From: Mesocricetibacter intestinalis
GTDB taxonomy: Bacteria; Pseudomonadota; Gammaproteobacteria; Enterobacterales; Pasteurellaceae
Length of the DNA stretch: 64,000 bases
Direction: 5' to 3'
NCBI RefSeq assembly: GCF_004363295.1
Contig: NZ_SNYQ01000001.1
Location: forward strand, 1-64,000
This document shows positions 1 through 64,000 of the stretch, one piece after another; within the stretch, counting starts at the first letter, position 1; every line of letters begins with the position of its first letter. Below the pieces are notes generated by a model. The model saw only the letters and a program-made list of their open reading frames with translations, ran no database searches and was not told the origin of the DNA. The position numbers were made by a program, and so were the translations under genes.

Positions 1-14
1 AACAAGGTAAAGGG

Positions 15-44
15 AAGGGGAGCTAAGCTCCCCTTTGTTTATTT
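15..44 (+). terminator. Intrinsic terminator of an upstream gene outside the window
   Basis: A 9-bp perfect stem (15-23 with 27-35) closed by a 3-base loop is followed by a T-rich tail (34-44). It would end a rightward transcript entering from the left edge. The gene it serves lies outside the window. Confidence 0.7.
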
Positions 45-68
45 TAGGTAAGGTAAGCGCTTATGGAA

Positions 69-77
69 AAGTGCGGT
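69..77 (+). repeat. DNA uptake signal sequence (AAGTGCGGT)
   Basis: Exact nine-base Haemophilus-type uptake signal core in a non-coding stretch, followed by CGAAAAA as is common for the extended signal. Known role of the family: preferential uptake of kin DNA during competence. Confidence 0.85.
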
Positions 78-79
78 CG

Positions 80-171
80 AAAAAGCGAAAGTTTTGCAGG
101 CAGGGAGAGAACATGGTTACGGCAATTTGTAATCAGGAACATTATAATTGCTCGAAAAACTTTCGCTTTTT
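80..171. repeat. 16-bp perfect inverted repeat flanking a 60-base spacer
   Basis: The arms at 80-95 and 156-171 are exact reverse complements (AAAAAGCGAAAGTTTT type). They lie just downstream of the leftward glpR stop. The right arm ends in a T-run on the plus strand and the left arm gives a T-run on the minus strand, so it could act as a long-loop terminator in both directions. An uptake-signal core lies immediately left of the left arm. A small RNA from the 60-base spacer cannot be excluded. Confidence 0.6.
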
Positions 172-174
172 TGC

Positions 175-933
175 TTAAGCGCAGATTTTTAATTCCAGCG
201 TACTGTCGCGAATTATATCCAGTACGGATTTCGGCGGCTGCATATCGGTGAAGAAGTAAGCCACATCGGTAATTAACCCCAGTTTAACAATGGCATGGCG
301 GGTAAATTTGGAATGATCGGCGACCAACAGTGTTTCTCTGGAGCTTTCCATAATAGCCTGTTTAACCTGCACTTCATGAAAATCGTAATCCAGCAGCGAG
401 CCGTCCAGATCAATGCTGCTGATTCCTAAGATTCCGTAATCCAGACGAAACTGCGAGATAAAGTTTACCGTAGCGCCGCCGATTATGCCGCCGTCTTGGC
501 GTAACGAACCGCCGGCCAGGGTGATCTTAAAGCTTTCATTCTGCATTAAAATATGGGCGGCATTTAAATTATTGGTAACGATGCGCAGATTTTTATGATT
601 TAGCAAAGCATTGGCTACCGCTTCGGGGGTTGTTCCGATATCAATGAAAAGGGAGGAACCGTCCGGGATTAATTTTGCCACTTCTTTGGCAATCTGATTT
701 TTTTCCTGAGAAAAAAATTGTTTGCGATCGCTGTAGTCGCTGTTTTCAGAACTGGAAGGGGAGGCGGCACCGCCATGGTGGCGACGAATCAGGTTGCTTT
801 CGGCAAGTTCGTTCAGGTCGCGTCGAATGGTTTGCGGGCTGACTTTCAGTATGGAAACCAGTTCTTCGGTGCTGATGTAGCTTTGCTGTTTGACTAATTC
901 GACGATTTTTTTATGGCGGATAGATTGCTTCAT
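175..933 (-). CDS. glpR: GlpR-like DeoR-family repressor of glycerol-3-phosphate metabolism
   Basis: A 252-residue DeoR-family regulator, the usual length. An N-terminal winged helix-turn-helix (about residues 5-57, with the TIRRDLN recognition-helix signature) is followed by a sugar-phosphate sensor domain of the DeoR C-terminal type (about 75-235). GlpR represses glp genes in E. coli and is relieved by glycerol-3-phosphate. The assignment rests on overall resemblance to GlpR and on its place behind glpG, with glpE nearby, as in the E. coli glpEGR operon. The ATG at 933 is preceded by a good AAGGAG site. It is probably co-transcribed with glpG (72-base gap). Another DeoR paralogue with a different ligand is possible but less likely. 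Confidence 0.85.
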   Translation of the reverse strand: MKQSIRHKKIVELVKQQSYISTEELVSILKVSPQTIRRDLNELAESNLIRRHHGGAASPSSSENSDYSDRKQFFSQEKNQIAKEVAKLIPDGSSLFIDIGTTPEAVANALLNHKNLRIVTNNLNAAHILMQNESFKITLAGGSLRQDGGIIGGATVNFISQFRLDYGILGISSIDLDGSLLDYDFHEVQVKQAIMESSRETLLVADHSKFTRHAIVKLGLITDVAYFFTDMQPPKSVLDIIRDSTLELKICA

Positions 934-1005
934 AACGGCTCCTTGAGCAATAAGGGATAAACCTTCGACATTCTAATGGAATTCAGGGGTACTTGACAAC
1001 GCAAT

Positions 1006-1917
1006 CTACTCATTGACTAAAGGTCGGGTTTTATTATTTTTAAGTATTTTTTTGCCATATAAACAGCCTAAAACAATGCCGCATAGAAGACCGCCTAAAT
1101 GTGAATACATGGCCACATAAAAGCGGATAAGCGGAGAGGAAGCCAGAAATCCCAGCAATACCGAGACAATAATCATTACATTAAAGCCCAGGGGCAGATT
1201 AAATAAGTTATCTTTCGCCGCGGAATTAGCCGCACTGACAAAGCCCAATACCGCATAGACTACGCCGGAAAGACCGAAAAATTCCGTAGATAATCCCCAA
1301 TCCTGCAGAGCGGCGCTGATAACCCCGGAGATAATATAGATCATCACTAGAGCGGGAGTACCGACCCGGCGTTCTATCATTGCGGCGAAGATCCACCACC
1401 ATAACAGGTTGAACAGAATATGCGGATGATTCAGGTGTACCACCGTATGACTGAGATAGCGCCAAATCTCTCTTTTTTCTTCGGGGGAGTCGGGATAATG
1501 GAAAGTTTGGAAAATCTCGTTCTGGTAACCGATGTTCTGCAACAGATAAATCAGCATACAAAGTAAAATAATGAAAAGCGTAAATTTCGTCTGTTTTATT
1601 CCGATCAGCAAATTTAACAGAAAATTTTTATCGGTTTTAACGGGAATGCTGTACTTCAGGCTGCGAGTATCGCCGCGCAGCCAGGCTGCCTGCTCGTAGC
1701 GAGAATCCGTCGGGTTACGAAGAAAATCTTCACTTTCGCGGCAGATTGCTTCCCTGTCTTCATTTTCGATATTGTCAGGTAAGTAAACGGCGGTGAAGCT
1801 TTGATTCCATCTATCCCGTTCCTCTTTGATAAGCAGCTCGACGGCATAACGCAGACGGATATAATCTCTGAATTGTAACGCTAATGCGGGAAATTCGCTT
1901 CTAAACAGACATTGCAT
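1006..1917 (-). CDS. glpG: Rhomboid intramembrane serine protease GlpG, long form
   Basis: A 303-residue membrane protease that cleaves transmembrane segments within the inner membrane. Residues 1-95 form the soluble cytoplasmic domain seen in E. coli GlpG, followed by about six membrane helices. The catalytic pair is visible: Ser217 in GLSG and His273 in YSHLGG. The oxyanion-side HILFN motif (His166, Asn170) and the WR motif (about 152-153) are also present. It is longer than E. coli GlpG (276 residues) and much longer than the short H. influenzae form, which lacks the N-terminal domain. The basic C-terminal tail is extended. It is followed by glpR on the same strand. The substrate is unknown. 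Confidence 0.93.
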   Translation of the reverse strand: MQCLFRSEFPALALQFRDYIRLRYAVELLIKEERDRWNQSFTAVYLPDNIENEDREAICRESEDFLRNPTDSRYEQAAWLRGDTRSLKYSIPVKTDKNFLLNLLIGIKQTKFTLFIILLCMLIYLLQNIGYQNEIFQTFHYPDSPEEKREIWRYLSHTVVHLNHPHILFNLLWWWIFAAMIERRVGTPALVMIYIISGVISAALQDWGLSTEFFGLSGVVYAVLGFVSAANSAAKDNLFNLPLGFNVMIIVSVLLGFLASSPLIRFYVAMYSHLGGLLCGIVLGCLYGKKILKNNKTRPLVNE

Positions 1918-1958
1918 TTGTTATATTCCTTTTCTAGTTAGTTAACCTGAGGATAAAA

Positions 1959-2276
1959 ATGGAAAATAAAGCAATGCCGGAGAAATTCAGCCGCTTCAGT
2001 TGGGCATTAGCCGGGTTTTGTCTGCCCGTGCTGCTGTGGCCGCTAGCCTTGTTGATTTCACCGAGTTTACTTAAAAACCCCGGACTAAGTGATTTTCAGC
2101 TGACATCAATGTCCGTTTTCCTTTGGATCTATCCTTTTCTCCTGGCGATTACTGCTCGTATTTTATTTAAGCTGCATAAACGTAAACCGCATCGTGCCAA
2201 GCAGGGGCTGATTATAAGTGCGGTGGTTTTTTACGCCTTTTTATTTTATCTCGTTTCGGTCGGTTTTTCAGTATAG
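1959..2276 (+). CDS. Small two- to three-helix membrane protein of unknown function
   Basis: A 105-residue hydrophobic protein with membrane segments near residues 14-34, 50-70 and 82-102, and a basic loop (about residues 71-80). It resembles short conserved Pasteurellaceae membrane proteins (possibly DUF5389), but I cannot assign a function. The ATG at 1959 has a GAGGATAAAA ribosome site. It lies between glpG and glpE on the opposite strand, and its 3' end overlaps the 3' end of glpE by 31 bases tail-to-tail, so the two transcripts would be antisense to one another there. Confidence 0.7.
2216..2224 (+). repeat. DNA uptake signal sequence inside the small membrane-protein gene
   Basis: Exact AAGTGCGGT near the 3' end of the 105-residue gene. 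Confidence 0.75.
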
Positions 2277-2593
2277 GCGGTTGTAAGGGGTAAGCCTGCA
2301 TTTACCCAGGCCTCGAAACCGCCGCGCAAACTATATACCCGATCGTAGCCCTGCTCGGTTAAAAAAGCCGCTGCGCCTCTGCTGCTGATACCATGGTAGC
2401 AACTGACAATAATAGGTTGATCATAATCAAACTGATCCTGAAAGCTATTGTAACTTTGTTGCGTCAGATGAAAGGCACCCTCGGCATGGCTATAATTAAA
2501 GCGCAGTAAATCGCGGATATCCGCCAGTACGGCATTTTCCTGGCGCATCATCTGCCATGCCTGCTGCGGCGTAATCTCTGTAATATCTTGCAT
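2246..2593 (-). CDS. glpE: Thiosulfate sulfurtransferase GlpE (single-domain rhodanese)
   Basis: A 115-residue cytoplasmic rhodanese that moves sulfane sulfur from thiosulfate to cyanide or thiol acceptors. The active-site loop CYHGISS begins with the persulfide-carrying Cys65, the same position as in E. coli GlpE (108 residues). The order glpE-glpG-glpR is that of the enterobacterial operon, but here an opposite-strand gene separates glpE from glpG, so glpE must have its own promoter and is probably monocistronic. Its 3' end overlaps the neighbouring membrane-protein gene by 31 bases. The physiological acceptor is not known. Confidence 0.92.
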
Positions 2594-2835
2594 ATTAATA
2601 ATCCCTTAGGGTAAATTTAGCGGCTTATATATAACAGCTGCCTGATTAATCCCCGCCGTTAATGTTGAGAGCTTATTCAGGAGCCTGGGTGCGCAGCTAA
2701 CTAATTGCGTAATATAGCAATTTTTGATGTGGGATAAAATAGCAAAAAGGGATTAAACGCGCTTCTATTATGCCGGGATTTACTCCCCCCGCCGGCTGAG
2801 GGTAAAAACTGTTTTTTGATCCGAACAACTCACAG

Positions 2836-2841
2836 TATAAT
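2836..2841 (+). promoter_or_regulatory. Candidate -10 box (TATAAT) for the lipoprotein gene
   Basis: A perfect TATAAT lies 34 bases before the chosen start at 2875. The -35 region is only a weak T-run near 2812. The rest of the 281-base gap between glpE and this gene shows no clear structure. Confidence 0.4.
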
Positions 2842-2874
2842 GGGGCGGATTTTCATCAATGGGAAAGGATGTAT

Positions 2875-3393
2875 ATGCGCAAACAACACAAGCTTCTTTT
2901 GACCCTGGCCGTAACCATGCTATCGGCCTGTTCCTTATCTTCTTACCTTCCTTTTACGGGAGCGGATAAACCGGTGATTAATCTGAGCGAAGAAAAGATT
3001 GATCAGAAATCCTATGCGGTTGCTTATTCAGCTACCCTGCAGACTAATGGCGGCCGGGTAAACGAAGATTATGATGTGAATTCTTTCGCCAGCGGTGCGA
3101 AAGACTGGTATGCCGGTGCGATTCTGGTTCCGCTTGAGCAAATTAAAGCAAAATTAACCCAGGGTATCGATACTAATGTACACGCCTATTACAGCGGTGT
3201 AGTATTCGCTTCCGAGTTACAGAATAATTTCAGTCGTCTCGGCGGAGAAGGTTGTTGGGGAAAAATCGATCGTCCGAGTATGACCCAGGGCATCTATGAT
3301 GCCATGCTCGATCTGAAAAAAGGTAAGCCGCGTGCGGAGGACGATGAATATCTGGTGCAAGGTAGCGAACAATTGTTAAAGGTATGTAAATAA
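2875..3393 (+). CDS. Predicted lipoprotein of unknown function
   Basis: About 172 residues starting at MRKQHK. The lipobox LSAC places the lipidated Cys at residue 19 after a basic, hydrophobic signal peptide. Position +2 is Ser, which in E. coli-type sorting predicts the outer membrane. The mature part is soluble, has one Cys in a GGEGCWGK stretch and a second in the C-terminal KVCK, and could form a disulfide. An ATG six bases upstream (2869) overlaps the AAGGA ribosome site, so 2875 is preferred. I do not recognise the family. It appears monocistronic, with a TATAAT upstream and a terminator after it. Confidence 0.75.
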   Translation: MRKQHKLLLTLAVTMLSACSLSSYLPFTGADKPVINLSEEKIDQKSYAVAYSATLQTNGGRVNEDYDVNSFASGAKDWYAGAILVPLEQIKAKLTQGIDTNVHAYYSGVVFASELQNNFSRLGGEGCWGKIDRPSMTQGIYDAMLDLKKGKPRAEDDEYLVQGSEQLLKVCK

Positions 3394-3403
3394 AGAGATA
3401 TTT

Positions 3404-3434
3404 TGCCGGTAAGTATGGACTTACCGGCATTTTC
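3404..3434 (+). terminator. Intrinsic terminator after the lipoprotein gene
   Basis: An 11-bp perfect stem (3404-3414 with 3419-3429) with a 4-base loop is followed by TTTT. Confidence 0.75.
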
Positions 3435-3454
3435 ATATATTTTTTAAATATTAT

Positions 3455-3470
3455 GCTGAATGCATTAAGC
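3455..3470. promoter_or_regulatory. Possible Cra/FruR-type operator upstream of fruB
   Basis: GCTGAATGCATTAAGC is nearly palindromic and differs from the E. coli Cra half-site pattern (RSTGAAWCSNTHHW) at about one conserved base. It sits 35 bases before the fruB start, the expected place for a repressor of the fructose operon. No regulator gene for fru is in this window, so the binding protein is inferred only. Confidence 0.35.
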
Positions 3471-3504
3471 TATCCGTGATTAATGATTATCGATGAGGAA
3501 ACAA

Positions 3505-5025
3505 ATGTTTAATTTATCCGAAAGTAACATTCATTTATCCGCCCGTGCGGCGAATAAACAGGAGGCCATTGAGCAGGCGGCAACGGCGCTGGAACAGGCG
3601 GGTTACGTTGAACAGGGCTATTTACAGGGGATGCTGGATCGGGAATTACAAACCTCCACCTTTTTAGGCAACGGCATCGCTATTCCGCACGGTACGTTGG
3701 AAACTCGCGCCATGGTGAAAAATACCGGCGTTCAGATTTTTCAGTTCCCGCAAGGGGTTGAATGGGGGGAGGGAAATATCGCTTATCTGGTGATTGCGAT
3801 TGCCGCCCGTTCCGATGAACATCTGGCTTTGTTGCGCCAGCTAACACATGTCCTTGGTGATGAAGAAGTTGCGCAAAAACTGGCGACCTTGCAGGACGTA
3901 AAACAATTTCACAAACTGTTAAACGGACAGGAAGAGGTAAAGATTAGTGCGCAAAATATTAGCCTGAATGTGGATAGCACCAGCCTGCTGACCTTGACTG
4001 CGGTAAATGCCGGTCAGTTACAGCAACAGGGCGCGGTGGATCGGCAGTTTATCGCCGAAGTGATTGCTAATGCCGCCTTACCTCTGGGTAAAGGTTTATG
4101 GCTGACCGACAGCCTGAGTGGAAACCTGAAAAATGCTTTGGCTTTCAGTCGTCCGAAAGCGCCCTTTGAGCATAACGGAAAATCCATTGGCGGTGTTTTA
4201 ACTATTGCGGCGAAAGATGAGCAAATTAATTCGGTGCTGGCCCGTTTATTGGAAACCCGAGTACAGGATATCCTATTGCAGGGCGACGACGCACAGATTG
4301 TCGCTGCTTTGAATGGCGAACAGCAGAGCGCTCCGCAGGCGCAGGCGAATACCTCGGAGACGGTGGCTGTACCTGTTGGTGCGGTTATAGGTACCTTTAC
4401 CCTGCGTAACGAACATGGTTTGCATGCACGCCCGAGTGCCGCCTTAGTGAATATAGTCAAACAGTTTAACGCTAAGATTACGATTGAAAATATTACCCGA
4501 GGTACGGCGCCGGTCAGTGCGAAAAGCCTGATGAAAATCGTGGCCCTGGGGGTTACCCAGGGACATCGCTTGCGGTTTGTGGCGGAGGGAGATGACGCGC
4601 GAGCCGCTATTGAAGCTATAGGACGGGAAATCGCCGCCGGACTGGGCGAAGCGGTTTCCGCAGCGGCTCCACAGCAGCCGGACAGTATTGAAGAAAGCGG
4701 CAGCGCACAAATGCAGATGGCGGTAGATGAAAAAGAGGAACTACCGGCGGACAGCGTCGAAGGCGTATTTGTTATTCTGAACGAACATGGTTTACATGCT
4801 CGTCCTAGCGCCCTGTTGGTAAATGAAGTGAAAAAATACAACGCATCGGTGGCGGTACAGAACCTGGATCGGGAAAGCCAGTTGGTGAGTGCCAAAAGCC
4901 TGATGAAAATCGTGGCGCTCGGCGCGGTGAAAGGGCATCGTCTGCGTTTCGTCGCCACCGGCGAAGAAGCCCAGAAAGCGATTGAAGGTATAGGTGCGGC
5001 CATTGCCGCCGGTCTGGGCGAATAG
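3505..5025 (+). CDS. fruB: Fructose PTS diphosphoryl transfer protein FruB (EIIA-FPr) with two HPr domains
   Basis: A 506-residue cytoplasmic phosphocarrier that passes phosphate from Enzyme I to the fructose permease FruA. Residues 1-145 are the EIIA-Fru domain with the phosphorylated His62 in GIAIPHGT. Residues about 150-270 are the central linker module. Then come two HPr-like domains in tandem (about 290-375 and 412-500), each with the GLHARP motif, active His307 and His431. E. coli FruB (376 residues) has only one. The linker between the copies is Gln/Glu/Ala-rich. An ATG at 3493 lies upstream, but GAGGAAACA in front of 3505 and the E. coli N-terminus (MFQLS) favour 3505. It is the first gene of fruBKA. 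Confidence 0.95.
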   Translation: MFNLSESNIHLSARAANKQEAIEQAATALEQAGYVEQGYLQGMLDRELQTSTFLGNGIAIPHGTLETRAMVKNTGVQIFQFPQGVEWGEGNIAYLVIAIAARSDEHLALLRQLTHVLGDEEVAQKLATLQDVKQFHKLLNGQEEVKISAQNISLNVDSTSLLTLTAVNAGQLQQQGAVDRQFIAEVIANAALPLGKGLWLTDSLSGNLKNALAFSRPKAPFEHNGKSIGGVLTIAAKDEQINSVLARLLETRVQDILLQGDDAQIVAALNGEQQSAPQAQANTSETVAVPVGAVIGTFTLRNEHGLHARPSAALVNIVKQFNAKITIENITRGTAPVSAKSLMKIVALGVTQGHRLRFVAEGDDARAAIEAIGREIAAGLGEAVSAAAPQQPDSIEESGSAQMQMAVDEKEELPADSVEGVFVILNEHGLHARPSALLVNEVKKYNASVAVQNLDRESQLVSAKSLMKIVALGAVKGHRLRFVATGEEAQKAIEGIGAAIAAGLGE

Positions 5026-5034
5026 GAGAGCAAG

Positions 5035-5976
5035 ATGGCAAAAGTTGCAACCATTACATTAAATACCGCCTATGATCTGGTCGGTCGTTTAAAGCGTATT
5101 GAACTGGGCGAGGTTAATACGGTGGAAACCTTAGGTTTGTTTCCTGCCGGTAAGGGCATTAATGTTGCCAAAGTGTTGAAGGATCTGGGGCTTCCCGTAG
5201 CAGTGGGCGGATTTCTGGGTGAAGATAACCAGGGGGATTTTAAACAGATGTTTCAGTCCCTCGGCCTGGAAGACCGATTTCATCGAGTGGCGGGTAAAAC
5301 CCGTATTAATGTAAAAATTACCGAAACGGAAGCGGAGGTTACCGATTTAAATTTCCTCGGCTATGAGATTAATCCGACAGACTGGCAAAACTTTGTGGCG
5401 GACTCTCTGGATTATTGTCGCCATTTCGATATTGTGGCCGTATGCGGCAGTTTGCCGCGCGGCGTTACCCCCGAATTATTTGCCGATTGGCTGCAAGGTT
5501 TAGGCCAGGCCGGGGTGAAAGTGGTTTTAGATAGCAGTAACGCCGCATTGAGCGAGGGATTAAAAGCCAATCCTTGGTTGGTGAAACCCAATCTGCGCGA
5601 ACTGGAGGCCTGGGCGGGAAATACTTTAGCAAGCTTGGAAGAGGTTATTGCGGCAGCGAAAAAGCTAAAAGCGCAAGGTATTGCCAATGTGATTATTTCT
5701 ATGGGAGCTAAGGGTTCCTTATGGCTGAATGACGCGAGTATTGTTCGCGCTCAGCCGCCGCAATGCGAAAATGTGGTCAGCACCGTCGGTGCGGGGGATT
5801 CCATGGTGGCGGGATTGATTTACGGTCTGACGCATCATTTATCGCAACAGGATACCTTGGCTTTCGCCAGTGCGGTTTCCGCATTTGCCGTTTCACAAAG
5901 TAATGTTGGGGTCAGCGACAGCCAATTACTGGCACCCATTTTAGAACAGGTTAAAATCACCACGATTGAAGGATAG
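5035..5976 (+). CDS. fruK: 1-phosphofructokinase FruK
   Basis: A 313-residue PfkB-family sugar kinase converting fructose-1-phosphate and ATP to fructose-1,6-bisphosphate, the step after FruA. The GKGINVAKVLKDLG stretch (about residues 39-52) and the C-terminal signature VGAGDSMVAG (anion hole and catalytic Asp) are present. Length matches E. coli FruK (312). It lies 9 bases after fruB with a GGAGAGCA ribosome site and 4 bases before fruA, so the three genes are one operon. Confidence 0.96.
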   Translation: MAKVATITLNTAYDLVGRLKRIELGEVNTVETLGLFPAGKGINVAKVLKDLGLPVAVGGFLGEDNQGDFKQMFQSLGLEDRFHRVAGKTRINVKITETEAEVTDLNFLGYEINPTDWQNFVADSLDYCRHFDIVAVCGSLPRGVTPELFADWLQGLGQAGVKVVLDSSNAALSEGLKANPWLVKPNLRELEAWAGNTLASLEEVIAAAKKLKAQGIANVIISMGAKGSLWLNDASIVRAQPPQCENVVSTVGAGDSMVAGLIYGLTHHLSQQDTLAFASAVSAFAVSQSNVGVSDSQLLAPILEQVKITTIEG

Positions 5977-5980
5977 CTCA

Positions 5981-7660
5981 ATGAATATTTTTCTTACACC
6001 CTCTCATAATCTCGGTAAAGCCAAGGCTTATCTGATCCAGCAAACGCTGGGGGTTGCGTTGAAGCAACGGGGACACCAGCTCGTAGATAGTGCCGATACG
6101 GCGGAACTTATACTTGTTTACGGTGATAGCCTACCTAATAATGCGGCCTTTAACGGCAAAAAATTGTATCTGGCCGATGCGGCTCGGGCGTTCGATGCAC
6201 CGGAAGCCACCCTTGAGGAGGCCTTATCGAAAGCCACGGATTATATTGCGGCAGGCGCTGCCGCTACCGAAGATCCCGCTTCAACTACTGCGGTAAAAAA
6301 TATCCTTGCGGTAACCGCCTGTCCGACCGGCGTGGCGCATACCTTTATGTCGGCGGAAGCCATTACGGAATATGCCAAACGCCAAGGCTGGAACATTAAA
6401 GTGGAAACCCGCGGTCAGGTGGGGGCTAAAAATGTGATTTCGCCGGAAGAAGTGGCGGCGGCGGATCTGGTCTTTGTGGCGGCGGATATCGACGTAGATT
6501 TGAATAAATTCAAAGGCAAACCTATGTACCGCACTTCCACCGGTTTAGCCTTGAAGAAAACCGCACAGGAGTTTGACAAAGCTTTCGCCCAGGCGAAGGT
6601 TTATAGCGGTGAGGATGCAAACGACAATGGCGCGGAGTCGGCGCCGGGAGAGCAAAAAGGTCTGTATAAACATCTGATGACCGGGGTTTCGCATATGTTA
6701 CCGCTGGTTGTCGCCGGCGGCCTGCTTATCGCCATTTCCTTTATGTTCGGTATTGAGGCCTTTAAAGACGAAACCATTGCCGGCGGCTTGCCGAAAGCCT
6801 TAATGGATATCGGCGGCGGTGTGGCCTTCCATTTAATGATTGCGGTATTTGCCGGTTATGTGGCTTTTTCCATTGCCGATCGTCCCGGTCTGGCGGTGGG
6901 ATTAATCGGCGGTATGCTGGCGACTACTGCGGGAGCGGGGATTCTCGGCGGCATTATTGCCGGTTTTCTGGCCGGCTATGTGGTGAAGTGGCTGAACGAT
7001 ATGATTGTGTTGCCCGCCAGTTTGGCCTCGTTAAAGCCTATTTTGATCCTGCCTCTGTTCGGTGCGGCTATTGTCGGCTTGGCAATGATTTACCTGATTA
7101 ATCCGCCGGTCGCGCAGATTATGGCGTCGCTGTCCGCCTGGTTGCAGTCCATGGGCGAGGTGAATGCGATTATCCTCGGCGTGATCATCGGTGCGATGAT
7201 GTGTACCGATATGGGCGGCCCGGTGAATAAAGCGGCTTATGCTTTCTCCGTCGGTTTAATCGCCTCAAACGTTTATACGCCGATGGCGGCGGCAATGGCG
7301 GCCGGAATGGTGCCACCGCTCGGTATGGCGATTGCCACCTGGCTGGCACGGGCGAAATTTAACAGTAATCAGCGCGATGCGGGCAAGGCCTCTTTTGCAC
7401 TGGGATTATGTTTTATTTCCGAAGGGGCGTTGCCTTTTGTGGCGGCGGATCCGGTGCGTGTTATCGTTTCCAGCATTATCGGCGGTGCGATTACCGGGGC
7501 TATCTCAATGAGTTTCGGTATTATGCTGCGGCCGCCTCACGGTGGCTTATTCGTGATTCCGCTCGTATCTCAGCCTTTGATGTATTTGGCGGCGATTGCC
7601 ATAGGTTCCGTGGTTACCGGTGTGATTTATGCCCTGATTAAACCGAAGAACGGCGCATAA
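5981..7660 (+). CDS. fruA: Fructose PTS permease FruA (EIIB'-EIIB-EIIC)
   Basis: A 559-residue membrane permease that takes up fructose and phosphorylates it at carbon 1. The N-terminal EIIB' duplicate (residues 1-100) lacks the active Cys. The true EIIB domain follows (about 105-205) with Cys114 in TACPTGVAHT. The EIIC domain with about eight to ten membrane segments runs from 225 to the end. A TTG at 5966 would extend the protein by five residues into fruK, but the ATG at 5981 has GAAGGA upstream and matches the family start. It is followed by a strong terminator. Confidence 0.95.
   Translation: MNIFLTPSHNLGKAKAYLIQQTLGVALKQRGHQLVDSADTAELILVYGDSLPNNAAFNGKKLYLADAARAFDAPEATLEEALSKATDYIAAGAAATEDPASTTAVKNILAVTACPTGVAHTFMSAEAITEYAKRQGWNIKVETRGQVGAKNVISPEEVAAADLVFVAADIDVDLNKFKGKPMYRTSTGLALKKTAQEFDKAFAQAKVYSGEDANDNGAESAPGEQKGLYKHLMTGVSHMLPLVVAGGLLIAISFMFGIEAFKDETIAGGLPKALMDIGGGVAFHLMIAVFAGYVAFSIADRPGLAVGLIGGMLATTAGAGILGGIIAGFLAGYVVKWLNDMIVLPASLASLKPILILPLFGAAIVGLAMIYLINPPVAQIMASLSAWLQSMGEVNAIILGVIIGAMMCTDMGGPVNKAAYAFSVGLIASNVYTPMAAAMAAGMVPPLGMAIATWLARAKFNSNQRDAGKASFALGLCFISEGALPFVAADPVRVIVSSIIGGAITGAISMSFGIMLRPPHGGLFVIPLVSQPLMYLAAIAIGSVVTGVIYALIKPKNGA
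6528..6536 (-). repeat. DNA uptake signal sequence inside fruA
   Basis: Exact ACCGCACTT (minus-strand AAGTGCGGT) within the EIIB coding part. Confidence 0.75.
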
Positions 7661-7681
7661 CAACTCGAATTTGGCTAAACT

Positions 7682-7714
7682 AAAAAACCTTTGTCGATGT
7701 ACAAAGGTTTTTTT
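7682..7714 (+). terminator. Intrinsic terminator of fruBKA
   Basis: A 13-bp perfect stem (7682-7694 with 7701-7713), 6-base loop, ending in a T7 run. The A-run on the left also allows termination of leftward transcripts. Confidence 0.9.
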
Positions 7715-7904
7715 ACATCCTTTATCCGGTCGGAAATAGGGTGGGCGACAAGGGGAGTTATACCCCTAGTTGCTTTTGGACAGGGGGCGCTCTTTTGTTG
7801 AAAATAGCGACAAAATAGGGTGAGGTTCCGGTTCCTCGGTTGATTGCGAGGGCGTTTGGTATTAAAGTAAGCGGGTATGTTTCATTAATAAATAAGGAAA
7901 AAGT

Positions 7905-8195
7905 ATGAAATCAGATAAACCGATTGAATGTACCGGCTGCAATACTTTTGATGTGGGTTCCATTCTGGATAACAGCGAATTGGACGTAAATGTGGAAAAG
8001 ATTTTCGCCGATAAAGAAGCAGCGGAACAAACACTTGCACAGCTGATCCGTAAAGCGCGCGATACGGAAAGCGAGCCGGCACAAATCCGTAGTGAAATCT
8101 CTGCAGTGGAAGGCGGTTATAAGCTCAATGCGAAATTTACCTTTAGCTGCCAGGCGGAAGTGGTTATTTTTCAGCTTGCCACCCGTTCCATTTAA
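7905..8195 (+). CDS. YfcZ/YiiS-family (DUF406) small cytoplasmic protein
   Basis: A 96-residue soluble acidic protein with the ECTGCNTFDVG opening characteristic of the YfcZ/YiiS family, followed by a helical middle and a C-terminal strand region containing FSCQAEVVIFQLATR. The family is conserved in Enterobacterales and Pasteurellaceae; its molecular role is unknown to me. A conserved Cys pair at residues 9 and 12 (CTGC) could bind metal or be redox-active. AAGGAAAAAGT precedes the ATG. It appears monocistronic. Confidence 0.8.
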   Translation: MKSDKPIECTGCNTFDVGSILDNSELDVNVEKIFADKEAAEQTLAQLIRKARDTESEPAQIRSEISAVEGGYKLNAKFTFSCQAEVVIFQLATRSI

Positions 8196-8209
8196 TCCTG
8201 CATAAGTAA

Positions 8210-8218
8210 AAGTGCGGT
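8210..8218 (+). repeat. DNA uptake signal sequence
   Basis: Exact AAGTGCGGT just after the YfcZ-like gene, followed by GGAAAAT. Confidence 0.85.
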
Positions 8219-8281
8219 GGAAAATCATCAAGTTTTTTGGCCGCTTCTGATTCAGGGCTTTTGCCATTACTGCCAGGATAT

Positions 8282-8321
8282 AATTCGCCCCGCATACCTA
8301 AGCCGGTTTGCGGGGCGAATT
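8282..8321. terminator. Hairpin between convergent genes
   Basis: A 13-bp perfect GC-rich stem (8282-8294 with 8309-8321) with a 14-base loop between the rightward YfcZ-like gene and the leftward YjgR-like gene. There is no immediate T-run, so it may act as a weak two-way terminator or an mRNA 3' stabiliser. Confidence 0.55.
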
Positions 8322-8346
8322 GTTAGCGAGGCTTATTTTTCAGCAC

Positions 8347-9849
8347 TTATTTTTTCAACGCGCCCATAATACCGCGCATAATCTGTTTAGTTATTTGATT
8401 ACGGATATTGCGCCCCACGGATTTCGCCACACTATTGACGATCTGTTCGGTCGGCGTTAATTTTTCGCCCCGTTTCTGGCTGCCGAATAACATCCGGCTC
8501 AGGCTGCCGAATAAACCGCCCTCTTCTTCTTCCTGTACCTGTTGCGCCTGTTTTTGCGCCACAGCCTCGAGGTTTGCCTGTTGTGCCAACATTTCAAAGG
8601 CGGAAGGATTATCTACATCATCACGATAATAAGGATACAGCTCGTCATCCTGTACCCACTGCCGGCGCTGTTCTTCGCTCAGGGGATCAAGGCGGCTTTT
8701 CGGCGGATAAATCATGGCGATTTCCACGGCGCTCGGGGTACCTTTTTCATCTAAAAACGAAACCAGTGCCTGCCCTACGCCTAATTCGGAGATAGCTTGA
8801 GTAACATTGATATTCGGGTTGGAACGAAAGGTTTCCGCAGCCGCTTTCACAGCTTTCTGATCACGCGGAGTAAAGGCGCGCAGGGCATGCTGCACTCGAT
8901 TGCCCAACTGCCCCAGAACGGTGTCGGGCAGGTCGAGAGGATTCTGGGTAACAAAATAAATCCCCACCCCTTTGGAACGGATTAAGCGCACTACCTGTTC
9001 CACTTTATCCACTAGAGCGGCGGGCGCACCGTCAAATAATAAATGGGCTTCGTCAAAGAACATAACGAATTTCGGTTTATCTCTATCGCCCACTTCAGGT
9101 AGGCGTTCGAACAGTTCCGCCATCAGCCAGAGCAAAAAGGCGCTATAAATACGCGGCGAATTAATCAGTTTCTCCGCATTTAAAATATTGATCACGCCGC
9201 GACCTTCATAACTTTGCAACCAGTCGTCCAGATTTAGTGCAGGTTCGCCGAATAATTTCGCACCACCTTCATTTTCCAGTGTTAAAAGAGCCCGCTGAAT
9301 GGCGCCAACGCTGGCCGCCGATACATTACCGTATTCCACCTGAAAGGTTTTGGCATTGTCCGCAATATATTTCAGCATGGCTCTCAGATCTTTCAGATCG
9401 ATCAGCAATAAACCTTTGTCGTCCGCCACCCGGAATACCAGATTAAGCAGCCCTTCCTGCGTTGCATTCAGATTGAGTAAGCGCGACAGCAATAACGGCC
9501 CCATTTCCGAGATGGTGGTTCGCAGAGGAATACCGCTTTCGGCAAAAACATCCCAGAAGGAAACCGGATAACCGCTAAAATATTCTTCAGCACCGAGATT
9601 GAATTGGGTTACTCGTTCGGCGATTTTTCCTTTCATCTCGCCGGCTTGGGTCAGGCCCGATAAATCCCCTTTTACATCGGCCAGAAAGACCGGAATACCG
9701 TCATCACTGAATGCTTCCGCCATTTTACGCAGGGTAACGGTTTTTCCCGTTCCCGTTGCACCGGCAACCAGACCGTGGCGATTTGCCATTTTTGCGCAGA
9801 TGCCGAGTTTTTGCCCCTGTTCGGTTTGCGCCAGAAGATATTGAGCCAT
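8347..9849 (-). CDS. YjgR-like HerA/FtsK-type ATPase (DUF853)
   Basis: A 500-residue cytoplasmic P-loop ATPase of the HerA-like DUF853 family (E. coli YjgR is 500 residues). The Walker A motif GATGTGKT is at residues 30-37. A hydrophobic Walker B with FVMFFDEAHLLFDG lies near 255-270, and an arginine-finger-like segment with TQNPLDLPDTVLGQLGNR around 300-325. The C-terminal 70 residues are Gln/Glu-rich and then basic. HerA relatives pump DNA, but a substrate for this family has not been shown to my knowledge. The ATG at 9849 has AAGGAAAAATT upstream. It appears monocistronic and diverges from the YchJ-like gene. Confidence 0.88.
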   Translation of the reverse strand: MAQYLLAQTEQGQKLGICAKMANRHGLVAGATGTGKTVTLRKMAEAFSDDGIPVFLADVKGDLSGLTQAGEMKGKIAERVTQFNLGAEEYFSGYPVSFWDVFAESGIPLRTTISEMGPLLLSRLLNLNATQEGLLNLVFRVADDKGLLLIDLKDLRAMLKYIADNAKTFQVEYGNVSAASVGAIQRALLTLENEGGAKLFGEPALNLDDWLQSYEGRGVINILNAEKLINSPRIYSAFLLWLMAELFERLPEVGDRDKPKFVMFFDEAHLLFDGAPAALVDKVEQVVRLIRSKGVGIYFVTQNPLDLPDTVLGQLGNRVQHALRAFTPRDQKAVKAAAETFRSNPNINVTQAISELGVGQALVSFLDEKGTPSAVEIAMIYPPKSRLDPLSEEQRRQWVQDDELYPYYRDDVDNPSAFEMLAQQANLEAVAQKQAQQVQEEEEGGLFGSLSRMLFGSQKRGEKLTPTEQIVNSVAKSVGRNIRNQITKQIMRGIMGALKK

Positions 9850-9946
9850 AATTTTTCCTTACTGATGTTGAGCTTTTTGCAGCATAATAAGAAAAAAATA
9901 AAGAGCGGTCAAAAATTACCGGATTTTTAATTTCGGCATATAAATA

Positions 9947-9955
9947 TGCTATTCT
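9947..9955 (+). promoter_or_regulatory. Candidate extended -10 promoter of the YchJ-like/YihY-like/dtd operon
   Basis: TGCTATTCT matches the extended -10 form TGnTATAAT with one mismatch, 91 bases before the YchJ-like start. No convincing -35 is seen, which is common for extended -10 promoters. Confidence 0.4.
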
Positions 9956-10045
9956 TAGGGCTTGCGAATAAGTGCCGCAGATAAAGGGCTTACCCCCTTA
10001 GCCTAGGGATAAAACCAACGATAAACACAGAGATAAAAATATATT

Positions 10046-10513
10046 ATGGACGTGCTTTGCCCCTGTTGTTCGGGGAAAACTTACGGCGACTGTTGCGCCG
10101 CCTTTCATCTTAACCGCCGGCACCCTGCCGATGCGGAACAATTAATGCGTTCGCGTTATTCGGCTTATAGCCTTTGCAATATTGATTATATTGTGGCGAC
10201 GACGGTGCCCTCGCAGCAGCCTTTATTAGATCGGGAGGCTTTATATCAATGGGCGGAAACGACCCGTTGGGTGGGGCTTGAGGTGATTTCCCATCAGGGG
10301 GTCGCCGGGTCGGATATTCATAGTAAGGTCGAATTTAACGCCTTTTTTGCCGATGCGGAAGGCACCCGGACACATCATGAGCATTCGTTATTTGTGAAAA
10401 TTCATGAGGCTTGGTATTTTGTGGATCCGACTTTGCCTTTGCCGGGAATGAAAAAACCTTGCTTTTGCGGTAGCGGAAAGAAATTTAAACATTGTTGCGG
10501 AGGATTGCTGTGA
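10046..10513 (+). CDS. YchJ-like SEC-C motif protein (UPF0225)
   Basis: A 155-residue protein with a Cys cluster at each end: [13 protein letters not shown] (residues 5-17) and [13 protein letters not shown] near the C-terminus. Each is a SEC-C-type zinc-binding motif. The middle is an NTF2-like fold typical of YchJ (E. coli 152 residues). The function is unknown. The same kind of zinc motif occurs at the C-terminus of SecA. Its TGA overlaps the GTG start of the next gene, indicating translational coupling. Confidence 0.88.
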
Positions 10514-11415
10514 ATCAATTAATACTTTTCCTGAAAGTATTTTGGGTTCGTTTTAATCAGAATAAACTGACCCAAGCGGCGGGTGCCCTGACTTACAGTA
10601 CCATGTTGGCCATTGTCCCTTTAGTTATGGTTGTGTTCGCACTGTTTTCCGCCTTTCCGATGTTCAGCGAGGCTACGGGTGCGATTAAAGAATTTATTTT
10701 TAATAACTTTGCCCCCTCGGCGAGCGATGTGGTAGGCAGCTATATTGATCAGTTCGTTGCCAATACCAAGCAGATGAGCGCCGTAGGTATTATCAGCCTG
10801 ATTATTGTGGCGTTAATGCTGGTTAATTCGGTGGATCGCGCCCTTAATGATATTTGGAATACGAAAAATCGCAGTGCGGTTTTTTCTTTCGCCATTTACT
10901 GGACCATTCTTTCCCTCGGCCCGGTGGTTATAGGGGCGAGTATTGCTGTCAGCAGCTATGTGGGATCGATAAGCGTATTTCGCGGGGATATTTTACCCTT
11001 CGGAATTAAATTGCTCAGTTTCGTCCCTTTCCTGCTGACCTGGTTAAGCTTTACCTTAATCTATACGCTGGTGCCGAATAAAAAGGTCAGCGTTTTGCAT
11101 GCCGGGGCGGGTGCGCTGATTGCTGCGGTTTTTTTCACCTTGGGCAAAAAAGCCTTTTCCTGGTATATTCTGACCTTTCCGTCCTATGAAATGATTTACG
11201 GCGCCATGGCAACATTGCCGTTAATGCTATTGTGGATTCAGTTGAGTTGGGTTTTCGTGCTGCTCGGCGCACAGTTGGCTGCGGTTTTGGACGATATGCG
11301 TTCATTGAACAAAGGCGAGCTGGCAATTACCGATATTCAAGGAGCGGAGAGATTAGCGGCGACAGCGACGTCAGAACAGCTTTCAACATCGACCCAAGCG
11401 GAGAAACAACAATGA
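10510..11415 (+). CDS. YihY/BrkB-family inner membrane protein (UPF0761)
   Basis: A 301-residue protein with about six membrane helices. The conserved N-terminal [16 protein letters not shown] stretch and the central DRALNDIWN motif mark the YihY/UPF0761 family (E. coli YihY 290 residues). The start is a GTG at 10510 overlapping the YchJ-like stop (GTGA) with GCGGAGGA upstream. A TTG at 10492 would extend it into the previous gene and is not preferred. The last 35 residues are polar and Ala/Thr/Gln-rich. The family has sometimes been called RNase BN by error; no nuclease motif is visible. It is followed by dtd with a 4-base ATGA overlap, the same pairing as yihY-dtd in E. coli. Confidence 0.9.
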
Positions 11416-11846
11416 TTGCATTAATTCAACGGGTAACCGAGGCGCGTGTAGATATTGAGGGAAAAACGGTGGGGCAAATCGGCGCCGGATTACTGGTTTT
11501 ACTGGGCGTCGAAAAGGAAGATGATGAGAGCAAAGCCGAGCGTCTGGCGGAAAAAGTGCTGAATTATCGCATTTTCAGTGATGAACAGGGAAAAATGAAT
11601 CTCAATCTTTGCCAGTCCGGCGGCAGCTTGCTGGTGGTTTCGCAGTTTACCCTGGCGGCGGATACGCACAAAGGATTGCGCCCGAGTTTTTCCAGAGGTG
11701 CGCCTCCGGAACGGGCCAAAGCGCTGTATCAGCATTTTATTACCCGATGTGCGGAAAAAGTCAGAGTAGCGCAAGGCGAGTTTGCCGCCGATATGCAAGT
11801 TAGTTTGACCAATGACGGGCCGGTTACGTTCTGGCTGAATCTATAA
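11412..11846 (+). CDS. dtd: D-aminoacyl-tRNA deacylase (D-Tyr-tRNA deacylase)
   Basis: A 144-residue cytoplasmic proofreading enzyme that hydrolyses D-amino acids from mischarged tRNA. The two family motifs are intact: SQFTLAAD near residues 78-85 and the Gly-Pro motif NDGPVTFW near 134-141. The start ATG at 11412 overlaps the preceding stop (ATGA), and the protein starts MIALIQRV as in E. coli Dtd. A longer open frame reaching back to 11232 is an overlap with the upstream gene and is not used. Confidence 0.95.
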
Positions 11847-12018
11847 CCTGCCTTTAGCCTTGGCGGATGTTTTAGGTTTTTCTAGCGCATCGGTATTTTT
11901 TCTGATAAATTAATTTTCCGTTTCTTTGATCAACACACCGCAATTTTATTGATCATTTCTCATTATTCGGCCAGCCAGTTCAAGTCTTTGGCTGATTTTC
12001 AATCAAAGAAGGATGCTT
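11847..12018. other. dtd-gltS intergenic region with two TTGATCA repeats
   Basis: TTGATCAA at 11926-11933 and TTGATCAT at 11949-11956 are 23 bases apart, about two helical turns. Each contains FNR-like TTGAT half-sites but not the full TTGAT-N4-ATCAA spacing. They may be an operator for gltS; the regulator is unknown. Confidence 0.3.
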
Positions 12019-13230
12019 ATGATATTTAATACTTATGAAACAATAGCGCTTGCCTGTTTGGTATTGTTGCTAGGCTATTTTTTGGTAAAGCGGGTACGCC
12101 TATTAAGTCGGTTTAATATTCCGGAGCCGGTTGTCGGCGGTTTTCTGGTGGCGCTGATTTTGACCATTGTCCATCAAATCTGGGGAATGAGCTTCACCTT
12201 TGATACGGATTTGCAGCGTACTATGATGCTGGTATTCTTCTCCTCCATCGGTTTAAGCGCAAATTTCGCCCGCTTGGTGAAAGGCGGAAAACCTTTGATT
12301 ATTTTCCTGATTGCCGCCGGTGTGCTGATTGCAATACAGAATACCGTGGGGATTTTCGGTTCTATGGCGCTTGGCCTTGATCCTGCCTATGGTCTGATCG
12401 CGGGATCTGTTACTCTAACCGGCGGACATGGTACCGGTGCGGCCTGGGCGGAGATCCTGACCGAAGAATTTGGCATTCCGGGCGCTCTGGAGCTGGCGAT
12501 GGCTTGTGCCACTTTCGGTCTGGTATTCGGCGGTATTATCGGCGGACCGGTTGCCAGTTTTTTGCTAAGACGTTTGCATAAACAGGAAATTCCTGAAGAT
12601 GAAAATGTAGATGATGTGGAAGAGGTGTTTGAAAAACCGGTTTATCGCCGTAAAATCAATACCCGTTCTATTATTGAAACCGTTACCATGATGTCCATCT
12701 GTCTGTTTGTGGGGCAGTATCTGGACGAGCTGACAAAAGGCGGTGCTTGGCGTTTACCTACCTTTGTATGGTGTCTGTTTACCGGTGTGATTATCCGTAA
12801 TTCTTTGACCCATCTGTTTAAATTCAAAGTGGCGGACGAATCCATTGATGTACTGGGTACGGTGGCATTATCCATTTTCCTGGCGATTGCATTAATTTCG
12901 CTGAAGTTATGGGAATTGGCGGATCTGGCGTTACCGGTGTTTATCCTCTTGGTTATTCAGGTCGGGGTAATGGCATCTTTCGCAATCCTGGTAACCTATC
13001 GCATGATGGGTAAGGATTATGATGCGGTTGTACTGAGTGCCGGTCATTGCGGCTTCGGGTTGGGCGCCACACCTACGGCGGTAGCCAATATGCAGGCGAT
13101 TACTTCCCATTACGGCCCTTCTCATAAGGCTTTTCTAATTGTACCTATGGTCGGCGCTTTCTTTATCGACTTGCTGAATAACTCGTTATTAAAAGTGTTT
13201 CTGAGCCTTGCCTCTTATTTACATGCTTAG
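12019..13230 (+). CDS. gltS: Sodium/glutamate symporter GltS
   Basis: A 403-residue inner-membrane carrier importing glutamate with sodium. It has about ten membrane segments in two inverted halves, each with a Gly-rich re-entrant loop: SVTLTGGHGTGAAWA near residues 135-149 and the second with GHCGFGLGATPTAVAN near 340-355. The central cytoplasmic loop (about 190-215) is acidic. It matches E. coli GltS (401 residues). The ATG at 12013 lies in the AAGGATG ribosome site, so 12019 (MIFNTYE) is preferred. It is monocistronic with its own terminator. Confidence 0.93.
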   Translation: MIFNTYETIALACLVLLLGYFLVKRVRLLSRFNIPEPVVGGFLVALILTIVHQIWGMSFTFDTDLQRTMMLVFFSSIGLSANFARLVKGGKPLIIFLIAAGVLIAIQNTVGIFGSMALGLDPAYGLIAGSVTLTGGHGTGAAWAEILTEEFGIPGALELAMACATFGLVFGGIIGGPVASFLLRRLHKQEIPEDENVDDVEEVFEKPVYRRKINTRSIIETVTMMSICLFVGQYLDELTKGGAWRLPTFVWCLFTGVIIRNSLTHLFKFKVADESIDVLGTVALSIFLAIALISLKLWELADLALPVFILLVIQVGVMASFAILVTYRMMGKDYDAVVLSAGHCGFGLGATPTAVANMQAITSHYGPSHKAFLIVPMVGAFFIDLLNNSLLKVFLSLASYLHA

Positions 13231-13244
13231 GCAGGCGCAATGAC

Positions 13245-13277
13245 AAAATACCGCATAAAAGTGCGGTATTTTTTTGC
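13245..13277 (+). terminator. Terminator of gltS containing an uptake signal
   Basis: A 10-bp stem (13245-13254 with 13263-13272), 8-base loop and a T-run to 13276. An exact AAGTGCGGT (13259-13267) forms part of the loop and right arm. Confidence 0.85.
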
Positions 13278-13332
13278 TAATTTTTTTTCCCCGTTTATAC
13301 TAGCCCGAATTCGTTACGATTAAGGAATTATC

Positions 13333-14364
13333 ATGCAGAGTTTAATCCCGTTCCATACCTTTGCTTTGCCGGTAAAGGCGAAACAGATTATTGAAATAGA
13401 TAGTATTGAGCAGCTGCAACAGGCGTGGAATCAATGTGTCGAAGAAAAAATGCCGCTATTATTTTTGGGACAGGGCAGCAATGTAGTATTTGTGGAAGAT
13501 TTTGCCGGTGCGGTATTCGTTAACCGCTTGCAGGGGATTGAGCACCGGCAGGATAAGGATTTTCATTACCTCCATGTATGTGGCGGTGAAAATTGGCATC
13601 AACTGGTGCAATGGAGTTTGGCGCAGGGAATTTATGGGCTGGAGAATTTGGCTTTGATTCCCGGTTGTGCAGGTTCCGCACCAGTACAGAATATCGGCGC
13701 TTACGGAGTGGAATTTAAAGATCTGTGCGATTATGTCGAAGTATTGGATTTACAAGGCGGCAACCTATTTAGATTGAGTCGCGCGGAATGCGAATTCGGG
13801 TATCGCGATAGCATATTTAAACACCAATATTCACAGGGTTATGTGGTAACGGCAATAGGGCTGAAGTTAGCCAAAGATTGGCGACCGGTATTGCAGTACG
13901 GCTCCCTAACGGCACTGGATGCGAGCCAGGTTAGCGCACGACAGATTTTTGACGAGGTATGTCGGGTTCGGCGCAGTAAACTGCCTGATCCTAAGGAATT
14001 CGGTAATGCCGGCAGTTTCTTTAAGAATCCGTTGATTGAGGCGCAGGCATTTTCGGCATTACGGAAGTCTTACCCGGATATACCGCACTTTCCGCAGGCG
14101 GACGGCAAGGTTAAGCTGGCAGCCGGCTGGCTGATCGACCAGTGCGGTTTAAAAGGTTATCGTATCGGCGGTGCGGAGGTACACCGACAGCAAGCCTTGG
14201 TTCTGATTAATGCGGGAAACGCCTCGGGACGAGATGTGGTTCGTTTGGCCGCTCATATATGTAACGCGGTCGAAAATAAATTTGGCGTCCGTTTATCACC
14301 GGAAGTCCGCTTTATGGGGGCGCAAGGCGAACTGAATGGAGATCGCCTGATCGCTCAGGTATAA
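13333..14364 (+). CDS. murB: UDP-N-acetylmuramate dehydrogenase MurB (type I)
   Basis: A 343-residue FAD enzyme that reduces UDP-GlcNAc-enolpyruvate with NADPH in peptidoglycan precursor synthesis. The FAD-binding [13 protein letters not shown] (41-53) and [16 protein letters not shown] (110-125) segments and the catalytic residues Arg158 (GYRDS), Ser228 ([10 protein letters not shown]) and Glu324 (SPEVRF) are all visible at positions like E. coli MurB (342 residues). An exact uptake signal lies inside the gene. It precedes rpoH with a 228-base gap. Confidence 0.96.
14082..14090 (-). repeat. DNA uptake signal sequence inside murB
   Basis: Exact ACCGCACTT (minus-strand AAGTGCGGT) in coding sequence. 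Confidence 0.75.
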
Positions 14365-14441
14365 ATTGTGATATTATCGTTGTTTCCGATTCGGGAGCAA
14401 AAAGATGGCTGAAACGCTTTATCTAAAAGGAATAACGGCGT

Positions 14442-14447
14442 TATAAT
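14442..14447 (+). promoter_or_regulatory. Candidate -10 box of rpoH
   Basis: Perfect TATAAT 145 bases before the rpoH start. The -35 is poor (TTATCT or TTTATC). A leader of about 140 bases would remain, which fits a thermosensor-type mRNA such as known for E. coli rpoH, but no structure was computed. Confidence 0.4.
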
Positions 14448-14592
14448 AGTTCCGTTTCATTATGGATATTAACTGACTTATTTACTCGGAATATGAACTT
14501 TTTTCTCAGTAGAGAGTCTGATAATCCGTAAACCGAGATGTTTGTCCTCAGCCTATAGATAAGGGCGTGCATCATAACTAAGAAGGATAGTA

Positions 14593-15438
14593 ATGAATAA
14601 AGATACACAAACCATGATGTTGGTTCCGCAAGGCAGCCTCGAGGGATATATCCGCGCGGCTAACGAGTATCCGATGCTGACGGCAGAGGAAGAGAAGGAA
14701 TTGGCGGAACGTTTGTACTATAAAGAAGATCTTGAGGCAGCTAAAAAACTGATTCTGTCTCATCTTCGTTTTGTCATCCATGTGGCTCGCGGATACTCCG
14801 GCTACGGCTTGCCGCAGGCGGATCTGATTCAGGAAGGGAACGTAGGTCTGATGAAAGCGGTTAAGCGTTTCAATCCCGAAGTCGGCGTACGCTTGGTATC
14901 CTTTGCGGTACACTGGATTAAGGCGGAAATACACGAATATGTATTACGTAACTGGCGAATCGTAAAGGTTGCGACCACAAAGGCGCAGCGTAAACTATTC
15001 TTTAATCTGCGTAAAACCAAACAGCGTTTAGGCTGGTTTAACGATAATGAAGTAAGCTTGGTGGCGGATGAACTGGGGGTTTCCAGAGAAGATGTGATGG
15101 AAATGGAAAATCGTATGGCCGGTGCCGATTTAGGTTTTGATTTGCCGGTTGAAGATAACGAAGATACCTTTGCCCCTTCTCTATATCTGGAAGATAAGAA
15201 TTCTAATTTTGCCGCAGAGTTGGAAAACGAGAACTTTGAAGCTCAGGCGGCGGATCAGTTAAGCAACGCCCTGCAAGGATTGGACGAGCGCAGCCAGGAT
15301 ATTATTAAGGCGCGTTGGTTAGATGAGAATAAAGCGACCTTGCACGAATTAGCGGCGAAATATAATATTTCAGCAGAGCGGGTTCGCCAGCTTGAGAGCA
15401 ATGCACTGAAAAAACTGAGAAGTGCGGTAAGTTTTTAA
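14593..15438 (+). CDS. rpoH: RNA polymerase heat-shock sigma factor RpoH (sigma-32)
   Basis: A 281-residue group-3-like sigma factor directing transcription of heat-shock genes. Region 2 spans about 50-125 with the core-binding [14 protein letters not shown] motif. The RpoH box [13 protein letters not shown] follows at about 134-146, distinguishing it from other sigma factors. Region 4 with the helix-turn-helix [18 protein letters not shown] is at the C-terminus. E. coli RpoH is 284 residues. The start ATG at 14593 has AAGAAGGATAG. It is monocistronic with a terminator, and an uptake signal spans its last codons. Confidence 0.97.
15420..15428 (+). repeat. DNA uptake signal sequence at the end of rpoH
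   Basis: Exact AAGTGCGGT within the last codons of rpoH. Confidence 0.75.
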
Positions 15439-15454
15439 TTAATTTTTTTAAGCG

Positions 15455-15488
15455 ATAAGACCAATACTGATATTGGTCTTATTTTTTT
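15455..15488 (+). terminator. Intrinsic terminator of rpoH
   Basis: A 12-bp perfect stem (15455-15466 with 15471-15482), 4-base loop, then T6. Confidence 0.9.
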
Positions 15489-15511
15489 GCAGCAAGGGAA
15501 GTAATTGAAGA

Positions 15512-16207
15512 TTACTGGCCGTAATAAGCGTTTTTGCCGTGTTTGCGTAAATAATGTTTGTCCAACAGCTCCTGTTGCATAGGTGCAAGCGCCGGTTGCA
15601 ACTGTCGGCTAAATAGATTCATATAAGCGATTTCTTCTAATACCACCGCATTATGCACCGCGTTATCCGCATCGCTGCCCCAGGCGAAAGGCCCGTGAGA
15701 ATGCACCAGCACCGCCGGCACCTGGCTCGGATCTATATTGCGTTCAAGAAAGGTTTCCACGATGACTTTGCCCGTTTCCAACTCGTATTCGGCGGCAATT
15801 TCCCGAGCCGTCATTTTGCGTGTGCAGGGAATGGGGCCGTAGAAATAATCCGCATGCGTCGTGCCTGCGGCAATAATATCTTCGCCTGCTTGCGCCCAAA
15901 TAGTGGCATGGCGGGAATGGGTATGTACAATACCGCCGATGCTCGGAAAACGGCGATACAGTTCCAGGTGGGTCGGGGTGTCGGAAGAGGGTTTTTTATG
16001 GCCTTCGACGACTTCGCCCGTATGCAGGTCCACCACAACCATATCTTCCGCCTGCATGACATCGTATTCCACCCCGGAAGGTTTAATTACCACCAGTCCT
16101 TTTTCCCGATCGACGGCACTGACGTTACCCCAAGTAAAGGTAACGAGATGATGCCGGGGTAACGCCAGGTTTGCTTTTAATACCTTTTGTTTTAATTGTT
16201 CTAACAT
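15512..16207 (-). CDS. ulaF: L-ribulose-5-phosphate 4-epimerase UlaF (AraD family)
   Basis: A 231-residue class II aldolase-family enzyme converting L-ribulose-5-phosphate to D-xylulose-5-phosphate, the last step of the ascorbate pathway. Metal-binding His95, His97 (VHTHS) and His171 (VHSHG) align with E. coli AraD/UlaF. The substrate loop GNVS (28-31) and Asp120 (THAD) are present. The start overlaps the ulaE stop by 7 bases, so translation is coupled. AraD and SgbE are paralogues with the same reaction; the ula context decides the name. Confidence 0.93.
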
Positions 16208-17061
16208 TGAAGACCACCCTCTTTCATTTTTTGCTCAATCCAGCGGCGGGCGTGAATAATTTCGCTTATTGGTTCGTCCGCCTTTTCCGTCCACATCTCA
16301 ATCAGAAATGCGCCGCGATAATTTAATTGCGCAAGTATTTTAAAGCATTCGACAAAATTTACACAACCTTTGCCGAAGGGAACATCGCGAAATTGTCCGC
16401 CGTAATGGGGGCCGACCTTATAGGTGTCCTTTAAATGAATGGCGGAGATTTTATCGATACCGAGCCTTAACTGCTCCGCAACATTATCATTCCAGGCCGA
16501 GAGATTGCCTAAATCCGGATACAGGGTAAACCAGGGGGAGCGGATAAGACTGTCCCATTTTTTCCAGCGGCTAATCGAACTCATAAATTCCGTATCCATA
16601 ATCTCCATGGATAGGGTAACCTGATGAGCCGCCGCCAGTTCTACCGCCCATTCCAATCCGGCCTGAAAATTTTGTTCCGTCCGTTTATCCCGGGGTTCGT
16701 AATAAACATCGTAACCCGCCAACTGAATTGTACGGATACCTAGATCAACCGCTAAACACAGGGCTTTTTGCATTATTTCGCGCGCTTTCTCCCGTATGGC
16801 GGAATCCCGGCTGCCGAATGGAAAACGACGATGGGCGGATAAACACATAGAGGGAATGGTGATGCCGCTATCTAGGATATGCCGAACCAGTTCGATACGC
16901 TGCGCTTTTGTCCAATCGAGGCGGGCAAGACGCTCATCAGTTTCGTCGATGGACATTTCGACAAAATCAAAACCGCAAACCTTTGCCGCCGACAGGCGAT
17001 CGCACCAGTGAATATTTTTTGGTAAGGCTTTTTCATAAATACCTAATTTATGTTTTCGCAT
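16201..17061 (-). CDS. ulaE: L-xylulose-5-phosphate 3-epimerase UlaE
   Basis: A 286-residue TIM-barrel epimerase of the xylose-isomerase-like family (E. coli UlaE 284 residues) turning L-xylulose-5-phosphate into L-ribulose-5-phosphate. Metal ligands are expected at the conserved Glu in SMEIMD, the Asp in YPDLGN, the His in IHLKDT and the Glu in LIEMWTE near the C-terminus; all are visible. It lies 15 bases after ulaR and overlaps ulaF. Confidence 0.93.
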
Positions 17062-17076
17062 CGTTCCCTCCGTTGA

Positions 17077-17829
17077 TTATGCGAGAATAATTTCTAACCC
17101 TTTGCCGCGTAATTTTTCGATTAGTACGGGATCCGCTTCTTTGCCGGTGATCAGCAGATCGATTTGCTCAAGACGGGTAAAGAGCAGGCCGACGGCATTG
17201 CCCAGCTTAGAACTGTCCAATAACACCACCAGCTTTTCCGCCCGCTGTGCAATCTGCTGTTCATAGGAGGCAATAAGCATATCTGTTTTATATAAACCGT
17301 TTTCCGTCAGCCCTTTACCGCTGGTAAACATAATATTGGCGGCGAAGTATTCGGGCGAAGCGTTGATGGAAAAGGTAATTTCCTGATTTTTATTGTATTG
17401 TCCGCCCATAATCACCACATTATCATGGTTGCTTTCAATCAGTCTGTTGGCCAAGGGCAGATAATTGGTGATAATCTGGATAGGTTTACGACGCAGGGCG
17501 GCCCCCAGGGTCATAATTGTGGTTCCGCAGGTCAGGATTACACTTTCGCTGTTTTCACACAGTGCAGCCGCCGCCTGTGCAATACGCTGTTTTTCTTCGG
17601 CGTGCGGAATCTGTACGATATGTTGAGTTAATGGATCCCGCTGCATATGGTGCAGGGATTCCACTCCGTTACGGATACGATGTAATTTACCCTGCTCATT
17701 GAGTTTAGTGATATCCCGTCTGACCGTTGCGGGAGAAACCTGTAAATATTCAATAAGTTCCGCCACAGAAAGAATTTCTTTCTGTGCCAGTAAAGCGAGA
17801 AGCTTTTTGTGCCTGATTTGTTCGTTCAT
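17077..17829 (-). CDS. ulaR: DeoR-family repressor UlaR of the ascorbate genes
   Basis: A 250-residue DeoR-family protein (E. coli UlaR 251). The N-terminal winged helix has the VSPATVRRDITKLNEQG recognition region (about 31-47). The sensor domain in known relatives binds L-ascorbate-6-phosphate and releases DNA. It is the first gene of a leftward ulaR-ulaE-ulaF unit, placed differently from E. coli where ulaR lies upstream of ulaG. It probably controls the ulaG/ulaA divergent region and its own unit. The ligand is inferred from context and overall likeness. Confidence 0.9.
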   Translation of the reverse strand: MNEQIRHKKLLALLAQKEILSVAELIEYLQVSPATVRRDITKLNEQGKLHRIRNGVESLHHMQRDPLTQHIVQIPHAEEKQRIAQAAAALCENSESVILTCGTTIMTLGAALRRKPIQIITNYLPLANRLIESNHDNVVIMGGQYNKNQEITFSINASPEYFAANIMFTSGKGLTENGLYKTDMLIASYEQQIAQRAEKLVVLLDSSKLGNAVGLLFTRLEQIDLLITGKEADPVLIEKLRGKGLEIILA

Positions 17830-17960
17830 GTTGTCATTTCCTTATGATACTATCCATGATTAAGCCTATAAGCCAACACTTGCGGTCAGCGCATAAGCGG
17901 TACTGCTATCGAAAAATAAAGGTCGTTAGTGAGCGTAAAAGTAAAAAAACCGTGAAAACA

Positions 17961-18000
17961 GACCGCACTTTCAACCCGCTACAGGTTGCAAAGTGCGGTC
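17961..18000 (-). terminator. Hairpin made of an inverted uptake-signal pair after ulaG
   Basis: ACCGCACTT at 17962-17970 and AAGTGCGGT at 17991-17999 form an 11-bp perfect outer stem (17961-17971 with 17990-18000). A 5-bp inner stem CAACC/GGTTG sits inside. Leftward transcripts then meet a T-rich stretch (revcomp of 17943-17949). It would separate ulaG from ulaR transcription. Paired inverted uptake signals used as terminators are known in Pasteurellaceae. Confidence 0.75.
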
Positions 18001-18016
18001 GAAATTTTAAAAGTTT

Positions 18017-19108
18017 TTACAGAATCGATTTAAAGGGTACGTTCGGTTCCTGTTCGAAACAGTCGTCGAATCCGCGCGGGTGATGGTACTCGATTAAATC
18101 TTTATCGCGCGGGTAAACGTATTTACCGCCGACTTCCCAGATAAAGGGATGGAATTTGTATTGCAGGCGTTCCTTGCGCATCCGGTACAGGGCGAGAATT
18201 TCATCGGTGCTGGCGGTAAAGTTTGTCCAAATATCGTGATGAACGGGAATCACCACTTTAGCGCGCAAACATTCCGCCATACGCAGTAAATCCACAGAGG
18301 TCATTTTATCGGCGATGCCGACGGGGTTCTCCCCGTAACTCCCCAGAGCTACGTCAATTTGGTAATCTTTGCCGTGTTTGGCATAGTAAATGGAATAGTG
18401 GGAATCGCCGGAATGATAAATGTTACCTCCCGGGGTTTTAATTAAATAGTTTACCGCTTTCAGGCCCATTTCTTCGTCGCTCGGGCAGAGACCGTGCAGT
18501 TCGCCGCCGTTCTGTTCCGCACCGCGGGCCGGCAGGGTTACCAAACAGGTGCGATCGAAAGAATCCAGCGCGATTAATTCCAAATCCTTGATTTTTATAC
18601 TGTCGCCGGGTTTTACCACCAAGCAGCGTTCCGGCGGCACCCCCCATCGGGTCCACATATCGACGCAGTATTGAGGGCCGATAAATTTCACATGATTCAG
18701 CGCAGGATTGTTGATAACGGCGGCTGCTACATTAACATCAATATGATCGTTATGATAATGGGTCGCGATAATCGCATCTACCTGATTGATGGCAAAGGGA
18801 TCCAGTACCGCCACGGAGTTACGCAGATTCGGCTGCAACTTGCGTACTCCCGCCATATTGGCCATTTGATGCCCGCGTACCATATCCTTCACCCGTTTCG
18901 TCGCTTTACCTCGTCCGCACCATAAATCAATGCACAGATTGGCATTACCCGGAGTTTTCAGCCATAGCCCGACGCAGCCCAACCACCACATGGCTACGTT
19001 GCCTTCCGCCACTTCTTCCTGTTCGATTTCTTCATTCAGCCAGGTGCCCCATTCGGGGAAGGTGGATAGAATCCAACTCTCTCTGCTGATTTCGTTTACT
19101 TTACTCAT
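18017..19108 (-). CDS. ulaG: L-ascorbate-6-phosphate lactonase UlaG
   Basis: A 363-residue cytoplasmic metallo-beta-lactamase-fold enzyme opening L-ascorbate-6-phosphate to 3-keto-L-gulonate-6-phosphate (E. coli 354 residues). The metal motif [12 protein letters not shown] (His117, His119, Asp121, His122), the [10 protein letters not shown] segment and the PVHHDIW segment are present. It is transcribed leftward from the divergent ula control region and is separated from ulaR by a hairpin, so it may be monocistronic. Confidence 0.95.
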
Positions 19109-19187
19109 TGCTTATTTCTCTCCTTGAAAATAATCAGCGAGAATCGTAATTGGTCATTTTTTTTTGTAAAACTTACTTTTATTTATT

Positions 19188-19203
19188 TGCGATCTAGATC
19201 GCA
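19188..19203. promoter_or_regulatory. CRP-like perfect palindrome with TGCGA half-sites
   Basis: TGCGATCTAGATCGCA is a perfect 16-bp palindrome with CRP spacing (TGCGA-N6-TCGCA). Both half-sites have C in place of T at the position that distinguishes Sxy-dependent CRP-S sites from ordinary TGTGA sites. It lies 85 bases upstream of the ulaG start. Confidence 0.55.
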
Positions 19204-19327
19204 GTTTATAAAAAATTATGCCGTTTTATATTTTGTAATCTCGACCTATCACCAAATATGTTTACATTTTCCGGCGAAGGATACTTTAGAGTAGTGATTA
19301 TATTTAATTTTTTAAACGAGGGAAAAA

Positions 19328-19343
19328 TGTGATTCTAATCGCA
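19328..19343. promoter_or_regulatory. CRP site upstream of ulaA
   Basis: TGTGATTCTAATCGCA (TGTGA-N6-TCGCA) in an AAA/TTT context matches the CRP consensus with one mismatch. Its centre is about 60 bases before the start point predicted from the adjacent promoter, the usual class I distance. Confidence 0.65.
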
Positions 19344-19360
19344 ATTTATCAATAATAATC

Positions 19361-19389
19361 TTCAAACCCCTTGACCGAGCCGCTATTAT
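19361..19389 (+). promoter_or_regulatory. Candidate ulaA promoter
   Basis: TTCAAA (19361-19366), a 17-base spacer and TATTAT (19384-19389). Weak -35, as expected for an activator-dependent promoter. Spacing to the CRP site at 19328-19343 supports it. Confidence 0.45.
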
Positions 19390-19474
19390 CTGCGGCGGTA
19401 AATTCCCTTATTCTTATTTAATAGTGCGATAGGTTGTTATTTATCGGTTTATACGGAAATATCAGAGGTTTGTC

Positions 19475-21256
19475 ATGGAAATTTTATACAATCTTTTTCT
19501 GCAGTTTAATGTGCAGGTGTTATCCAAAGCTCCTTTACTGCTGGGGGTGGTGGCCTGTATCGGTTATTTGTTGCTGAAGAAAGAGGCAAGCGTTGTTATT
19601 AAAGGGACGATTAAAACCATCGTCGGTTTTATGCTGGTACAGGTGGGAGCGGGAACGCTGGTGCAGGGGTTTAAACCGATAATTGACAATCTGGCCAAAT
19701 TTCATCAATTGACGGGCGCCGTGATCGACCCTTATACCAGTATGCAGGCTACTATTCAGACCATGGGTGAAAACTATGCCTGGGTCGGTTATGCGGTTAT
19801 TCTGGCGTTGGGATTAAATATTCTCTTGGTGATCTTTCGCCGTATTAGCGGCATCCGCACCATTATGCTCACGGGGCATATTATGTTCCAACAGGCGGGG
19901 CTGGTGGCGGTGTTTTATATGATTATCGGCGCTTCCATGTGGGAAACCGTTATCTATACCGCCATAATTATGGCGCTGTACTGGGGCATTTCTTCCAATA
20001 TTATGTATCAGGCTACGCAATCGGTTACCGGCGGTGCGGGTTTTTCTATCGGACACCAGCAGCAATTCGCTTCTTGGATTGCGGTTAAGCTGGCGCCGAA
20101 GCTGGGCGATAAAAAAGATAATGTGGATCAAATGAATTTGCCCAAATGGCTGCATATTTTTCACGACAGTATTTCCGCAACGGCCATAGTGATGTCAGTA
20201 TTTTTCGGGATTATTCTGCTTTCTTTCGGTTTGGATAACCTGCAAGAAATGGCGGGGCAAACCCACTGGTCGATTTATATTCTGGAAACCGGATTGAAAT
20301 TTGCCGTGGCGATTCAGATTATCGTTATGGGCGTAAGAATGTTTGTGGCGGAATTGTCCGAAGCCTTTAAAGGAATCTCCGAACGTTTGATCCCCAATGC
20401 GGTACTGGCTATCGATTGTGCGGCAATTTACGCTTTTTCACCGAATGCCATGGTATTCGGCTTTATGTGGGGAGCGATCGGACAGTTTGCGGCGGTTGCC
20501 CTTCTGCTTGCTATCGGCGCTCCCGTATTGATTATTCCGGGGTTTATTCCGATGTTTTTCTCGAACGCAACCATAGGTGTGTTTGCCAACCATTTCGGCG
20601 GCTGGAAAGCGGTTATGAAAATCTGCTTTGTCATGGGAATTATCGAAGTGCTGGGATCGGCTTGGATTATCCAACTTCTCGCTTCGCAGGGCGCCGTATT
20701 TAACGGTTGGATGGGTATGGCGGATTGGGCGCTGTTTTTCCCGCCGTTATTGCAGGGAATTGTCAGTATTCCGTTCTTTTTCTTTGTGATTTTAGCGGCG
20801 GCGGTGCTGTATATGGCTTATGCGGGTAAGAATTTGCGCGCAGCGGAAGCGGCGGCTCGAGCGGCAGGAAAAACCCTTGAACAAATGGAGGGCTATGGCG
20901 GCGATGACTTGCAGAATCTACAAGCGGATAGGGTTGCTCCCGCTTCGGTTGCCGAGGATATGCAGCGTCCGGTCAGAATTCTAGCGGTTTGCGGCTCGGG
21001 ACAAGGTTCTTCCATGATGATGAAAATGAAAATTAAAGCCTATTTGGATAAACATAACATTCCGAATCAAATGGATTCCTGCGCGGTAACGGATTATAAA
21101 GGCAAGACGGACAACGTGGATATTATCGTATGCTCCCATCATCTTGCCGATGAAATCGTAGTAGGCGAACGGATTTCTGTGCTGGGCGTACAGAATATGC
21201 TCAATCCGAACTCTTTCGGCGACGAGCTACTGGCACTTATCCATAAGTATAGATAA
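19475..21256 (+). CDS. ulaA: Ascorbate PTS permease with EIIC and EIIB fused (UlaA-UlaB)
   Basis: A 593-residue inner-membrane protein. Residues 1-450 are the UlaA-type EIIC transporter with about eleven membrane segments, including the [20 protein letters not shown] segment. A polar Ala/Gln-rich linker (about 455-495) joins it to a complete EIIB domain (about 497-593) with the phosphorylated Cys506 in [10 protein letters not shown]. In E. coli UlaA (465 residues) and UlaB (101 residues) are separate proteins. The fusion has no frame disruption. It imports L-ascorbate as the 6-phosphate using UlaC and HPr. The start ATG at 19475 has AGAGG. Confidence 0.95.
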
Positions 21257-21321
21257 TTAAAGAGAATTATTGTTTCACCCGATATTTTCCCGGAAATATT
21301 TTTAATAAAACAGGAGAACTT

Positions 21322-21789
21322 ATGCTAAAGGAATCTCTGCTTGAGAACGATTCGATTAAACTGAATCAACAGGCTGCAGACTGGCGACAGGCAATTAAAA
21401 TCGGTACGGATTTATTGGTGGATTCCGGTGCGGTAGAACCGCGCTATTATGAGGCCATAGTGCGGATGATCGAACAGATGGGCCCCTATATTATTCTTGC
21501 TCCCGGCCTCGCCATGCCCCATGCCCGACCGGAAAACGGTGTTCTCAAAACCGCTTTCGCACTGGTAACCTTAAAACAACCGGTTTGGTTTGAGGGGGCA
21601 GACGAACCCGTATCCGTGCTATTGACTCTGGCGGGTAGCGATGCGGAAACTCATCTGGAAGGCATTGTCGAAATCACCCGGATATTTGACGATCCGGAAG
21701 CGGACAGCGGGGTAAATATTGATAAATTTTTAGCCTGCAACAGCAAGCAGGAGGTATTGCAAGTGATTGAGCAAGCTCTGGAGAATTAA
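21322..21789 (+). CDS. ulaC: Ascorbate PTS EIIA component UlaC
   Basis: A 155-residue cytoplasmic EIIA of the mannitol/fructose superfamily (E. coli UlaC 154). The phosphorylated His67 lies in LAMPHARPE, as in the family. It passes phosphate from HPr to the EIIB part of the UlaA fusion. It follows ulaA by 65 bases with an AGGAGAAC ribosome site. Confidence 0.94.
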   Translation: MLKESLLENDSIKLNQQAADWRQAIKIGTDLLVDSGAVEPRYYEAIVRMIEQMGPYIILAPGLAMPHARPENGVLKTAFALVTLKQPVWFEGADEPVSVLLTLAGSDAETHLEGIVEITRIFDDPEADSGVNIDKFLACNSKQEVLQVIEQALEN

Positions 21790-21844
21790 TCTTAGCAAAA
21801 ACTGATGGGAAGATTGAGCAGCGAATAAACGGGGGATACCGGTT

Positions 21845-21886
21845 TCCGCCCCCATAATTTCATGGTAATGGAAGTCATGGGGCGGA
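21845..21886 (+). other. GC-rich hairpin between ulaC and ulaD
   Basis: A 10-bp stem (21845-21855, one bulge, with 21877-21886) with a loop of about 21 bases and no T-run after it. Within a 208-base gap in an otherwise co-directional operon it may be an mRNA processing or stabilising element that sets ulaAC above ulaD. Confidence 0.45.
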
Positions 21887-21955
21887 GGAGGTTACGGGCG
21901 GTTTCAACCTGGTTTCAGCTCATCTTCTCAGCCTAGAAAAAGTATTTATTTTTTA

Positions 21956-21964
21956 ACCGCACTT
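21956..21964 (-). repeat. DNA uptake signal sequence upstream of ulaD
   Basis: Exact ACCGCACTT (minus-strand AAGTGCGGT) 34 bases before the ulaD start. Confidence 0.85.
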
Positions 21965-21997
21965 TTGTGCATTAACCGAACGGAAAAGGATATCGAC

Positions 21998-22669
21998 ATG
22001 AGTAAACCTTTACTTCAAATCGCATTGGACGCATTAAGTTTGGAAAAAGCCTTGTGCGATGCCAAACAGGCGGAAGCCTGTGTGGAAATTATTGAGGTCG
22101 GCACCATTCTGGCCTGTGCGGAGGGAATGAAAGCGGTAAGTTGCTTGCGGGCATTGTATCCGCAGCATATTTTAGTTTGCGATTTAAAAACTACCGACGG
22201 CGGAGCTATTCTGGCTAAGATGGCTTTTGAAGCCGGTGCGGACTGGCTGACGGTGTCCGCCGCCGCTCACCCGGCGACCAAAGCCGCCTGCCAAAAGGTG
22301 GCGGAGGAATTTAATTTAACCCGACAGCTGAAAGTACCGAAAGAAATTCAAATCGAAATTTACGGTAACTGGACAAATCAGGATGCCAAGGACTGGCTGA
22401 CCTGCGGAATCACCCAGGCGATTTATCATCGCTCCCGCGATGCGGAGCTGGCGGGTAAAGGCTGGAACGAGGAAGATATCGAACGCATGAAAAGCTTATC
22501 CGACTTAGGTCTGATGCTGTCGATTACCGGCGGTATTGTGGCGGAGGATATTCATTTATTCAAACAAATTAAAAATGTAAAAGCCTTTATTGCCGGTCGT
22601 TCATTGCTGGGAGAGCGGGGGATATGGGAGGCGCAGGCGATTCGGAGGGAAATCGATAAATACTGGTAA
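21998..22669 (+). CDS. ulaD: 3-keto-L-gulonate-6-phosphate decarboxylase UlaD
   Basis: A 223-residue (beta/alpha)8 enzyme of the OMP-decarboxylase suprafamily. It makes L-xylulose-5-phosphate and CO2 from 3-keto-L-gulonate-6-phosphate. The DxKxxD motif is intact in CDLKTTDGG, the catalytic Asp in ALDALS and Glu in IIEVG are present, and the phosphate-binding TGGI and FIAGRS loops are near the C-terminus. An upstream ATG at 21965 is out of context; ATG 21998 has AAAAGGA and matches the family N-terminus. Its product feeds UlaE and UlaF. Confidence 0.94.
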   Translation: MSKPLLQIALDALSLEKALCDAKQAEACVEIIEVGTILACAEGMKAVSCLRALYPQHILVCDLKTTDGGAILAKMAFEAGADWLTVSAAAHPATKAACQKVAEEFNLTRQLKVPKEIQIEIYGNWTNQDAKDWLTCGITQAIYHRSRDAELAGKGWNEEDIERMKSLSDLGLMLSITGGIVAEDIHLFKQIKNVKAFIAGRSLLGERGIWEAQAIRREIDKYW

Positions 22670-22808
22670 AGGGTGCAAGATAAGCACCGAGGATAAAGGC
22701 TGCTCGGTAATATCAAAGGGAAATTAAGTGCTTTAGACTATTAGCTTTTAGCCCAATCTAGTGTAGAATTGAACGACATTTCACAGTCTGAATCAATTAG
22801 GAGTCTAT

Positions 22809-24806
22809 ATGTCAACACATCGTGAACTGGCGAATGCAATCCGTTTTCTGAGCATGGATGCCGTACAGAAAGCAAAATCCGGTCATCCGGGCGCACCTAT
22901 GGGCATGGCGGATATCGCCGAAGTATTATGGCGCGGTTTCTTAAAACATAATCCGACAAATCCGAAATGGGCGGATCGCGATCGTTTCGTGTTATCAAAC
23001 GGACATGGTTCCATGTTGATTTACAGCCTGTTACATCTGAGCGGCTATGATTTATCTATTGAAGATTTAAAACAATTCCGTCAGCTACATTCAAAAACAC
23101 CGGGTCATCCGGAATACGGCTATGCGCCGGGCGTAGAAACCACTACTGGGCCTTTGGGACAAGGAATCACCAATGCGGTGGGTATGGCCATTGCGGAAAA
23201 AACATTGGCCGCACAGTTTAACCGCGACGGACATAAGATTGTAGATCATCATACTTATGTCTTCCTCGGCGACGGCTGTTTGATGGAAGGTATTTCACAC
23301 GAAGCCTGTTCGTTGGCCGGTACCTTAGGTTTAGGTAAATTAATCGCCTTCTACGACGATAATAATATTTCTATCGACGGTCATGTTGAGGGTTGGTTCA
23401 GCGATAATACCCAACAGCGTTTCGAAGCTTACGGTTGGCAGGTGATCCCTGCGGTGGACGGACATGATCCTGAACAAATCGCACAGGCGATCAAACAGGC
23501 GCAGGCAGAAACCGATAAGCCGACCCTGATTATCTGTAAAACCATTATCGGTTTCGGCTCGCCGAACAAATCCAATTCTCACGATTGTCATGGCGCACCT
23601 TTAGGCGACGAAGAAATCGCATTAACTCGTAAAGCGCTAAACTGGCCTTATGCGCCTTTTGAAATTCCGGCGGATATTTATGCCGAATGGGATGCCAAAC
23701 AAAAAGGACAGTCCGCGGAACAAGCCTGGAACGAAAAATTTGCCGCTTATGCAAAAGCTTATCCTGAGCTGGCGGCGGAATTTAAACGTCGGATGAACGG
23801 CGAATTGCCGGCGGATTGGGCGCAAAAATCCCAGGCCTTTATTGAGAAATTACAGGCTAATCCGGCAACTATTGCAAGCCGTAAGGCTTCGCAGAATGCG
23901 ATTGAAGCTTATGCTCATATTTTGCCGGAATTTCTCGGCGGTTCGGCGGATTTAGCTAGTTCTAATCTGACCCTGTGGTCCGGTTCCAAACCTATTCGCG
24001 CCGATAAAAATGTTGATGGTAACTATATTAACTACGGCGTACGCGAATTCGGTATGTCGGCGATTATGAACGGTATCGCCTTACACGGCGGATTTATCCC
24101 TTACGGCGCCACCTTCCTGATGTTCTATGAATACGCTCATAATGCGGTACGCATGGCGGCGTTAATGAAACAGCGTTCCCTATTCGTTTACACCCACGAT
24201 TCCATCGGTTTGGGCGAAGACGGTCCGACCCATCAGCCGGTTGAACAGACCGCTTCATTACGCTTGATTCCAAATTTGGAAACCTGGCGTCCTTGTGATC
24301 AAGTGGAATCGGCAATAGCCTGGAAAGCGGCGGTGGAGCGTAAAGAGGGGCCGAGTGCTTTAATTTTCACCCGTCAGAATCTGACCCAGATGGAACGCAG
24401 CGCCGAACAGTTGGCGAATGTGGCGCGCGGCGGTTATATTTTGCAGGATTGCGCAGGTACGCCGGATCTCATCTTTATCGCCACAGGTTCGGAAGTGGAA
24501 TTGGCGCTGAAAGCGGCACAACAGCTGAGTGCCGAAGGTAAGCAAATTCGTGTGGTTTCCATGCCGTCCACCAATGTATTTGATAAACAGGACGCCGCTT
24601 ATCGCGAAAGCGTATTGCCGGCTGCAGTAACTAAACGCGTAGCCGTTGAAGCGGGAATTTCGGATTTCTGGTACAAATACGTCGGCTTTGGCGGACGTAT
24701 TGTGGGCATGCACAGCTTCGGCGAATCCGCACCGGCGGATCAGCTGTTCAAACTGTTCGGCTTCAGCGTAGAAAATGTGGTCGCTAAGGCAAAAGAAATT
24801 CTGTAA
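22809..24806 (+). CDS. tktA: Transketolase
   Basis: A 665-residue thiamine-diphosphate enzyme of the non-oxidative pentose phosphate pathway (E. coli TktA 663). The ThDP-binding [18 protein letters not shown] segment is near 155-172. The [16 protein letters not shown] (substrate His) and [16 protein letters not shown] segments are all present. It may have its own promoter (TAGAAT at 22764-22769). The position directly after ulaD is metabolically apt, since the ula pathway ends in D-xylulose-5-phosphate, a transketolase substrate. It ends at a strong terminator. Confidence 0.97.
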
Positions 24807-24842
24807 TTTTTAACCGTACTTTATCTGCGAATTAGTTATTTT

Positions 24843-24873
24843 CAGGGACAAGCCGGCTTGTCCCTGATTTTTT
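24843..24873 (+). terminator. Intrinsic terminator of tktA
   Basis: A perfect 24-base palindrome (24843-24866) followed by ATTTTTT. The hairpin tip has no unpaired loop as written, so the inner pairs must open. Confidence 0.85.
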
Positions 24874-24885
24874 GGGAGCAAAGCT

Positions 24886-25362
24886 ATGAAAGATAAAACG
24901 CATATATTATTCGTCTGTTTGGGCAATATTTGTCGTTCGCCGATGGCGGAATATGTAATGCGGGATAAAATCAAACAGGCCCGCCTGGATAATTTGATTT
25001 CCTGTGCCAGCGCGGGTACCGCCGGTTACCATGACGGCGAAGATATGCATTGCGGTACGGCGGAAATGCTGGATTTACATAAGATTGACAGCAGCGGCTT
25101 CGTCAGCCGTAAGGTAAACAAGCAGGATTGGGATAGATTCGATTACATTATTGCAATGGATGACAACAATCTGCACGATTTACAGCACCTGTTCGGCGTT
25201 CATCCGCATAAACTGTTTAAAATCACCGATCTTTGTCCCGATCTCGGCATCGACCATATTCCCGATCCCTGGTACAGCGGCAATTTTACCCAAACCTATG
25301 AATTACTGGAGCAGTGCTGTCAGGCTTTATTAGTAAAACTGAAAAGCGAACGCGGCTTATAA
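24886..25362 (+). CDS. Low-molecular-weight protein-tyrosine phosphatase
   Basis: A 158-residue cytoplasmic phosphatase. The P-loop CLGNICRS (Cys11, Arg17) at the N-terminus and the general-acid DPWY motif near residue 126 are intact. Length is standard. Related Gram-negative enzymes (Wzb, Etp) act on tyrosine kinases of capsule export, but no kinase or polysaccharide gene is near, so the substrate is unknown. It ends 4 bases before the 3' end of the convergent DeoR-type gene. Confidence 0.93.
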   Translation: MKDKTHILFVCLGNICRSPMAEYVMRDKIKQARLDNLISCASAGTAGYHDGEDMHCGTAEMLDLHKIDSSGFVSRKVNKQDWDRFDYIIAMDDNNLHDLQHLFGVHPHKLFKITDLCPDLGIDHIPDPWYSGNFTQTYELLEQCCQALLVKLKSERGL

Positions 25363-25366
25363 GAAT

Positions 25367-26125
25367 CTATACCAACAGTAGGCGGATATCCATATTACGA
25401 ATGGCTTCCTGAGCGTTGGGAAGTAATTCCCGGTCGCAGACAATACAGTCGAATACACTTAGCGGGTAAAGCAAAAAGGTGGCGACTTTACCGTATTTGG
25501 AAGAATCCGAAACCAGAACTTTGCGTTTACTGACTTCGACAATGGCTTTCTTGACCGGGAGTTTATTTTCATCAGGCGTAGTGAGGCCTTTTAAATTCCA
25601 AGAGGAAGTGGAAATAAAGGCCGTATCAATGGAAAAATTATGTAAAAAACGGGCGGCCAGTTCGCCGACGGAGGAGCGGTTACGCTTATTGATCGAGCCG
25701 CCGATATGAATGAGTTCGCAGGCACTGTTAACCATCAGAAAGTTAGCAATTACAAAGTCGTTAGTGATTATACGCAAATCGCTGCGATGGCTAATCTGCT
25801 TGGCAATCTCCAGGGTAGTGGTACCTGCGTCCAGATACAGAGTGGAGGCTTCCGTAATGAGTTTGGCCGCTTCAATACCGATTTTTTCCTTCTGACGCTG
25901 AAACAGCAGCGATTTATCATCATGGGTCGGTTCGGCGGACAAATGCTCTAATAATTGAACCCCGCCCGAAACGGAAACCACTTTTCCTTCTTCTTCTAAT
26001 TTCTGAATATCCCGCCGAATCGTCATATGCGAAACCTGCATAATCTGCACCAATGCGGCGATACTGATAATGTTCTGTTGGTTAATCAGGTTCAGAATCT
26101 TTTTTTGTCGTTCGGCGGGAATCAT
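25367..26125 (-). CDS. DeoR-family regulator of the adjacent tetronate operon
   Basis: A 252-residue DeoR-family protein. The N-terminal winged helix has MQVSHMTIRRDIQKLEEEG at about 29-47, followed by the sugar-phosphate sensor domain with DAGTTTLEIA near residues 99-108. It diverges from the ltnD operon across a 204-base region, the same arrangement as H. influenzae HI1009 next to HI1010-HI1015. It most likely represses that operon until a tetronate or its phosphate binds. The ligand is inferred. Confidence 0.88.
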   Translation of the reverse strand: MIPAERQKKILNLINQQNIISIAALVQIMQVSHMTIRRDIQKLEEEGKVVSVSGGVQLLEHLSAEPTHDDKSLLFQRQKEKIGIEAAKLITEASTLYLDAGTTTLEIAKQISHRSDLRIITNDFVIANFLMVNSACELIHIGGSINKRNRSSVGELAARFLHNFSIDTAFISTSSWNLKGLTTPDENKLPVKKAIVEVSKRKVLVSDSSKYGKVATFLLYPLSVFDCIVCDRELLPNAQEAIRNMDIRLLLV

Positions 26126-26213
26126 CTCTTTTCCGGTCTAGCTGTTTATTTTTGTGAAAATTATACGCTTTTTTCTTATCCCTATTCAATGTGCTATAGA
26201 AAATTATCAATAA

Positions 26214-26241
26214 ATAACATTTAATAACATATTTTGTTAAT
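26214..26241. promoter_or_regulatory. Repeat that may be the operator of the tetronate regulator
   Basis: Two ATAACAT copies (26214-26220 and 26224-26230) are exactly one helical turn apart, followed by an inverted TGTTAAT-like copy (26235-26241), in the divergent region between the DeoR-type gene and ltnD. DeoR proteins often bind repeated short sites. The proposal rests on pattern and position only. Confidence 0.35.
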
Positions 26242-26244
26242 TTT

Positions 26245-26260
26245 TGTGAGTTAGATCTCA
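26245..26260. promoter_or_regulatory. CRP-like site upstream of ltnD
   Basis: TGTGAGTTAGATCTCA (TGTGA-N6-TCTCA) matches the CRP pattern with one mismatch, 70 bases before ltnD. It suggests catabolite control of the tetronate operon. Confidence 0.6.
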
Positions 26261-26329
26261 GATTTTAATCTTAAAAAGGAAGATGATATATGCACAGGGA
26301 TAGGATTTGCTGCAAAGGAGGAAAAGTCT

Positions 26330-27235
26330 ATGACGAAATCATCTTATTCCGTTGCTGTGATAGGGCTGGGTGCTATGGGCATGGGAGCGGCACTTTCTTG
26401 TTTACGGGCGGGGCTGACAACCTATGGTATCGACTTAAATACCGCGGCATTAGCCAGGTTGAAAGCGGCGGGTGCTACCGCGGTGGCACAGGATGCCGGA
26501 GCCTTTGCTGAAAAATTGGATGCGGTTTTATTACTGCTGGTTAATGCTGAACAGATTCGGAGTGTACTGTTCGGAGCAAACGGGCTGGCGGATAAATTAA
26601 ATAAAGGTACCGCGCTGATGCTCTCCTCCACCATCTCGGTGCAGGAGGTGAAAGAAATTTCACAAAAATTAACAGAAAAGGGCTTAATCGTACTGGATGC
26701 CCCTGTTTCAGGCGGTGCGGCAAAGGCCGCCAGCGGGGAAATAACGGTAATGGCGGCCGGCAGTGAAGCTGCTTTTAACAAGTTGCAGCCGATGCTGACC
26801 GCTGTAGCGGCGAAAGTTTATAACATAGGTGCGGAAATCGGTTTAGGCGCGACGGTTAAAATCATTCATCAGTTGCTGGCCGGCGTGCATATCGCCGCGG
26901 CGGCGGAAGCCATGGCACTGGCGGCGAAAGCCGGTATTCCGTTGGCTTTGATGTATGAGATCGTTACTCATGCGGCCGGTAATTCCTGGATGTTTGAAAA
27001 CCGAATGAAACATGTAGTCGAGGGGGATTATAGTCCCCTATCCATGGTTGATATCTTCGTTAAAGATTTGGGTCTGGTTACGGATACGGCCAAATCTTTG
27101 CACTTCCCGCTGTATCTGGCGAATACGGCGCATTCGATGTTTACTGCAGCCAGTAACGCCGGTTACGGCAAGCTGGACGATAGTGCGGTGATCAAAATTT
27201 TTAACGCGGTTTCTTTGCCGCAGAAAGGAGAATAG
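26330..27235 (+). CDS. ltnD: L-threonate dehydrogenase LtnD
   Basis: A 301-residue beta-hydroxyacid dehydrogenase oxidising L-threonate to 2-oxo-tetronate with NAD. The Rossmann motif GLGAMGMGAA is at 12-21, the substrate motif DAPVSGG at 123-129 and catalytic Lys177 in GATVKIIHQ. The name rests on the shared neighbourhood with OtnK, OtnC, OtnI and DenD, for which this chemistry was shown in H. influenzae and other bacteria; 3-hydroxyisobutyrate dehydrogenase is the older family label. GGAGGAAAAG precedes the ATG. First gene of the operon. Confidence 0.92.
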   Translation: MTKSSYSVAVIGLGAMGMGAALSCLRAGLTTYGIDLNTAALARLKAAGATAVAQDAGAFAEKLDAVLLLLVNAEQIRSVLFGANGLADKLNKGTALMLSSTISVQEVKEISQKLTEKGLIVLDAPVSGGAAKAASGEITVMAAGSEAAFNKLQPMLTAVAAKVYNIGAEIGLGATVKIIHQLLAGVHIAAAAEAMALAAKAGIPLALMYEIVTHAAGNSWMFENRMKHVVEGDYSPLSMVDIFVKDLGLVTDTAKSLHFPLYLANTAHSMFTAASNAGYGKLDDSAVIKIFNAVSLPQKGE

Positions 27236-27238
27236 GGA

Positions 27239-28492
27239 ATGGCGGATAAAAAATTAGGCGTGATTGCCGATGATTTTACCGGGGCTAGCGATATCGCCGG
27301 TTTTTTAAGCGAGAACGGATTACAAACAATCCAAATAAACGGCGTTCCTTTACAGCCATTACCGAATCCAGCCGATGCTCTGGTTATCAGTCTGAAATCC
27401 CGCTCCAATCCGCCTCGGGAAGCGGTGGAACAATCTTTACAGGCGTTACGCTGGTTGCAGAAAAACGGTTGTAATCGTTTTTATTTTAAATATTGTTCGA
27501 CCTTTGATAGTAGTGCGGAAGGTAATATCGGCCCCGTAACCGATGCTTTGCTGGATGCGTTGCAACAAGATTTCACCGTAATCTGCCCGGCCTTACCGAT
27601 AAATGGGCGTACGGTTTTTAACGGCTATTTATTTGTCGGCAATCTTTTACTGAACGAGTCCGGTATGCAGAATCATCCGATTACGCCGATGAAAGATGCC
27701 AGTCTGCTGCGCTTAATGGATGCGCAGGCACAGGGAAAAACCGGTTTGGTGGCGTACCCCGAGGTTATATGTGGAACGGAATCTATTAAAACCTGCTTTG
27801 CGCGTTTAAAAGCGGAGGGATACCGCTATGCGGTGGTAGATGCGACGGAGAACTCTCAGCTCGCCCTACTGGCTGAGGCGGTAAAAGATTTCCCTCTGGT
27901 AACCGGCGGTTCAGGACTGGCGGCTTATATTGCGCGGAGCTATGACCGGCAGGCGCAGAATCTGCCGGCGTTAATTCCCGCCCCGGGCAAAACCGTTATT
28001 TTATCCGGTTCATGCTCGCTGATGACCAATCAGCAGGTGAATTATTACAAGGCGTTGGCTCCGAGCCTGGCATTAGATGCCGAGCAGGCATTGCATAATC
28101 CGGATTACGGCGACGAGCTGTATCGCTGGGTGCTTGCCCATGCGGAACACAAACCGGCACCGATGATTTACGCCACAGTGGAGGTTGCAGCACTGAAACA
28201 GATTCAGCAGCGTTTCGGTGTAGCACAAATCAGCCGAGCAATTGAAGAGGTTTTTGCCTGCCTGGCCGTAAAACTAAAAGCGGCGGGTTTTACCAATTTT
28301 ATCGTCGCCGGCGGAGAAACCTCAAGCATTGTGGTGCAGCGACTGGGGCTTTCGGCTTTTTATATCGGAAAGCAGATTGCGCCGGGCGTTCCCTGGCTGA
28401 AAACATTGGACGCACCTGTTTTTCTGGCCTTGAAGTCGGGAAACTTTGGCACAAAGGATTTCTTTGAAGTTGCACAGGGTATGACGTTATGA
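27239..28492 (+). CDS. otnK: 3-oxo-tetronate kinase OtnK (former DUF1537)
   Basis: A 417-residue kinase of the family formerly DUF1537, which phosphorylates 3-oxo-tetronate at carbon 4 with ATP. The N-terminal IADDFTGASDIAG motif (residues 10-22) marks the substrate domain. The C-terminal nucleotide domain has SGSCS (about 259-263) and AGGETSS (about 358-364). Its start follows ltnD by 3 bases and its end overlaps otnC by 4 (ATGA). Confidence 0.93.
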   Translation: MADKKLGVIADDFTGASDIAGFLSENGLQTIQINGVPLQPLPNPADALVISLKSRSNPPREAVEQSLQALRWLQKNGCNRFYFKYCSTFDSSAEGNIGPVTDALLDALQQDFTVICPALPINGRTVFNGYLFVGNLLLNESGMQNHPITPMKDASLLRLMDAQAQGKTGLVAYPEVICGTESIKTCFARLKAEGYRYAVVDATENSQLALLAEAVKDFPLVTGGSGLAAYIARSYDRQAQNLPALIPAPGKTVILSGSCSLMTNQQVNYYKALAPSLALDAEQALHNPDYGDELYRWVLAHAEHKPAPMIYATVEVAALKQIQQRFGVAQISRAIEEVFACLAVKLKAAGFTNFIVAGGETSSIVVQRLGLSAFYIGKQIAPGVPWLKTLDAPVFLALKSGNFGTKDFFEVAQGMTL

Positions 28493-29121
28493 GGGAAGAG
28501 GAGCAAAAACTACAAATGGTCGCTCTAGCCCGTTCATTGTTTGAGCGCGGTTATAGTGTCGGCGGGGCGGGCAACCTGTCTGTCCGCCTCGATAGAGAAC
28601 GTATTCTGGTAACCCCTACGGGTGCCTCGCTGGGACGTTTACAGGCTGAGCGTCTGGCGGTGGTTGATATGCGAGGAAACCTGCTGAGCGGGGATAAGCC
28701 TTCGAAAGAGTCGGTATTTCATCTAGCCATATATCGCAATAATCCGGCGTGTGGGGCTATCGTGCATCTGCATTCCACTTATTTAACCGCACTATCCTGT
28801 CTGCAGGGGTTGGATCCGGATAATGCGATTCGAGCCTTTACCCCCTATTATGTGATGCGGGTCGGTAAGCTGGCGGTGGTGCCTTATTATCCACCGGGCG
28901 ACGGCAATATTGCACGCGAACTGGGAGAACGGGCAAATCGGGGTAAAGCTTTTCTGTTAGCCAATCACGGCGTTGTGGTATGCGGCGAAAATTTGGTCGA
29001 TGCGCTAGAAAATACGGAAGAATTGGAGGAAACCGCAAAACTGTATTTTATTTTACAGGGACATAAAATCCGCTATCTCACAGCAGCGGAAATCAAGGAT
29101 TTAGAACACAGAGGGAAATAG
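28489..29121 (+). CDS. otnC: 3-oxo-tetronate 4-phosphate decarboxylase OtnC
   Basis: A 210-residue class II aldolase/adducin-family enzyme that decarboxylates 3-oxo-tetronate-4-phosphate to dihydroxyacetone phosphate and CO2. The GGAGNLSVR substrate loop (about 22-30), zinc motif HLHSTY (about 92-97) and NHGVVVCG (about 163-170) are visible. The start overlaps the otnK stop. It is related to UlaF (15512-16207) in fold; the context separates their roles. Confidence 0.93.
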   Translation: MREEEQKLQMVALARSLFERGYSVGGAGNLSVRLDRERILVTPTGASLGRLQAERLAVVDMRGNLLSGDKPSKESVFHLAIYRNNPACGAIVHLHSTYLTALSCLQGLDPDNAIRAFTPYYVMRVGKLAVVPYYPPGDGNIARELGERANRGKAFLLANHGVVVCGENLVDALENTEELEETAKLYFILQGHKIRYLTAAEIKDLEHRGK

Positions 29122-29123
29122 AT

Positions 29124-29900
29124 ATGCCTAAATTTGCAGCGAATTTAACCATGATGTTTAACGAAGTACCTTTTCTGGAACGGTTTGAAGCGGCCGCCGT
29201 CGCCGGTTTTAAATATGTGGAATATCTCTGGCCTTATGATTATCCGGTTCAGCAATTAAAAGCGAAACTGATTGAAAACGGTTTACAGCAGGTTTTATTT
29301 AACACCTCCGGCGGCGATATCGGAGGGGGCGAATGGGGAATATGCGCGCTCCCCGGCCGGGAAGAGGAAGCACGGCGCGATATTGACCGCGCACTTGAAT
29401 ATGCTATCGGGCTCAATTGTCCGCGGGTGTTGTTGATGGCAGGTGTGGTTCCGCCCGGCGAAGATAAAGAGGAATATCGGCGTACCTTTATTGATAATGT
29501 GCGTTATGCGTCGAAGCAATATCGGCCGTACGGTATCGATATTATGCTGGAGGCCTTAAGCCCCGAAGTCAAACCTAACTATCTTTACAGCAGCCAGTAT
29601 CAGGCCTTGGAACTGGCGGAACTCATAGATTGCGATAACGTTTACATTCAGCTGGACTATTATCACGCCCAAAATGTGGACGGAAACCTCAGTCGCCTGA
29701 CCAATAGATTGAAACAGCGGCTCGGTCATATTCAGATCGCTTCCGTCCCGGATCGCCATGAACCCGATGAAGGGGAAATCAATTATGTCCATCTGTTCGG
29801 GTTGTTGGATGCCATCGGCTATGAGGGCTTTGTCGGCTGCGAATATCAACCGCGTACCACAACGCAAGCCGGTCTGGGTTGGTTTGAACAATACAAATAA
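29124..29900 (+). CDS. otnI: 2-oxo-tetronate isomerase OtnI
   Basis: A 258-residue TIM-barrel isomerase of the hydroxypyruvate-isomerase (Hyi) family, converting 2-oxo-tetronate to 3-oxo-tetronate. Conserved metal and acid residues are visible in MLEALSPEVKPNY (Glu), QLDYYHAQ (Asp, His) and GCEYQPR (Glu). The order ltnD-otnK-otnC-otnI is that of H. influenzae HI1010-HI1013. It starts 2 bases after otnC. Confidence 0.92.
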   Translation: MPKFAANLTMMFNEVPFLERFEAAAVAGFKYVEYLWPYDYPVQQLKAKLIENGLQQVLFNTSGGDIGGGEWGICALPGREEEARRDIDRALEYAIGLNCPRVLLMAGVVPPGEDKEEYRRTFIDNVRYASKQYRPYGIDIMLEALSPEVKPNYLYSSQYQALELAELIDCDNVYIQLDYYHAQNVDGNLSRLTNRLKQRLGHIQIASVPDRHEPDEGEINYVHLFGLLDAIGYEGFVGCEYQPRTTTQAGLGWFEQYK

Positions 29901-29986
29901 ACCAAAGTTAGGTTGTTTTTCTCCTGTTTTTAAAACTCCGTAAAAAAACGACCGCTCTTGCACAACTTATTCCATAAGGAGCTGTT

Positions 29987-30943
29987 ATGAAAATTGTAAT
30001 TACCGGTGCTCAGGGATTTTTAGGCCGGCGTTTAACCGAAACCTTGCTTAGCCGTACGGATATTAATATTCGCAAATTAATTCTGATCGATGTAGTTAAA
30101 CCTGTCGTCGCACAGGATGATCCGCGCCTGCAATGGGTACAAATGGATCTCAGTAATCCGGACGGGCTGGAAGGGCTTATTGATGGCGAAACCGATGCGG
30201 TTTTCCATCTGGCGGCAATTGTTAGCAGTCATGCCGAACAGGATCCGGATTTAGGCTATGCGATAAATTTTTTGGCCACTCGGAATCTGCTTGAAGTATG
30301 CCGTGGCAATAACCCGAATATTCGTTTTATTTTTTCCAGTTCACTGGCGGTTTTCGGCGGTGAGCTACCGGCGCAGATTCAAAATCATACGGCACTCACG
30401 CCGCAATCGACTTACGGTACGCAGAAAGCCATGTGTGAACTGCTGATTAATGATTATAGTCGTAAAGGTTTTGTGGACGCTTTATCCGTACGTTTACCGA
30501 CCATTTGTATTCGCCCGGGCAAACCGAATAAGGCAGCCTCCTCTTTTGTCAGCAGCATTATGCGCGAACCTTTACACCAACAAAGGGCGATTTGTCCCGT
30601 GGCACCGGAATTACGACTCTGGCTATCCAGCCCGAATACGGTTATTGACAATTTTATCCATGCCTTAACTCTACCGAGCTTGCCGCAGCGCAGCTGGCAC
30701 GTGATAAATCTGCCGGGTTTCAGTATCAGTGTGCATCATATGCTAGAAGCGCTGGCCGCCATTAAAGGCGAGGAGATTTTAGGTTATATCGACTTTGAAT
30801 TTGATGCGGCGATTAACGATATCGTGGCCAGCTGGCCGGCGGAAATCAACTGCGAGCAGGCGTTAAGCCTCGGATTTAAAGCGGATTCTTCCTTTAAGGA
30901 GGTTATCAACCAGTTTATTCGCTGCGATATGCGGTTCGAATGA
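29987..30943 (+). CDS. denD: D-erythronate dehydrogenase DenD (SDR family)
   Basis: A 318-residue extended short-chain dehydrogenase with NAD motif GAQGFLG (7-13) and catalytic Tyr143-x3-Lys147 in STYGTQK. In the H. influenzae pathway DenD oxidises D-erythronate to 2-oxo-tetronate, joining the LtnD branch. It starts 86 bases after otnI, with TAAGGAGC before the ATG. Confidence 0.9.
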   Translation: MKIVITGAQGFLGRRLTETLLSRTDINIRKLILIDVVKPVVAQDDPRLQWVQMDLSNPDGLEGLIDGETDAVFHLAAIVSSHAEQDPDLGYAINFLATRNLLEVCRGNNPNIRFIFSSSLAVFGGELPAQIQNHTALTPQSTYGTQKAMCELLINDYSRKGFVDALSVRLPTICIRPGKPNKAASSFVSSIMREPLHQQRAICPVAPELRLWLSSPNTVIDNFIHALTLPSLPQRSWHVINLPGFSISVHHMLEALAAIKGEEILGYIDFEFDAAINDIVASWPAEINCEQALSLGFKADSSFKEVINQFIRCDMRFE

Positions 30944-30990
30944 AAGGTGCTTGGCGGCGCCGATGTTCAATCTTATTGTAAGGAATACCT

Positions 30991-32457
30991 ATGTTCGGAC
31001 TTCCCACACCGGTTATCGGTTTAATTATTGCGGTATTCGTTCTTGTGGTTCTAGTGTTAAGAACGCGCGTTCATGCATTTATTGCCATGCTAATTGCTGC
31101 GGCGATTGCGGGTATTATCGGCGGAATGAGCGTTAGCGATACGCTCGGTGCCATTAGCAAAGGATTCGGCGGCACCTTAGGCGGAATAGGTATCGTTATC
31201 GGCCTCGGGGTTATGATGGGCAGTATTCTGGAAGTTTCCGGTGCCGCGGAAAAAATGGCTTATAGTTTTATAAAATTCTTAGGCAAGAAAAAAGAGGAAT
31301 GGGCGTTGGCGATTACCGGTTATGTGGTCAGCATTCCTATTTTTGTTGATTCGGCTTTCGTGATTTTGTATCCCGTGGCTAAGGCGCTGGCGAAAAAAGG
31401 GAAACGTTCCCTGCTAACCCTGGGGGTCGCCCTTGCCGGCGGTCTGGTGGTTACCCATCATACTGTTCCTCCTACTCCGGGGCCTTTAGGGGTGGCGGGC
31501 ATATTCGGGGTTGATATCGGCGCTATGTTGCTGGTAGGCATGGCCTTTGCTCTGTTCCCTGTTATCGGTATCGTATTATATGCGCAATGGCTGGATAAAA
31601 AATATCCCTCCTTTAACCAGGAAACTTTTAGCCGGGAAGAATTAAAACAGAAATACGAGGATTATATCGAAAAGGGCAAAAACAAAGATTTACCGGGGCT
31701 GGGACTGTCTCTGTTGCCGATTGTGCTGCCCATCGGTCTGATTTTTATTAAGGCATTATTTGATCTGGCGATTAAAACCAGTCCGCAAATAGCAGAAGCG
31801 GCGCTGTATAAATTGTTCGCCTTTATCGGTCATCCGATGATTGCCCTGGCAATCAGCGTATTAATCGCCGTTTATACCTTATTACCGAAAGCGGATAAAA
31901 ATACCACCGCACTTCATCTGGAAGAGGGGGTGAAAACCGCCGGGATTATTTTGTTGGTTACCGGTGCGGGCGGTGCGCTGGGTGCGGTGCTACGCGAAAG
32001 CGGAGCCGGTACCGCTCTGGCCGAACAAATTGCCGCCTTGCCGATTTCACCGATTCTGATCCCCTTTATCGTTTCTACCTTGGTACGTTTTATTCAGGGC
32101 TCGGGTACTGTGGCGATGATTACCGCCGCATCTATTTCCGCTCCTATTCTAATGCAAATTCCGGGCGTTAATATGCTGCTTGCCGCACAGGCGGCAACCA
32201 TGGGTTCATTGTTCTTCGGGTATTTTAACGACAGCTTATTCTGGGTGGTTAATCGTATGATGGGGATTAATGATGTTGGCAAGCAAATGATCGTTTGGTC
32301 GGTACCTACCACCGTCGCCTGGGCTAGCGGCGGCTGTCTGGTGATTCTATCCAATCTGATATGGGGGAACGACGGTTCAGTGTTCGATTTAATTTTACCG
32401 CTCGGCGTTCTGGCCGCCATTTTGCTGTACGTTAAAATTCAGAATAGGGGCGACTAA
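30991..32457 (+). CDS. GntP-family hydroxy-acid permease, probably for tetronates
   Basis: A 488-residue inner-membrane carrier of the gluconate:proton symporter family with about twelve to fourteen membrane segments and the typical THHTVPPTPGPLG motif near residues 153-165. Position after denD matches HI1015 in H. influenzae, so tetronates are the likely cargo. A 47-base gap to denD and a 44-base gap to the following esterase keep it in the same operon. An exact uptake signal lies inside. Substrate not proven. Confidence 0.88.
   Translation: MFGLPTPVIGLIIAVFVLVVLVLRTRVHAFIAMLIAAAIAGIIGGMSVSDTLGAISKGFGGTLGGIGIVIGLGVMMGSILEVSGAAEKMAYSFIKFLGKKKEEWALAITGYVVSIPIFVDSAFVILYPVAKALAKKGKRSLLTLGVALAGGLVVTHHTVPPTPGPLGVAGIFGVDIGAMLLVGMAFALFPVIGIVLYAQWLDKKYPSFNQETFSREELKQKYEDYIEKGKNKDLPGLGLSLLPIVLPIGLIFIKALFDLAIKTSPQIAEAALYKLFAFIGHPMIALAISVLIAVYTLLPKADKNTTALHLEEGVKTAGIILLVTGAGGALGAVLRESGAGTALAEQIAALPISPILIPFIVSTLVRFIQGSGTVAMITAASISAPILMQIPGVNMLLAAQAATMGSLFFGYFNDSLFWVVNRMMGINDVGKQMIVWSVPTTVAWASGGCLVILSNLIWGNDGSVFDLILPLGVLAAILLYVKIQNRGD
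31906..31914 (-). repeat. DNA uptake signal sequence inside the GntP-family gene
   Basis: Exact ACCGCACTT (minus-strand AAGTGCGGT) in coding sequence. Confidence 0.75.
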
Positions 32458-32501
32458 TAACATGGGGTTTCCCCGTTAACCTTTTTTAATCAGAGGTAGT
32501 T

Positions 32502-33845
32502 ATGCGGAAATGGATTTTCCTTTACTTATTCCTGCCGGCTTTGTCCGCTGTCGGTGAAATAAGCGCGGATAGCCCTCAGATTCCTGCTTGGGTGGGGGTA
32601 ACCCTGCTCAGTGAAGTAACGGAGCAGGGACAACGAATCAATGCGGTTGCGCTGGAATATGAATCCGATGTGTTATCCGGTAGTAATTTAGGACATTTGT
32701 ATCGGGTTGCTACCAGTTTGGATCAGCAGGGGCAGGAACCCCGTTCGGTGTTAAAAGCCTATGTCAATGATAAGGCGGAAACCGCTTATCAAGCAAAAAC
32801 CGGCAGATTTGTAATTATTGAACTGGATAGCAGGGATAACAATGCCGCCCTGTATAGCCTGCGCAAGGAAAACGAACGACCGATGAAATTTAGAGCCAGG
32901 GATAGCGATGGCAAGATTATTGAGATCGAAAAAGTCCAGAGGAATAATGTGCCGAAGTTTTATCATGCGCGGTTACAATACCATATTGAACAAAAGGGAC
33001 TACTCAAACTGAGTAACGGCAAGACTTTAGACGGCTTTATAGTTAGTCAGAGTGCAGCTAAAAATAAGGTAAAAAATCGCTATATTGATAATTTCATCGC
33101 ACATCAGGTGGCATCTGGCGATCCTCATAATATTCTGCGCTATCGTTTATATACGCCGACGGGCAGCGCCAAGTCCTATCCGCTACTCCTGTTTTTGCAC
33201 GGTTCGGGCCAAGTAGGTTCGGACAATCTGGCTCAGTTGCTGTCTAGCAAAGGAGCCACCTTTACCTTGGCATATGAGCAAGGTTTTGTTCTGGCGCCGC
33301 AATATTCTTCCGTATTCGATCCTTTTGATGACGCAAACAAGGGCCAGCGTGGCGGGATTCACTGGCAGAGCGATAACCGGATGGATTTAGTGTTGCAGAT
33401 GCTTGATCGGACGCTAGCGAAGAACCCTACCATTGATAAACGACGGATTTATCTGGTAGGACTGTCGCGTGGGGCGGAAGGCGCACTAAAACTCTTGCAA
33501 AAACGACCGCACTTTTTTGCCGGTGCACTTCTAATTAGCGGACGTGAGGCGGATTCTCTGGAATGGATTGACGGCAATGCGACGCCGGCGAGTTTGGCTC
33601 CGCTTAAAAACGTACCTATATGGTTTTTCCACAGTAAACAAGATCAGGTAGCGCCGGTGCAGGGTTCACGGATTAATTATCGGATTCTGTCAGCATTAGG
33701 AGCGCCCTATGTGAAATATACCGAATTCAGTTTTATTCGGGCCGGGGATAACGGCATTATCAATCACAATCCGCATAATAGCTGGGATGCGGTATTCAAT
33801 AGCCCGGAAGTGATTACTTGGTTACTAGCACAGAGATTACCCTGA
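32502..33845 (+). CDS. Exported alpha/beta hydrolase (esterase-like) of unknown substrate
   Basis: A 447-residue protein with an N-terminal signal peptide (about residues 1-22) and so probably periplasmic. Residues 30-190 are a beta-rich domain that may be the Ig-like N-terminal domain of some carboxylesterases. The alpha/beta hydrolase domain runs from about 205 to the end. Visible parts are the oxyanion motif LFLHGSGQ (about 229-236), nucleophile Ser322 in GLSRGAEG, acid Asp381 and His422 or His425 in HNPHNSWD. I do not know the substrate. It is the first of three hydrolase genes that follow the tetronate permease in the same operon. Confidence 0.85.
   Translation: MRKWIFLYLFLPALSAVGEISADSPQIPAWVGVTLLSEVTEQGQRINAVALEYESDVLSGSNLGHLYRVATSLDQQGQEPRSVLKAYVNDKAETAYQAKTGRFVIIELDSRDNNAALYSLRKENERPMKFRARDSDGKIIEIEKVQRNNVPKFYHARLQYHIEQKGLLKLSNGKTLDGFIVSQSAAKNKVKNRYIDNFIAHQVASGDPHNILRYRLYTPTGSAKSYPLLLFLHGSGQVGSDNLAQLLSSKGATFTLAYEQGFVLAPQYSSVFDPFDDANKGQRGGIHWQSDNRMDLVLQMLDRTLAKNPTIDKRRIYLVGLSRGAEGALKLLQKRPHFFAGALLISGREADSLEWIDGNATPASLAPLKNVPIWFFHSKQDQVAPVQGSRINYRILSALGAPYVKYTEFSFIRAGDNGIINHNPHNSWDAVFNSPEVITWLLAQRLP
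33506..33514 (-). repeat. DNA uptake signal sequence inside the exported esterase gene
   Basis: Exact ACCGCACTT in coding sequence, followed by TTTTTTGCC. Its presence suggests the gene has resided in this lineage for some time. Confidence 0.75.
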
Positions 33846-33855
33846 GGAGGAGTCG

Positions 33856-34530
33856 ATGAACTATCAGCTTCTGTCTTATCCCCTGGATATTGCCGATCCC
33901 GGTTTTCCCGGGGAACCTACCCTAAGTATTCAAAAAAGTACCCGTATTGCCGACGGAGATATGTATAACAGTTCGATCGTACATTTATTCAATCATTTCG
34001 GTACGCATTTTGATGCGCCGAATCATTTCAACCCCAAAGGGGCTACCATCAGCGAACTGCCACTGCAGCGTTTTATTTATGAGCGACCGCTGTTATTGGA
34101 TATTCCTAAATCTGCGGGGGAGATGATTCAGCCAATTGATCTGGAAATTCATTTGAGCGCTATCCGCCGGGCGGATTTTCTGATGATACGCACCGGGTTG
34201 GAAAAGCTGCGTATGCAGCATCCTAATCAATATGCGACTAAAGGTGTAGCAGTCAGCGTTCAGACGGCTCGTTATTTGATGGAACATGCGGCTAATCTGA
34301 AAGCACTCGGATTTGATTTTATTTCACTTGCCTCCCCTGACCACCCTGAACAAGGGATAAAGTCGCATCAAATTATGCTAGGTATGTTCAGCCATCATTT
34401 CATCTGTATTATTGAGGATATGAAGCTATCTGCAGTGGATAAAACTCGTTTGAAACGTATTTTTGCCATGCCCTTGTTGATCCGAGGGATCGACAGCGCA
34501 CAAGTCTGTATTTTAGCCGAGAGTGAGTAA
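33856..34530 (+). CDS. Cyclase-family metal-dependent hydrolase
   Basis: A 224-residue cytoplasmic protein of the cyclase/kynurenine-formamidase-like family. The signature HxGTHxDxPxHF is present (His47, Thr50, His51, Asp53, His57), which binds zinc or manganese. A later IIEDMKL (about 186-192) likely supplies the conserved Glu. The family hydrolyses amides, lactone- or isatin-type rings. It lies 10 bases after the exported esterase with GAGGAGTCG before the ATG. No tryptophan-degradation gene is near, so kynurenine formamidase is unlikely; a lactone or ester substrate is more in keeping with the operon. Confidence 0.85.
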   Translation: MNYQLLSYPLDIADPGFPGEPTLSIQKSTRIADGDMYNSSIVHLFNHFGTHFDAPNHFNPKGATISELPLQRFIYERPLLLDIPKSAGEMIQPIDLEIHLSAIRRADFLMIRTGLEKLRMQHPNQYATKGVAVSVQTARYLMEHAANLKALGFDFISLASPDHPEQGIKSHQIMLGMFSHHFICIIEDMKLSAVDKTRLKRIFAMPLLIRGIDSAQVCILAESE

Positions 34531-34534
34531 TTCT

Positions 34535-36337
34535 ATGCAAAAAAGCGACAATAGTTACTGGTTAGCCATTTTGTTCTGTTGTTTAAGTTTTATCGGCGCC
34601 TATTTGAGTTCCTTGGTCGAGCGGGATTTCGGGCGAATCGAGATCAGCCGTTTTAGCTTTATAAGCGAAGAAATGCAACCGATGCACGCTAAATTATATC
34701 GCCCCCTGTCGGCAACGCCACAGCACCCTAAACCGGGTTTGCTGGCGTTACACGGTTATCAGAGTGATAAGGAAGCCGCCGCCACTTTCGGCGCATTGGA
34801 ATTAGCAAAGCGAGGTTTTGTGGTATTGGCGATCGATCACTTCGGTCATGGTTATTCGACCGCTTTGCCTGCTTCGGATAAAAATATGAGCGGTGCTAAT
34901 AACGGTTACCGTTATTTGAAAAGCTTGCCTTTTGTCGATAAAGAAAGGTTGGGTATATTCGGACATTCCACCGGCGCCCTAAATGCGATACGAGTAGCGA
35001 AGCTTAATCCCGATCATAAAGCGGTAAACGGTCTAAGCGCTAACGGCGGCGACGAAAGTTTACATAATTATCTGCTGACTCAGGGGCTATTTGAAGAAAT
35101 AGGCGGCTATCGGGAAAAAATCTTCCCGGTTAAAGCGTTGGTGAATAATCAAAAACGTCTGGCAGCTTTTTCATTGTCAGCAGATGACATATTGCAATGG
35201 AATCATACCTATGGTGATTTTGCTGATGGTTCCGCGCGGCGAGCGGCATTGGTAAAGGGCACTCATTTGGGGGTAATGATTGCCGCACACAGCAATAAAG
35301 AAGCGATTTTATGGTTTAATCGGGCACTACAGGATGGTAAACAAACGGAGGATTGGATTGACCCCGAACAACAAACCTATTGGTATAAAGAACTTGCCGG
35401 GTTGGTTGCGCTTGCAGCGGCATTGATTTCCTCCCTGTTTGTAGCGAATGCCTTATTAAGCACGGCATATTTCTCCTCGGTAACTAAACCTGTAACAAAA
35501 CAGACCGCAGTTTCCAGCTCACAATGGCGGATTTTTGCATTTATCAATTTGCTTGCCACGATGATTTTGTATCCGTTATTTACCCGCTGGGGCGGCGCTA
35601 ACGAACCTATTGCTTCATTATTGCCCTTTATGCCTTTGGAAATGGGCAATGGCATTATTACCTGGCTAACGGTCAGCGCCCTAATTAATCTGATTTTTTT
35701 CTTATGCTGGAAAAGAGGCAACTCGGTTTGTTTGCGTCGGTTCGGGGTGCTGAGTGATTCTCCCGAAATATCTACCATTGTACTCGCAGGGCGTTATTTA
35801 TTACTTAGTGTGCTGTTAATCCTTTGGTTGTATTTCATTGCGACTTTTATCTATCAGTATTGGGGGGCGGAACTACGCTTTTTGTGGCCGTTGCTGAAGC
35901 CGTTGAATGCAGAACGATTTAATTTGCTTTCGCAATATTGGCTGCCGATTTTAGTGTTTTTCTTCGTTTTTAACGGATTGATCGTTTCCGTGCAGATGAA
36001 GCAGAAAAACCGCGCTTCTTTTAGCGCGACTTTAGCAAGCTGGACGCTGAATACGGCGATTTTTGCCGCCGGCGGCTTAATTCTGCTGTGGTTGCTGCAT
36101 TTCGTGCCGGCTTTTATGCAGATTGGCCCGGGTTTTGATGTTATCGGTCTACCGCAATTCGGCGGGCGTTGGATGATGATGCTGGCGGTGATTATTCCGC
36201 AGTTTATTGTATTCGGCTTGCTCCATCACTGGTGCTATTTGAAAACGGGCTATATTTATCTCGGCGTATTTTTCACTTCAATGCTGATGACTTGGATTAT
36301 GGTCGGTGGGCAGGTTATCGGGCGTTTTTTGGCTTGA
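34535..36337 (+). CDS. Membrane-anchored alpha/beta hydrolase with a polytopic C-terminal half
   Basis: About 600 residues. One N-terminal membrane segment (about 9-29) leads to an alpha/beta hydrolase domain (about 40-280) with HGYQ (His73), DHFGHG (101-106), nucleophile Ser145 in GHSTGALNA and a candidate His244 in GTHLG. The second half has about seven further membrane segments. By topology the hydrolase domain may face the periplasm. A GTG at 34523, overlapping the previous stop region, is an alternative start; neither has a strong ribosome site. Function unknown. Last gene of the operon; the stop codon lies inside a terminator-like hairpin. Confidence 0.82.
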   Translation: MQKSDNSYWLAILFCCLSFIGAYLSSLVERDFGRIEISRFSFISEEMQPMHAKLYRPLSATPQHPKPGLLALHGYQSDKEAAATFGALELAKRGFVVLAIDHFGHGYSTALPASDKNMSGANNGYRYLKSLPFVDKERLGIFGHSTGALNAIRVAKLNPDHKAVNGLSANGGDESLHNYLLTQGLFEEIGGYREKIFPVKALVNNQKRLAAFSLSADDILQWNHTYGDFADGSARRAALVKGTHLGVMIAAHSNKEAILWFNRALQDGKQTEDWIDPEQQTYWYKELAGLVALAAALISSLFVANALLSTAYFSSVTKPVTKQTAVSSSQWRIFAFINLLATMILYPLFTRWGGANEPIASLLPFMPLEMGNGIITWLTVSALINLIFFLCWKRGNSVCLRRFGVLSDSPEISTIVLAGRYLLLSVLLILWLYFIATFIYQYWGAELRFLWPLLKPLNAERFNLLSQYWLPILVFFFVFNGLIVSVQMKQKNRASFSATLASWTLNTAIFAAGGLILLWLLHFVPAFMQIGPGFDVIGLPQFGGRWMMMLAVIIPQFIVFGLLHHWCYLKTGYIYLGVFFTSMLMTWIMVGGQVIGRFLA

Positions 36338-36366
36338 AACGCCCGATGTTATTGATGTTTTACTTT
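36317..36366 (+). terminator. Terminator-like hairpin at the end of the tetronate/hydrolase operon
   Basis: An 11-bp perfect stem (36317-36327 with 36337-36347), 9-base loop containing the end of the last gene, then a T-rich but interrupted tail. Confidence 0.55.
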
Positions 36367-36406
36367 TAAGCCGAGAATAAAGTAAGCTCTCGCCTATGTT
36401 CGGGAA

Positions 36407-38191
36407 TTAGAGTAAACGCCAGCTTTGTTCCTCGGGGTCGATCAGTAATTGTTGCTGATGATGAGGTTGCAGGGTGGAGCGGTGGCCTACGCTGATAATG
36501 GTGGTATGCGGCAGTTCGGCACGCAGGAGGCGATATATGGCGTCTTCCAATCCTTCGTCCATACTGGCGGTGGCTTCGTCTAAAAATGCGATTAAAGGCC
36601 GGTGCATAAGTAAACGGGCAAAGGCGAGACGTTGTTGTTCACCGAGAGAAAGAACGCGAGCCCAGTCGTTTTCTTCACTAAGGTGGGCGCTTAAATGTCC
36701 CAGTTGAACTTTGAGCATAATTTCCCCGGCAGCGGCAAAATCCGGCTGAGGCGGGGTGTTTTCAGGATAATACAGGGCATCGATTAAGCGTCCTTGCGGC
36801 AAATAAGGTTTCTGCGACAGGAACAAGGCACTGTGTAGCGGGCGCGTTATTTTTCCTTCGGCATAGGGCCAAAGACCGGCGATGGTACGCAACAAGGTGG
36901 TTTTTCCCGCACCGGACGGGCCTTTAATTAATAATGAGGTACCCTGTGCCAGATCCAGATTCAGTTCTCGCAGCAAGGCTTCTCCATTAGGTTTATTAAT
37001 ATTCAGTTGATCTAGGCGCATACCTTCAGCTCCGTCTTCAATGGCGCAGCCGCTTCCGCTATTGACCTGGTTGATTGCGCTATGAAAGCCGGTAAGACGA
37101 TCCAGTACCGCACGGTAGCCGGTGAACTCGTCATAGGAATTACGGAAGAAGGATAGGGCGGATTGTACCTGACCGAAAGCTTGGGCGGTCTGAATTAAAT
37201 CGCCCAGCTGAATCTGTTTATTAAAATAACGGCTGGCCTGAATGATAAAAGGAAAGATAACCGAAACCTGGGAGATCATCAGGTTAAAACCGGAAAGTTT
37301 TAGGGTGCGGTAGACAATTTTCCAAACATTACCTATTACTTTATCGAATTGGGCAAACAGAATATTTTTCTCCATTTTTTCACCGCGGAAAAAGGCGATG
37401 CTTTCGGCGTATTCTTTCAGGCGAATCAGGGAGTAACGATAATTTGCATTCAGTTTTTCGTTGGCAAAGTTTAATTGAATCAGCGGTCGCCCGATTTTAA
37501 AGGCGAAAATACTGCTGACTAGCACATAGATAAAAACTAAAAATACCATGGCGTGGGGAATGGTTACGCCGAATAGCGTCATGGGGCCGGCGAGATCCCA
37601 TAAAATGATGGTGAAGGCGACGATGGAAACCACCGAGGAAATCACACCGGTAGCGAAGCCGATAGAGCTGGAAACATAAGAGAGGATATCCTGCTGAATG
37701 CGTTGATCCGGATTATCCAGCTGGTTCGGTAGGTATTGTACCTTATAGTAGGATTGATTATATGTCCATTTTTCCAGCATGGACTGATTTAGCCAGGTGC
37801 GCCACTGAATGGTAAAACGCTGAGTCAGATAGTAAGTTAAAAGAATATTGCTGATATGAATGGCGGCCAGCACGGAGAAGATGACCATCTGAATCCAGAA
37901 TTCGGCGGCATTCATCTCTTGCAGTGCGTTATACATGGCTTTGTACCATTCGGAGAAGAGTACGGTTAAACGCACCGAAAGGAGGTTAAAGAAAACCAGG
38001 GTTATAAAATAGGCCAGCGGTTTAATACTGCGCCGCGGGGAAAGATAGTCCCTTGCCAACAGCCAAAATTGGCTAGCCCAGCCTGTGGTTCTGACCAACA
38101 GCCAGAGCACCAGAGAAAAGAGTACGGCACTCATACCGAGGGCTTTTAGTATCCATAAAAAAGAAGTCAGCAGTTCTTGTACATAATCCAT
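36407..38191 (-). CDS. ABC transporter with fused membrane and ATPase domains (YddA, SbmA/BacA-like family)
   Basis: A 594-residue half-transporter. The SbmA/BacA-type membrane domain (about 1-330, six segments) is followed by an ATPase domain with Walker A GPSGAGKTT (about 422-430), signature LSLGEQQR and Walker B LIAFLDEATA, and the H-loop VGHRS. It resembles E. coli YddA (561 residues). It acts as a homodimer. Relatives move peptides or vitamin B12; the substrate here is unknown. It is monocistronic and leftward, convergent with the hydrolase operon and divergent from the YidE-type gene. Confidence 0.88.
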   Translation of the reverse strand: MDYVQELLTSFLWILKALGMSAVLFSLVLWLLVRTTGWASQFWLLARDYLSPRRSIKPLAYFITLVFFNLLSVRLTVLFSEWYKAMYNALQEMNAAEFWIQMVIFSVLAAIHISNILLTYYLTQRFTIQWRTWLNQSMLEKWTYNQSYYKVQYLPNQLDNPDQRIQQDILSYVSSSIGFATGVISSVVSIVAFTIILWDLAGPMTLFGVTIPHAMVFLVFIYVLVSSIFAFKIGRPLIQLNFANEKLNANYRYSLIRLKEYAESIAFFRGEKMEKNILFAQFDKVIGNVWKIVYRTLKLSGFNLMISQVSVIFPFIIQASRYFNKQIQLGDLIQTAQAFGQVQSALSFFRNSYDEFTGYRAVLDRLTGFHSAINQVNSGSGCAIEDGAEGMRLDQLNINKPNGEALLRELNLDLAQGTSLLIKGPSGAGKTTLLRTIAGLWPYAEGKITRPLHSALFLSQKPYLPQGRLIDALYYPENTPPQPDFAAAGEIMLKVQLGHLSAHLSEENDWARVLSLGEQQRLAFARLLMHRPLIAFLDEATASMDEGLEDAIYRLLRAELPHTTIISVGHRSTLQPHHQQQLLIDPEEQSWRLL

Positions 38192-38317
38192 ATAATCGCT
38201 TATACCCTGTGATTGAAATTAAGTCGGTTATTTTTTAGTAAATTCGAGAGTTAGGCAAGAAAAATATAAGAAATGTTCAAAATTTCATAGCCGGTCACAT
38301 TTCACCCGGCTAAAGAT

Positions 38318-38326
38318 TGCTATAAT
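38318..38326 (+). promoter_or_regulatory. Extended -10 promoter of the YidE-type gene
   Basis: TGCTATAAT is a perfect extended -10 element 43 bases before the start codon. Confidence 0.55.
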
Positions 38327-38368
38327 TCCTTCAGTTTTCATTATTTTAAATTCGAGGTAGGAAGAGTT

Positions 38369-40027
38369 ATGTCTGATGTTGCCATTACCATCAGTATCCT
38401 TGCCCTTGTCTCCGTGATTGGCCTGTGGATTGGACACTGGAAAATTAAAGGTGTCGGTCTGGGTATCGGGGGCGTGCTGTTCGGGGGCATACTGGTGTCG
38501 CATTTTACCGAACAATACGGTCTGCATCTGGATACGCACACGCTGCATTTTATTCAGGAATTCGGCCTGATTCTGTTTGTATATACCATCGGGATTCAGG
38601 TCGGTCCGGGTTTTTTCGCTTCTTTACGTGAGTCCGGGCTGAAGCTGAATGCTTTTGCCGCACTGGTTGTATTGCTTGGCGCATTATTGGTGGTGATCCT
38701 GTATAAAACGGTGGATATTCCGCTGGATATTATTCTGGGGATTTATTCCGGGGCGGTAACCAACACCCCTTCCCTAGGTGCGGGGCAACAGATTCTTTCG
38801 GAGCTGGGAATGACGGATATTACCCAGAGCATGGGGATGGCTTATGCGGTGGCTTATCCCTTCGGTATCTGCGGTATTTTGCTGACCATGTGGCTGGTGC
38901 GCCTCTTTTTTAAAGTGAAAATAGATGCGGAGGCGGCGAATTTCGATCGGGAATCGGGTCGTGATAAGGATACGCTGCATAAGGTCAATATTAAGGTAAC
39001 CAATACGAATCTGCACGGACTGCTGCTGCGTGATATTCCCGGTATCGAAACCCAGGAGGTTATCTGCACCCGTTTAAAACGCCATGAAAGCATCTGTGTT
39101 CCCAAGGCGGATACGGTAATTCAGCTTGGCGATTTACTGCATATCATCGGCGATTATGCCGCGCTGAAAAAAATGAAGCTGATTATCGGTGAGGAAGTTA
39201 ATGTGGAGGCTTCCAGTCTGAGCGGTAATTTGCGTTCCGAACGGGTGGTGGTAACCAATGAAAAGGTACTGGGGAAGAAAATCCGCAATCTGGCAATCCA
39301 TCAGAAATACGGTGTGGTGATTTCACGTCTGAATCGTGCCGGGGTGGAATTGATTCCGACCGCCAGTACCACTTTACAATTTGGTGATGTTCTGCACATT
39401 GTCGGCAGTGTCGATACTATTGACAGCGCCATTGCCATTTTGGGCAATGCCCAGTCTAAATTGCAGCAGGTGCAGATGTTGCCGGTATTTATCGGTATTG
39501 GTCTGGGCGTTTTGGTCGGTTCCATACCTTTTCATATCCCGGGCTTCCCGGTTGCCTTAAAGCTCGGTCTGGCCGGCGGTCCCTTAGTTGTCGCACTGAT
39601 TCTGGCGCGTATCGGTTCTGTGGGTAAACTGTACTGGTTTATGCCGCCGAGTGCCAATCTGGCGCTGCGGGAAATCGGCATTGTGTTGTTTTTATCCGTG
39701 GTGGGACTAAAATCCGGCGGTAACTTCGTACATACCCTGGTCGAGGGCGGCGGACTGGAATGGATGGGATACGGTATTTTGCTGACCTTTATACCGCTGA
39801 TGGCGGTGGGTATTCTGGCGCGCTTATATGCCAAAATGAATTATCTCAGTATCTGCGGATTGCTGGCGGGGTCTATGACCGATCCGCCGGCTTTGGCTTT
39901 TGCTAATGCGATGAAAGAAGAAAACGGTGCCGCCGCCTTATCTTATGCGACGGTTTATCCCTTGGTTATGTTTTTACGTATTATTTCGCCGCAGCTGCTG
40001 GCGATTTTGCTCTGGTCGGTAATGTAG
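38369..40027 (+). CDS. yidE: YidE-type putative transporter (AspT/YbjL/YidE family)
   Basis: A 552-residue inner-membrane protein. Two membrane blocks of about five segments each (1-160 and 375-552), with internal repeats of the AspT type, flank two cytoplasmic TrkA-C (RCK-C) domains (about 205-365) that usually sense ligands. E. coli YidE is 553 residues. AspT is an aspartate:alanine exchanger, but no substrate is known for YidE. AGGTAGGAAGAG precedes the ATG. Monocistronic. Confidence 0.9.
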
Positions 40028-40120
40028 CCGGAAATTACCGACGGATTATGTTTATTCGCCGCCGCAGGGTTACTGCGAGCGGCGGATTTATTATTGTTGC
40101 GGAAAAATCCGTGGAAAATG

Positions 40121-40129
40121 ACCGCACTT
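40121..40129 (-). repeat. DNA uptake signal sequence upstream of srmB
   Basis: Exact ACCGCACTT in the 171-base gap between the YidE-type gene and srmB. Confidence 0.85.
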
Positions 40130-40146
40130 TTGCCGCTAAAGTAGGA

Positions 40147-40152
40147 TATAAT
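40147..40152 (+). promoter_or_regulatory. Candidate -10 box of srmB
   Basis: Perfect TATAAT 47 bases before the start codon; the -35 overlaps the uptake signal and is poor. Confidence 0.4.
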
Positions 40153-40198
40153 CGCGCGGACTTTTATTAACGGATACTCAATAGAGCAGAGAAACAGT

Positions 40199-41527
40199 AT
40201 GCCACAAACGCAATTTGAAGATTTCGATCTTTCGCCGCAATTATTACGCGCGCTAGAGAAAAAAGGCTATAGCCGACCGACCGCCATTCAGTGCGAAGCC
40301 ATTCCTGCCGCGATGGAAGAACGTGATGTATTAGGTTCCGCACCGACCGGCACCGGAAAAACCGTCGCTTTTTTATTACCTGCGATTCAGCATTTACTGG
40401 ACTATCCGCGACGTAAGCCGGGGCCGCCGCGCATTTTGATTCTGACGCCGACCCGCGAACTGGCGATGCAGGTGGCCGAACAGGCTGAGGCATTGGCCTG
40501 TTTTACCGATTTGAGTATCGCTACCATTACCGGCGGCGTTGCCTACCAGAATCATGGTGAAGTGTTCAATAAGAATCAGGATATGGTGGTAGCTACGCCG
40601 GGACGCTTGCTGCAATATATCCAGGAAGAAAATTTTGACTGCCGGGCGGTGGAAATATTAATTTTTGACGAAGCGGATCGTTTGTTGCAAATGGGCTTCG
40701 GTCAGAGTGCGGAAAAAATTGCGGCGGAAACCCGCTGGCGTAAGCAGACCCTTTTGTTTTCCGCTACCTTGGAAGGGGAATTATTGGCGGATTTTGCCGC
40801 CCGCCTGTTAAATGATCCGATACGAATTGATGCCGAATCCAGCCGGCGCGAGCGGAAGAAAATTCAGCAATGGTATTATCATGCGGACAGTAACGAGCAT
40901 AAAATCAAACTGCTTGCCCGTTTTATCGAGCAAGAGGATATTCAGCGCGGTATTGTATTCGTACGCCGGCGCGAAGAGGTACGCGCACTGTCGGAAACCT
41001 TGCGTAAACGCGGTATCCGCACGACTTATTTAGAAGGCGAGATGGCGCAGAGTCAGCGTAATAATGCGGTAGATAAGCTGAAAAACGGCGTGGTGCGGAT
41101 TTTAGTGGCAACGGATGTGGCGGCGCGGGGTATCGATATTGAAGATATCAGCCATGTAATGAATTTCGATTTGCCCTATAGTGCGGATGTCTATCTGCAT
41201 CGTATTGGGCGTACCGCCCGGGCGGGGAAAAAAGGCTGTGCGGTTTCTTTTGTGGAGAGCCATGATTATAAATTGCTCGGTAAAATCAAGCGCTATAGCG
41301 GAGAGTTGCTGAAGCCCCGTATTATCGAGGGGCTGGAGCCGCGAACCAAGGCGCCTAAGAACGGCGAAGTGAAAAGCGTCAGCAAAAAACAGAAAGCGCG
41401 TAAAAAAGCACAATATGAAGAGCGTAAAAAAAGCGACCGTAAGATAAAGGTGCGCCATAAAGAAAGTAAAAATATCGGTAAACGTCGTCGTCCTAAGGCA
41501 GTTTTAGAGGAAAGTTCGCCGTCTTAG
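40199..41527 (+). CDS. srmB: DEAD-box RNA helicase SrmB
   Basis: A 442-residue ATP-dependent RNA helicase acting in 50S ribosome assembly. The Q motif with GYSRPTAIQ, Walker A APTGTGKT (about 44-51), DEAD box (about 157-160), SAT motif and HRIGRTARAG motif VI are intact. The C-terminal 75 residues are strongly Lys/Arg-rich, as in E. coli SrmB (444 residues). The gene pairs tail-to-tail with trmN6 (4-base overlap), the same divergence partner region seen in E. coli (srmB next to yfiC) but here convergent. Confidence 0.93.
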   Translation: MPQTQFEDFDLSPQLLRALEKKGYSRPTAIQCEAIPAAMEERDVLGSAPTGTGKTVAFLLPAIQHLLDYPRRKPGPPRILILTPTRELAMQVAEQAEALACFTDLSIATITGGVAYQNHGEVFNKNQDMVVATPGRLLQYIQEENFDCRAVEILIFDEADRLLQMGFGQSAEKIAAETRWRKQTLLFSATLEGELLADFAARLLNDPIRIDAESSRRERKKIQQWYYHADSNEHKIKLLARFIEQEDIQRGIVFVRRREEVRALSETLRKRGIRTTYLEGEMAQSQRNNAVDKLKNGVVRILVATDVAARGIDIEDISHVMNFDLPYSADVYLHRIGRTARAGKKGCAVSFVESHDYKLLGKIKRYSGELLKPRIIEGLEPRTKAPKNGEVKSVSKKQKARKKAQYEERKKSDRKIKVRHKESKNIGKRRRPKAVLEESSPS

Positions 41528-42237
41528 AATTTTAAATAAAAATCCCGGGTCAGACGGATAAAGTCCGGCGTATACTGATTTTCAGCGTTATAGATCACCA
41601 AGCGGCTCAATTCGGTTGGTGATTTTTTACGTCCGAAAGAAAGGAGCAAACGATGGGGAGGCTTTCCTTGTTTGGTGATGACTTCGCAGGCGCGCAGGCA
41701 GTAAAGATCGGTTTGCTGCTGCAATATTTTTCCGGCGGTAAAGGGCAGAATAAAATGGATTTGTCCCTGCTCCGATAAACATTGTGCCGCGTTCTGGAGC
41801 CAGTCTTGATGAGTTTGTTCGGCAAAGTAGCGAGCCTGATTACGAGCCGGGTTACTACAGCTGATAGCGGCTTCAAAATAAGGCGGGTTTGCGGCGATAA
41901 TATCGAATTGTTGCCGGCTGCGGGTTAAAAATTCAAGCACATCTTCGCGGTAAATCCGTAATTTATCCGACCAGGGAGAATGGCGAAAATTTTCTTGTGC
42001 CTGAGCCATTGCCGCCGCATCGATTTCCACGGCGGTAATCCGGCAGTGCGGGGCGGTTCGCTGCGCCAGCATCAGTGCAATCAGACCGCTACCGCAGCCC
42101 ATATCCAGACAAGATGAGGCTTGCTCGGTGGGTGCAATCCAGGCTCCGAGCAGAATACCGTCGGTACCGACTTTCATGGCGCATTTATCGTGGCGGAGGC
42201 TAAACTGTTTAAAACGAAAATCCGGATTTTCTTGCAT
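41524..42237 (-). CDS. trmN6: tRNA1(Val) adenine-37 N6-methyltransferase TrmN6
   Basis: A 237-residue SAM-dependent methyltransferase. The SAM motif LDMGCGSGLIALMLAQ (about 39-54) and the catalytic NPPY motif (about 116-119) identify an adenine N6 enzyme; overall likeness is to YfiC/TrmN6 (E. coli 245 residues). It modifies A37 in tRNA-Val. Its last bases overlap the end of srmB. Confidence 0.92.
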   Translation of the reverse strand: MQENPDFRFKQFSLRHDKCAMKVGTDGILLGAWIAPTEQASSCLDMGCGSGLIALMLAQRTAPHCRITAVEIDAAAMAQAQENFRHSPWSDKLRIYREDVLEFLTRSRQQFDIIAANPPYFEAAISCSNPARNQARYFAEQTHQDWLQNAAQCLSEQGQIHFILPFTAGKILQQQTDLYCLRACEVITKQGKPPHRLLLSFGRKKSPTELSRLVIYNAENQYTPDFIRLTRDFYLKF

Positions 42238-42477
42238 AAGTACTGGCTCAGGAGATAGTCAGGAGATAGAAAGAAGCTATTTTCGCATTATTCGGGGCGT
42301 TAAATCCAGTTGTCCGTAAGCTTCGAGGTGAATCTTTCGGCTTGTTCCTTCCTGTGTCGTACGGCTTATTCGAATACTTACCGAAATTGTGAGGATACCC
42401 TTTTCCCCTTTGCATTGCGCTTCCGGCGAAAAATCAGGTTTAATGAAAATTTAATATGAAAGCCGCAAATAAAATGC

Positions 42478-42483
42478 TACAAT
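42478..42483 (+). promoter_or_regulatory. Candidate -10 box of secE-nusG
   Basis: TACAAT lies 52 bases before the secE start in the 297-base gap after trmN6. No clear -35. The rest of the gap shows no gene and, unlike many relatives, no tRNA-Trp in front of secE. Confidence 0.4.
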
Positions 42484-42502
42484 CACGCGTTCGAAAAATC
42501 TC

Positions 42503-42520
42503 TCAAATTTTAAAATTTGA
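42503..42520. repeat. Perfect AT-rich palindrome in the secE leader
   Basis: An 18-base perfect palindrome (TCAAATTT/TAAAATTTGA type) lies between the candidate promoter and the secE start. It could be a regulator site or a small hairpin in the leader mRNA. Confidence 0.5.
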
Positions 42521-42534
42521 TCTATAGGTTGATT

Positions 42535-42948
42535 ATGGCTTCAGAAATCGAGAAAAAGAAGAAAACGGCTGCGGAAGAAGTTGAGCAGAAATCCAAGGGC
42601 TTAAATGCTTTTTTATGGGTTCTGGTCGTATTGCTTGTTGCCATCGCCGCCGTCGGTAATATTTATTTTACTGATCAATTTGCCACGCCCGTCCGTGTGA
42701 TCGGTGTGATCCTTTTATTAGTCGTCGCATTAGCACTCGCCGCCCTTACTAATCAGGGTAAAACGGCGCGCACCTTCTTCGGCGAATCCAGAATCGAATT
42801 GAGAAGAATCGTATGGCCGACCCGTCCGGAAACCATGCAGACAACATTTATCGTGATGGGCGTTACCGTACTGACTTCATTAATTTTATGGGGTTTCGAC
42901 AGTATCATCGTTTCATTGTTGAAATTCTTAACCGATTTGAGGTTCTAA
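42535..42948 (+). CDS. secE: Preprotein translocase subunit SecE
   Basis: A 137-residue inner-membrane clamp of the SecYEG channel with three membrane segments (about 22-40, 46-64 and 104-124) and the conserved cytoplasmic [16 protein letters not shown] amphipathic helix before the last one. The upstream ATG at 42517 sits in the palindromic leader; ATG 42535 (MASEIEKKK) fits the family. One base separates it from nusG. Confidence 0.95.
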
Positions 42949-42949
42949 A

Positions 42950-43501
42950 ATGACAGACAATGCAGCAAAAAAACGCTGGTACGTATTACAGGCGTTTTCA
43001 GGTTTTGAAGGTCGTGTGGCGGCAACCTTGCGCGAATACATTAAGTTAAACGCCATGGAAGATCAGTTCGGCGAAGTGTTGGTTCCTACCGAAGAAGTGG
43101 TGGAGAACGTTGCCGGTAAACGCCGCAAAAGCGAGCGGAAATTCTTCCCGGGCTATGTGCTGGTACAAATGGAAATGAACGACGATACCTGGCACCTTGT
43201 TCGCAGTGTTCCGCGCGTAATGGGTTTTATCGGCGGTACGCCGGATAAACCAGCACCGATCAGCAATCGTGAAGCGGATATTATTCTGAACCGTTTGGAA
43301 CAGAGCAGCGATAAACCAAGACCGAAAACCACCTTTATGCCCGGTGAAGAAGTGCGCGTTACCGAAGGGCCGTTCGCCGACTTTAACGGTACGGTGGAAG
43401 AAGTGGATTATGAAAAAAGCCGGGTTAAAGTATCCGTATCCATCTTCGGTCGTGCTACACCGGTGGAACTGGAGTTCGGTCAGGTGGAAAAAGCCAGCTG
43501 A
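42950..43501 (+). CDS. nusG: Transcription elongation/antitermination factor NusG
   Basis: A 183-residue factor linking RNA polymerase to Rho and to ribosomal S10. The NGN domain (about 7-120) with [11 protein letters not shown] and FPGYVLVQM, then a KOW domain with [22 protein letters not shown] (about 130-151). E. coli NusG is 181 residues. It is in the usual secE-nusG pair. Confidence 0.97.
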
Positions 43502-43506
43502 TTTTC

Positions 43507-43562
43507 ACCGCACTTTTTCCGTCTTCCGGAGGGAAGGTGATTAAAGTGCGGTCGTTTTTTTT
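43507..43562 (+). terminator. secE-nusG terminator formed by an inverted uptake-signal pair
   Basis: ACCGCACTT (43507-43515) and AAGTGCGGT (43544-43552) form a 10-bp perfect stem (43507-43516 with 43543-43552), followed directly by CG and T8 (43555-43562). It fits an intrinsic terminator whose arms are uptake signals. Confidence 0.85.
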
Positions 43563-43582
43563 CAAGTTTTTTAGTACTGAAC

Positions 43583-43611
43583 TTGAAATTACGGCTGTGT
43601 TTAATTAGAAT
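43583..43611 (+). promoter_or_regulatory. rplK-rplA promoter
   Basis: TTGAAA (43583-43588), a 17-base spacer and TAGAAT (43606-43611), immediately after the nusG terminator and 66 bases before rplK. Confidence 0.7.
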
Positions 43612-43676
43612 ACAGCCCTTTAATCAACAGGGGAGCCGAATCCTCGGCGATATCACCCACAATAAAGGAAATTAAA

Positions 43677-44105
43677 ATGGCAAAGAAAGTTCAAGCCTAC
43701 GTTAAGCTGCAGGTTGCAGCGGGTATGGCTAACCCGTCTCCGCCGGTTGGTCCTGCATTGGGTCAGCAAGGCGTAAACATCATGGAATTCTGTAAAGCGT
43801 TCAACGCACGTACCGAAAGTTTGGAAAAAGGTTTACCTATTCCTGTCGTGATCACCGTTTATGCCGACCGTTCATTCACTTTCGTGACTAAAACACCTCC
43901 GGCAGCCGTATTGCTGAAAAAAGCTGCGGGCGTTAAATCCGGTTCCGGTAAACCGAACAAAGATAAAGTCGGTAAAGTAACCCGTGAACAGGTACGTCAG
44001 ATCGCCGAAACTAAAGCGGCGGATATGACCGGTGCAACTATCGAAACCAAAATGAAATCTATTGAAGGTACTGCGCGTTCAATGGGTTTGGTAGTGGAGG
44101 ACTAA
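43677..44105 (+). CDS. rplK: 50S ribosomal protein L11
   Basis: A 142-residue L11 of standard length. The N-terminal domain has the Pro-rich [15 protein letters not shown] segment (about 18-32) and the C-terminal domain binds 23S rRNA, with [11 protein letters not shown] near the end. It forms the GTPase-associated stalk base. Co-transcribed with rplA (3-base gap). Confidence 0.98.
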
Positions 44106-44108
44106 TCA

Positions 44109-44798
44109 ATGGCTAAACTTACCAAACGTATGAAAGCGATTAAAGCAGGCGTAGATTCAACTAAAGCTTACGAAATCAACGAAGCCATCGCATTATTGAA
44201 ACAGTTCGCTACAGCGAAATTCAACGAAAGCGTTGACGTAGCGGTGAATTTAGGTATTGATGCACGTAAATCCGATCAGAACGTACGTGGCGCTACCGTA
44301 CTTCCACATGGTACAGGTCGTTCCGTTCGCGTCGCCGTATTTACACAGGGTGCAAATGCCGATGCAGCGAAAGAAGCGGGCGCAGATTTAGTGGGTATGG
44401 AAGATCTTGCCGATCAGATCAAGAAAGGCGAAATGAACTTCGATGTAGTTATTGCTTCTCCGGATGCAATGCGCGTAGTTGGTCAGTTAGGTCAGATCCT
44501 TGGTCCGCGCGGTTTAATGCCTAACCCGAAAGTAGGTACCGTAACTCCTAATGTTGCGGAAGCGGTTAAAAATGCGAAATCCGGACAGGTTCGTTACCGT
44601 AATGACAAAAACGGTATTATCCATACCACCATCGGTAAAGCGGATTTCTCTGCGGAACAGTTAAAAGAAAACTTACAGGCCTTGTTAGCGGCTTTAACTA
44701 AAGCTAAACCGGCAAGCGCTAAGGGTATCTTTATTAAGAAAGTAAGTGTTTCTACTACTCAGGGCGCCGGTGTCCAGGTAGATCAGAGCAGCTTATAA
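44109..44798 (+). CDS. rplA: 50S ribosomal protein L1
   Basis: A 229-residue L1 with the family motif region around [15 protein letters not shown]. It binds the mobile L1 stalk of 23S rRNA and in E. coli represses its own rplK-rplA mRNA. A terminator follows, so here the L11 operon is separated from rplJ-rplL. Confidence 0.98.
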
Positions 44799-44817
44799 TC
44801 TGTACCGACCCTTTACA

Positions 44818-44856
44818 AAGGCATAGTTTATATTTATAATTCTATGCCTTATTTTT
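44818..44856 (+). terminator. Terminator of rplK-rplA
   Basis: A 9-bp perfect stem (44818-44826 with 44842-44850), 15-base loop, then ATTTTT. Confidence 0.8.
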
Positions 44857-44893
44857 GCGGCTATCCGCAAATATGATTTTTTCTGGCTGGTGC

Positions 44894-45074
44894 TTGACCT
44901 TATTCAAGCCCCGTCCGAGACCGTAGGGGAAAGCGATTTCTTAATTATCCTACGTAGATGGTGAACAGAGTATGAATTTTTCTGCTTCTGTACACCGAAG
45001 TGGTCCTGATATGCAGTTGAATATCAGGTAATTTAATTCCGAGCAATCGGAGTGTATTCAGGAGCTAAAAGCCA
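44894..45074 (+). ncRNA. L10 leader (rplJ autoregulatory mRNA leader)
   Basis: The region ahead of rplJ has the features of the L10(L12)4-binding leader. CCGTCCGAGACCGTAGG (44911-44927) has arms CGTAGG pairing with CCTACG (44949-44954) and CCGTC pairing with GATGG (44957-44961). Two further hairpins follow: CCTGATAT/ATATCAGG (45005-45028) and TCCGA-GCAA-TCGGA (45038-45051, GNRA-type loop), then CAGGAGCTAAAAGCC before the ATG. A TTGACC at 44894 may be the -35 of its promoter; no good -10 was seen. The known role is translational repression of rplJ-rplL by free L10. Confidence 0.75.
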
Positions 45075-45563
45075 ATGGCATTAAATCTTCAAGATAAGCA
45101 AGCAATTGTTGCTGAAGTAAATGAAGCAGCCAAAGGTGCCCTATCTGCGGTTATCGCCGATTCACGCGGTGTTACTGTAGATAAAATGACCGAATTACGT
45201 AAAACGGCTCGTGAAGCAGGCGTTTCTATTCGCGTCGTACGTAACACTTTATTACGTCGTGCGGTGGAAGGTACTGACTTCGAATGTCTGAAAGATACGT
45301 TTGTCGGTCCTACACTTATCGCATTCTCTAACGAGCATCCGGGTGCTGCGGCACGTTTGTTCAAAGATTTTGCGAAAGCAAACGATAAGTTTGAAATTAA
45401 AGGTGCGGCCTTTGAAGGTAAAGTTCAAAATGTTGATTTCTTAGCAACATTACCGACTTACGAAGAAGCAATTGCACGTTTAATGGGTACCATGAAAGAA
45501 GCTGCGGCAGGCAAACTCGTTCGCACTTTGGCGGCATTACGCGACAAATTGGAAGCGGCTTAA
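45075..45563 (+). CDS. rplJ: 50S ribosomal protein L10
   Basis: A 162-residue L10. The N-terminal 23S rRNA-binding part contains the [13 protein letters not shown] segment (about 55-67). The C-terminal helix carries L7/L12 dimers. It is expected to bind the leader just upstream. 48 bases to the next Met codon region and 57 to rplL. Confidence 0.98.
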
Positions 45564-45608
45564 TTTTACATTAAGATACGCTTAACTTTTTCATTATTTT
45601 TACTTTAG

Positions 45609-45989
<381 letters not shown>

Positions 45990-46270
45990 TTTTTGATTAT
46001 CTCTTGTCCTGTTTCAGGCCTGATGGCTGGTGGTTTATCCATCAGCCATTTTGTGCTATCAAACTGAAACAAAAAAACAAAAACAAATTTGCCGTTTAAT
46101 TGCTTTTTGTTTTTACTCGGATTAATACAGCATTTTAATTCGGGCAACCCACTACAGAAGTAAGGTTCAGAGTGCGGTCATCTAACAAACGGTATCAAAT
46201 ACACTGCACCAATGGCGAAAGCATTGCGTGTGCTAATTGTGGGTCACTGAACAGCAAGCAGAGGAACCCT
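45990..46270 (+). other. rplL-rpoB intergenic region with attenuator-like hairpins
   Basis: A 281-base gap. Hairpin 1 is an 11-bp stem with one G-U pair (46023-46033 with 46039-46049), 5-base loop and a short TTT tail, a likely partial terminator like the one known before E. coli rpoB. Hairpin 2 is an AT stem AAAAACAAAAA/TTTTTGTTTTT (46073-46083 with 46104-46114). The last part before rpoB is unstructured by eye and contains a degenerate uptake signal near 46168. Confidence 0.6.
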
Positions 46271-49200
46271 ATGGTTTACTCCTATACCGAGAAAAAACGT
46301 ATTCGTAAAGACTTCGGCAAACGTCCGCAAGTATTAAACGTACCTTATTTATTAACAATTCAATTAGACTCTTTCGAGAAGTTCATTCAGAGAGATCCAG
46401 AAGGACAACAGGGGCTGGAAGCCGCATTCCGTTCCGTATTCCCGATTATCAGCAATAACGGCAGCACCGAATTACAATATGTCAGTTACAAGCTGGGCGA
46501 GCCTGTTTTCGACGTGCGCGAATGTCAGATTCGCGGAACCACCTTTGCCGCCCCGCTGCGCGTGAAATTGCGTTTAGTCAGCTATGATAAAGATGCGGCG
46601 CCGGGCACGATTAAAGATATTAAAGAACAAGATGTTTACATGGGCGAAATCCCGCTGATGACCGATAACGGTACCTTTGTGATTAACGGTACTGAGCGTG
46701 TTATCGTGTCGCAGCTGCATCGCAGCCCGGGCGTATTCTTCGACAGTGATAAAGGTAAAACCCATTCTTCCGGTAAAGTATTATATAACGCAAGAATTAT
46801 TCCTTACCGCGGTTCTTGGCTGGATTTCGAATTCGATCCGAAAGACAATTTATTCGCACGTATCGACCGCCGTCGTAAATTACCGGCGACCATTATTCTG
46901 CGTGCCTTAGACTATACTACCGAACAGATTTTAGATTTATTCTTCGATAAAATTGTTTTCGAGATTCAGGACAGCAAATTATTAATGGAGCTGGTGCCGG
47001 ACAGATTGCGCGGCGAAACGGCGACCTTTGATATTGAAGCGAACGGAAAAGTCTATGTGGAACGCGGCCGTCGTATTACCGCGCGGCATATTAAGGCTTT
47101 GCAGAAAGATAATATCACTAAGGTTGAAGTGCCGACCGACTATATCGTCGGTAAGGTAGCGGCAAAAGATTATGTGGATTTAGACTCCGGCGAAGTGCTT
47201 TGCGCCGCTAACATGGAGATTTCCCTGGAAACCCTGGCGAAGCTGGCTCAGGCGGGATATAGCACAATCGAAACTTTATTTACCAATGATTTGGACTACG
47301 GCCCTTATATTTCGGAAACCTTAAGGGTTGATCCTTCCTACGATCGCTTAAGTGCCCTGGTAGAAATCTACCGTATGATGCGTCCGGGCGAACCGCCGAC
47401 AAAAGAGGCGGCGGAAGCCTTATTCGATAACCTGTTCTTCTCTACCGAACGCTATGATCTGTCTGCGGTGGGACGAATGAAATTCAACCGTTCTTTAGGT
47501 CTGAACGAATCCGTCGGTTCCGGCGTATTAAGCAAAGAAGATATTGTCAGCGTTATGAAAAAACTGATCGATATCCGTAACGGTCGCGGCGAAGTGGACG
47601 ATATCGACCACTTAGGCAACCGTCGTATCCGCTCCGTCGGTGAAATGGCGGAAAATCAGTTCCGTATCGGTCTGGTGCGGGTGGAAAGAGCGGTTAAAGA
47701 ACGTCTTTCTTTAGGTGATCTGGATGCGGTTACGCCACAGGATTTAATCAATGCTAAACCGATTTCCGCAGCGGTGAAAGAGTTTTTCGGTTCTTCTCAG
47801 CTGTCTCAGTTTATGGATCAGAACAACCCGTTATCGGAAGTTACCCATAAACGTCGTATTTCCGCCTTAGGGCCGGGTGGTTTAACCCGTGAAAGAGCGG
47901 GCTTTGAAGTTCGTGACGTACATGCGACCCATTATGGCCGTGTATGTCCGATTGAAACGCCGGAAGGACCGAATATCGGTTTGATCAACTCATTGTCCGT
48001 GTATGCGCGTACTAATAATTACGGCTTCTTGGAAACCCCTTACCGTAAAGTAATCGACGGTCAGGTTACGGAAGAAATCGAATATCTTTCCGCAATTGAA
48101 GAAGGCAACTACGTTATCGCTCAGGCGAACTCCAATCTGGATGAAAATCAGCGTTTTACCGATGCCTTTGTAACCTGTCGCGGTGAACATGGTGAATCCG
48201 GTTTATATCGTCCGGAAGATATCCATTATATGGACGTTTCCACTCAGCAGGTGGTTTCCGTTGCGGCGGCGTTAATTCCGTTCCTTGAGCACGACGATGC
48301 GAACCGTGCGCTGATGGGAGCGAACATGCAACGTCAGGCGGTACCTACATTGCGTGCGGATAAACCTTTGGTAGGTACGGGGATCGAAAAAGCGGTGGCT
48401 CTTGACTCCGGTGTTGCGGTAGTGGCTAAACGCGGCGGTACCATTCAATATGTGGACGCCTCCCGTATCGTAGTAAAAGTTAATGAAGACGAAACCGTAC
48501 CGGGCGAAGCGGGCATTGATATTTATAACTTAATTAAATATACCCGTTCCAACCAGAATACCTGTATTAACCAGATTCCTTGCGTTTCTTTAGGCGAGCC
48601 TATCGGACGCGGTGAAGTTTTGGCGGACGGTCCGTCTACGGATTTAGGCGAACTGGCTTTAGGTCAGAATATCCGTGTAGCCTTTATGCCTTGGAACGGA
48701 TATAACTTTGAAGACTCCATGTTGGTTTCCGAGCGGGTAGTACAGCAAGATCGCTTTACCACCATTCATATTCAGGAATTATCCTGTGTGGCGCGCGATA
48801 CCAAACTGGGTGCGGAAGAAATCACCGCGGATATTCCTAACGTAGGTGAAGCGGCCCTAAGCAAACTGGATGAGTCCGGTATCGTTTATGTGGGTGCGGA
48901 AGTGCGCGGCGGCGATATTCTGGTGGGTAAGGTAACACCGAAAGGCGAAACTCAGCTGACTCCGGAAGAAAAATTATTGCGCGCCATCTTCGGTGAAAAA
49001 GCTTCCGATGTGAAGGATTCTTCTCTGCGCGTACCAAACAGTGTTTCAGGTACGGTTATCGATGTTCAGGTCTTTACCCGCGACGGCGTGGAAAAAGACA
49101 AGCGCGCCCTTGAAATTGAAGAAATGCAATTAAAACAGGCGAAGAAAGACCTGGTGGAAGAACTGGAAATTTTAGAAGCCGGTTTATTCTCTCGTGTGCG

Positions 49201-50299
49201 CAATTTGTTAGTGGAAGGCGGTATTGCGGAAAAAGATCTGCAGCATCTGGAACGGACGAAATGGCTGGAACAGACCTTAGCCGACGAAGCGAAACAAAGC
49301 CAGTTGGAACAGCTTGCCGAACAGTATGAAGAACTGCGGAAAGACTTTGAACATAAGTTGGAAGTGAAACGCGGTAAAATCATTCAGGGCGATGATCTGG
49401 CGCCGGGCGTACTCAAGGTGGTTAAAGTTTACCTTGCGGTGAAACGTCAGATCCAGCCGGGTGATAAAATGGCGGGTCGCCATGGTAACAAAGGGGTTAT
49501 CTCGAAAATTAACCCGGTTGAAGATATGCCGTATGATGAAAACGGTCAGCCGGTGGAAATCGTACTTAACCCGCTCGGGGTTCCTTCACGTATGAATATC
49601 GGTCAGATTCTTGAAACTCACTTGGGTCTGGCGGCGAAAGGTATCGGTGATCAAATCAACGCCATGCTGAAACAGAAGCAGGAAGTCGAGAAACTGCGCG
49701 GCTACATTCAAAAAGCCTATGATTTGGGCGGCGGTTCGCAGAAAGTGGATTTGAGTACCTTTACTGACGAAGAAGTGATGCGTCTGGCACATAACCTGCG
49801 TAAGGGTATGCCGCTGGCGACGCCGGTTTTCGACGGTGCGCACGAAGAAGAGATCAAAGATCTTCTGGCACTGGGCGGATTACCGACTTCCGGCCAGATT
49901 ACATTGTATGACGGACGTACCGGTGAGAAATTCGAGCGTCAGGTTACTGTCGGCTATATGTATATGCTCAAACTGAACCACCTGGTGGACGACAAAATGC
50001 ATGCTCGTTCAACCGGTTCTTACAGTCTGGTAACTCAGCAACCGCTAGGCGGTAAAGCGCAGTTCGGTGGTCAGCGTTTCGGTGAGATGGAAGTTTGGGC
50101 GCTGGAAGCCTATGGCGCGGCCTACACCTTACAGGAAATGCTAACCGTTAAATCCGATGATGTGAACGGTCGTACCAAAATGTATAAGAATATTGTCAGC
50201 GGTACGCACCAGATGGATCCGGGCACACCGGAATCTTTCAACGTGATTATGAAAGAAATCCGTTCACTCGGGTTAAATATCGATCTGGACGAAGAGTAA
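46271..50299 (+). CDS. rpoB: RNA polymerase beta subunit
   Basis: A 1342-residue beta subunit, exactly the E. coli length and starting [20 protein letters not shown]. The rifampicin region [18 protein letters not shown] near residues 506-523 and the C-terminal switch and clamp segments are intact. The open frame extends 33 codons upstream to 46172, but AGAGGAACCCT before 46271 and the family N-terminus fix the start. Followed by rpoC. Confidence 0.99.
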
Positions 50300-50328
50300 T
50301 CCCGACAGGGCGATAAACCAAAGTAAGC

Positions 50329-50371
50329 TCAAGTGCGGTCGAAAATTTTAAAGTTTTTTAACCGCACTTGA
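50329..50371. repeat. Inverted uptake-signal pair in the rpoB-rpoC gap
   Basis: AAGTGCGGT at 50331-50339 and ACCGCACTT at 50361-50369 form an 11-bp perfect stem (50329-50339 with 50361-50371) with a 21-base AT-rich loop. No T-run follows on the plus strand, so it should not stop transcription into rpoC but may be a processing site. Confidence 0.8.
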
Positions 50372-50400
50372 ATAAGTTTAACTCCGACAGGAGCAAATCT

Positions 50401-54666
<4,266 letters not shown>

Positions 54667-54685
54667 GCACAGAGGCCGATAGAAC

Positions 54686-54720
54686 AAAGCCCTTATTTAA
54701 CCTAAATAAGGGCTTTTTAA
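54686..54720 (+). terminator. Terminator of the rpoBC operon
   Basis: A 14-bp perfect stem (54686-54699 with 54703-54716), 3-base loop and T-rich end. Confidence 0.9.
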
Positions 54721-54744
54721 TTATTAAATAAAAGCAACAGAGCT

Positions 54745-54750
54745 ATAATA
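54745..54750 (+). promoter_or_regulatory. Candidate -10 box of mfd
   Basis: Perfect TATAAT 36 bases before the chosen mfd start; the -35 (TTATTA at 54722) is weak. Confidence 0.4.
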
Positions 54751-54785
54751 AGCGCGGAAGTTTTACGTTGCATACTGATAAATTC

Positions 54786-57700
54786 ATGAAACCTTATTTC
54801 AATTTAGAGATTCCCGTTCAGGCTAATGAGCATAAGATTCTAGCCAATGTTTTACCCGGCGCCGATGCGCTGGCAATCAGCGAAATCGTTGCCCGGCATG
54901 AGGGATTGACGGTGGTGGTAACCGTTGATACCCGAAGTGCGGTGGTTTTGGAGAAAGTTTTACGCCAACTATGTACGCAGGAAGTGCGTTTTTTCCCCGA
55001 TTGGGAAACCTTGCCTTATGACGCCTTTTCTCCCCATCAGGAAATTATTTCCGAACGGCTGAGAACATTATTCTATTTGCAAAATAATCCGCGCGGCGTA
55101 CTTATCCTACCTATTACTACGCTGTTGCAGCGGGTTTGTCCGCCGCAGTATCTGCACCATAATGTTTTGTTGGTGAAAAAGGGCGATCGTTTGGTGATAG
55201 ATAAATTACGTCTGCAGCTGGAAAGTGCCGGCTATCGGGCGGTAGAACAGGTATTGGAACACGGCGAATATGCGGTACGCGGCGCCCTGTTGGATCTTTT
55301 TCCGATGGGAAGTAAGCAGCCGTTCCGACTGGATTTTTTTGACGATGAGATTGACAGTATCCGTCATTTCGATGTGGACAGCCAGCGCACGCTGAAAGAA
55401 ATTGAGGCGGTTAATTTACTGCCCGCCCACGAGTTTCCCAGCGATGAGAAAGGAATAGAATTTTTCCGCGCTTCCTTTCGCGAAACCTTCGGTGAAATCC
55501 GGCGGGATCCGGAGCATATTTATCAGCAAATCAGCAAAGGTACGTTGGTCAGCGGCATCGAATATTGGCAGCCGTTGTTTTTTCCACAAATGGCCACCCT
55601 ATTTGACTATCTGCCGGAGCAGTGCCTATTTATCGATACGGATCAGAATCAGGCTCAGGCGATGCGCTTTTATCAGGATGCGGAGCAGCGCTACGAAAGC
55701 CGCAAAATTGATCCTATGCGCCCGTTATTGCCGCCGGAGCGACTGTGGCTACGGATTGACGAAGTTAACCGCCAGCTCAAACAATATCCGCGTATCAGTT
55801 TAAAAGCGGAGCGGGTGCGCAGCTCGGTAAAACAGAAAAACCTGAGCGTACGTCCGCTGCCGGAATTAAAAATACAGGCTCAGCATAAAGAACCTTTGCA
55901 ACAGTTGCGGCATTTTCTGCAGGAATTTAAAGGGCATAAGTTATTTTCGGTTGAAACCGAGGGGCGACGGGAAACTCTGCTCGAACTACTGGCACCGCTT
56001 AAATTGAAACCGGTGCCGATACAAAATTTATCCCAGGCAGAACAACACCCCTGCGGATTATTAATTAGCAACCTAAACCACGGCTTTATTATTGAGCCGG
56101 AAGAAGGGGAACCCATTGCCCTGATTTGCGAAACGGAATTACTCGGCGAACGGGTTCAGCAACGTAGCCGTGATAAGCGTAAAAATGTAAATCCGGATAC
56201 TTTGATCCGTAACCTGGCGGAATTAAAAATCGGTCAAGCCGTGGTTCATCTGGAACATGGGGTTGGCCGTTACGGCGGTTTGGTTACCTTGGAAAACGGC
56301 GGGATCAAAGCAGAATATTTACTGCTGCATTATGCCAATGAGGCGAAACTCTATGTTCCTGTTGCCGCTTTACATCTGATTAGCCGCTATGTAGGCGGTA
56401 GTGATGAAAATGCACCTCTGCATAAGCTCGGTAGCGATGCCTGGGTGAAGGCTCGTCAGAAAGCGGCGGAAAAGATCCGCGATGTGGCCGCCGAATTACT
56501 GGATGTGTATGCTCAGCGTGAAACTCAACAGGGATTTGCGTTTCAATATCCGCGCGAAGAATTTCGCCAGTTTGCGGCCAGCTTCCCCTTTGAAGAAACT
56601 CTTGATCAGGAAATGGCCATCAATGCGGTGATTTCCGATATGTGTCAGCCGAAAGCCATGGATCGTCTAGTATGCGGCGATGTGGGTTTTGGTAAAACCG
56701 AGGTGGCGATGCGCGCCGCTTTTTTAGCGGTAATGAACCATAAACAGGTTGCGGTATTGGTACCTACCACCTTACTGGCGCAACAACATTATGAAAACTT
56801 CCGTGATCGCTTCGCTAATTTACCGATTAATGTGGAAATGGTTTCCCGCTTTAAAACCGCCAAGGAACAAAAACAGATTCTGGAGAATCTGGCAGAAGGT
56901 AAAGTGGATATTTTGATCGGAACTCATAAACTGATTCAATCGGAAGTAAAATTTCATGATCTCGGCTTACTGGTTATTGATGAAGAACATCGTTTCGGTG
57001 TTCGTCAGAAGGAAAAAATCAAACGGCTGCGGGCAAATATCGATATTTTAACCCTAACCGCCACCCCGATTCCGCGTACCCTGAATATGGCGATGAACGG
57101 TATTCGAGATCTGTCGATTATTTCCACTCCGCCGGCGCGCCGTTTGACGATTAAAACCTTTGTGCGCCAGAACGATCATATGCTTATTCGCGAGGCGGTG
57201 TTACGTGAAATATTGCGCGGCGGGCAGGTTTATTATTTGCATAATGATGTTGCCAGCATTGAAAATTGCGCTCAAAAACTGAGCGAACTTATTCCGGAGG
57301 CGCGCATTACCATCGGACACGGGCAAATGCGCGAGCGTGAACTGGAGCGGGTCATGTCCGATTTTTATCATCAGCGTTTTAATGTTTTGGTTTGCTCCAC
57401 CATTATTGAAACCGGAATCGATGTGCCGAGTGCCAACACCATTATTATCGAACGGGCGGATAAATTCGGACTGGCGCAGCTGCATCAGTTGCGCGGCAGG
57501 GTTGGCCGTTCTCACCATCAAGCCTATGCCTATTTGTTAACACCGCCGCCGAAATTAATGAGTAAAGACGCTCAGAAACGGCTAGAAGCCTTAGAAAGTT
57601 TGGATAATCTGGGGGCGGGCTTTATTCTGGCGACCCATGATCTGGAAATTCGCGGAGCGGGTGAATTACTCGGTTCGGAACAGAGCGGACAGATTGAAAG

Positions 57701-58226
57701 CATCGGTTTTTCTCTTTATATGGAACTGCTGGAAAATGCCGTACGTGCAATGAAAGAAGGAAGGGAGCCTTCTCTGGAAGAAATTACCCGCCGCCAGACC
57801 GATATTGATTTACGTATTCCGGCCTTATTACCGGAGGATTACCTCGGTGATGTGAATATGCGCCTGTCTTTCTACAAACGTATCGCCGGTGCGGAGAATA
57901 AACAGGGATTGGACGAGCTGAAAGTGGAGTTGATCGACCGCTTCGGCGCTTTACCGGAAGCCACACAGAATTTGCTGCGGATTACCGAATTGCGTTTAAA
58001 TGCAGCGGTATTGAAAATCCTACGCATCGATGCCTATGCACAGGGAGGATTTATTGAATTTGCTCCCGATGCGGATTTGGATCCGGGCAAGTTTTTACAG
58101 TTGATTCGACAGGCGCCTCAGGTTTACCGTTTTGACGGCGCCAGCAAATTCCGTTTCAATATTGAATTGAATGAGGCGAAAGCACGCCTGGATTTTGTGG
58201 CGGAACTGCTAAAAAATATCGCCTGA
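54786..58226 (+). CDS. mfd: Transcription-repair coupling factor Mfd
   Basis: A 1146-residue translocase that removes stalled RNA polymerase and recruits UvrA (E. coli 1148). The N-terminal UvrB-like domains (1-340), the polymerase-interacting domain (about 470-545), the RecG-like ATPase with Walker A GDVGFGKT (631-638) and DEEH, motif VI with GRVGRSHHQAYAYLL, and the C-terminal TRCF domain are in order. A TTG at 54768 is a possible extension; ATG 54786 matches the family start. An exact uptake signal lies at 54935-54943. Confidence 0.97.
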   Translation: MKPYFNLEIPVQANEHKILANVLPGADALAISEIVARHEGLTVVVTVDTRSAVVLEKVLRQLCTQEVRFFPDWETLPYDAFSPHQEIISERLRTLFYLQNNPRGVLILPITTLLQRVCPPQYLHHNVLLVKKGDRLVIDKLRLQLESAGYRAVEQVLEHGEYAVRGALLDLFPMGSKQPFRLDFFDDEIDSIRHFDVDSQRTLKEIEAVNLLPAHEFPSDEKGIEFFRASFRETFGEIRRDPEHIYQQISKGTLVSGIEYWQPLFFPQMATLFDYLPEQCLFIDTDQNQAQAMRFYQDAEQRYESRKIDPMRPLLPPERLWLRIDEVNRQLKQYPRISLKAERVRSSVKQKNLSVRPLPELKIQAQHKEPLQQLRHFLQEFKGHKLFSVETEGRRETLLELLAPLKLKPVPIQNLSQAEQHPCGLLISNLNHGFIIEPEEGEPIALICETELLGERVQQRSRDKRKNVNPDTLIRNLAELKIGQAVVHLEHGVGRYGGLVTLENGGIKAEYLLLHYANEAKLYVPVAALHLISRYVGGSDENAPLHKLGSDAWVKARQKAAEKIRDVAAELLDVYAQRETQQGFAFQYPREEFRQFAASFPFEETLDQEMAINAVISDMCQPKAMDRLVCGDVGFGKTEVAMRAAFLAVMNHKQVAVLVPTTLLAQQHYENFRDRFANLPINVEMVSRFKTAKEQKQILENLAEGKVDILIGTHKLIQSEVKFHDLGLLVIDEEHRFGVRQKEKIKRLRANIDILTLTATPIPRTLNMAMNGIRDLSIISTPPARRLTIKTFVRQNDHMLIREAVLREILRGGQVYYLHNDVASIENCAQKLSELIPEARITIGHGQMRERELERVMSDFYHQRFNVLVCSTIIETGIDVPSANTIIIERADKFGLAQLHQLRGRVGRSHHQAYAYLLTPPPKLMSKDAQKRLEALESLDNLGAGFILATHDLEIRGAGELLGSEQSGQIESIGFSLYMELLENAVRAMKEGREPSLEEITRRQTDIDLRIPALLPEDYLGDVNMRLSFYKRIAGAENKQGLDELKVELIDRFGALPEATQNLLRITELRLNAAVLKILRIDAYAQGGFIEFAPDADLDPGKFLQLIRQAPQVYRFDGASKFRFNIELNEAKARLDFVAELLKNIA
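54935..54943 (+). repeat. DNA uptake signal sequence inside mfd
   Basis: Exact AAGTGCGGT in coding sequence. Confidence 0.75.
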
Positions 58227-58242
58227 TTTTTCCCGGCTAGCC

Positions 58243-58277
58243 CGGTGGAAAACTTAAGGATTTTCCACCGCTCTTTT
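58243..58277 (+). terminator. Terminator of mfd
   Basis: A 10-bp perfect stem (58243-58252 with 58261-58270), 8-base loop, then CTCTTTT. Confidence 0.8.
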
Positions 58278-58320
58278 AGATTAAAGCGGGGTAAGTTTTT
58301 GAATGAAAATAAAATCTTAG

Positions 58321-58977
<657 letters not shown>

Positions 58978-59026
58978 AATTAACCCGATCTGCTCCGCCT
59001 TATCCGGCCGCCGCCGGACTGATTAT

Positions 59027-59050
59027 TCCCCGCACCCTGCGGGGATTTTT
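59027..59050 (+). terminator. Terminator of gmhA
   Basis: An 8-bp perfect stem (59027-59034 with 59038-59045), 3-base loop, then T5. It lies between gmhA and the convergent citT. Confidence 0.85.
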
Positions 59051-59062
59051 ATGCCGCTTCCT

Positions 59063-60505
59063 TTATTCCAGCCAGCCCATGCTCAGTAGCGTTTTCCACC
59101 AGGCCATACCGAGGGTGGCGTGAATAATCAGGCTGCCGAAGGCGATAATTGCCCCCGCCGTCCACCAGGATTTAATATCGTTATAACCCGCACCAAAGGT
59201 AATAGGGCCGGGACCACCGCCGTAATGGGTGAGAGAACCGCCGTAGGAGTTGGAAAACAGTAAGGCCAGTGCCAGTAATTCTACCGGAGCACCTGCTACT
59301 TTGCCGACGGTGGCGAATACCGGAACCATAGCGGCGACATAAGCACCGCCGGAAGCGAACAGATAACGTACTGATACGCTGAGCAGCAGGATAACTAGTA
59401 AGCTAATTTCAGCATCGGCCCCGAAGTTTACATAGTGGCTTAGGGTTTGCGCCAGCCAATCGAAAAATTTGGCTTTTTCCAGAATTGCCGACATGCCGAT
59501 AATCCCGCCGTACCAAATCAGCGTATCCCATCCGGCTTTATTTTTGCGGATATCGTCCCAGGACACGATATTCAGCAGGATACAGGATACCATCGTAACC
59601 AGTGCCACCGTGGTCGCATTAATATGCAGTGCGGCGGCGAAAATCCAGCCGCCCAGGGCGCAGAGGAACAGTACAGCCAGCGCCTTTTCGCGAAAGCTCA
59701 TCGGCCCCAGCTGCTCCAACCCCTGACGGGCGATACTGTGGTTATCCACACGTTTCATTTCCGGCGGGCAGACCAGATAACAAATAAGCGGAATAAACAG
59801 CAGGCAAACCAATCCCGGTACCGAGGCGGCCAGAAACCATTGCAACCAGTTGAGTTCGATTCCCAGAATCGGCCCCATTAAGGATAGGGCCAGGGCATTC
59901 GGCGCCATGGCGGTTAAGAAAATATAACTGGTGGTTTTTACCACCATATAGACGTTCAGCAGCAGATAGCGCCCGGCTTTCTTCGGCGAGGTTTCCGGCT
60001 CCGAACCTAGGGCGACCGCCACGCTGTTGATAATCGGAAAGACAATGCCGCCGGCACGTGCCGTGTTGGAAGGGGTTGCCGGCGCCAGCAGCAAATCCAG
60101 ACACATGGTGACATAACCCAGGCGCAAGGTGGTGCTTCCCATTTTATCGATCATATGATAGGCGATTCTTTTACCCAGCCCCGTAATGACAAAGGCGGAA
60201 CTGAGGGTAAAGGCGGTGAAGATTAACCAGGTGGTACCAGATTGATAGCCGCTGAGGGTCTGTCCGATTTTAACCAATGCGGCGGCGTTTTCGGTATTAC
60301 CGATGGTGACGGCGGACGCGGCGACGGCGGCGAGCAGAATCACCGGTTCGCCGTAGGGTTTTAATACCAAGCCGACAATAGTGGCGAGATACAGACCGAA
60401 TAAGCGCCAGGCGATTAGGGGCAATCCTTGCGGGGTGGGCAACAGAAAGATTAGGGTCGGAATGACCGCTAGGATAATAAGTTTTCCGGTTTTATTGAGA
60501 GCCAT
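59063..60505 (-). CDS. citT: CitT-type citrate/succinate antiporter (DASS family)
   Basis: A 480-residue inner-membrane carrier of the DASS family with about twelve to fourteen segments. The conserved AGGIVFPII and the late SYGGSLTHYGGGPGPITFGAGY segment are typical of CitT-like carriers (E. coli CitT 487 residues). In E. coli it swaps citrate for succinate during anaerobic citrate use. A TTG at 60511 lies too close to the ribosome site, so ATG 60505 with GAGG is preferred. It follows citXG with a 6-base gap. Confidence 0.92.
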   Translation of the reverse strand: MALNKTGKLIILAVIPTLIFLLPTPQGLPLIAWRLFGLYLATIVGLVLKPYGEPVILLAAVAASAVTIGNTENAAALVKIGQTLSGYQSGTTWLIFTAFTLSSAFVITGLGKRIAYHMIDKMGSTTLRLGYVTMCLDLLLAPATPSNTARAGGIVFPIINSVAVALGSEPETSPKKAGRYLLLNVYMVVKTTSYIFLTAMAPNALALSLMGPILGIELNWLQWFLAASVPGLVCLLFIPLICYLVCPPEMKRVDNHSIARQGLEQLGPMSFREKALAVLFLCALGGWIFAAALHINATTVALVTMVSCILLNIVSWDDIRKNKAGWDTLIWYGGIIGMSAILEKAKFFDWLAQTLSHYVNFGADAEISLLVILLLSVSVRYLFASGGAYVAAMVPVFATVGKVAGAPVELLALALLFSNSYGGSLTHYGGGPGPITFGAGYNDIKSWWTAGAIIAFGSLIIHATLGMAWWKTLLSMGWLE

Positions 60506-60511
60506 AGTCAA

Positions 60512-61912
60512 TTACCTCATTAAAGAGTCAAAAAAAATTGTCAGCGCCAGTAAATCCGCGCTGCCGCCGGGGCTGAGATTACGTTGGATACAAACTCGGT
60601 CAAACTCGCGTAATTGTTGTTGCAGAAAGGCTTTATCCTGATAAACAGGCCGCTGCTTCAGCAGTGTGGCGGTTTGCCGACGCACAAAGCGCAGACCGTC
60701 TGGACCGCCGCGCCGGACAAGGTTGGTATCATCGTTATGGGCCATGATGTAGAGTAAAGCAATAAGCAGCCGGTGTTCCTGATCCGTATGCGGATTTCGC
60801 TTAAGATGTCCTAGCTGTACTAGCGCCTTTTGTGCCAGCGGAAATCCCCGTTCCGCTTCGCCGCGGGCGCCCCGTAATCCGTAACGGCGATAGGCGAGCA
60901 TACCGGCGCTGAGCTTATGTTGCGCCGGCTGCGGATCGGCACTGAGTTCGAGGCTTATTCCCTGACAAAACCCCGCCGCCGTATGGCACAGGGATTCGAT
61001 ATTGAGGGTTTTATCCGCACTTAGGATATGGCTTCTGCCGATGGCGGCACAGATTAAGCCGAAGGCAAAAATCGCGCCTTTATGCGTATTAATGCCGCCG
61101 CTGGCTTGCAACATTGCCTGTTCCGCCCGTATACCGAGCGGGCGGAGCAATGCCAGTATTTCCGATTCGGGGCGGGCGGCGGTTTGTATACCGATTAAAA
61201 TAAAACGGATAAAGAAAGGGAAAAGGGCCGTTGCACTGCGTTCGAAACTTTGTAGATTCATATCCCGATGAGCGCCGTTATTGGCCTGATCCACCAGGCC
61301 GGGTTTCGGGGTTAGGCGGACTTCTCGGCGAAGCGCCTGTATCGCCAGACTGGCGATTTGTTCGGCAAATGCGTAATTCTCGGTTCTACGCTGCATTTCT
61401 CGGTTAAGTTCCGCTTGACTATGTCTGCCCGAACGTGCGCAAATTTTAGCCTCGTCCCGGCACAGTAAGCAGCTGCGCGGCGGGAATCCCAGCCTTTGTC
61501 GGCTGAGCGGTATTCCGTCCGCCGCGATTACGTCAATATCCCATAAACGGCCGAGATAGGATTCTTGTTCCAGCATGATAACGGCTTTTTTTAGTGCCTC
61601 AGCATCGGTCGGAAGGATGAACAAGGCTTGCTGTCCGCTGGCGGGCGTATAAATACGGCATTTTGTCGGGATTAGCGCCAGTTGCTGAAAAAGAGCGGTC
61701 AATTTTTCCAGACTTTTTTCAAAAAGATAATCCGTCATGGCGTTTTTCTTGACTTCACCCACCGCATTTATTGTTAGCGAGAGCAACGGCAGCCGGTATC
61801 TGCATAGATATTTAGCCATACGCAGGTTGCGCTGTTCGCGGGCTTCCAGGATTTGCGCCAATGAAATTTTAGGGCCGTGCAGAGAAAAACTGCGGTGAAA
61901 TTTTTTCAGCAT
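60512..61912 (-). CDS. citXG: Fused CitX-CitG: citrate lyase prosthetic-group synthesis and attachment
   Basis: A 466-residue fusion. Residues 1-about 175 match CitX (holo-citrate lyase synthase; Cys motif PRSCLLCRDEAKICARSGRHS near 143-163). Residues about 180-466 match CitG (triphosphoribosyl-dephospho-CoA synthase; TPKPGLVDQANNGAHRDM near 197-214, and HNDDTNLVRRGG near 400-411). In E. coli they are two proteins; the H. influenzae protein is fused as here. It sits between citF and citT in the usual order. Confidence 0.93.
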   Translation of the reverse strand: MLKKFHRSFSLHGPKISLAQILEAREQRNLRMAKYLCRYRLPLLSLTINAVGEVKKNAMTDYLFEKSLEKLTALFQQLALIPTKCRIYTPASGQQALFILPTDAEALKKAVIMLEQESYLGRLWDIDVIAADGIPLSRQRLGFPPRSCLLCRDEAKICARSGRHSQAELNREMQRRTENYAFAEQIASLAIQALRREVRLTPKPGLVDQANNGAHRDMNLQSFERSATALFPFFIRFILIGIQTAARPESEILALLRPLGIRAEQAMLQASGGINTHKGAIFAFGLICAAIGRSHILSADKTLNIESLCHTAAGFCQGISLELSADPQPAQHKLSAGMLAYRRYGLRGARGEAERGFPLAQKALVQLGHLKRNPHTDQEHRLLIALLYIMAHNDDTNLVRRGGPDGLRFVRRQTATLLKQRPVYQDKAFLQQQLREFDRVCIQRNLSPGGSADLLALTIFFDSLMR

Positions 61913-61991
61913 TGTTCGTTATCATCCCTGATCCTGAACGGTGAAGTTTTGCCCGGTTCCGCATAGATTTACCGGGCCTGTTGTGACCGGA

Positions 61992-63491
61992 TTAATTTTT
62001 TATTTGATAAACCACATCGAGCAGCGAGCCGTCGCGGTAGCGAACCAATGCCACCGGCTTATCGGTGAATTGGATCGGTTGCGGTTTTCCGGTCAGCAGA
62101 TAAGCGCGCTGACAAAGTTGCTCAATATCCATTAGGGCGATACCGGCGGCAGTTAGGGCGGCAATGAGATCCTGTCGTTTCGGATTGACCGCAACGCCCT
62201 GATCCGTCACCAATATATCGATATGTTCCCCCGGAGTTACGCAGGTAATCACTTTTTCCACTACCGTCGGAATCCGTCCGCGCAGCAGCGGTGCTACTAC
62301 AATAGCCAGCTTGGCACAGGCCGCCGTATCGCAATGACCGCCGGAGGCGCCACGCAATATGCCGTCGGAACCGGTCAGTACGTTAACATTGAATGTCGTA
62401 TCTATTTCCAAGGCGCTCAGGATAACGATATCCAGTTGTTCTACCGATGCGCCTTTCGAACTGTAGTTGGCGTACTGATTGGCGGATATTTCAATATGAT
62501 TAGGATTGCGCGCCAGGGATTCGGCCGCCTGCAAATCAAAACTCTGCACATCGAGTAGCTTTTTTATCAGTCCGGCTTCATGTAGGCGCACCATACCTGC
62601 GGTAATGCCGCCGAGGGCAAAGGAGGCGCAGATATTATCGCGCCGCATTTTATCTTGCAAAAAGCGGGTTACCGCCAATGCCGCGCCGCCGGAGCCGGTT
62701 TGCAGGGAAAAGCCCGGCCGAAAATAGCCCGAAGCGAAGATAACCTGCGCACATTTTCTGGCGATTAGCAGTTCACGCGGATCCTTGCTTATCCGTGTGG
62801 CCCCGCCGCCGATTTTTTGCGGATCACCCACCGCATCCACGGTTACGATGAAATCTACCTGATCCTGATTGATACTGGCGGGGTGCAACGGGTAAGGGGC
62901 CACAAGTTCCGTCAGCAATACCACCTTATCGGCATATTCCGCATCTACGCGGGCATAGCCGAGCGAACCGCAGTTATTTTTACCGCCGTAGCCGTTTGCG
63001 TTACCGAAGGGGTCGCAACAGGGCACGCCGAGAAAAGCCACGTCGATTTTCAGTTCGCCGCTTTTAATTAAATGGACGCGTCCGCCGTGAGAATGAATAT
63101 TGACGGGTTCTTGTAGCAGACCGGCGGAAATTTCGTCCGCCAGTTTTCCGCGCAGGCCGGAAGAGTAAATTTTGCGAATCACCCCGTTTTTAATATGCTC
63201 AATCAGGGGAAAATGGCTGTCGATCAGAGAACTGGAAGCTAAGGTTAAGTTTTTGAAACCCATGGCGGCGATTTTGTTCATGACCTGATTAACGATAAAA
63301 TCACCGCCGCGAAAAGCATGATGAAAAGAAACGGTCATACCGTCTTGTAATCCGCTGCGGATAATCGCCTGTTCCAAATCGGCGCACAGTTTTCGGTTTT
63401 GGCTGCTATGTCGGCGGTTATTCTCTTTGGCTTGATGCCGATAGGCGGCGAGTTCGCCCCGGTATCTTGCAATACGTTCTTGTCGGCTCAT
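61992..63491 (-). CDS. citF: Citrate lyase alpha subunit (citrate CoA-transferase) CitF
   Basis: A 499-residue cytoplasmic subunit that moves the acetyl-thioester carrier from acetate to citrate. Typical segments SFHHAFRGGDFIVN, GVPCCDPFGNANG and LTGSDGILRGASGGHCDTA are present. Length is close to E. coli CitF (510). The start overlaps the citE stop by 4 bases (ATGA) and 79 bases separate it from citXG. Confidence 0.97.
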   Translation of the reverse strand: MSRQERIARYRGELAAYRHQAKENNRRHSSQNRKLCADLEQAIIRSGLQDGMTVSFHHAFRGGDFIVNQVMNKIAAMGFKNLTLASSSLIDSHFPLIEHIKNGVIRKIYSSGLRGKLADEISAGLLQEPVNIHSHGGRVHLIKSGELKIDVAFLGVPCCDPFGNANGYGGKNNCGSLGYARVDAEYADKVVLLTELVAPYPLHPASINQDQVDFIVTVDAVGDPQKIGGGATRISKDPRELLIARKCAQVIFASGYFRPGFSLQTGSGGAALAVTRFLQDKMRRDNICASFALGGITAGMVRLHEAGLIKKLLDVQSFDLQAAESLARNPNHIEISANQYANYSSKGASVEQLDIVILSALEIDTTFNVNVLTGSDGILRGASGGHCDTAACAKLAIVVAPLLRGRIPTVVEKVITCVTPGEHIDILVTDQGVAVNPKRQDLIAALTAAGIALMDIEQLCQRAYLLTGKPQPIQFTDKPVALVRYRDGSLLDVVYQIKN

Positions 63492-64000
63492 AAGTTTTCT
63501 CCTTCCTGTTCTTCCCTGATGCCGGATTTGGCGCGTTCAAGCAACATTTTGGCCCGTTCGATTACCGGAGCGTCAATCATTTTTCCGTTTAGCGAAACGA
63601 TACCCAGACCGCATTGTTCAGCTTCTTGCGCCGCCTCAATAATACGCCGTGCCTGTTCGACCTGTTGTTCCGTCGGTGCGAACAGATTGTGCAGTAATTC
63701 AATTTGGCGCGGATTGATCAGCGATTTACCGTCAAAGCCCAATTGCTTGATCAAGGCCGCTTCGCGCAAAAAGCCCGCATCGTTTTCGCTGTCGGAATAA
63801 ACCGTATCAAAGGCTTGGATCCCCGCCGCTCTGGCCGCCTGCAATATGCTGCAGCGGGCAAACAATAATTCCGTACCCTGCGGCGAACGCTCGGTTTTTA
63901 AATTGCGTACATAGTCTTCCGCCCCTAAGGCTATACCCATTAGCCGTTTTGAGGCCGTTGCGATCTGATTGGCCTGAGTTATTCCGAGGGGGGATTCGAT
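63488..64000 (-). CDS. citE: Citrate lyase beta subunit CitE (3' part; gene runs past the window)
   Basis: The reading frame continues without a stop to base 64000 and beyond; only the last about 170 residues are here. In the present part IESPLGITQANQIA carries the conserved Glu, and GIALGAEDY and SLINPRQIELLHNLF fit the HpcH/HpaI/CitE aldolase family. CitE cleaves the citryl-carrier to oxaloacetate and acetyl-carrier. An internal Met at 63940 is not the start. citD and citC would be expected upstream, outside the window. Confidence 0.95.
   Translation of the reverse strand: MESPLGITQANQIATASKRLMGIALGAEDYVRNLKTERSPQGTELLFARCSILQAARAAGIQAFDTVYSDSENDAGFLREAALIKQLGFDGKSLINPRQIELLHNLFAPTEQQVEQARRIIEAAQEAEQCGLGIVSLNGKMIDAPVIERAKMLLERAKSGIREEQEGENL

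Follow-up and report, generated by a model that had tools for sequence, protein, structure and literature searches.

This locus of Mesocricetibacter intestinalis raises the question of why an operon for the degradation of L-threonate and D-erythronate should carry three hydrolase genes directly behind its permease gene. Free acids are the substrates for which the tetronate pathway has been known, and conserved hydrolases adding ester or lactone forms would broaden its substrates. Tetronate operons have been described as comprising ltnD, otnK, otnC, otnI and denD with a permease (PMC12540250, citing Zhang et al. 2016), and the vdtR operon of Brucella is also a tetronate operon (PMC10580937). 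Linkage, catalytic motifs, predicted compartments and pathway genes were established by computation, starting from the window, i.e. the whole stretch of 64,000 nucleotides that was analysed. On its + strand lie ltnD (L-threonate dehydrogenase; 26330..27235; NF043037, 447.3 bits, cut-off 350), otnK (3-oxo-tetronate kinase, DUF1537; 27239..28492; NF043035, 581.6 bits, cut-off 350), the gene between otnK and otnI (28489..29121; NF043034, 296.9 bits, cut-off 250), otnI (2-oxo-tetronate isomerase; 29124..29900; NF043033, 379 bits, cut-off 325), denD (D-erythronate dehydrogenase; 29987..30943; NF043036, 458.3 bits, cut-off 325) and a gntP-type permease gene (30991..32457; PF02447, 472 bits; TIGR00791, 305.8 bits, cut-off 292.75). 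The same five core enzymes as in known tetronate operons (ltnD, otnK, otnC, otnI and denD), together with the gntP subfamily permease, thus exceed curated NCBIfam cut-offs within one operon. A DeoR-family, YgbI-like regulator is encoded divergently (25367..26125, - strand; DeoRC and HTH_DeoR), its YgbI model score of 348.7 bits lying below the cut-off of 400. Directly downstream of gntP, three consecutive + strand genes are found, designated EST (32502..33845), CYC (33856..34530) and MEM (34535..36337 from an ATG, 600 aa; the listed ORF begins at GTG 34523). The spacing of 44 (gntP-EST), 10 (EST-CYC) and 4 bases (CYC-MEM, with the ATG start of MEM) agrees with the three co-directional genes that an earlier, sequence-only reading had placed behind a GntP-type permease.

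EST (447 aa) has the make-up of an EstA-type esterase, in which an EstA_Ig_like domain (86.6 bits, cut-off 26.7) is joined to an alpha/beta-hydrolase with Ser, Asp and His. Its N-terminus is hydrophobic and of the exported type, and Ser322, Asp381 and His425 are invariant in 20 aligned sequences, including that of the window, which bears out its description as an exported alpha/beta hydrolase. The protein matches the profile of PDB 3doh, a Thermotoga-type esterase with an Ig-like domain, in two stretches (31-115 and 157-448) with a fold TM of 0.69 by query. EST carries the same Ig-like domain and fold as 3doh, but is only ~25% identical to it and differs in its exported-type N-terminus and tetronate-operon setting. 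Models for PHB depolymerases were not reached by EST (NF050058, 62.6 vs 150 bits; TIGR01840, 32.4 vs 107.85 bits). CYC (224 aa) is a metal-dependent hydrolase of the cyclase family PF04199 (75.1 bits, gathering score 23.1), which includes kynurenine formamidase and isatin hydrolase and shares the motif HxGTHxDxPxH. The longer form HxGTHxDxPxHF, already recognized in the sequence-only reading, occupies residues 47-58 and is kept in 18 aligned sequences including the window's, the sole deviation being one Ser replacing Thr50. CYC differs from the arylformamidases of PF04199 by a score far under their cut-off (TIGR03035, 61.9 vs 223.05 bits) and by its operon context, and inspection of its N-terminus revealed no signal-like sequence.

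MEM is an N-anchored alpha/beta-hydrolase with a polytopic C-terminal half, and its nine hydrophobic segments match the membrane hydrolase initially described. Ser149 of a GHSTG motif and His248 (numbering from GTG 34523) are invariant in 11 sequences from three phyla. The general alpha/beta-hydrolase models Hydrolase_4 (32.2 bits, gathering 27), Peptidase_S15 (28, gathering 23) and AXE1 (26.2, gathering 21) all match the soluble part, and no Pfam or NCBIfam match was obtained over the polytopic half. The Pfam FrsA-like model was barely reached (22.9 vs 22 bits) and the NCBIfam equivalog for the FrsA esterase was missed (27.5 vs 477 bits). Since the predicted structure has a mean pLDDT of only 61, fold matches were used for the soluble domain only, which in this low-confidence model resembles cutinase/PETase-type hydrolases. 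With loop limits taken from the predicted-model helices and hydrophobicity, 20 of 58 columns are invariant in the three predicted outer loops, as against none of 52 in the four inner ones, and the hydrolase part is predicted to lie outside the membrane. The soluble part of MEM thus has the alpha/beta-hydrolase fold in common with EST, and the cassette combines two folds, instead of the three that had been proposed. The invariance of Ser149 and His248 across three phyla speaks against a transporter-only role for MEM, which was also considered.

Within the Pasteurellaceae, otnK is present in 62 of 140 genomes, and all genomes with a near-full-length EST (41/41), CYC (37/37) or MEM (27/27) are among them; at the thresholds used, the remaining 78 genomes, which lack otnK, yielded neither a near-full-length EST nor any match to CYC or MEM. 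The three genes therefore recur with otnK in this family more than by chance, and the expectation that homologues would recur beside ltnD/otnK in other genomes was confirmed. EST relatives of 27-36% identity, the sole matches in 11 of 57 matched genomes, were taken as paralogues and excluded before the count, and the 41 also leave out five genomes with EST fragments or split pieces only (G035, G095, G098, G131 and G138), two of which (G098 and G131) have no otnK. Counted as present were EST copies with internal stops (G036, G092 and G120), several partial or interrupted CYC copies (among them G062, G065, G088 and G092) and the MEM of G043, which consists of two pieces far apart. EST starts no more than 8.3 kb from otnK in 41/41 genomes. 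Forty loci were picked around EST, CYC or MEM hits and so display arrangement rather than frequency; in these, all 97 of 97 ORFs share the strand of otnK and ltnD is always present (40/40). The linkage to otnK holds despite a variable order, with CYC-MEM between otnI and denD in four loci (L074-L076 and L082) and CYC elsewhere following otnI, gntP or EST. Since full EST is missing from 21 and MEM from 35 of the 62 otnK genomes, and several copies are broken, the module is optional.

Outside the family, 65 genomes had an otnK match. In 40 of them, all Pseudomonadota, EST, CYC, MEM, SGL and MIP are absent near the tetronate locus, and the three hydrolase genes set the operon of the window apart from these. 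Cardiobacterium and two Lautropia loci combine a tetronate operon with CYC and MEM (MEM being in two pieces in one Lautropia locus, L131), and their OtnK sequences cluster with those of Pasteurellaceae (100/100) in a tree for which 35 of the 40 outside-family loci yielded an OtnK. MEM also occurs near another DUF1537 kinase in Treponema, where CYC is found too. Of the three Actinomyces loci, two likewise place MEM near such a kinase, and all three have an SMP-30/gluconolactonase-like lactonase (SGL, PF08450) adjoining MEM and no detectable CYC; the two lactonases inspected have no signal-like N-terminus. The EST slot of Cardiobacterium is occupied by an exported-type Abhydrolase_1. This hydrolase and the Actinomyces lactonase, whose Pfam family is other than that of CYC, may be replacements of like kind for EST and CYC, respectively, the lactonase being a putative functional equivalent. 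Homologues of the Cardiobacterium hydrolase occur in only 2 of the 40 other tetronate loci (L178 and L198), one of them without a signal-like N-terminus, so the support it lends is thin. The Treponema dehydrogenase next to MEM just exceeds a 2-hydroxy-3-oxopropionate reductase model (399.4, cut-off 397) and falls below the threonate dehydrogenase cut-off, and the DUF1537 kinases of Treponema and one Actinomyces locus (L127) score far under the tetronate-kinase cut-offs; thus, the acid there may differ. Neither a kinase nor a dehydrogenase was seen at Actinomyces locus L128.

Taken together with the motifs, this linkage suggests that EST, CYC and MEM probably carry out the first steps encoded by an operon for L-threonate use. 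Each scores under the cut-off of every NCBIfam model that it matched, so the substrate is not named by sequence; hydrolysis of lactones or esters to the free acid is the best reading of the module's role, and such a role would provide the MEM family with a function. We infer the substrate class, the order of steps and transport of the product by GntP as follows. MEM, as a membrane platform with its hydrolase outside, and EST, in the periplasm, would cleave an L-threonate ester or lactone outside the cytoplasmic membrane, GntP would import the freed acid, CYC would open leftover lactone or ester once in the cytoplasm, and LtnD, OtnI, OtnK and OtnC would convert L-threonate to DHAP. The exported-type N-terminus of EST, the predicted outward hydrolase part of membrane-bound MEM and the lack of a signal-like N-terminus in CYC fit the compartments originally proposed. 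In some relatives, uncharged lactone or ester might enter through a MIP-family channel encoded beside CYC; of the 19 loci with type-2 CYC, 7 contain the channel gene, as against 0 of 21 others (one of these with a CYC fragment), which supports an uncharged intermediate.

The sequence-only reading had both threonate and erythronate served, and most module genomes do encode denD (32 of 41 for EST), as equal service to D-erythronate and L-threonate lactones would suggest. This equality is doubtful, however, in that nine of 41 EST, nine of 37 CYC and five of 27 MEM genomes keep ltnD with no denD match. Because the nine EST genomes without denD retain ltnD, the product side points to L-threonate rather than erythronate. 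The module would probably release L-threonate from lactones or esters, perhaps derived from vitamin C.

Threonate is a breakdown product of vitamin C, and cyclic oxalyl-threonate and oxalyl-threonates are products of dehydroascorbate oxidation. A vitamin-C source is suggested by the ula-type (L-ascorbate) set just upstream of the threonate operon in the window (15512..22669; ulaF-ulaE-ulaR-ulaG on the - strand, ulaAB-ulaC-ulaD on the + strand). The ula regulon draws on the same vitamin-C supply but uses intact ascorbate, taken up by a PTS via ascorbate 6-phosphate and not threonate. Among 36 genomes having both genes, ulaG lies within 15 kb of otnK in five (expected 0.47, treating genomes as independent, with three of the five in one genus), including two genera besides the window's; genome-wide, ulaG presence is not associated with otnK (36/62 otnK-positive vs 46/78 otnK-negative). 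It is tentatively hypothesized that oxidised vitamin C is eaten, with MEM and EST splitting cyclic and open oxalyl-threonates outside the inner membrane, CYC opening threonolactone and L-threonate passing to glycolysis. If so, the system would complement ula, would have spread among oral and upper-airway bacteria, and would let mucosal bacteria exploit intact ascorbate plus its oxidation products. Searches of the open-access literature brought up no esterase for oxalyl-threonate from bacteria and no hydrolase belonging to a threonate operon. The likeness of EST to the general esterase 3doh and of the modelled soluble fold of MEM to cutinase/PETase-type enzymes would also suit a larger ester, such as an acylated or phenolic sugar-acid conjugate, with an incidental tetronate acid part and vitamin C irrelevant; we regard this as unlikely given the adjoining ula genes, the proximity of ulaG to otnK in two other genera as well, and the Actinomyces loci with a lactonase and no CYC.

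The gntP-EST gap had been described as free of a terminator, which is not the case, as a weak terminator-like hairpin with a 6-bp stem and a T run lies at 32462..32476 (+ strand). Terminator-like hairpins with stems of at least 8 bp occur in the same gap of 18 of 36 relatives, against a shuffled mean of 0.17 (35 of the 36 gaps were long enough for the scan, and the shuffled mean covers these plus the window). The identical scan gave 0/29 for denD-gntP, 0/22 for otnI-denD, 1/13 for EST-CYC (5 bp) and 0/12 for CYC-MEM. A promoter together with a terminator between 32457 and 32502 had been named beforehand as evidence against the proposed system; the terminator-like hairpin is there, weakly, and a consensus scan found no promoter-like site. 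A separate unit of unrelated function, starting with EST behind the gntP terminator and nearby by chance, is nevertheless quite improbable, since at the thresholds used none of the 78 genomes without otnK has a near-full-length EST or any CYC or MEM match, CYC and MEM precede denD and gntP in L074-L076 and L082, and MEM lies near DUF1537 kinases again in other phyla. Detoxification of reactive lactones or esters instead of carbon supply, with MEM chiefly a transporter bearing a hydrolase domain, would account for the large conserved polytopic half of MEM but is very unlikely in view of the tight pathway linkage and the GntP permease that the operon already has. A further terminator-like hairpin of 13 pairs (36316..36348, + strand) overlaps the end of MEM. 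Upstream, tkt and a phosphatase gene were observed, their names being assigned by eye.

A module of three hydrolase genes has been added to the tetronate operon of Mesocricetibacter intestinalis, where its products probably release L-threonate. The tetronate pathway itself is already known, and what is new is the hydrolase module as a variant of it. Searches of an open literature library turned up no description of a hydrolase module in a threonate operon. In the 2.21-Mb source genome, ltnD-otnK-otnC-otnI-denD-gntP starts at 26330, with all five enzymes exceeding NCBIfam curated cut-offs and the GntP permease narrowly exceeding that of the gntP subfamily. A divergent YgbI-like regulator upstream of ltnD scores under the YgbI model cut-off. 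After gntP come an exported-type hydrolase (EST, 32502-33845), a PF04199 cyclase-family hydrolase with a complete metal motif and no signal-like N-terminus (CYC, 33856-34530), and a membrane hydrolase (MEM, 34535-36337), and the run is closed by a 13-pair terminator-like hairpin (36316-36348). EST joins an exported-type N-terminus to two domains, one Ig-type and EstA-like, the other an alpha/beta-hydrolase. MEM combines a hydrolase domain with nine hydrophobic segments, one N-terminal and eight further on, and its family appears to be uncharacterised in the libraries searched.

The sequence-only reading had described a hydrolase cassette on the tetronate operon, with three unrelated folds and no terminator between gntP and EST. 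The cassette is real and conserved, largely as that reading inferred, but EST and MEM have the alpha/beta-hydrolase fold in common, and a terminator-like hairpin, weak in the window (6 bp), does separate gntP from EST. Among 140 Pasteurellaceae genomes searched, which are not phylogenetically independent, otnK was found in 62, near-full-length EST in 41 (leaving out 11 paralogue-only genomes and 5 in which EST is fragmentary or split), CYC in 37 and MEM in 27, and the otnK set contains every EST (41/41), CYC (37/37) and MEM (27/27) genome. CYC accompanies MEM in 27/27 genomes, MEM never occurring without it, and all three occur together in 25. EST starts 4.1 to 8.3 kb from otnK in 41/41 genomes, and in 40 loci fetched around EST, CYC or MEM matches, 97/97 of these ORFs share the strand of otnK. 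Four loci, all of one genus, have CYC-MEM between otnI and denD, and in others CYC follows otnI, gntP or EST; that gene order shifts while linkage persists argues against simple inheritance as the sole cause.

Beyond this family the module is scarce. At E 1e-60, MEM was detected in 1/349 Pseudomonadota genomes, namely that of the window; at E 1e-40, EST was detected in 2/349, both Pasteurellaceae. By comparison, otnK is present in 67/349. In 40 other tetronate loci, taken from 65 other otnK-positive genomes, EST, CYC, MEM, an SMP-30-type lactonase and a MIP-family channel were all without a match at E 1e-5. A MEM alignment scan of the genome collection returned 24 loci, including Cardiobacterium valvarum, two Lautropia MAGs, one Treponema and three Actinomyces. 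Both CYC and MEM accompany the operon in Cardiobacterium and Lautropia, although in Lautropia L131 otnI was found only by tblastn and MEM is split in two pieces. In the OtnK tree (53 rows) they are sister to Pasteurellaceae with full support, apart from other sampled Pseudomonadota, as operon transfer would give. The Treponema row comprises a dehydrogenase, MEM, CYC and another DUF1537 kinase; in Actinomyces the lactonase adjoins MEM in 3/3 loci, with a DUF1537 kinase in 2/3 and a threonate-dehydrogenase-like gene in 2/3. The Treponema dehydrogenase narrowly exceeds the 2-hydroxy-3-oxopropionate reductase cut-off and the kinases score far under tetronate-kinase cut-offs; both results speak against reading these loci simply as threonate operons.

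At E 1e-70, denD has no match in nine genomes with EST, nine with CYC and five with MEM, and ltnD is present in 40/40 loci. Since L-threonate is served by LtnD and OtnI in the known pathway (PMC12540250), the product shared across the module should be L-threonate. The EST slot of Cardiobacterium holds a different exported-type hydrolase; no CYC was found in the Actinomyces loci, which have the lactonase instead, and the two Actinomyces lactonases examined lack a signal-like N-terminus. These replacements, alike in kind and place, suggest cytoplasmic lactone opening as the role of CYC. The operon includes a MIP-family channel gene in 7/19 loci with a type-2 CYC (L090, L091, L092, L095, L096, L099 and L101, next to CYC and shortened in L101) and in 0/21 others, a pattern that would fit an uncharged lactone entering the cell. 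In MEM, 20/58 columns are invariant in the predicted outer loops and 0/52 in the inner loops, under a topology drawn only from hydrophobicity, charge and a low-confidence model, so that its hydrolase probably acts on the periplasmic face.

A ula-type (L-ascorbate) gene set (15512-22669), whose PTS protein is a IIBC fusion, adjoins the operon region upstream; tkt and a phosphatase gene (both named by eye) are the only genes in between. UlaR, UlaG, the ascorbate PTS IIBC and 3-dehydro-L-gulonate-6-phosphate decarboxylase exceed curated cut-offs, the IIA falls narrowly under (173.6 vs 187), and two ribulose-5-phosphate epimerases are generically named. ulaG lies within 15 kb of otnK in 5/36 genomes holding both (genera g1, g12 and three of g29), against 0.47 expected under random placement, and L092 and L104 have parts of ula next to the operon; genome-wide, ulaG presence showed no association with otnK. 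On the boldest reading, oxalyl-threonates and cyclic oxalyl-threonate, oxidation products of dehydroascorbate (PMC11066805), are candidate substrates of the module, to which we add threonolactone as a candidate natural substrate. In a genome without otnK (G098:C48), an EST fragment 2.6 kb from ulaG looks like what is left of a region where ula and tetronate genes were joined.

Stems of at least 8 bp occur in the gntP-EST gap of 18/36 relatives (35 gaps being long enough for testing), and shuffled gaps from the relatives and the window gave a mean of 0.17 hairpins. The identical scan gave 0/29 for denD-gntP, 0/22 for otnI-denD, 1/13 for EST-CYC and 0/12 for CYC-MEM gaps, and the window's gntP-EST gap showed no promoter-like site. 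We infer partial read-through, with EST made at a lower level than the permease. The hairpins, in the window (32458-32501) and 18 relatives, are possibly an attenuator setting EST expression.

In operons missing denD and the first gntP, a distantly related gntP of a second type (about 30% identical) stands in their place; loci with this type are L072, L084, L085, L088, L094, L097, L098, L099, L103 and L108, and both types occur in L086 and L091. Downstream of the operon, L086, L088 and L106 carry a diacid-type regulator and another GntP-like transporter (named by eye only).
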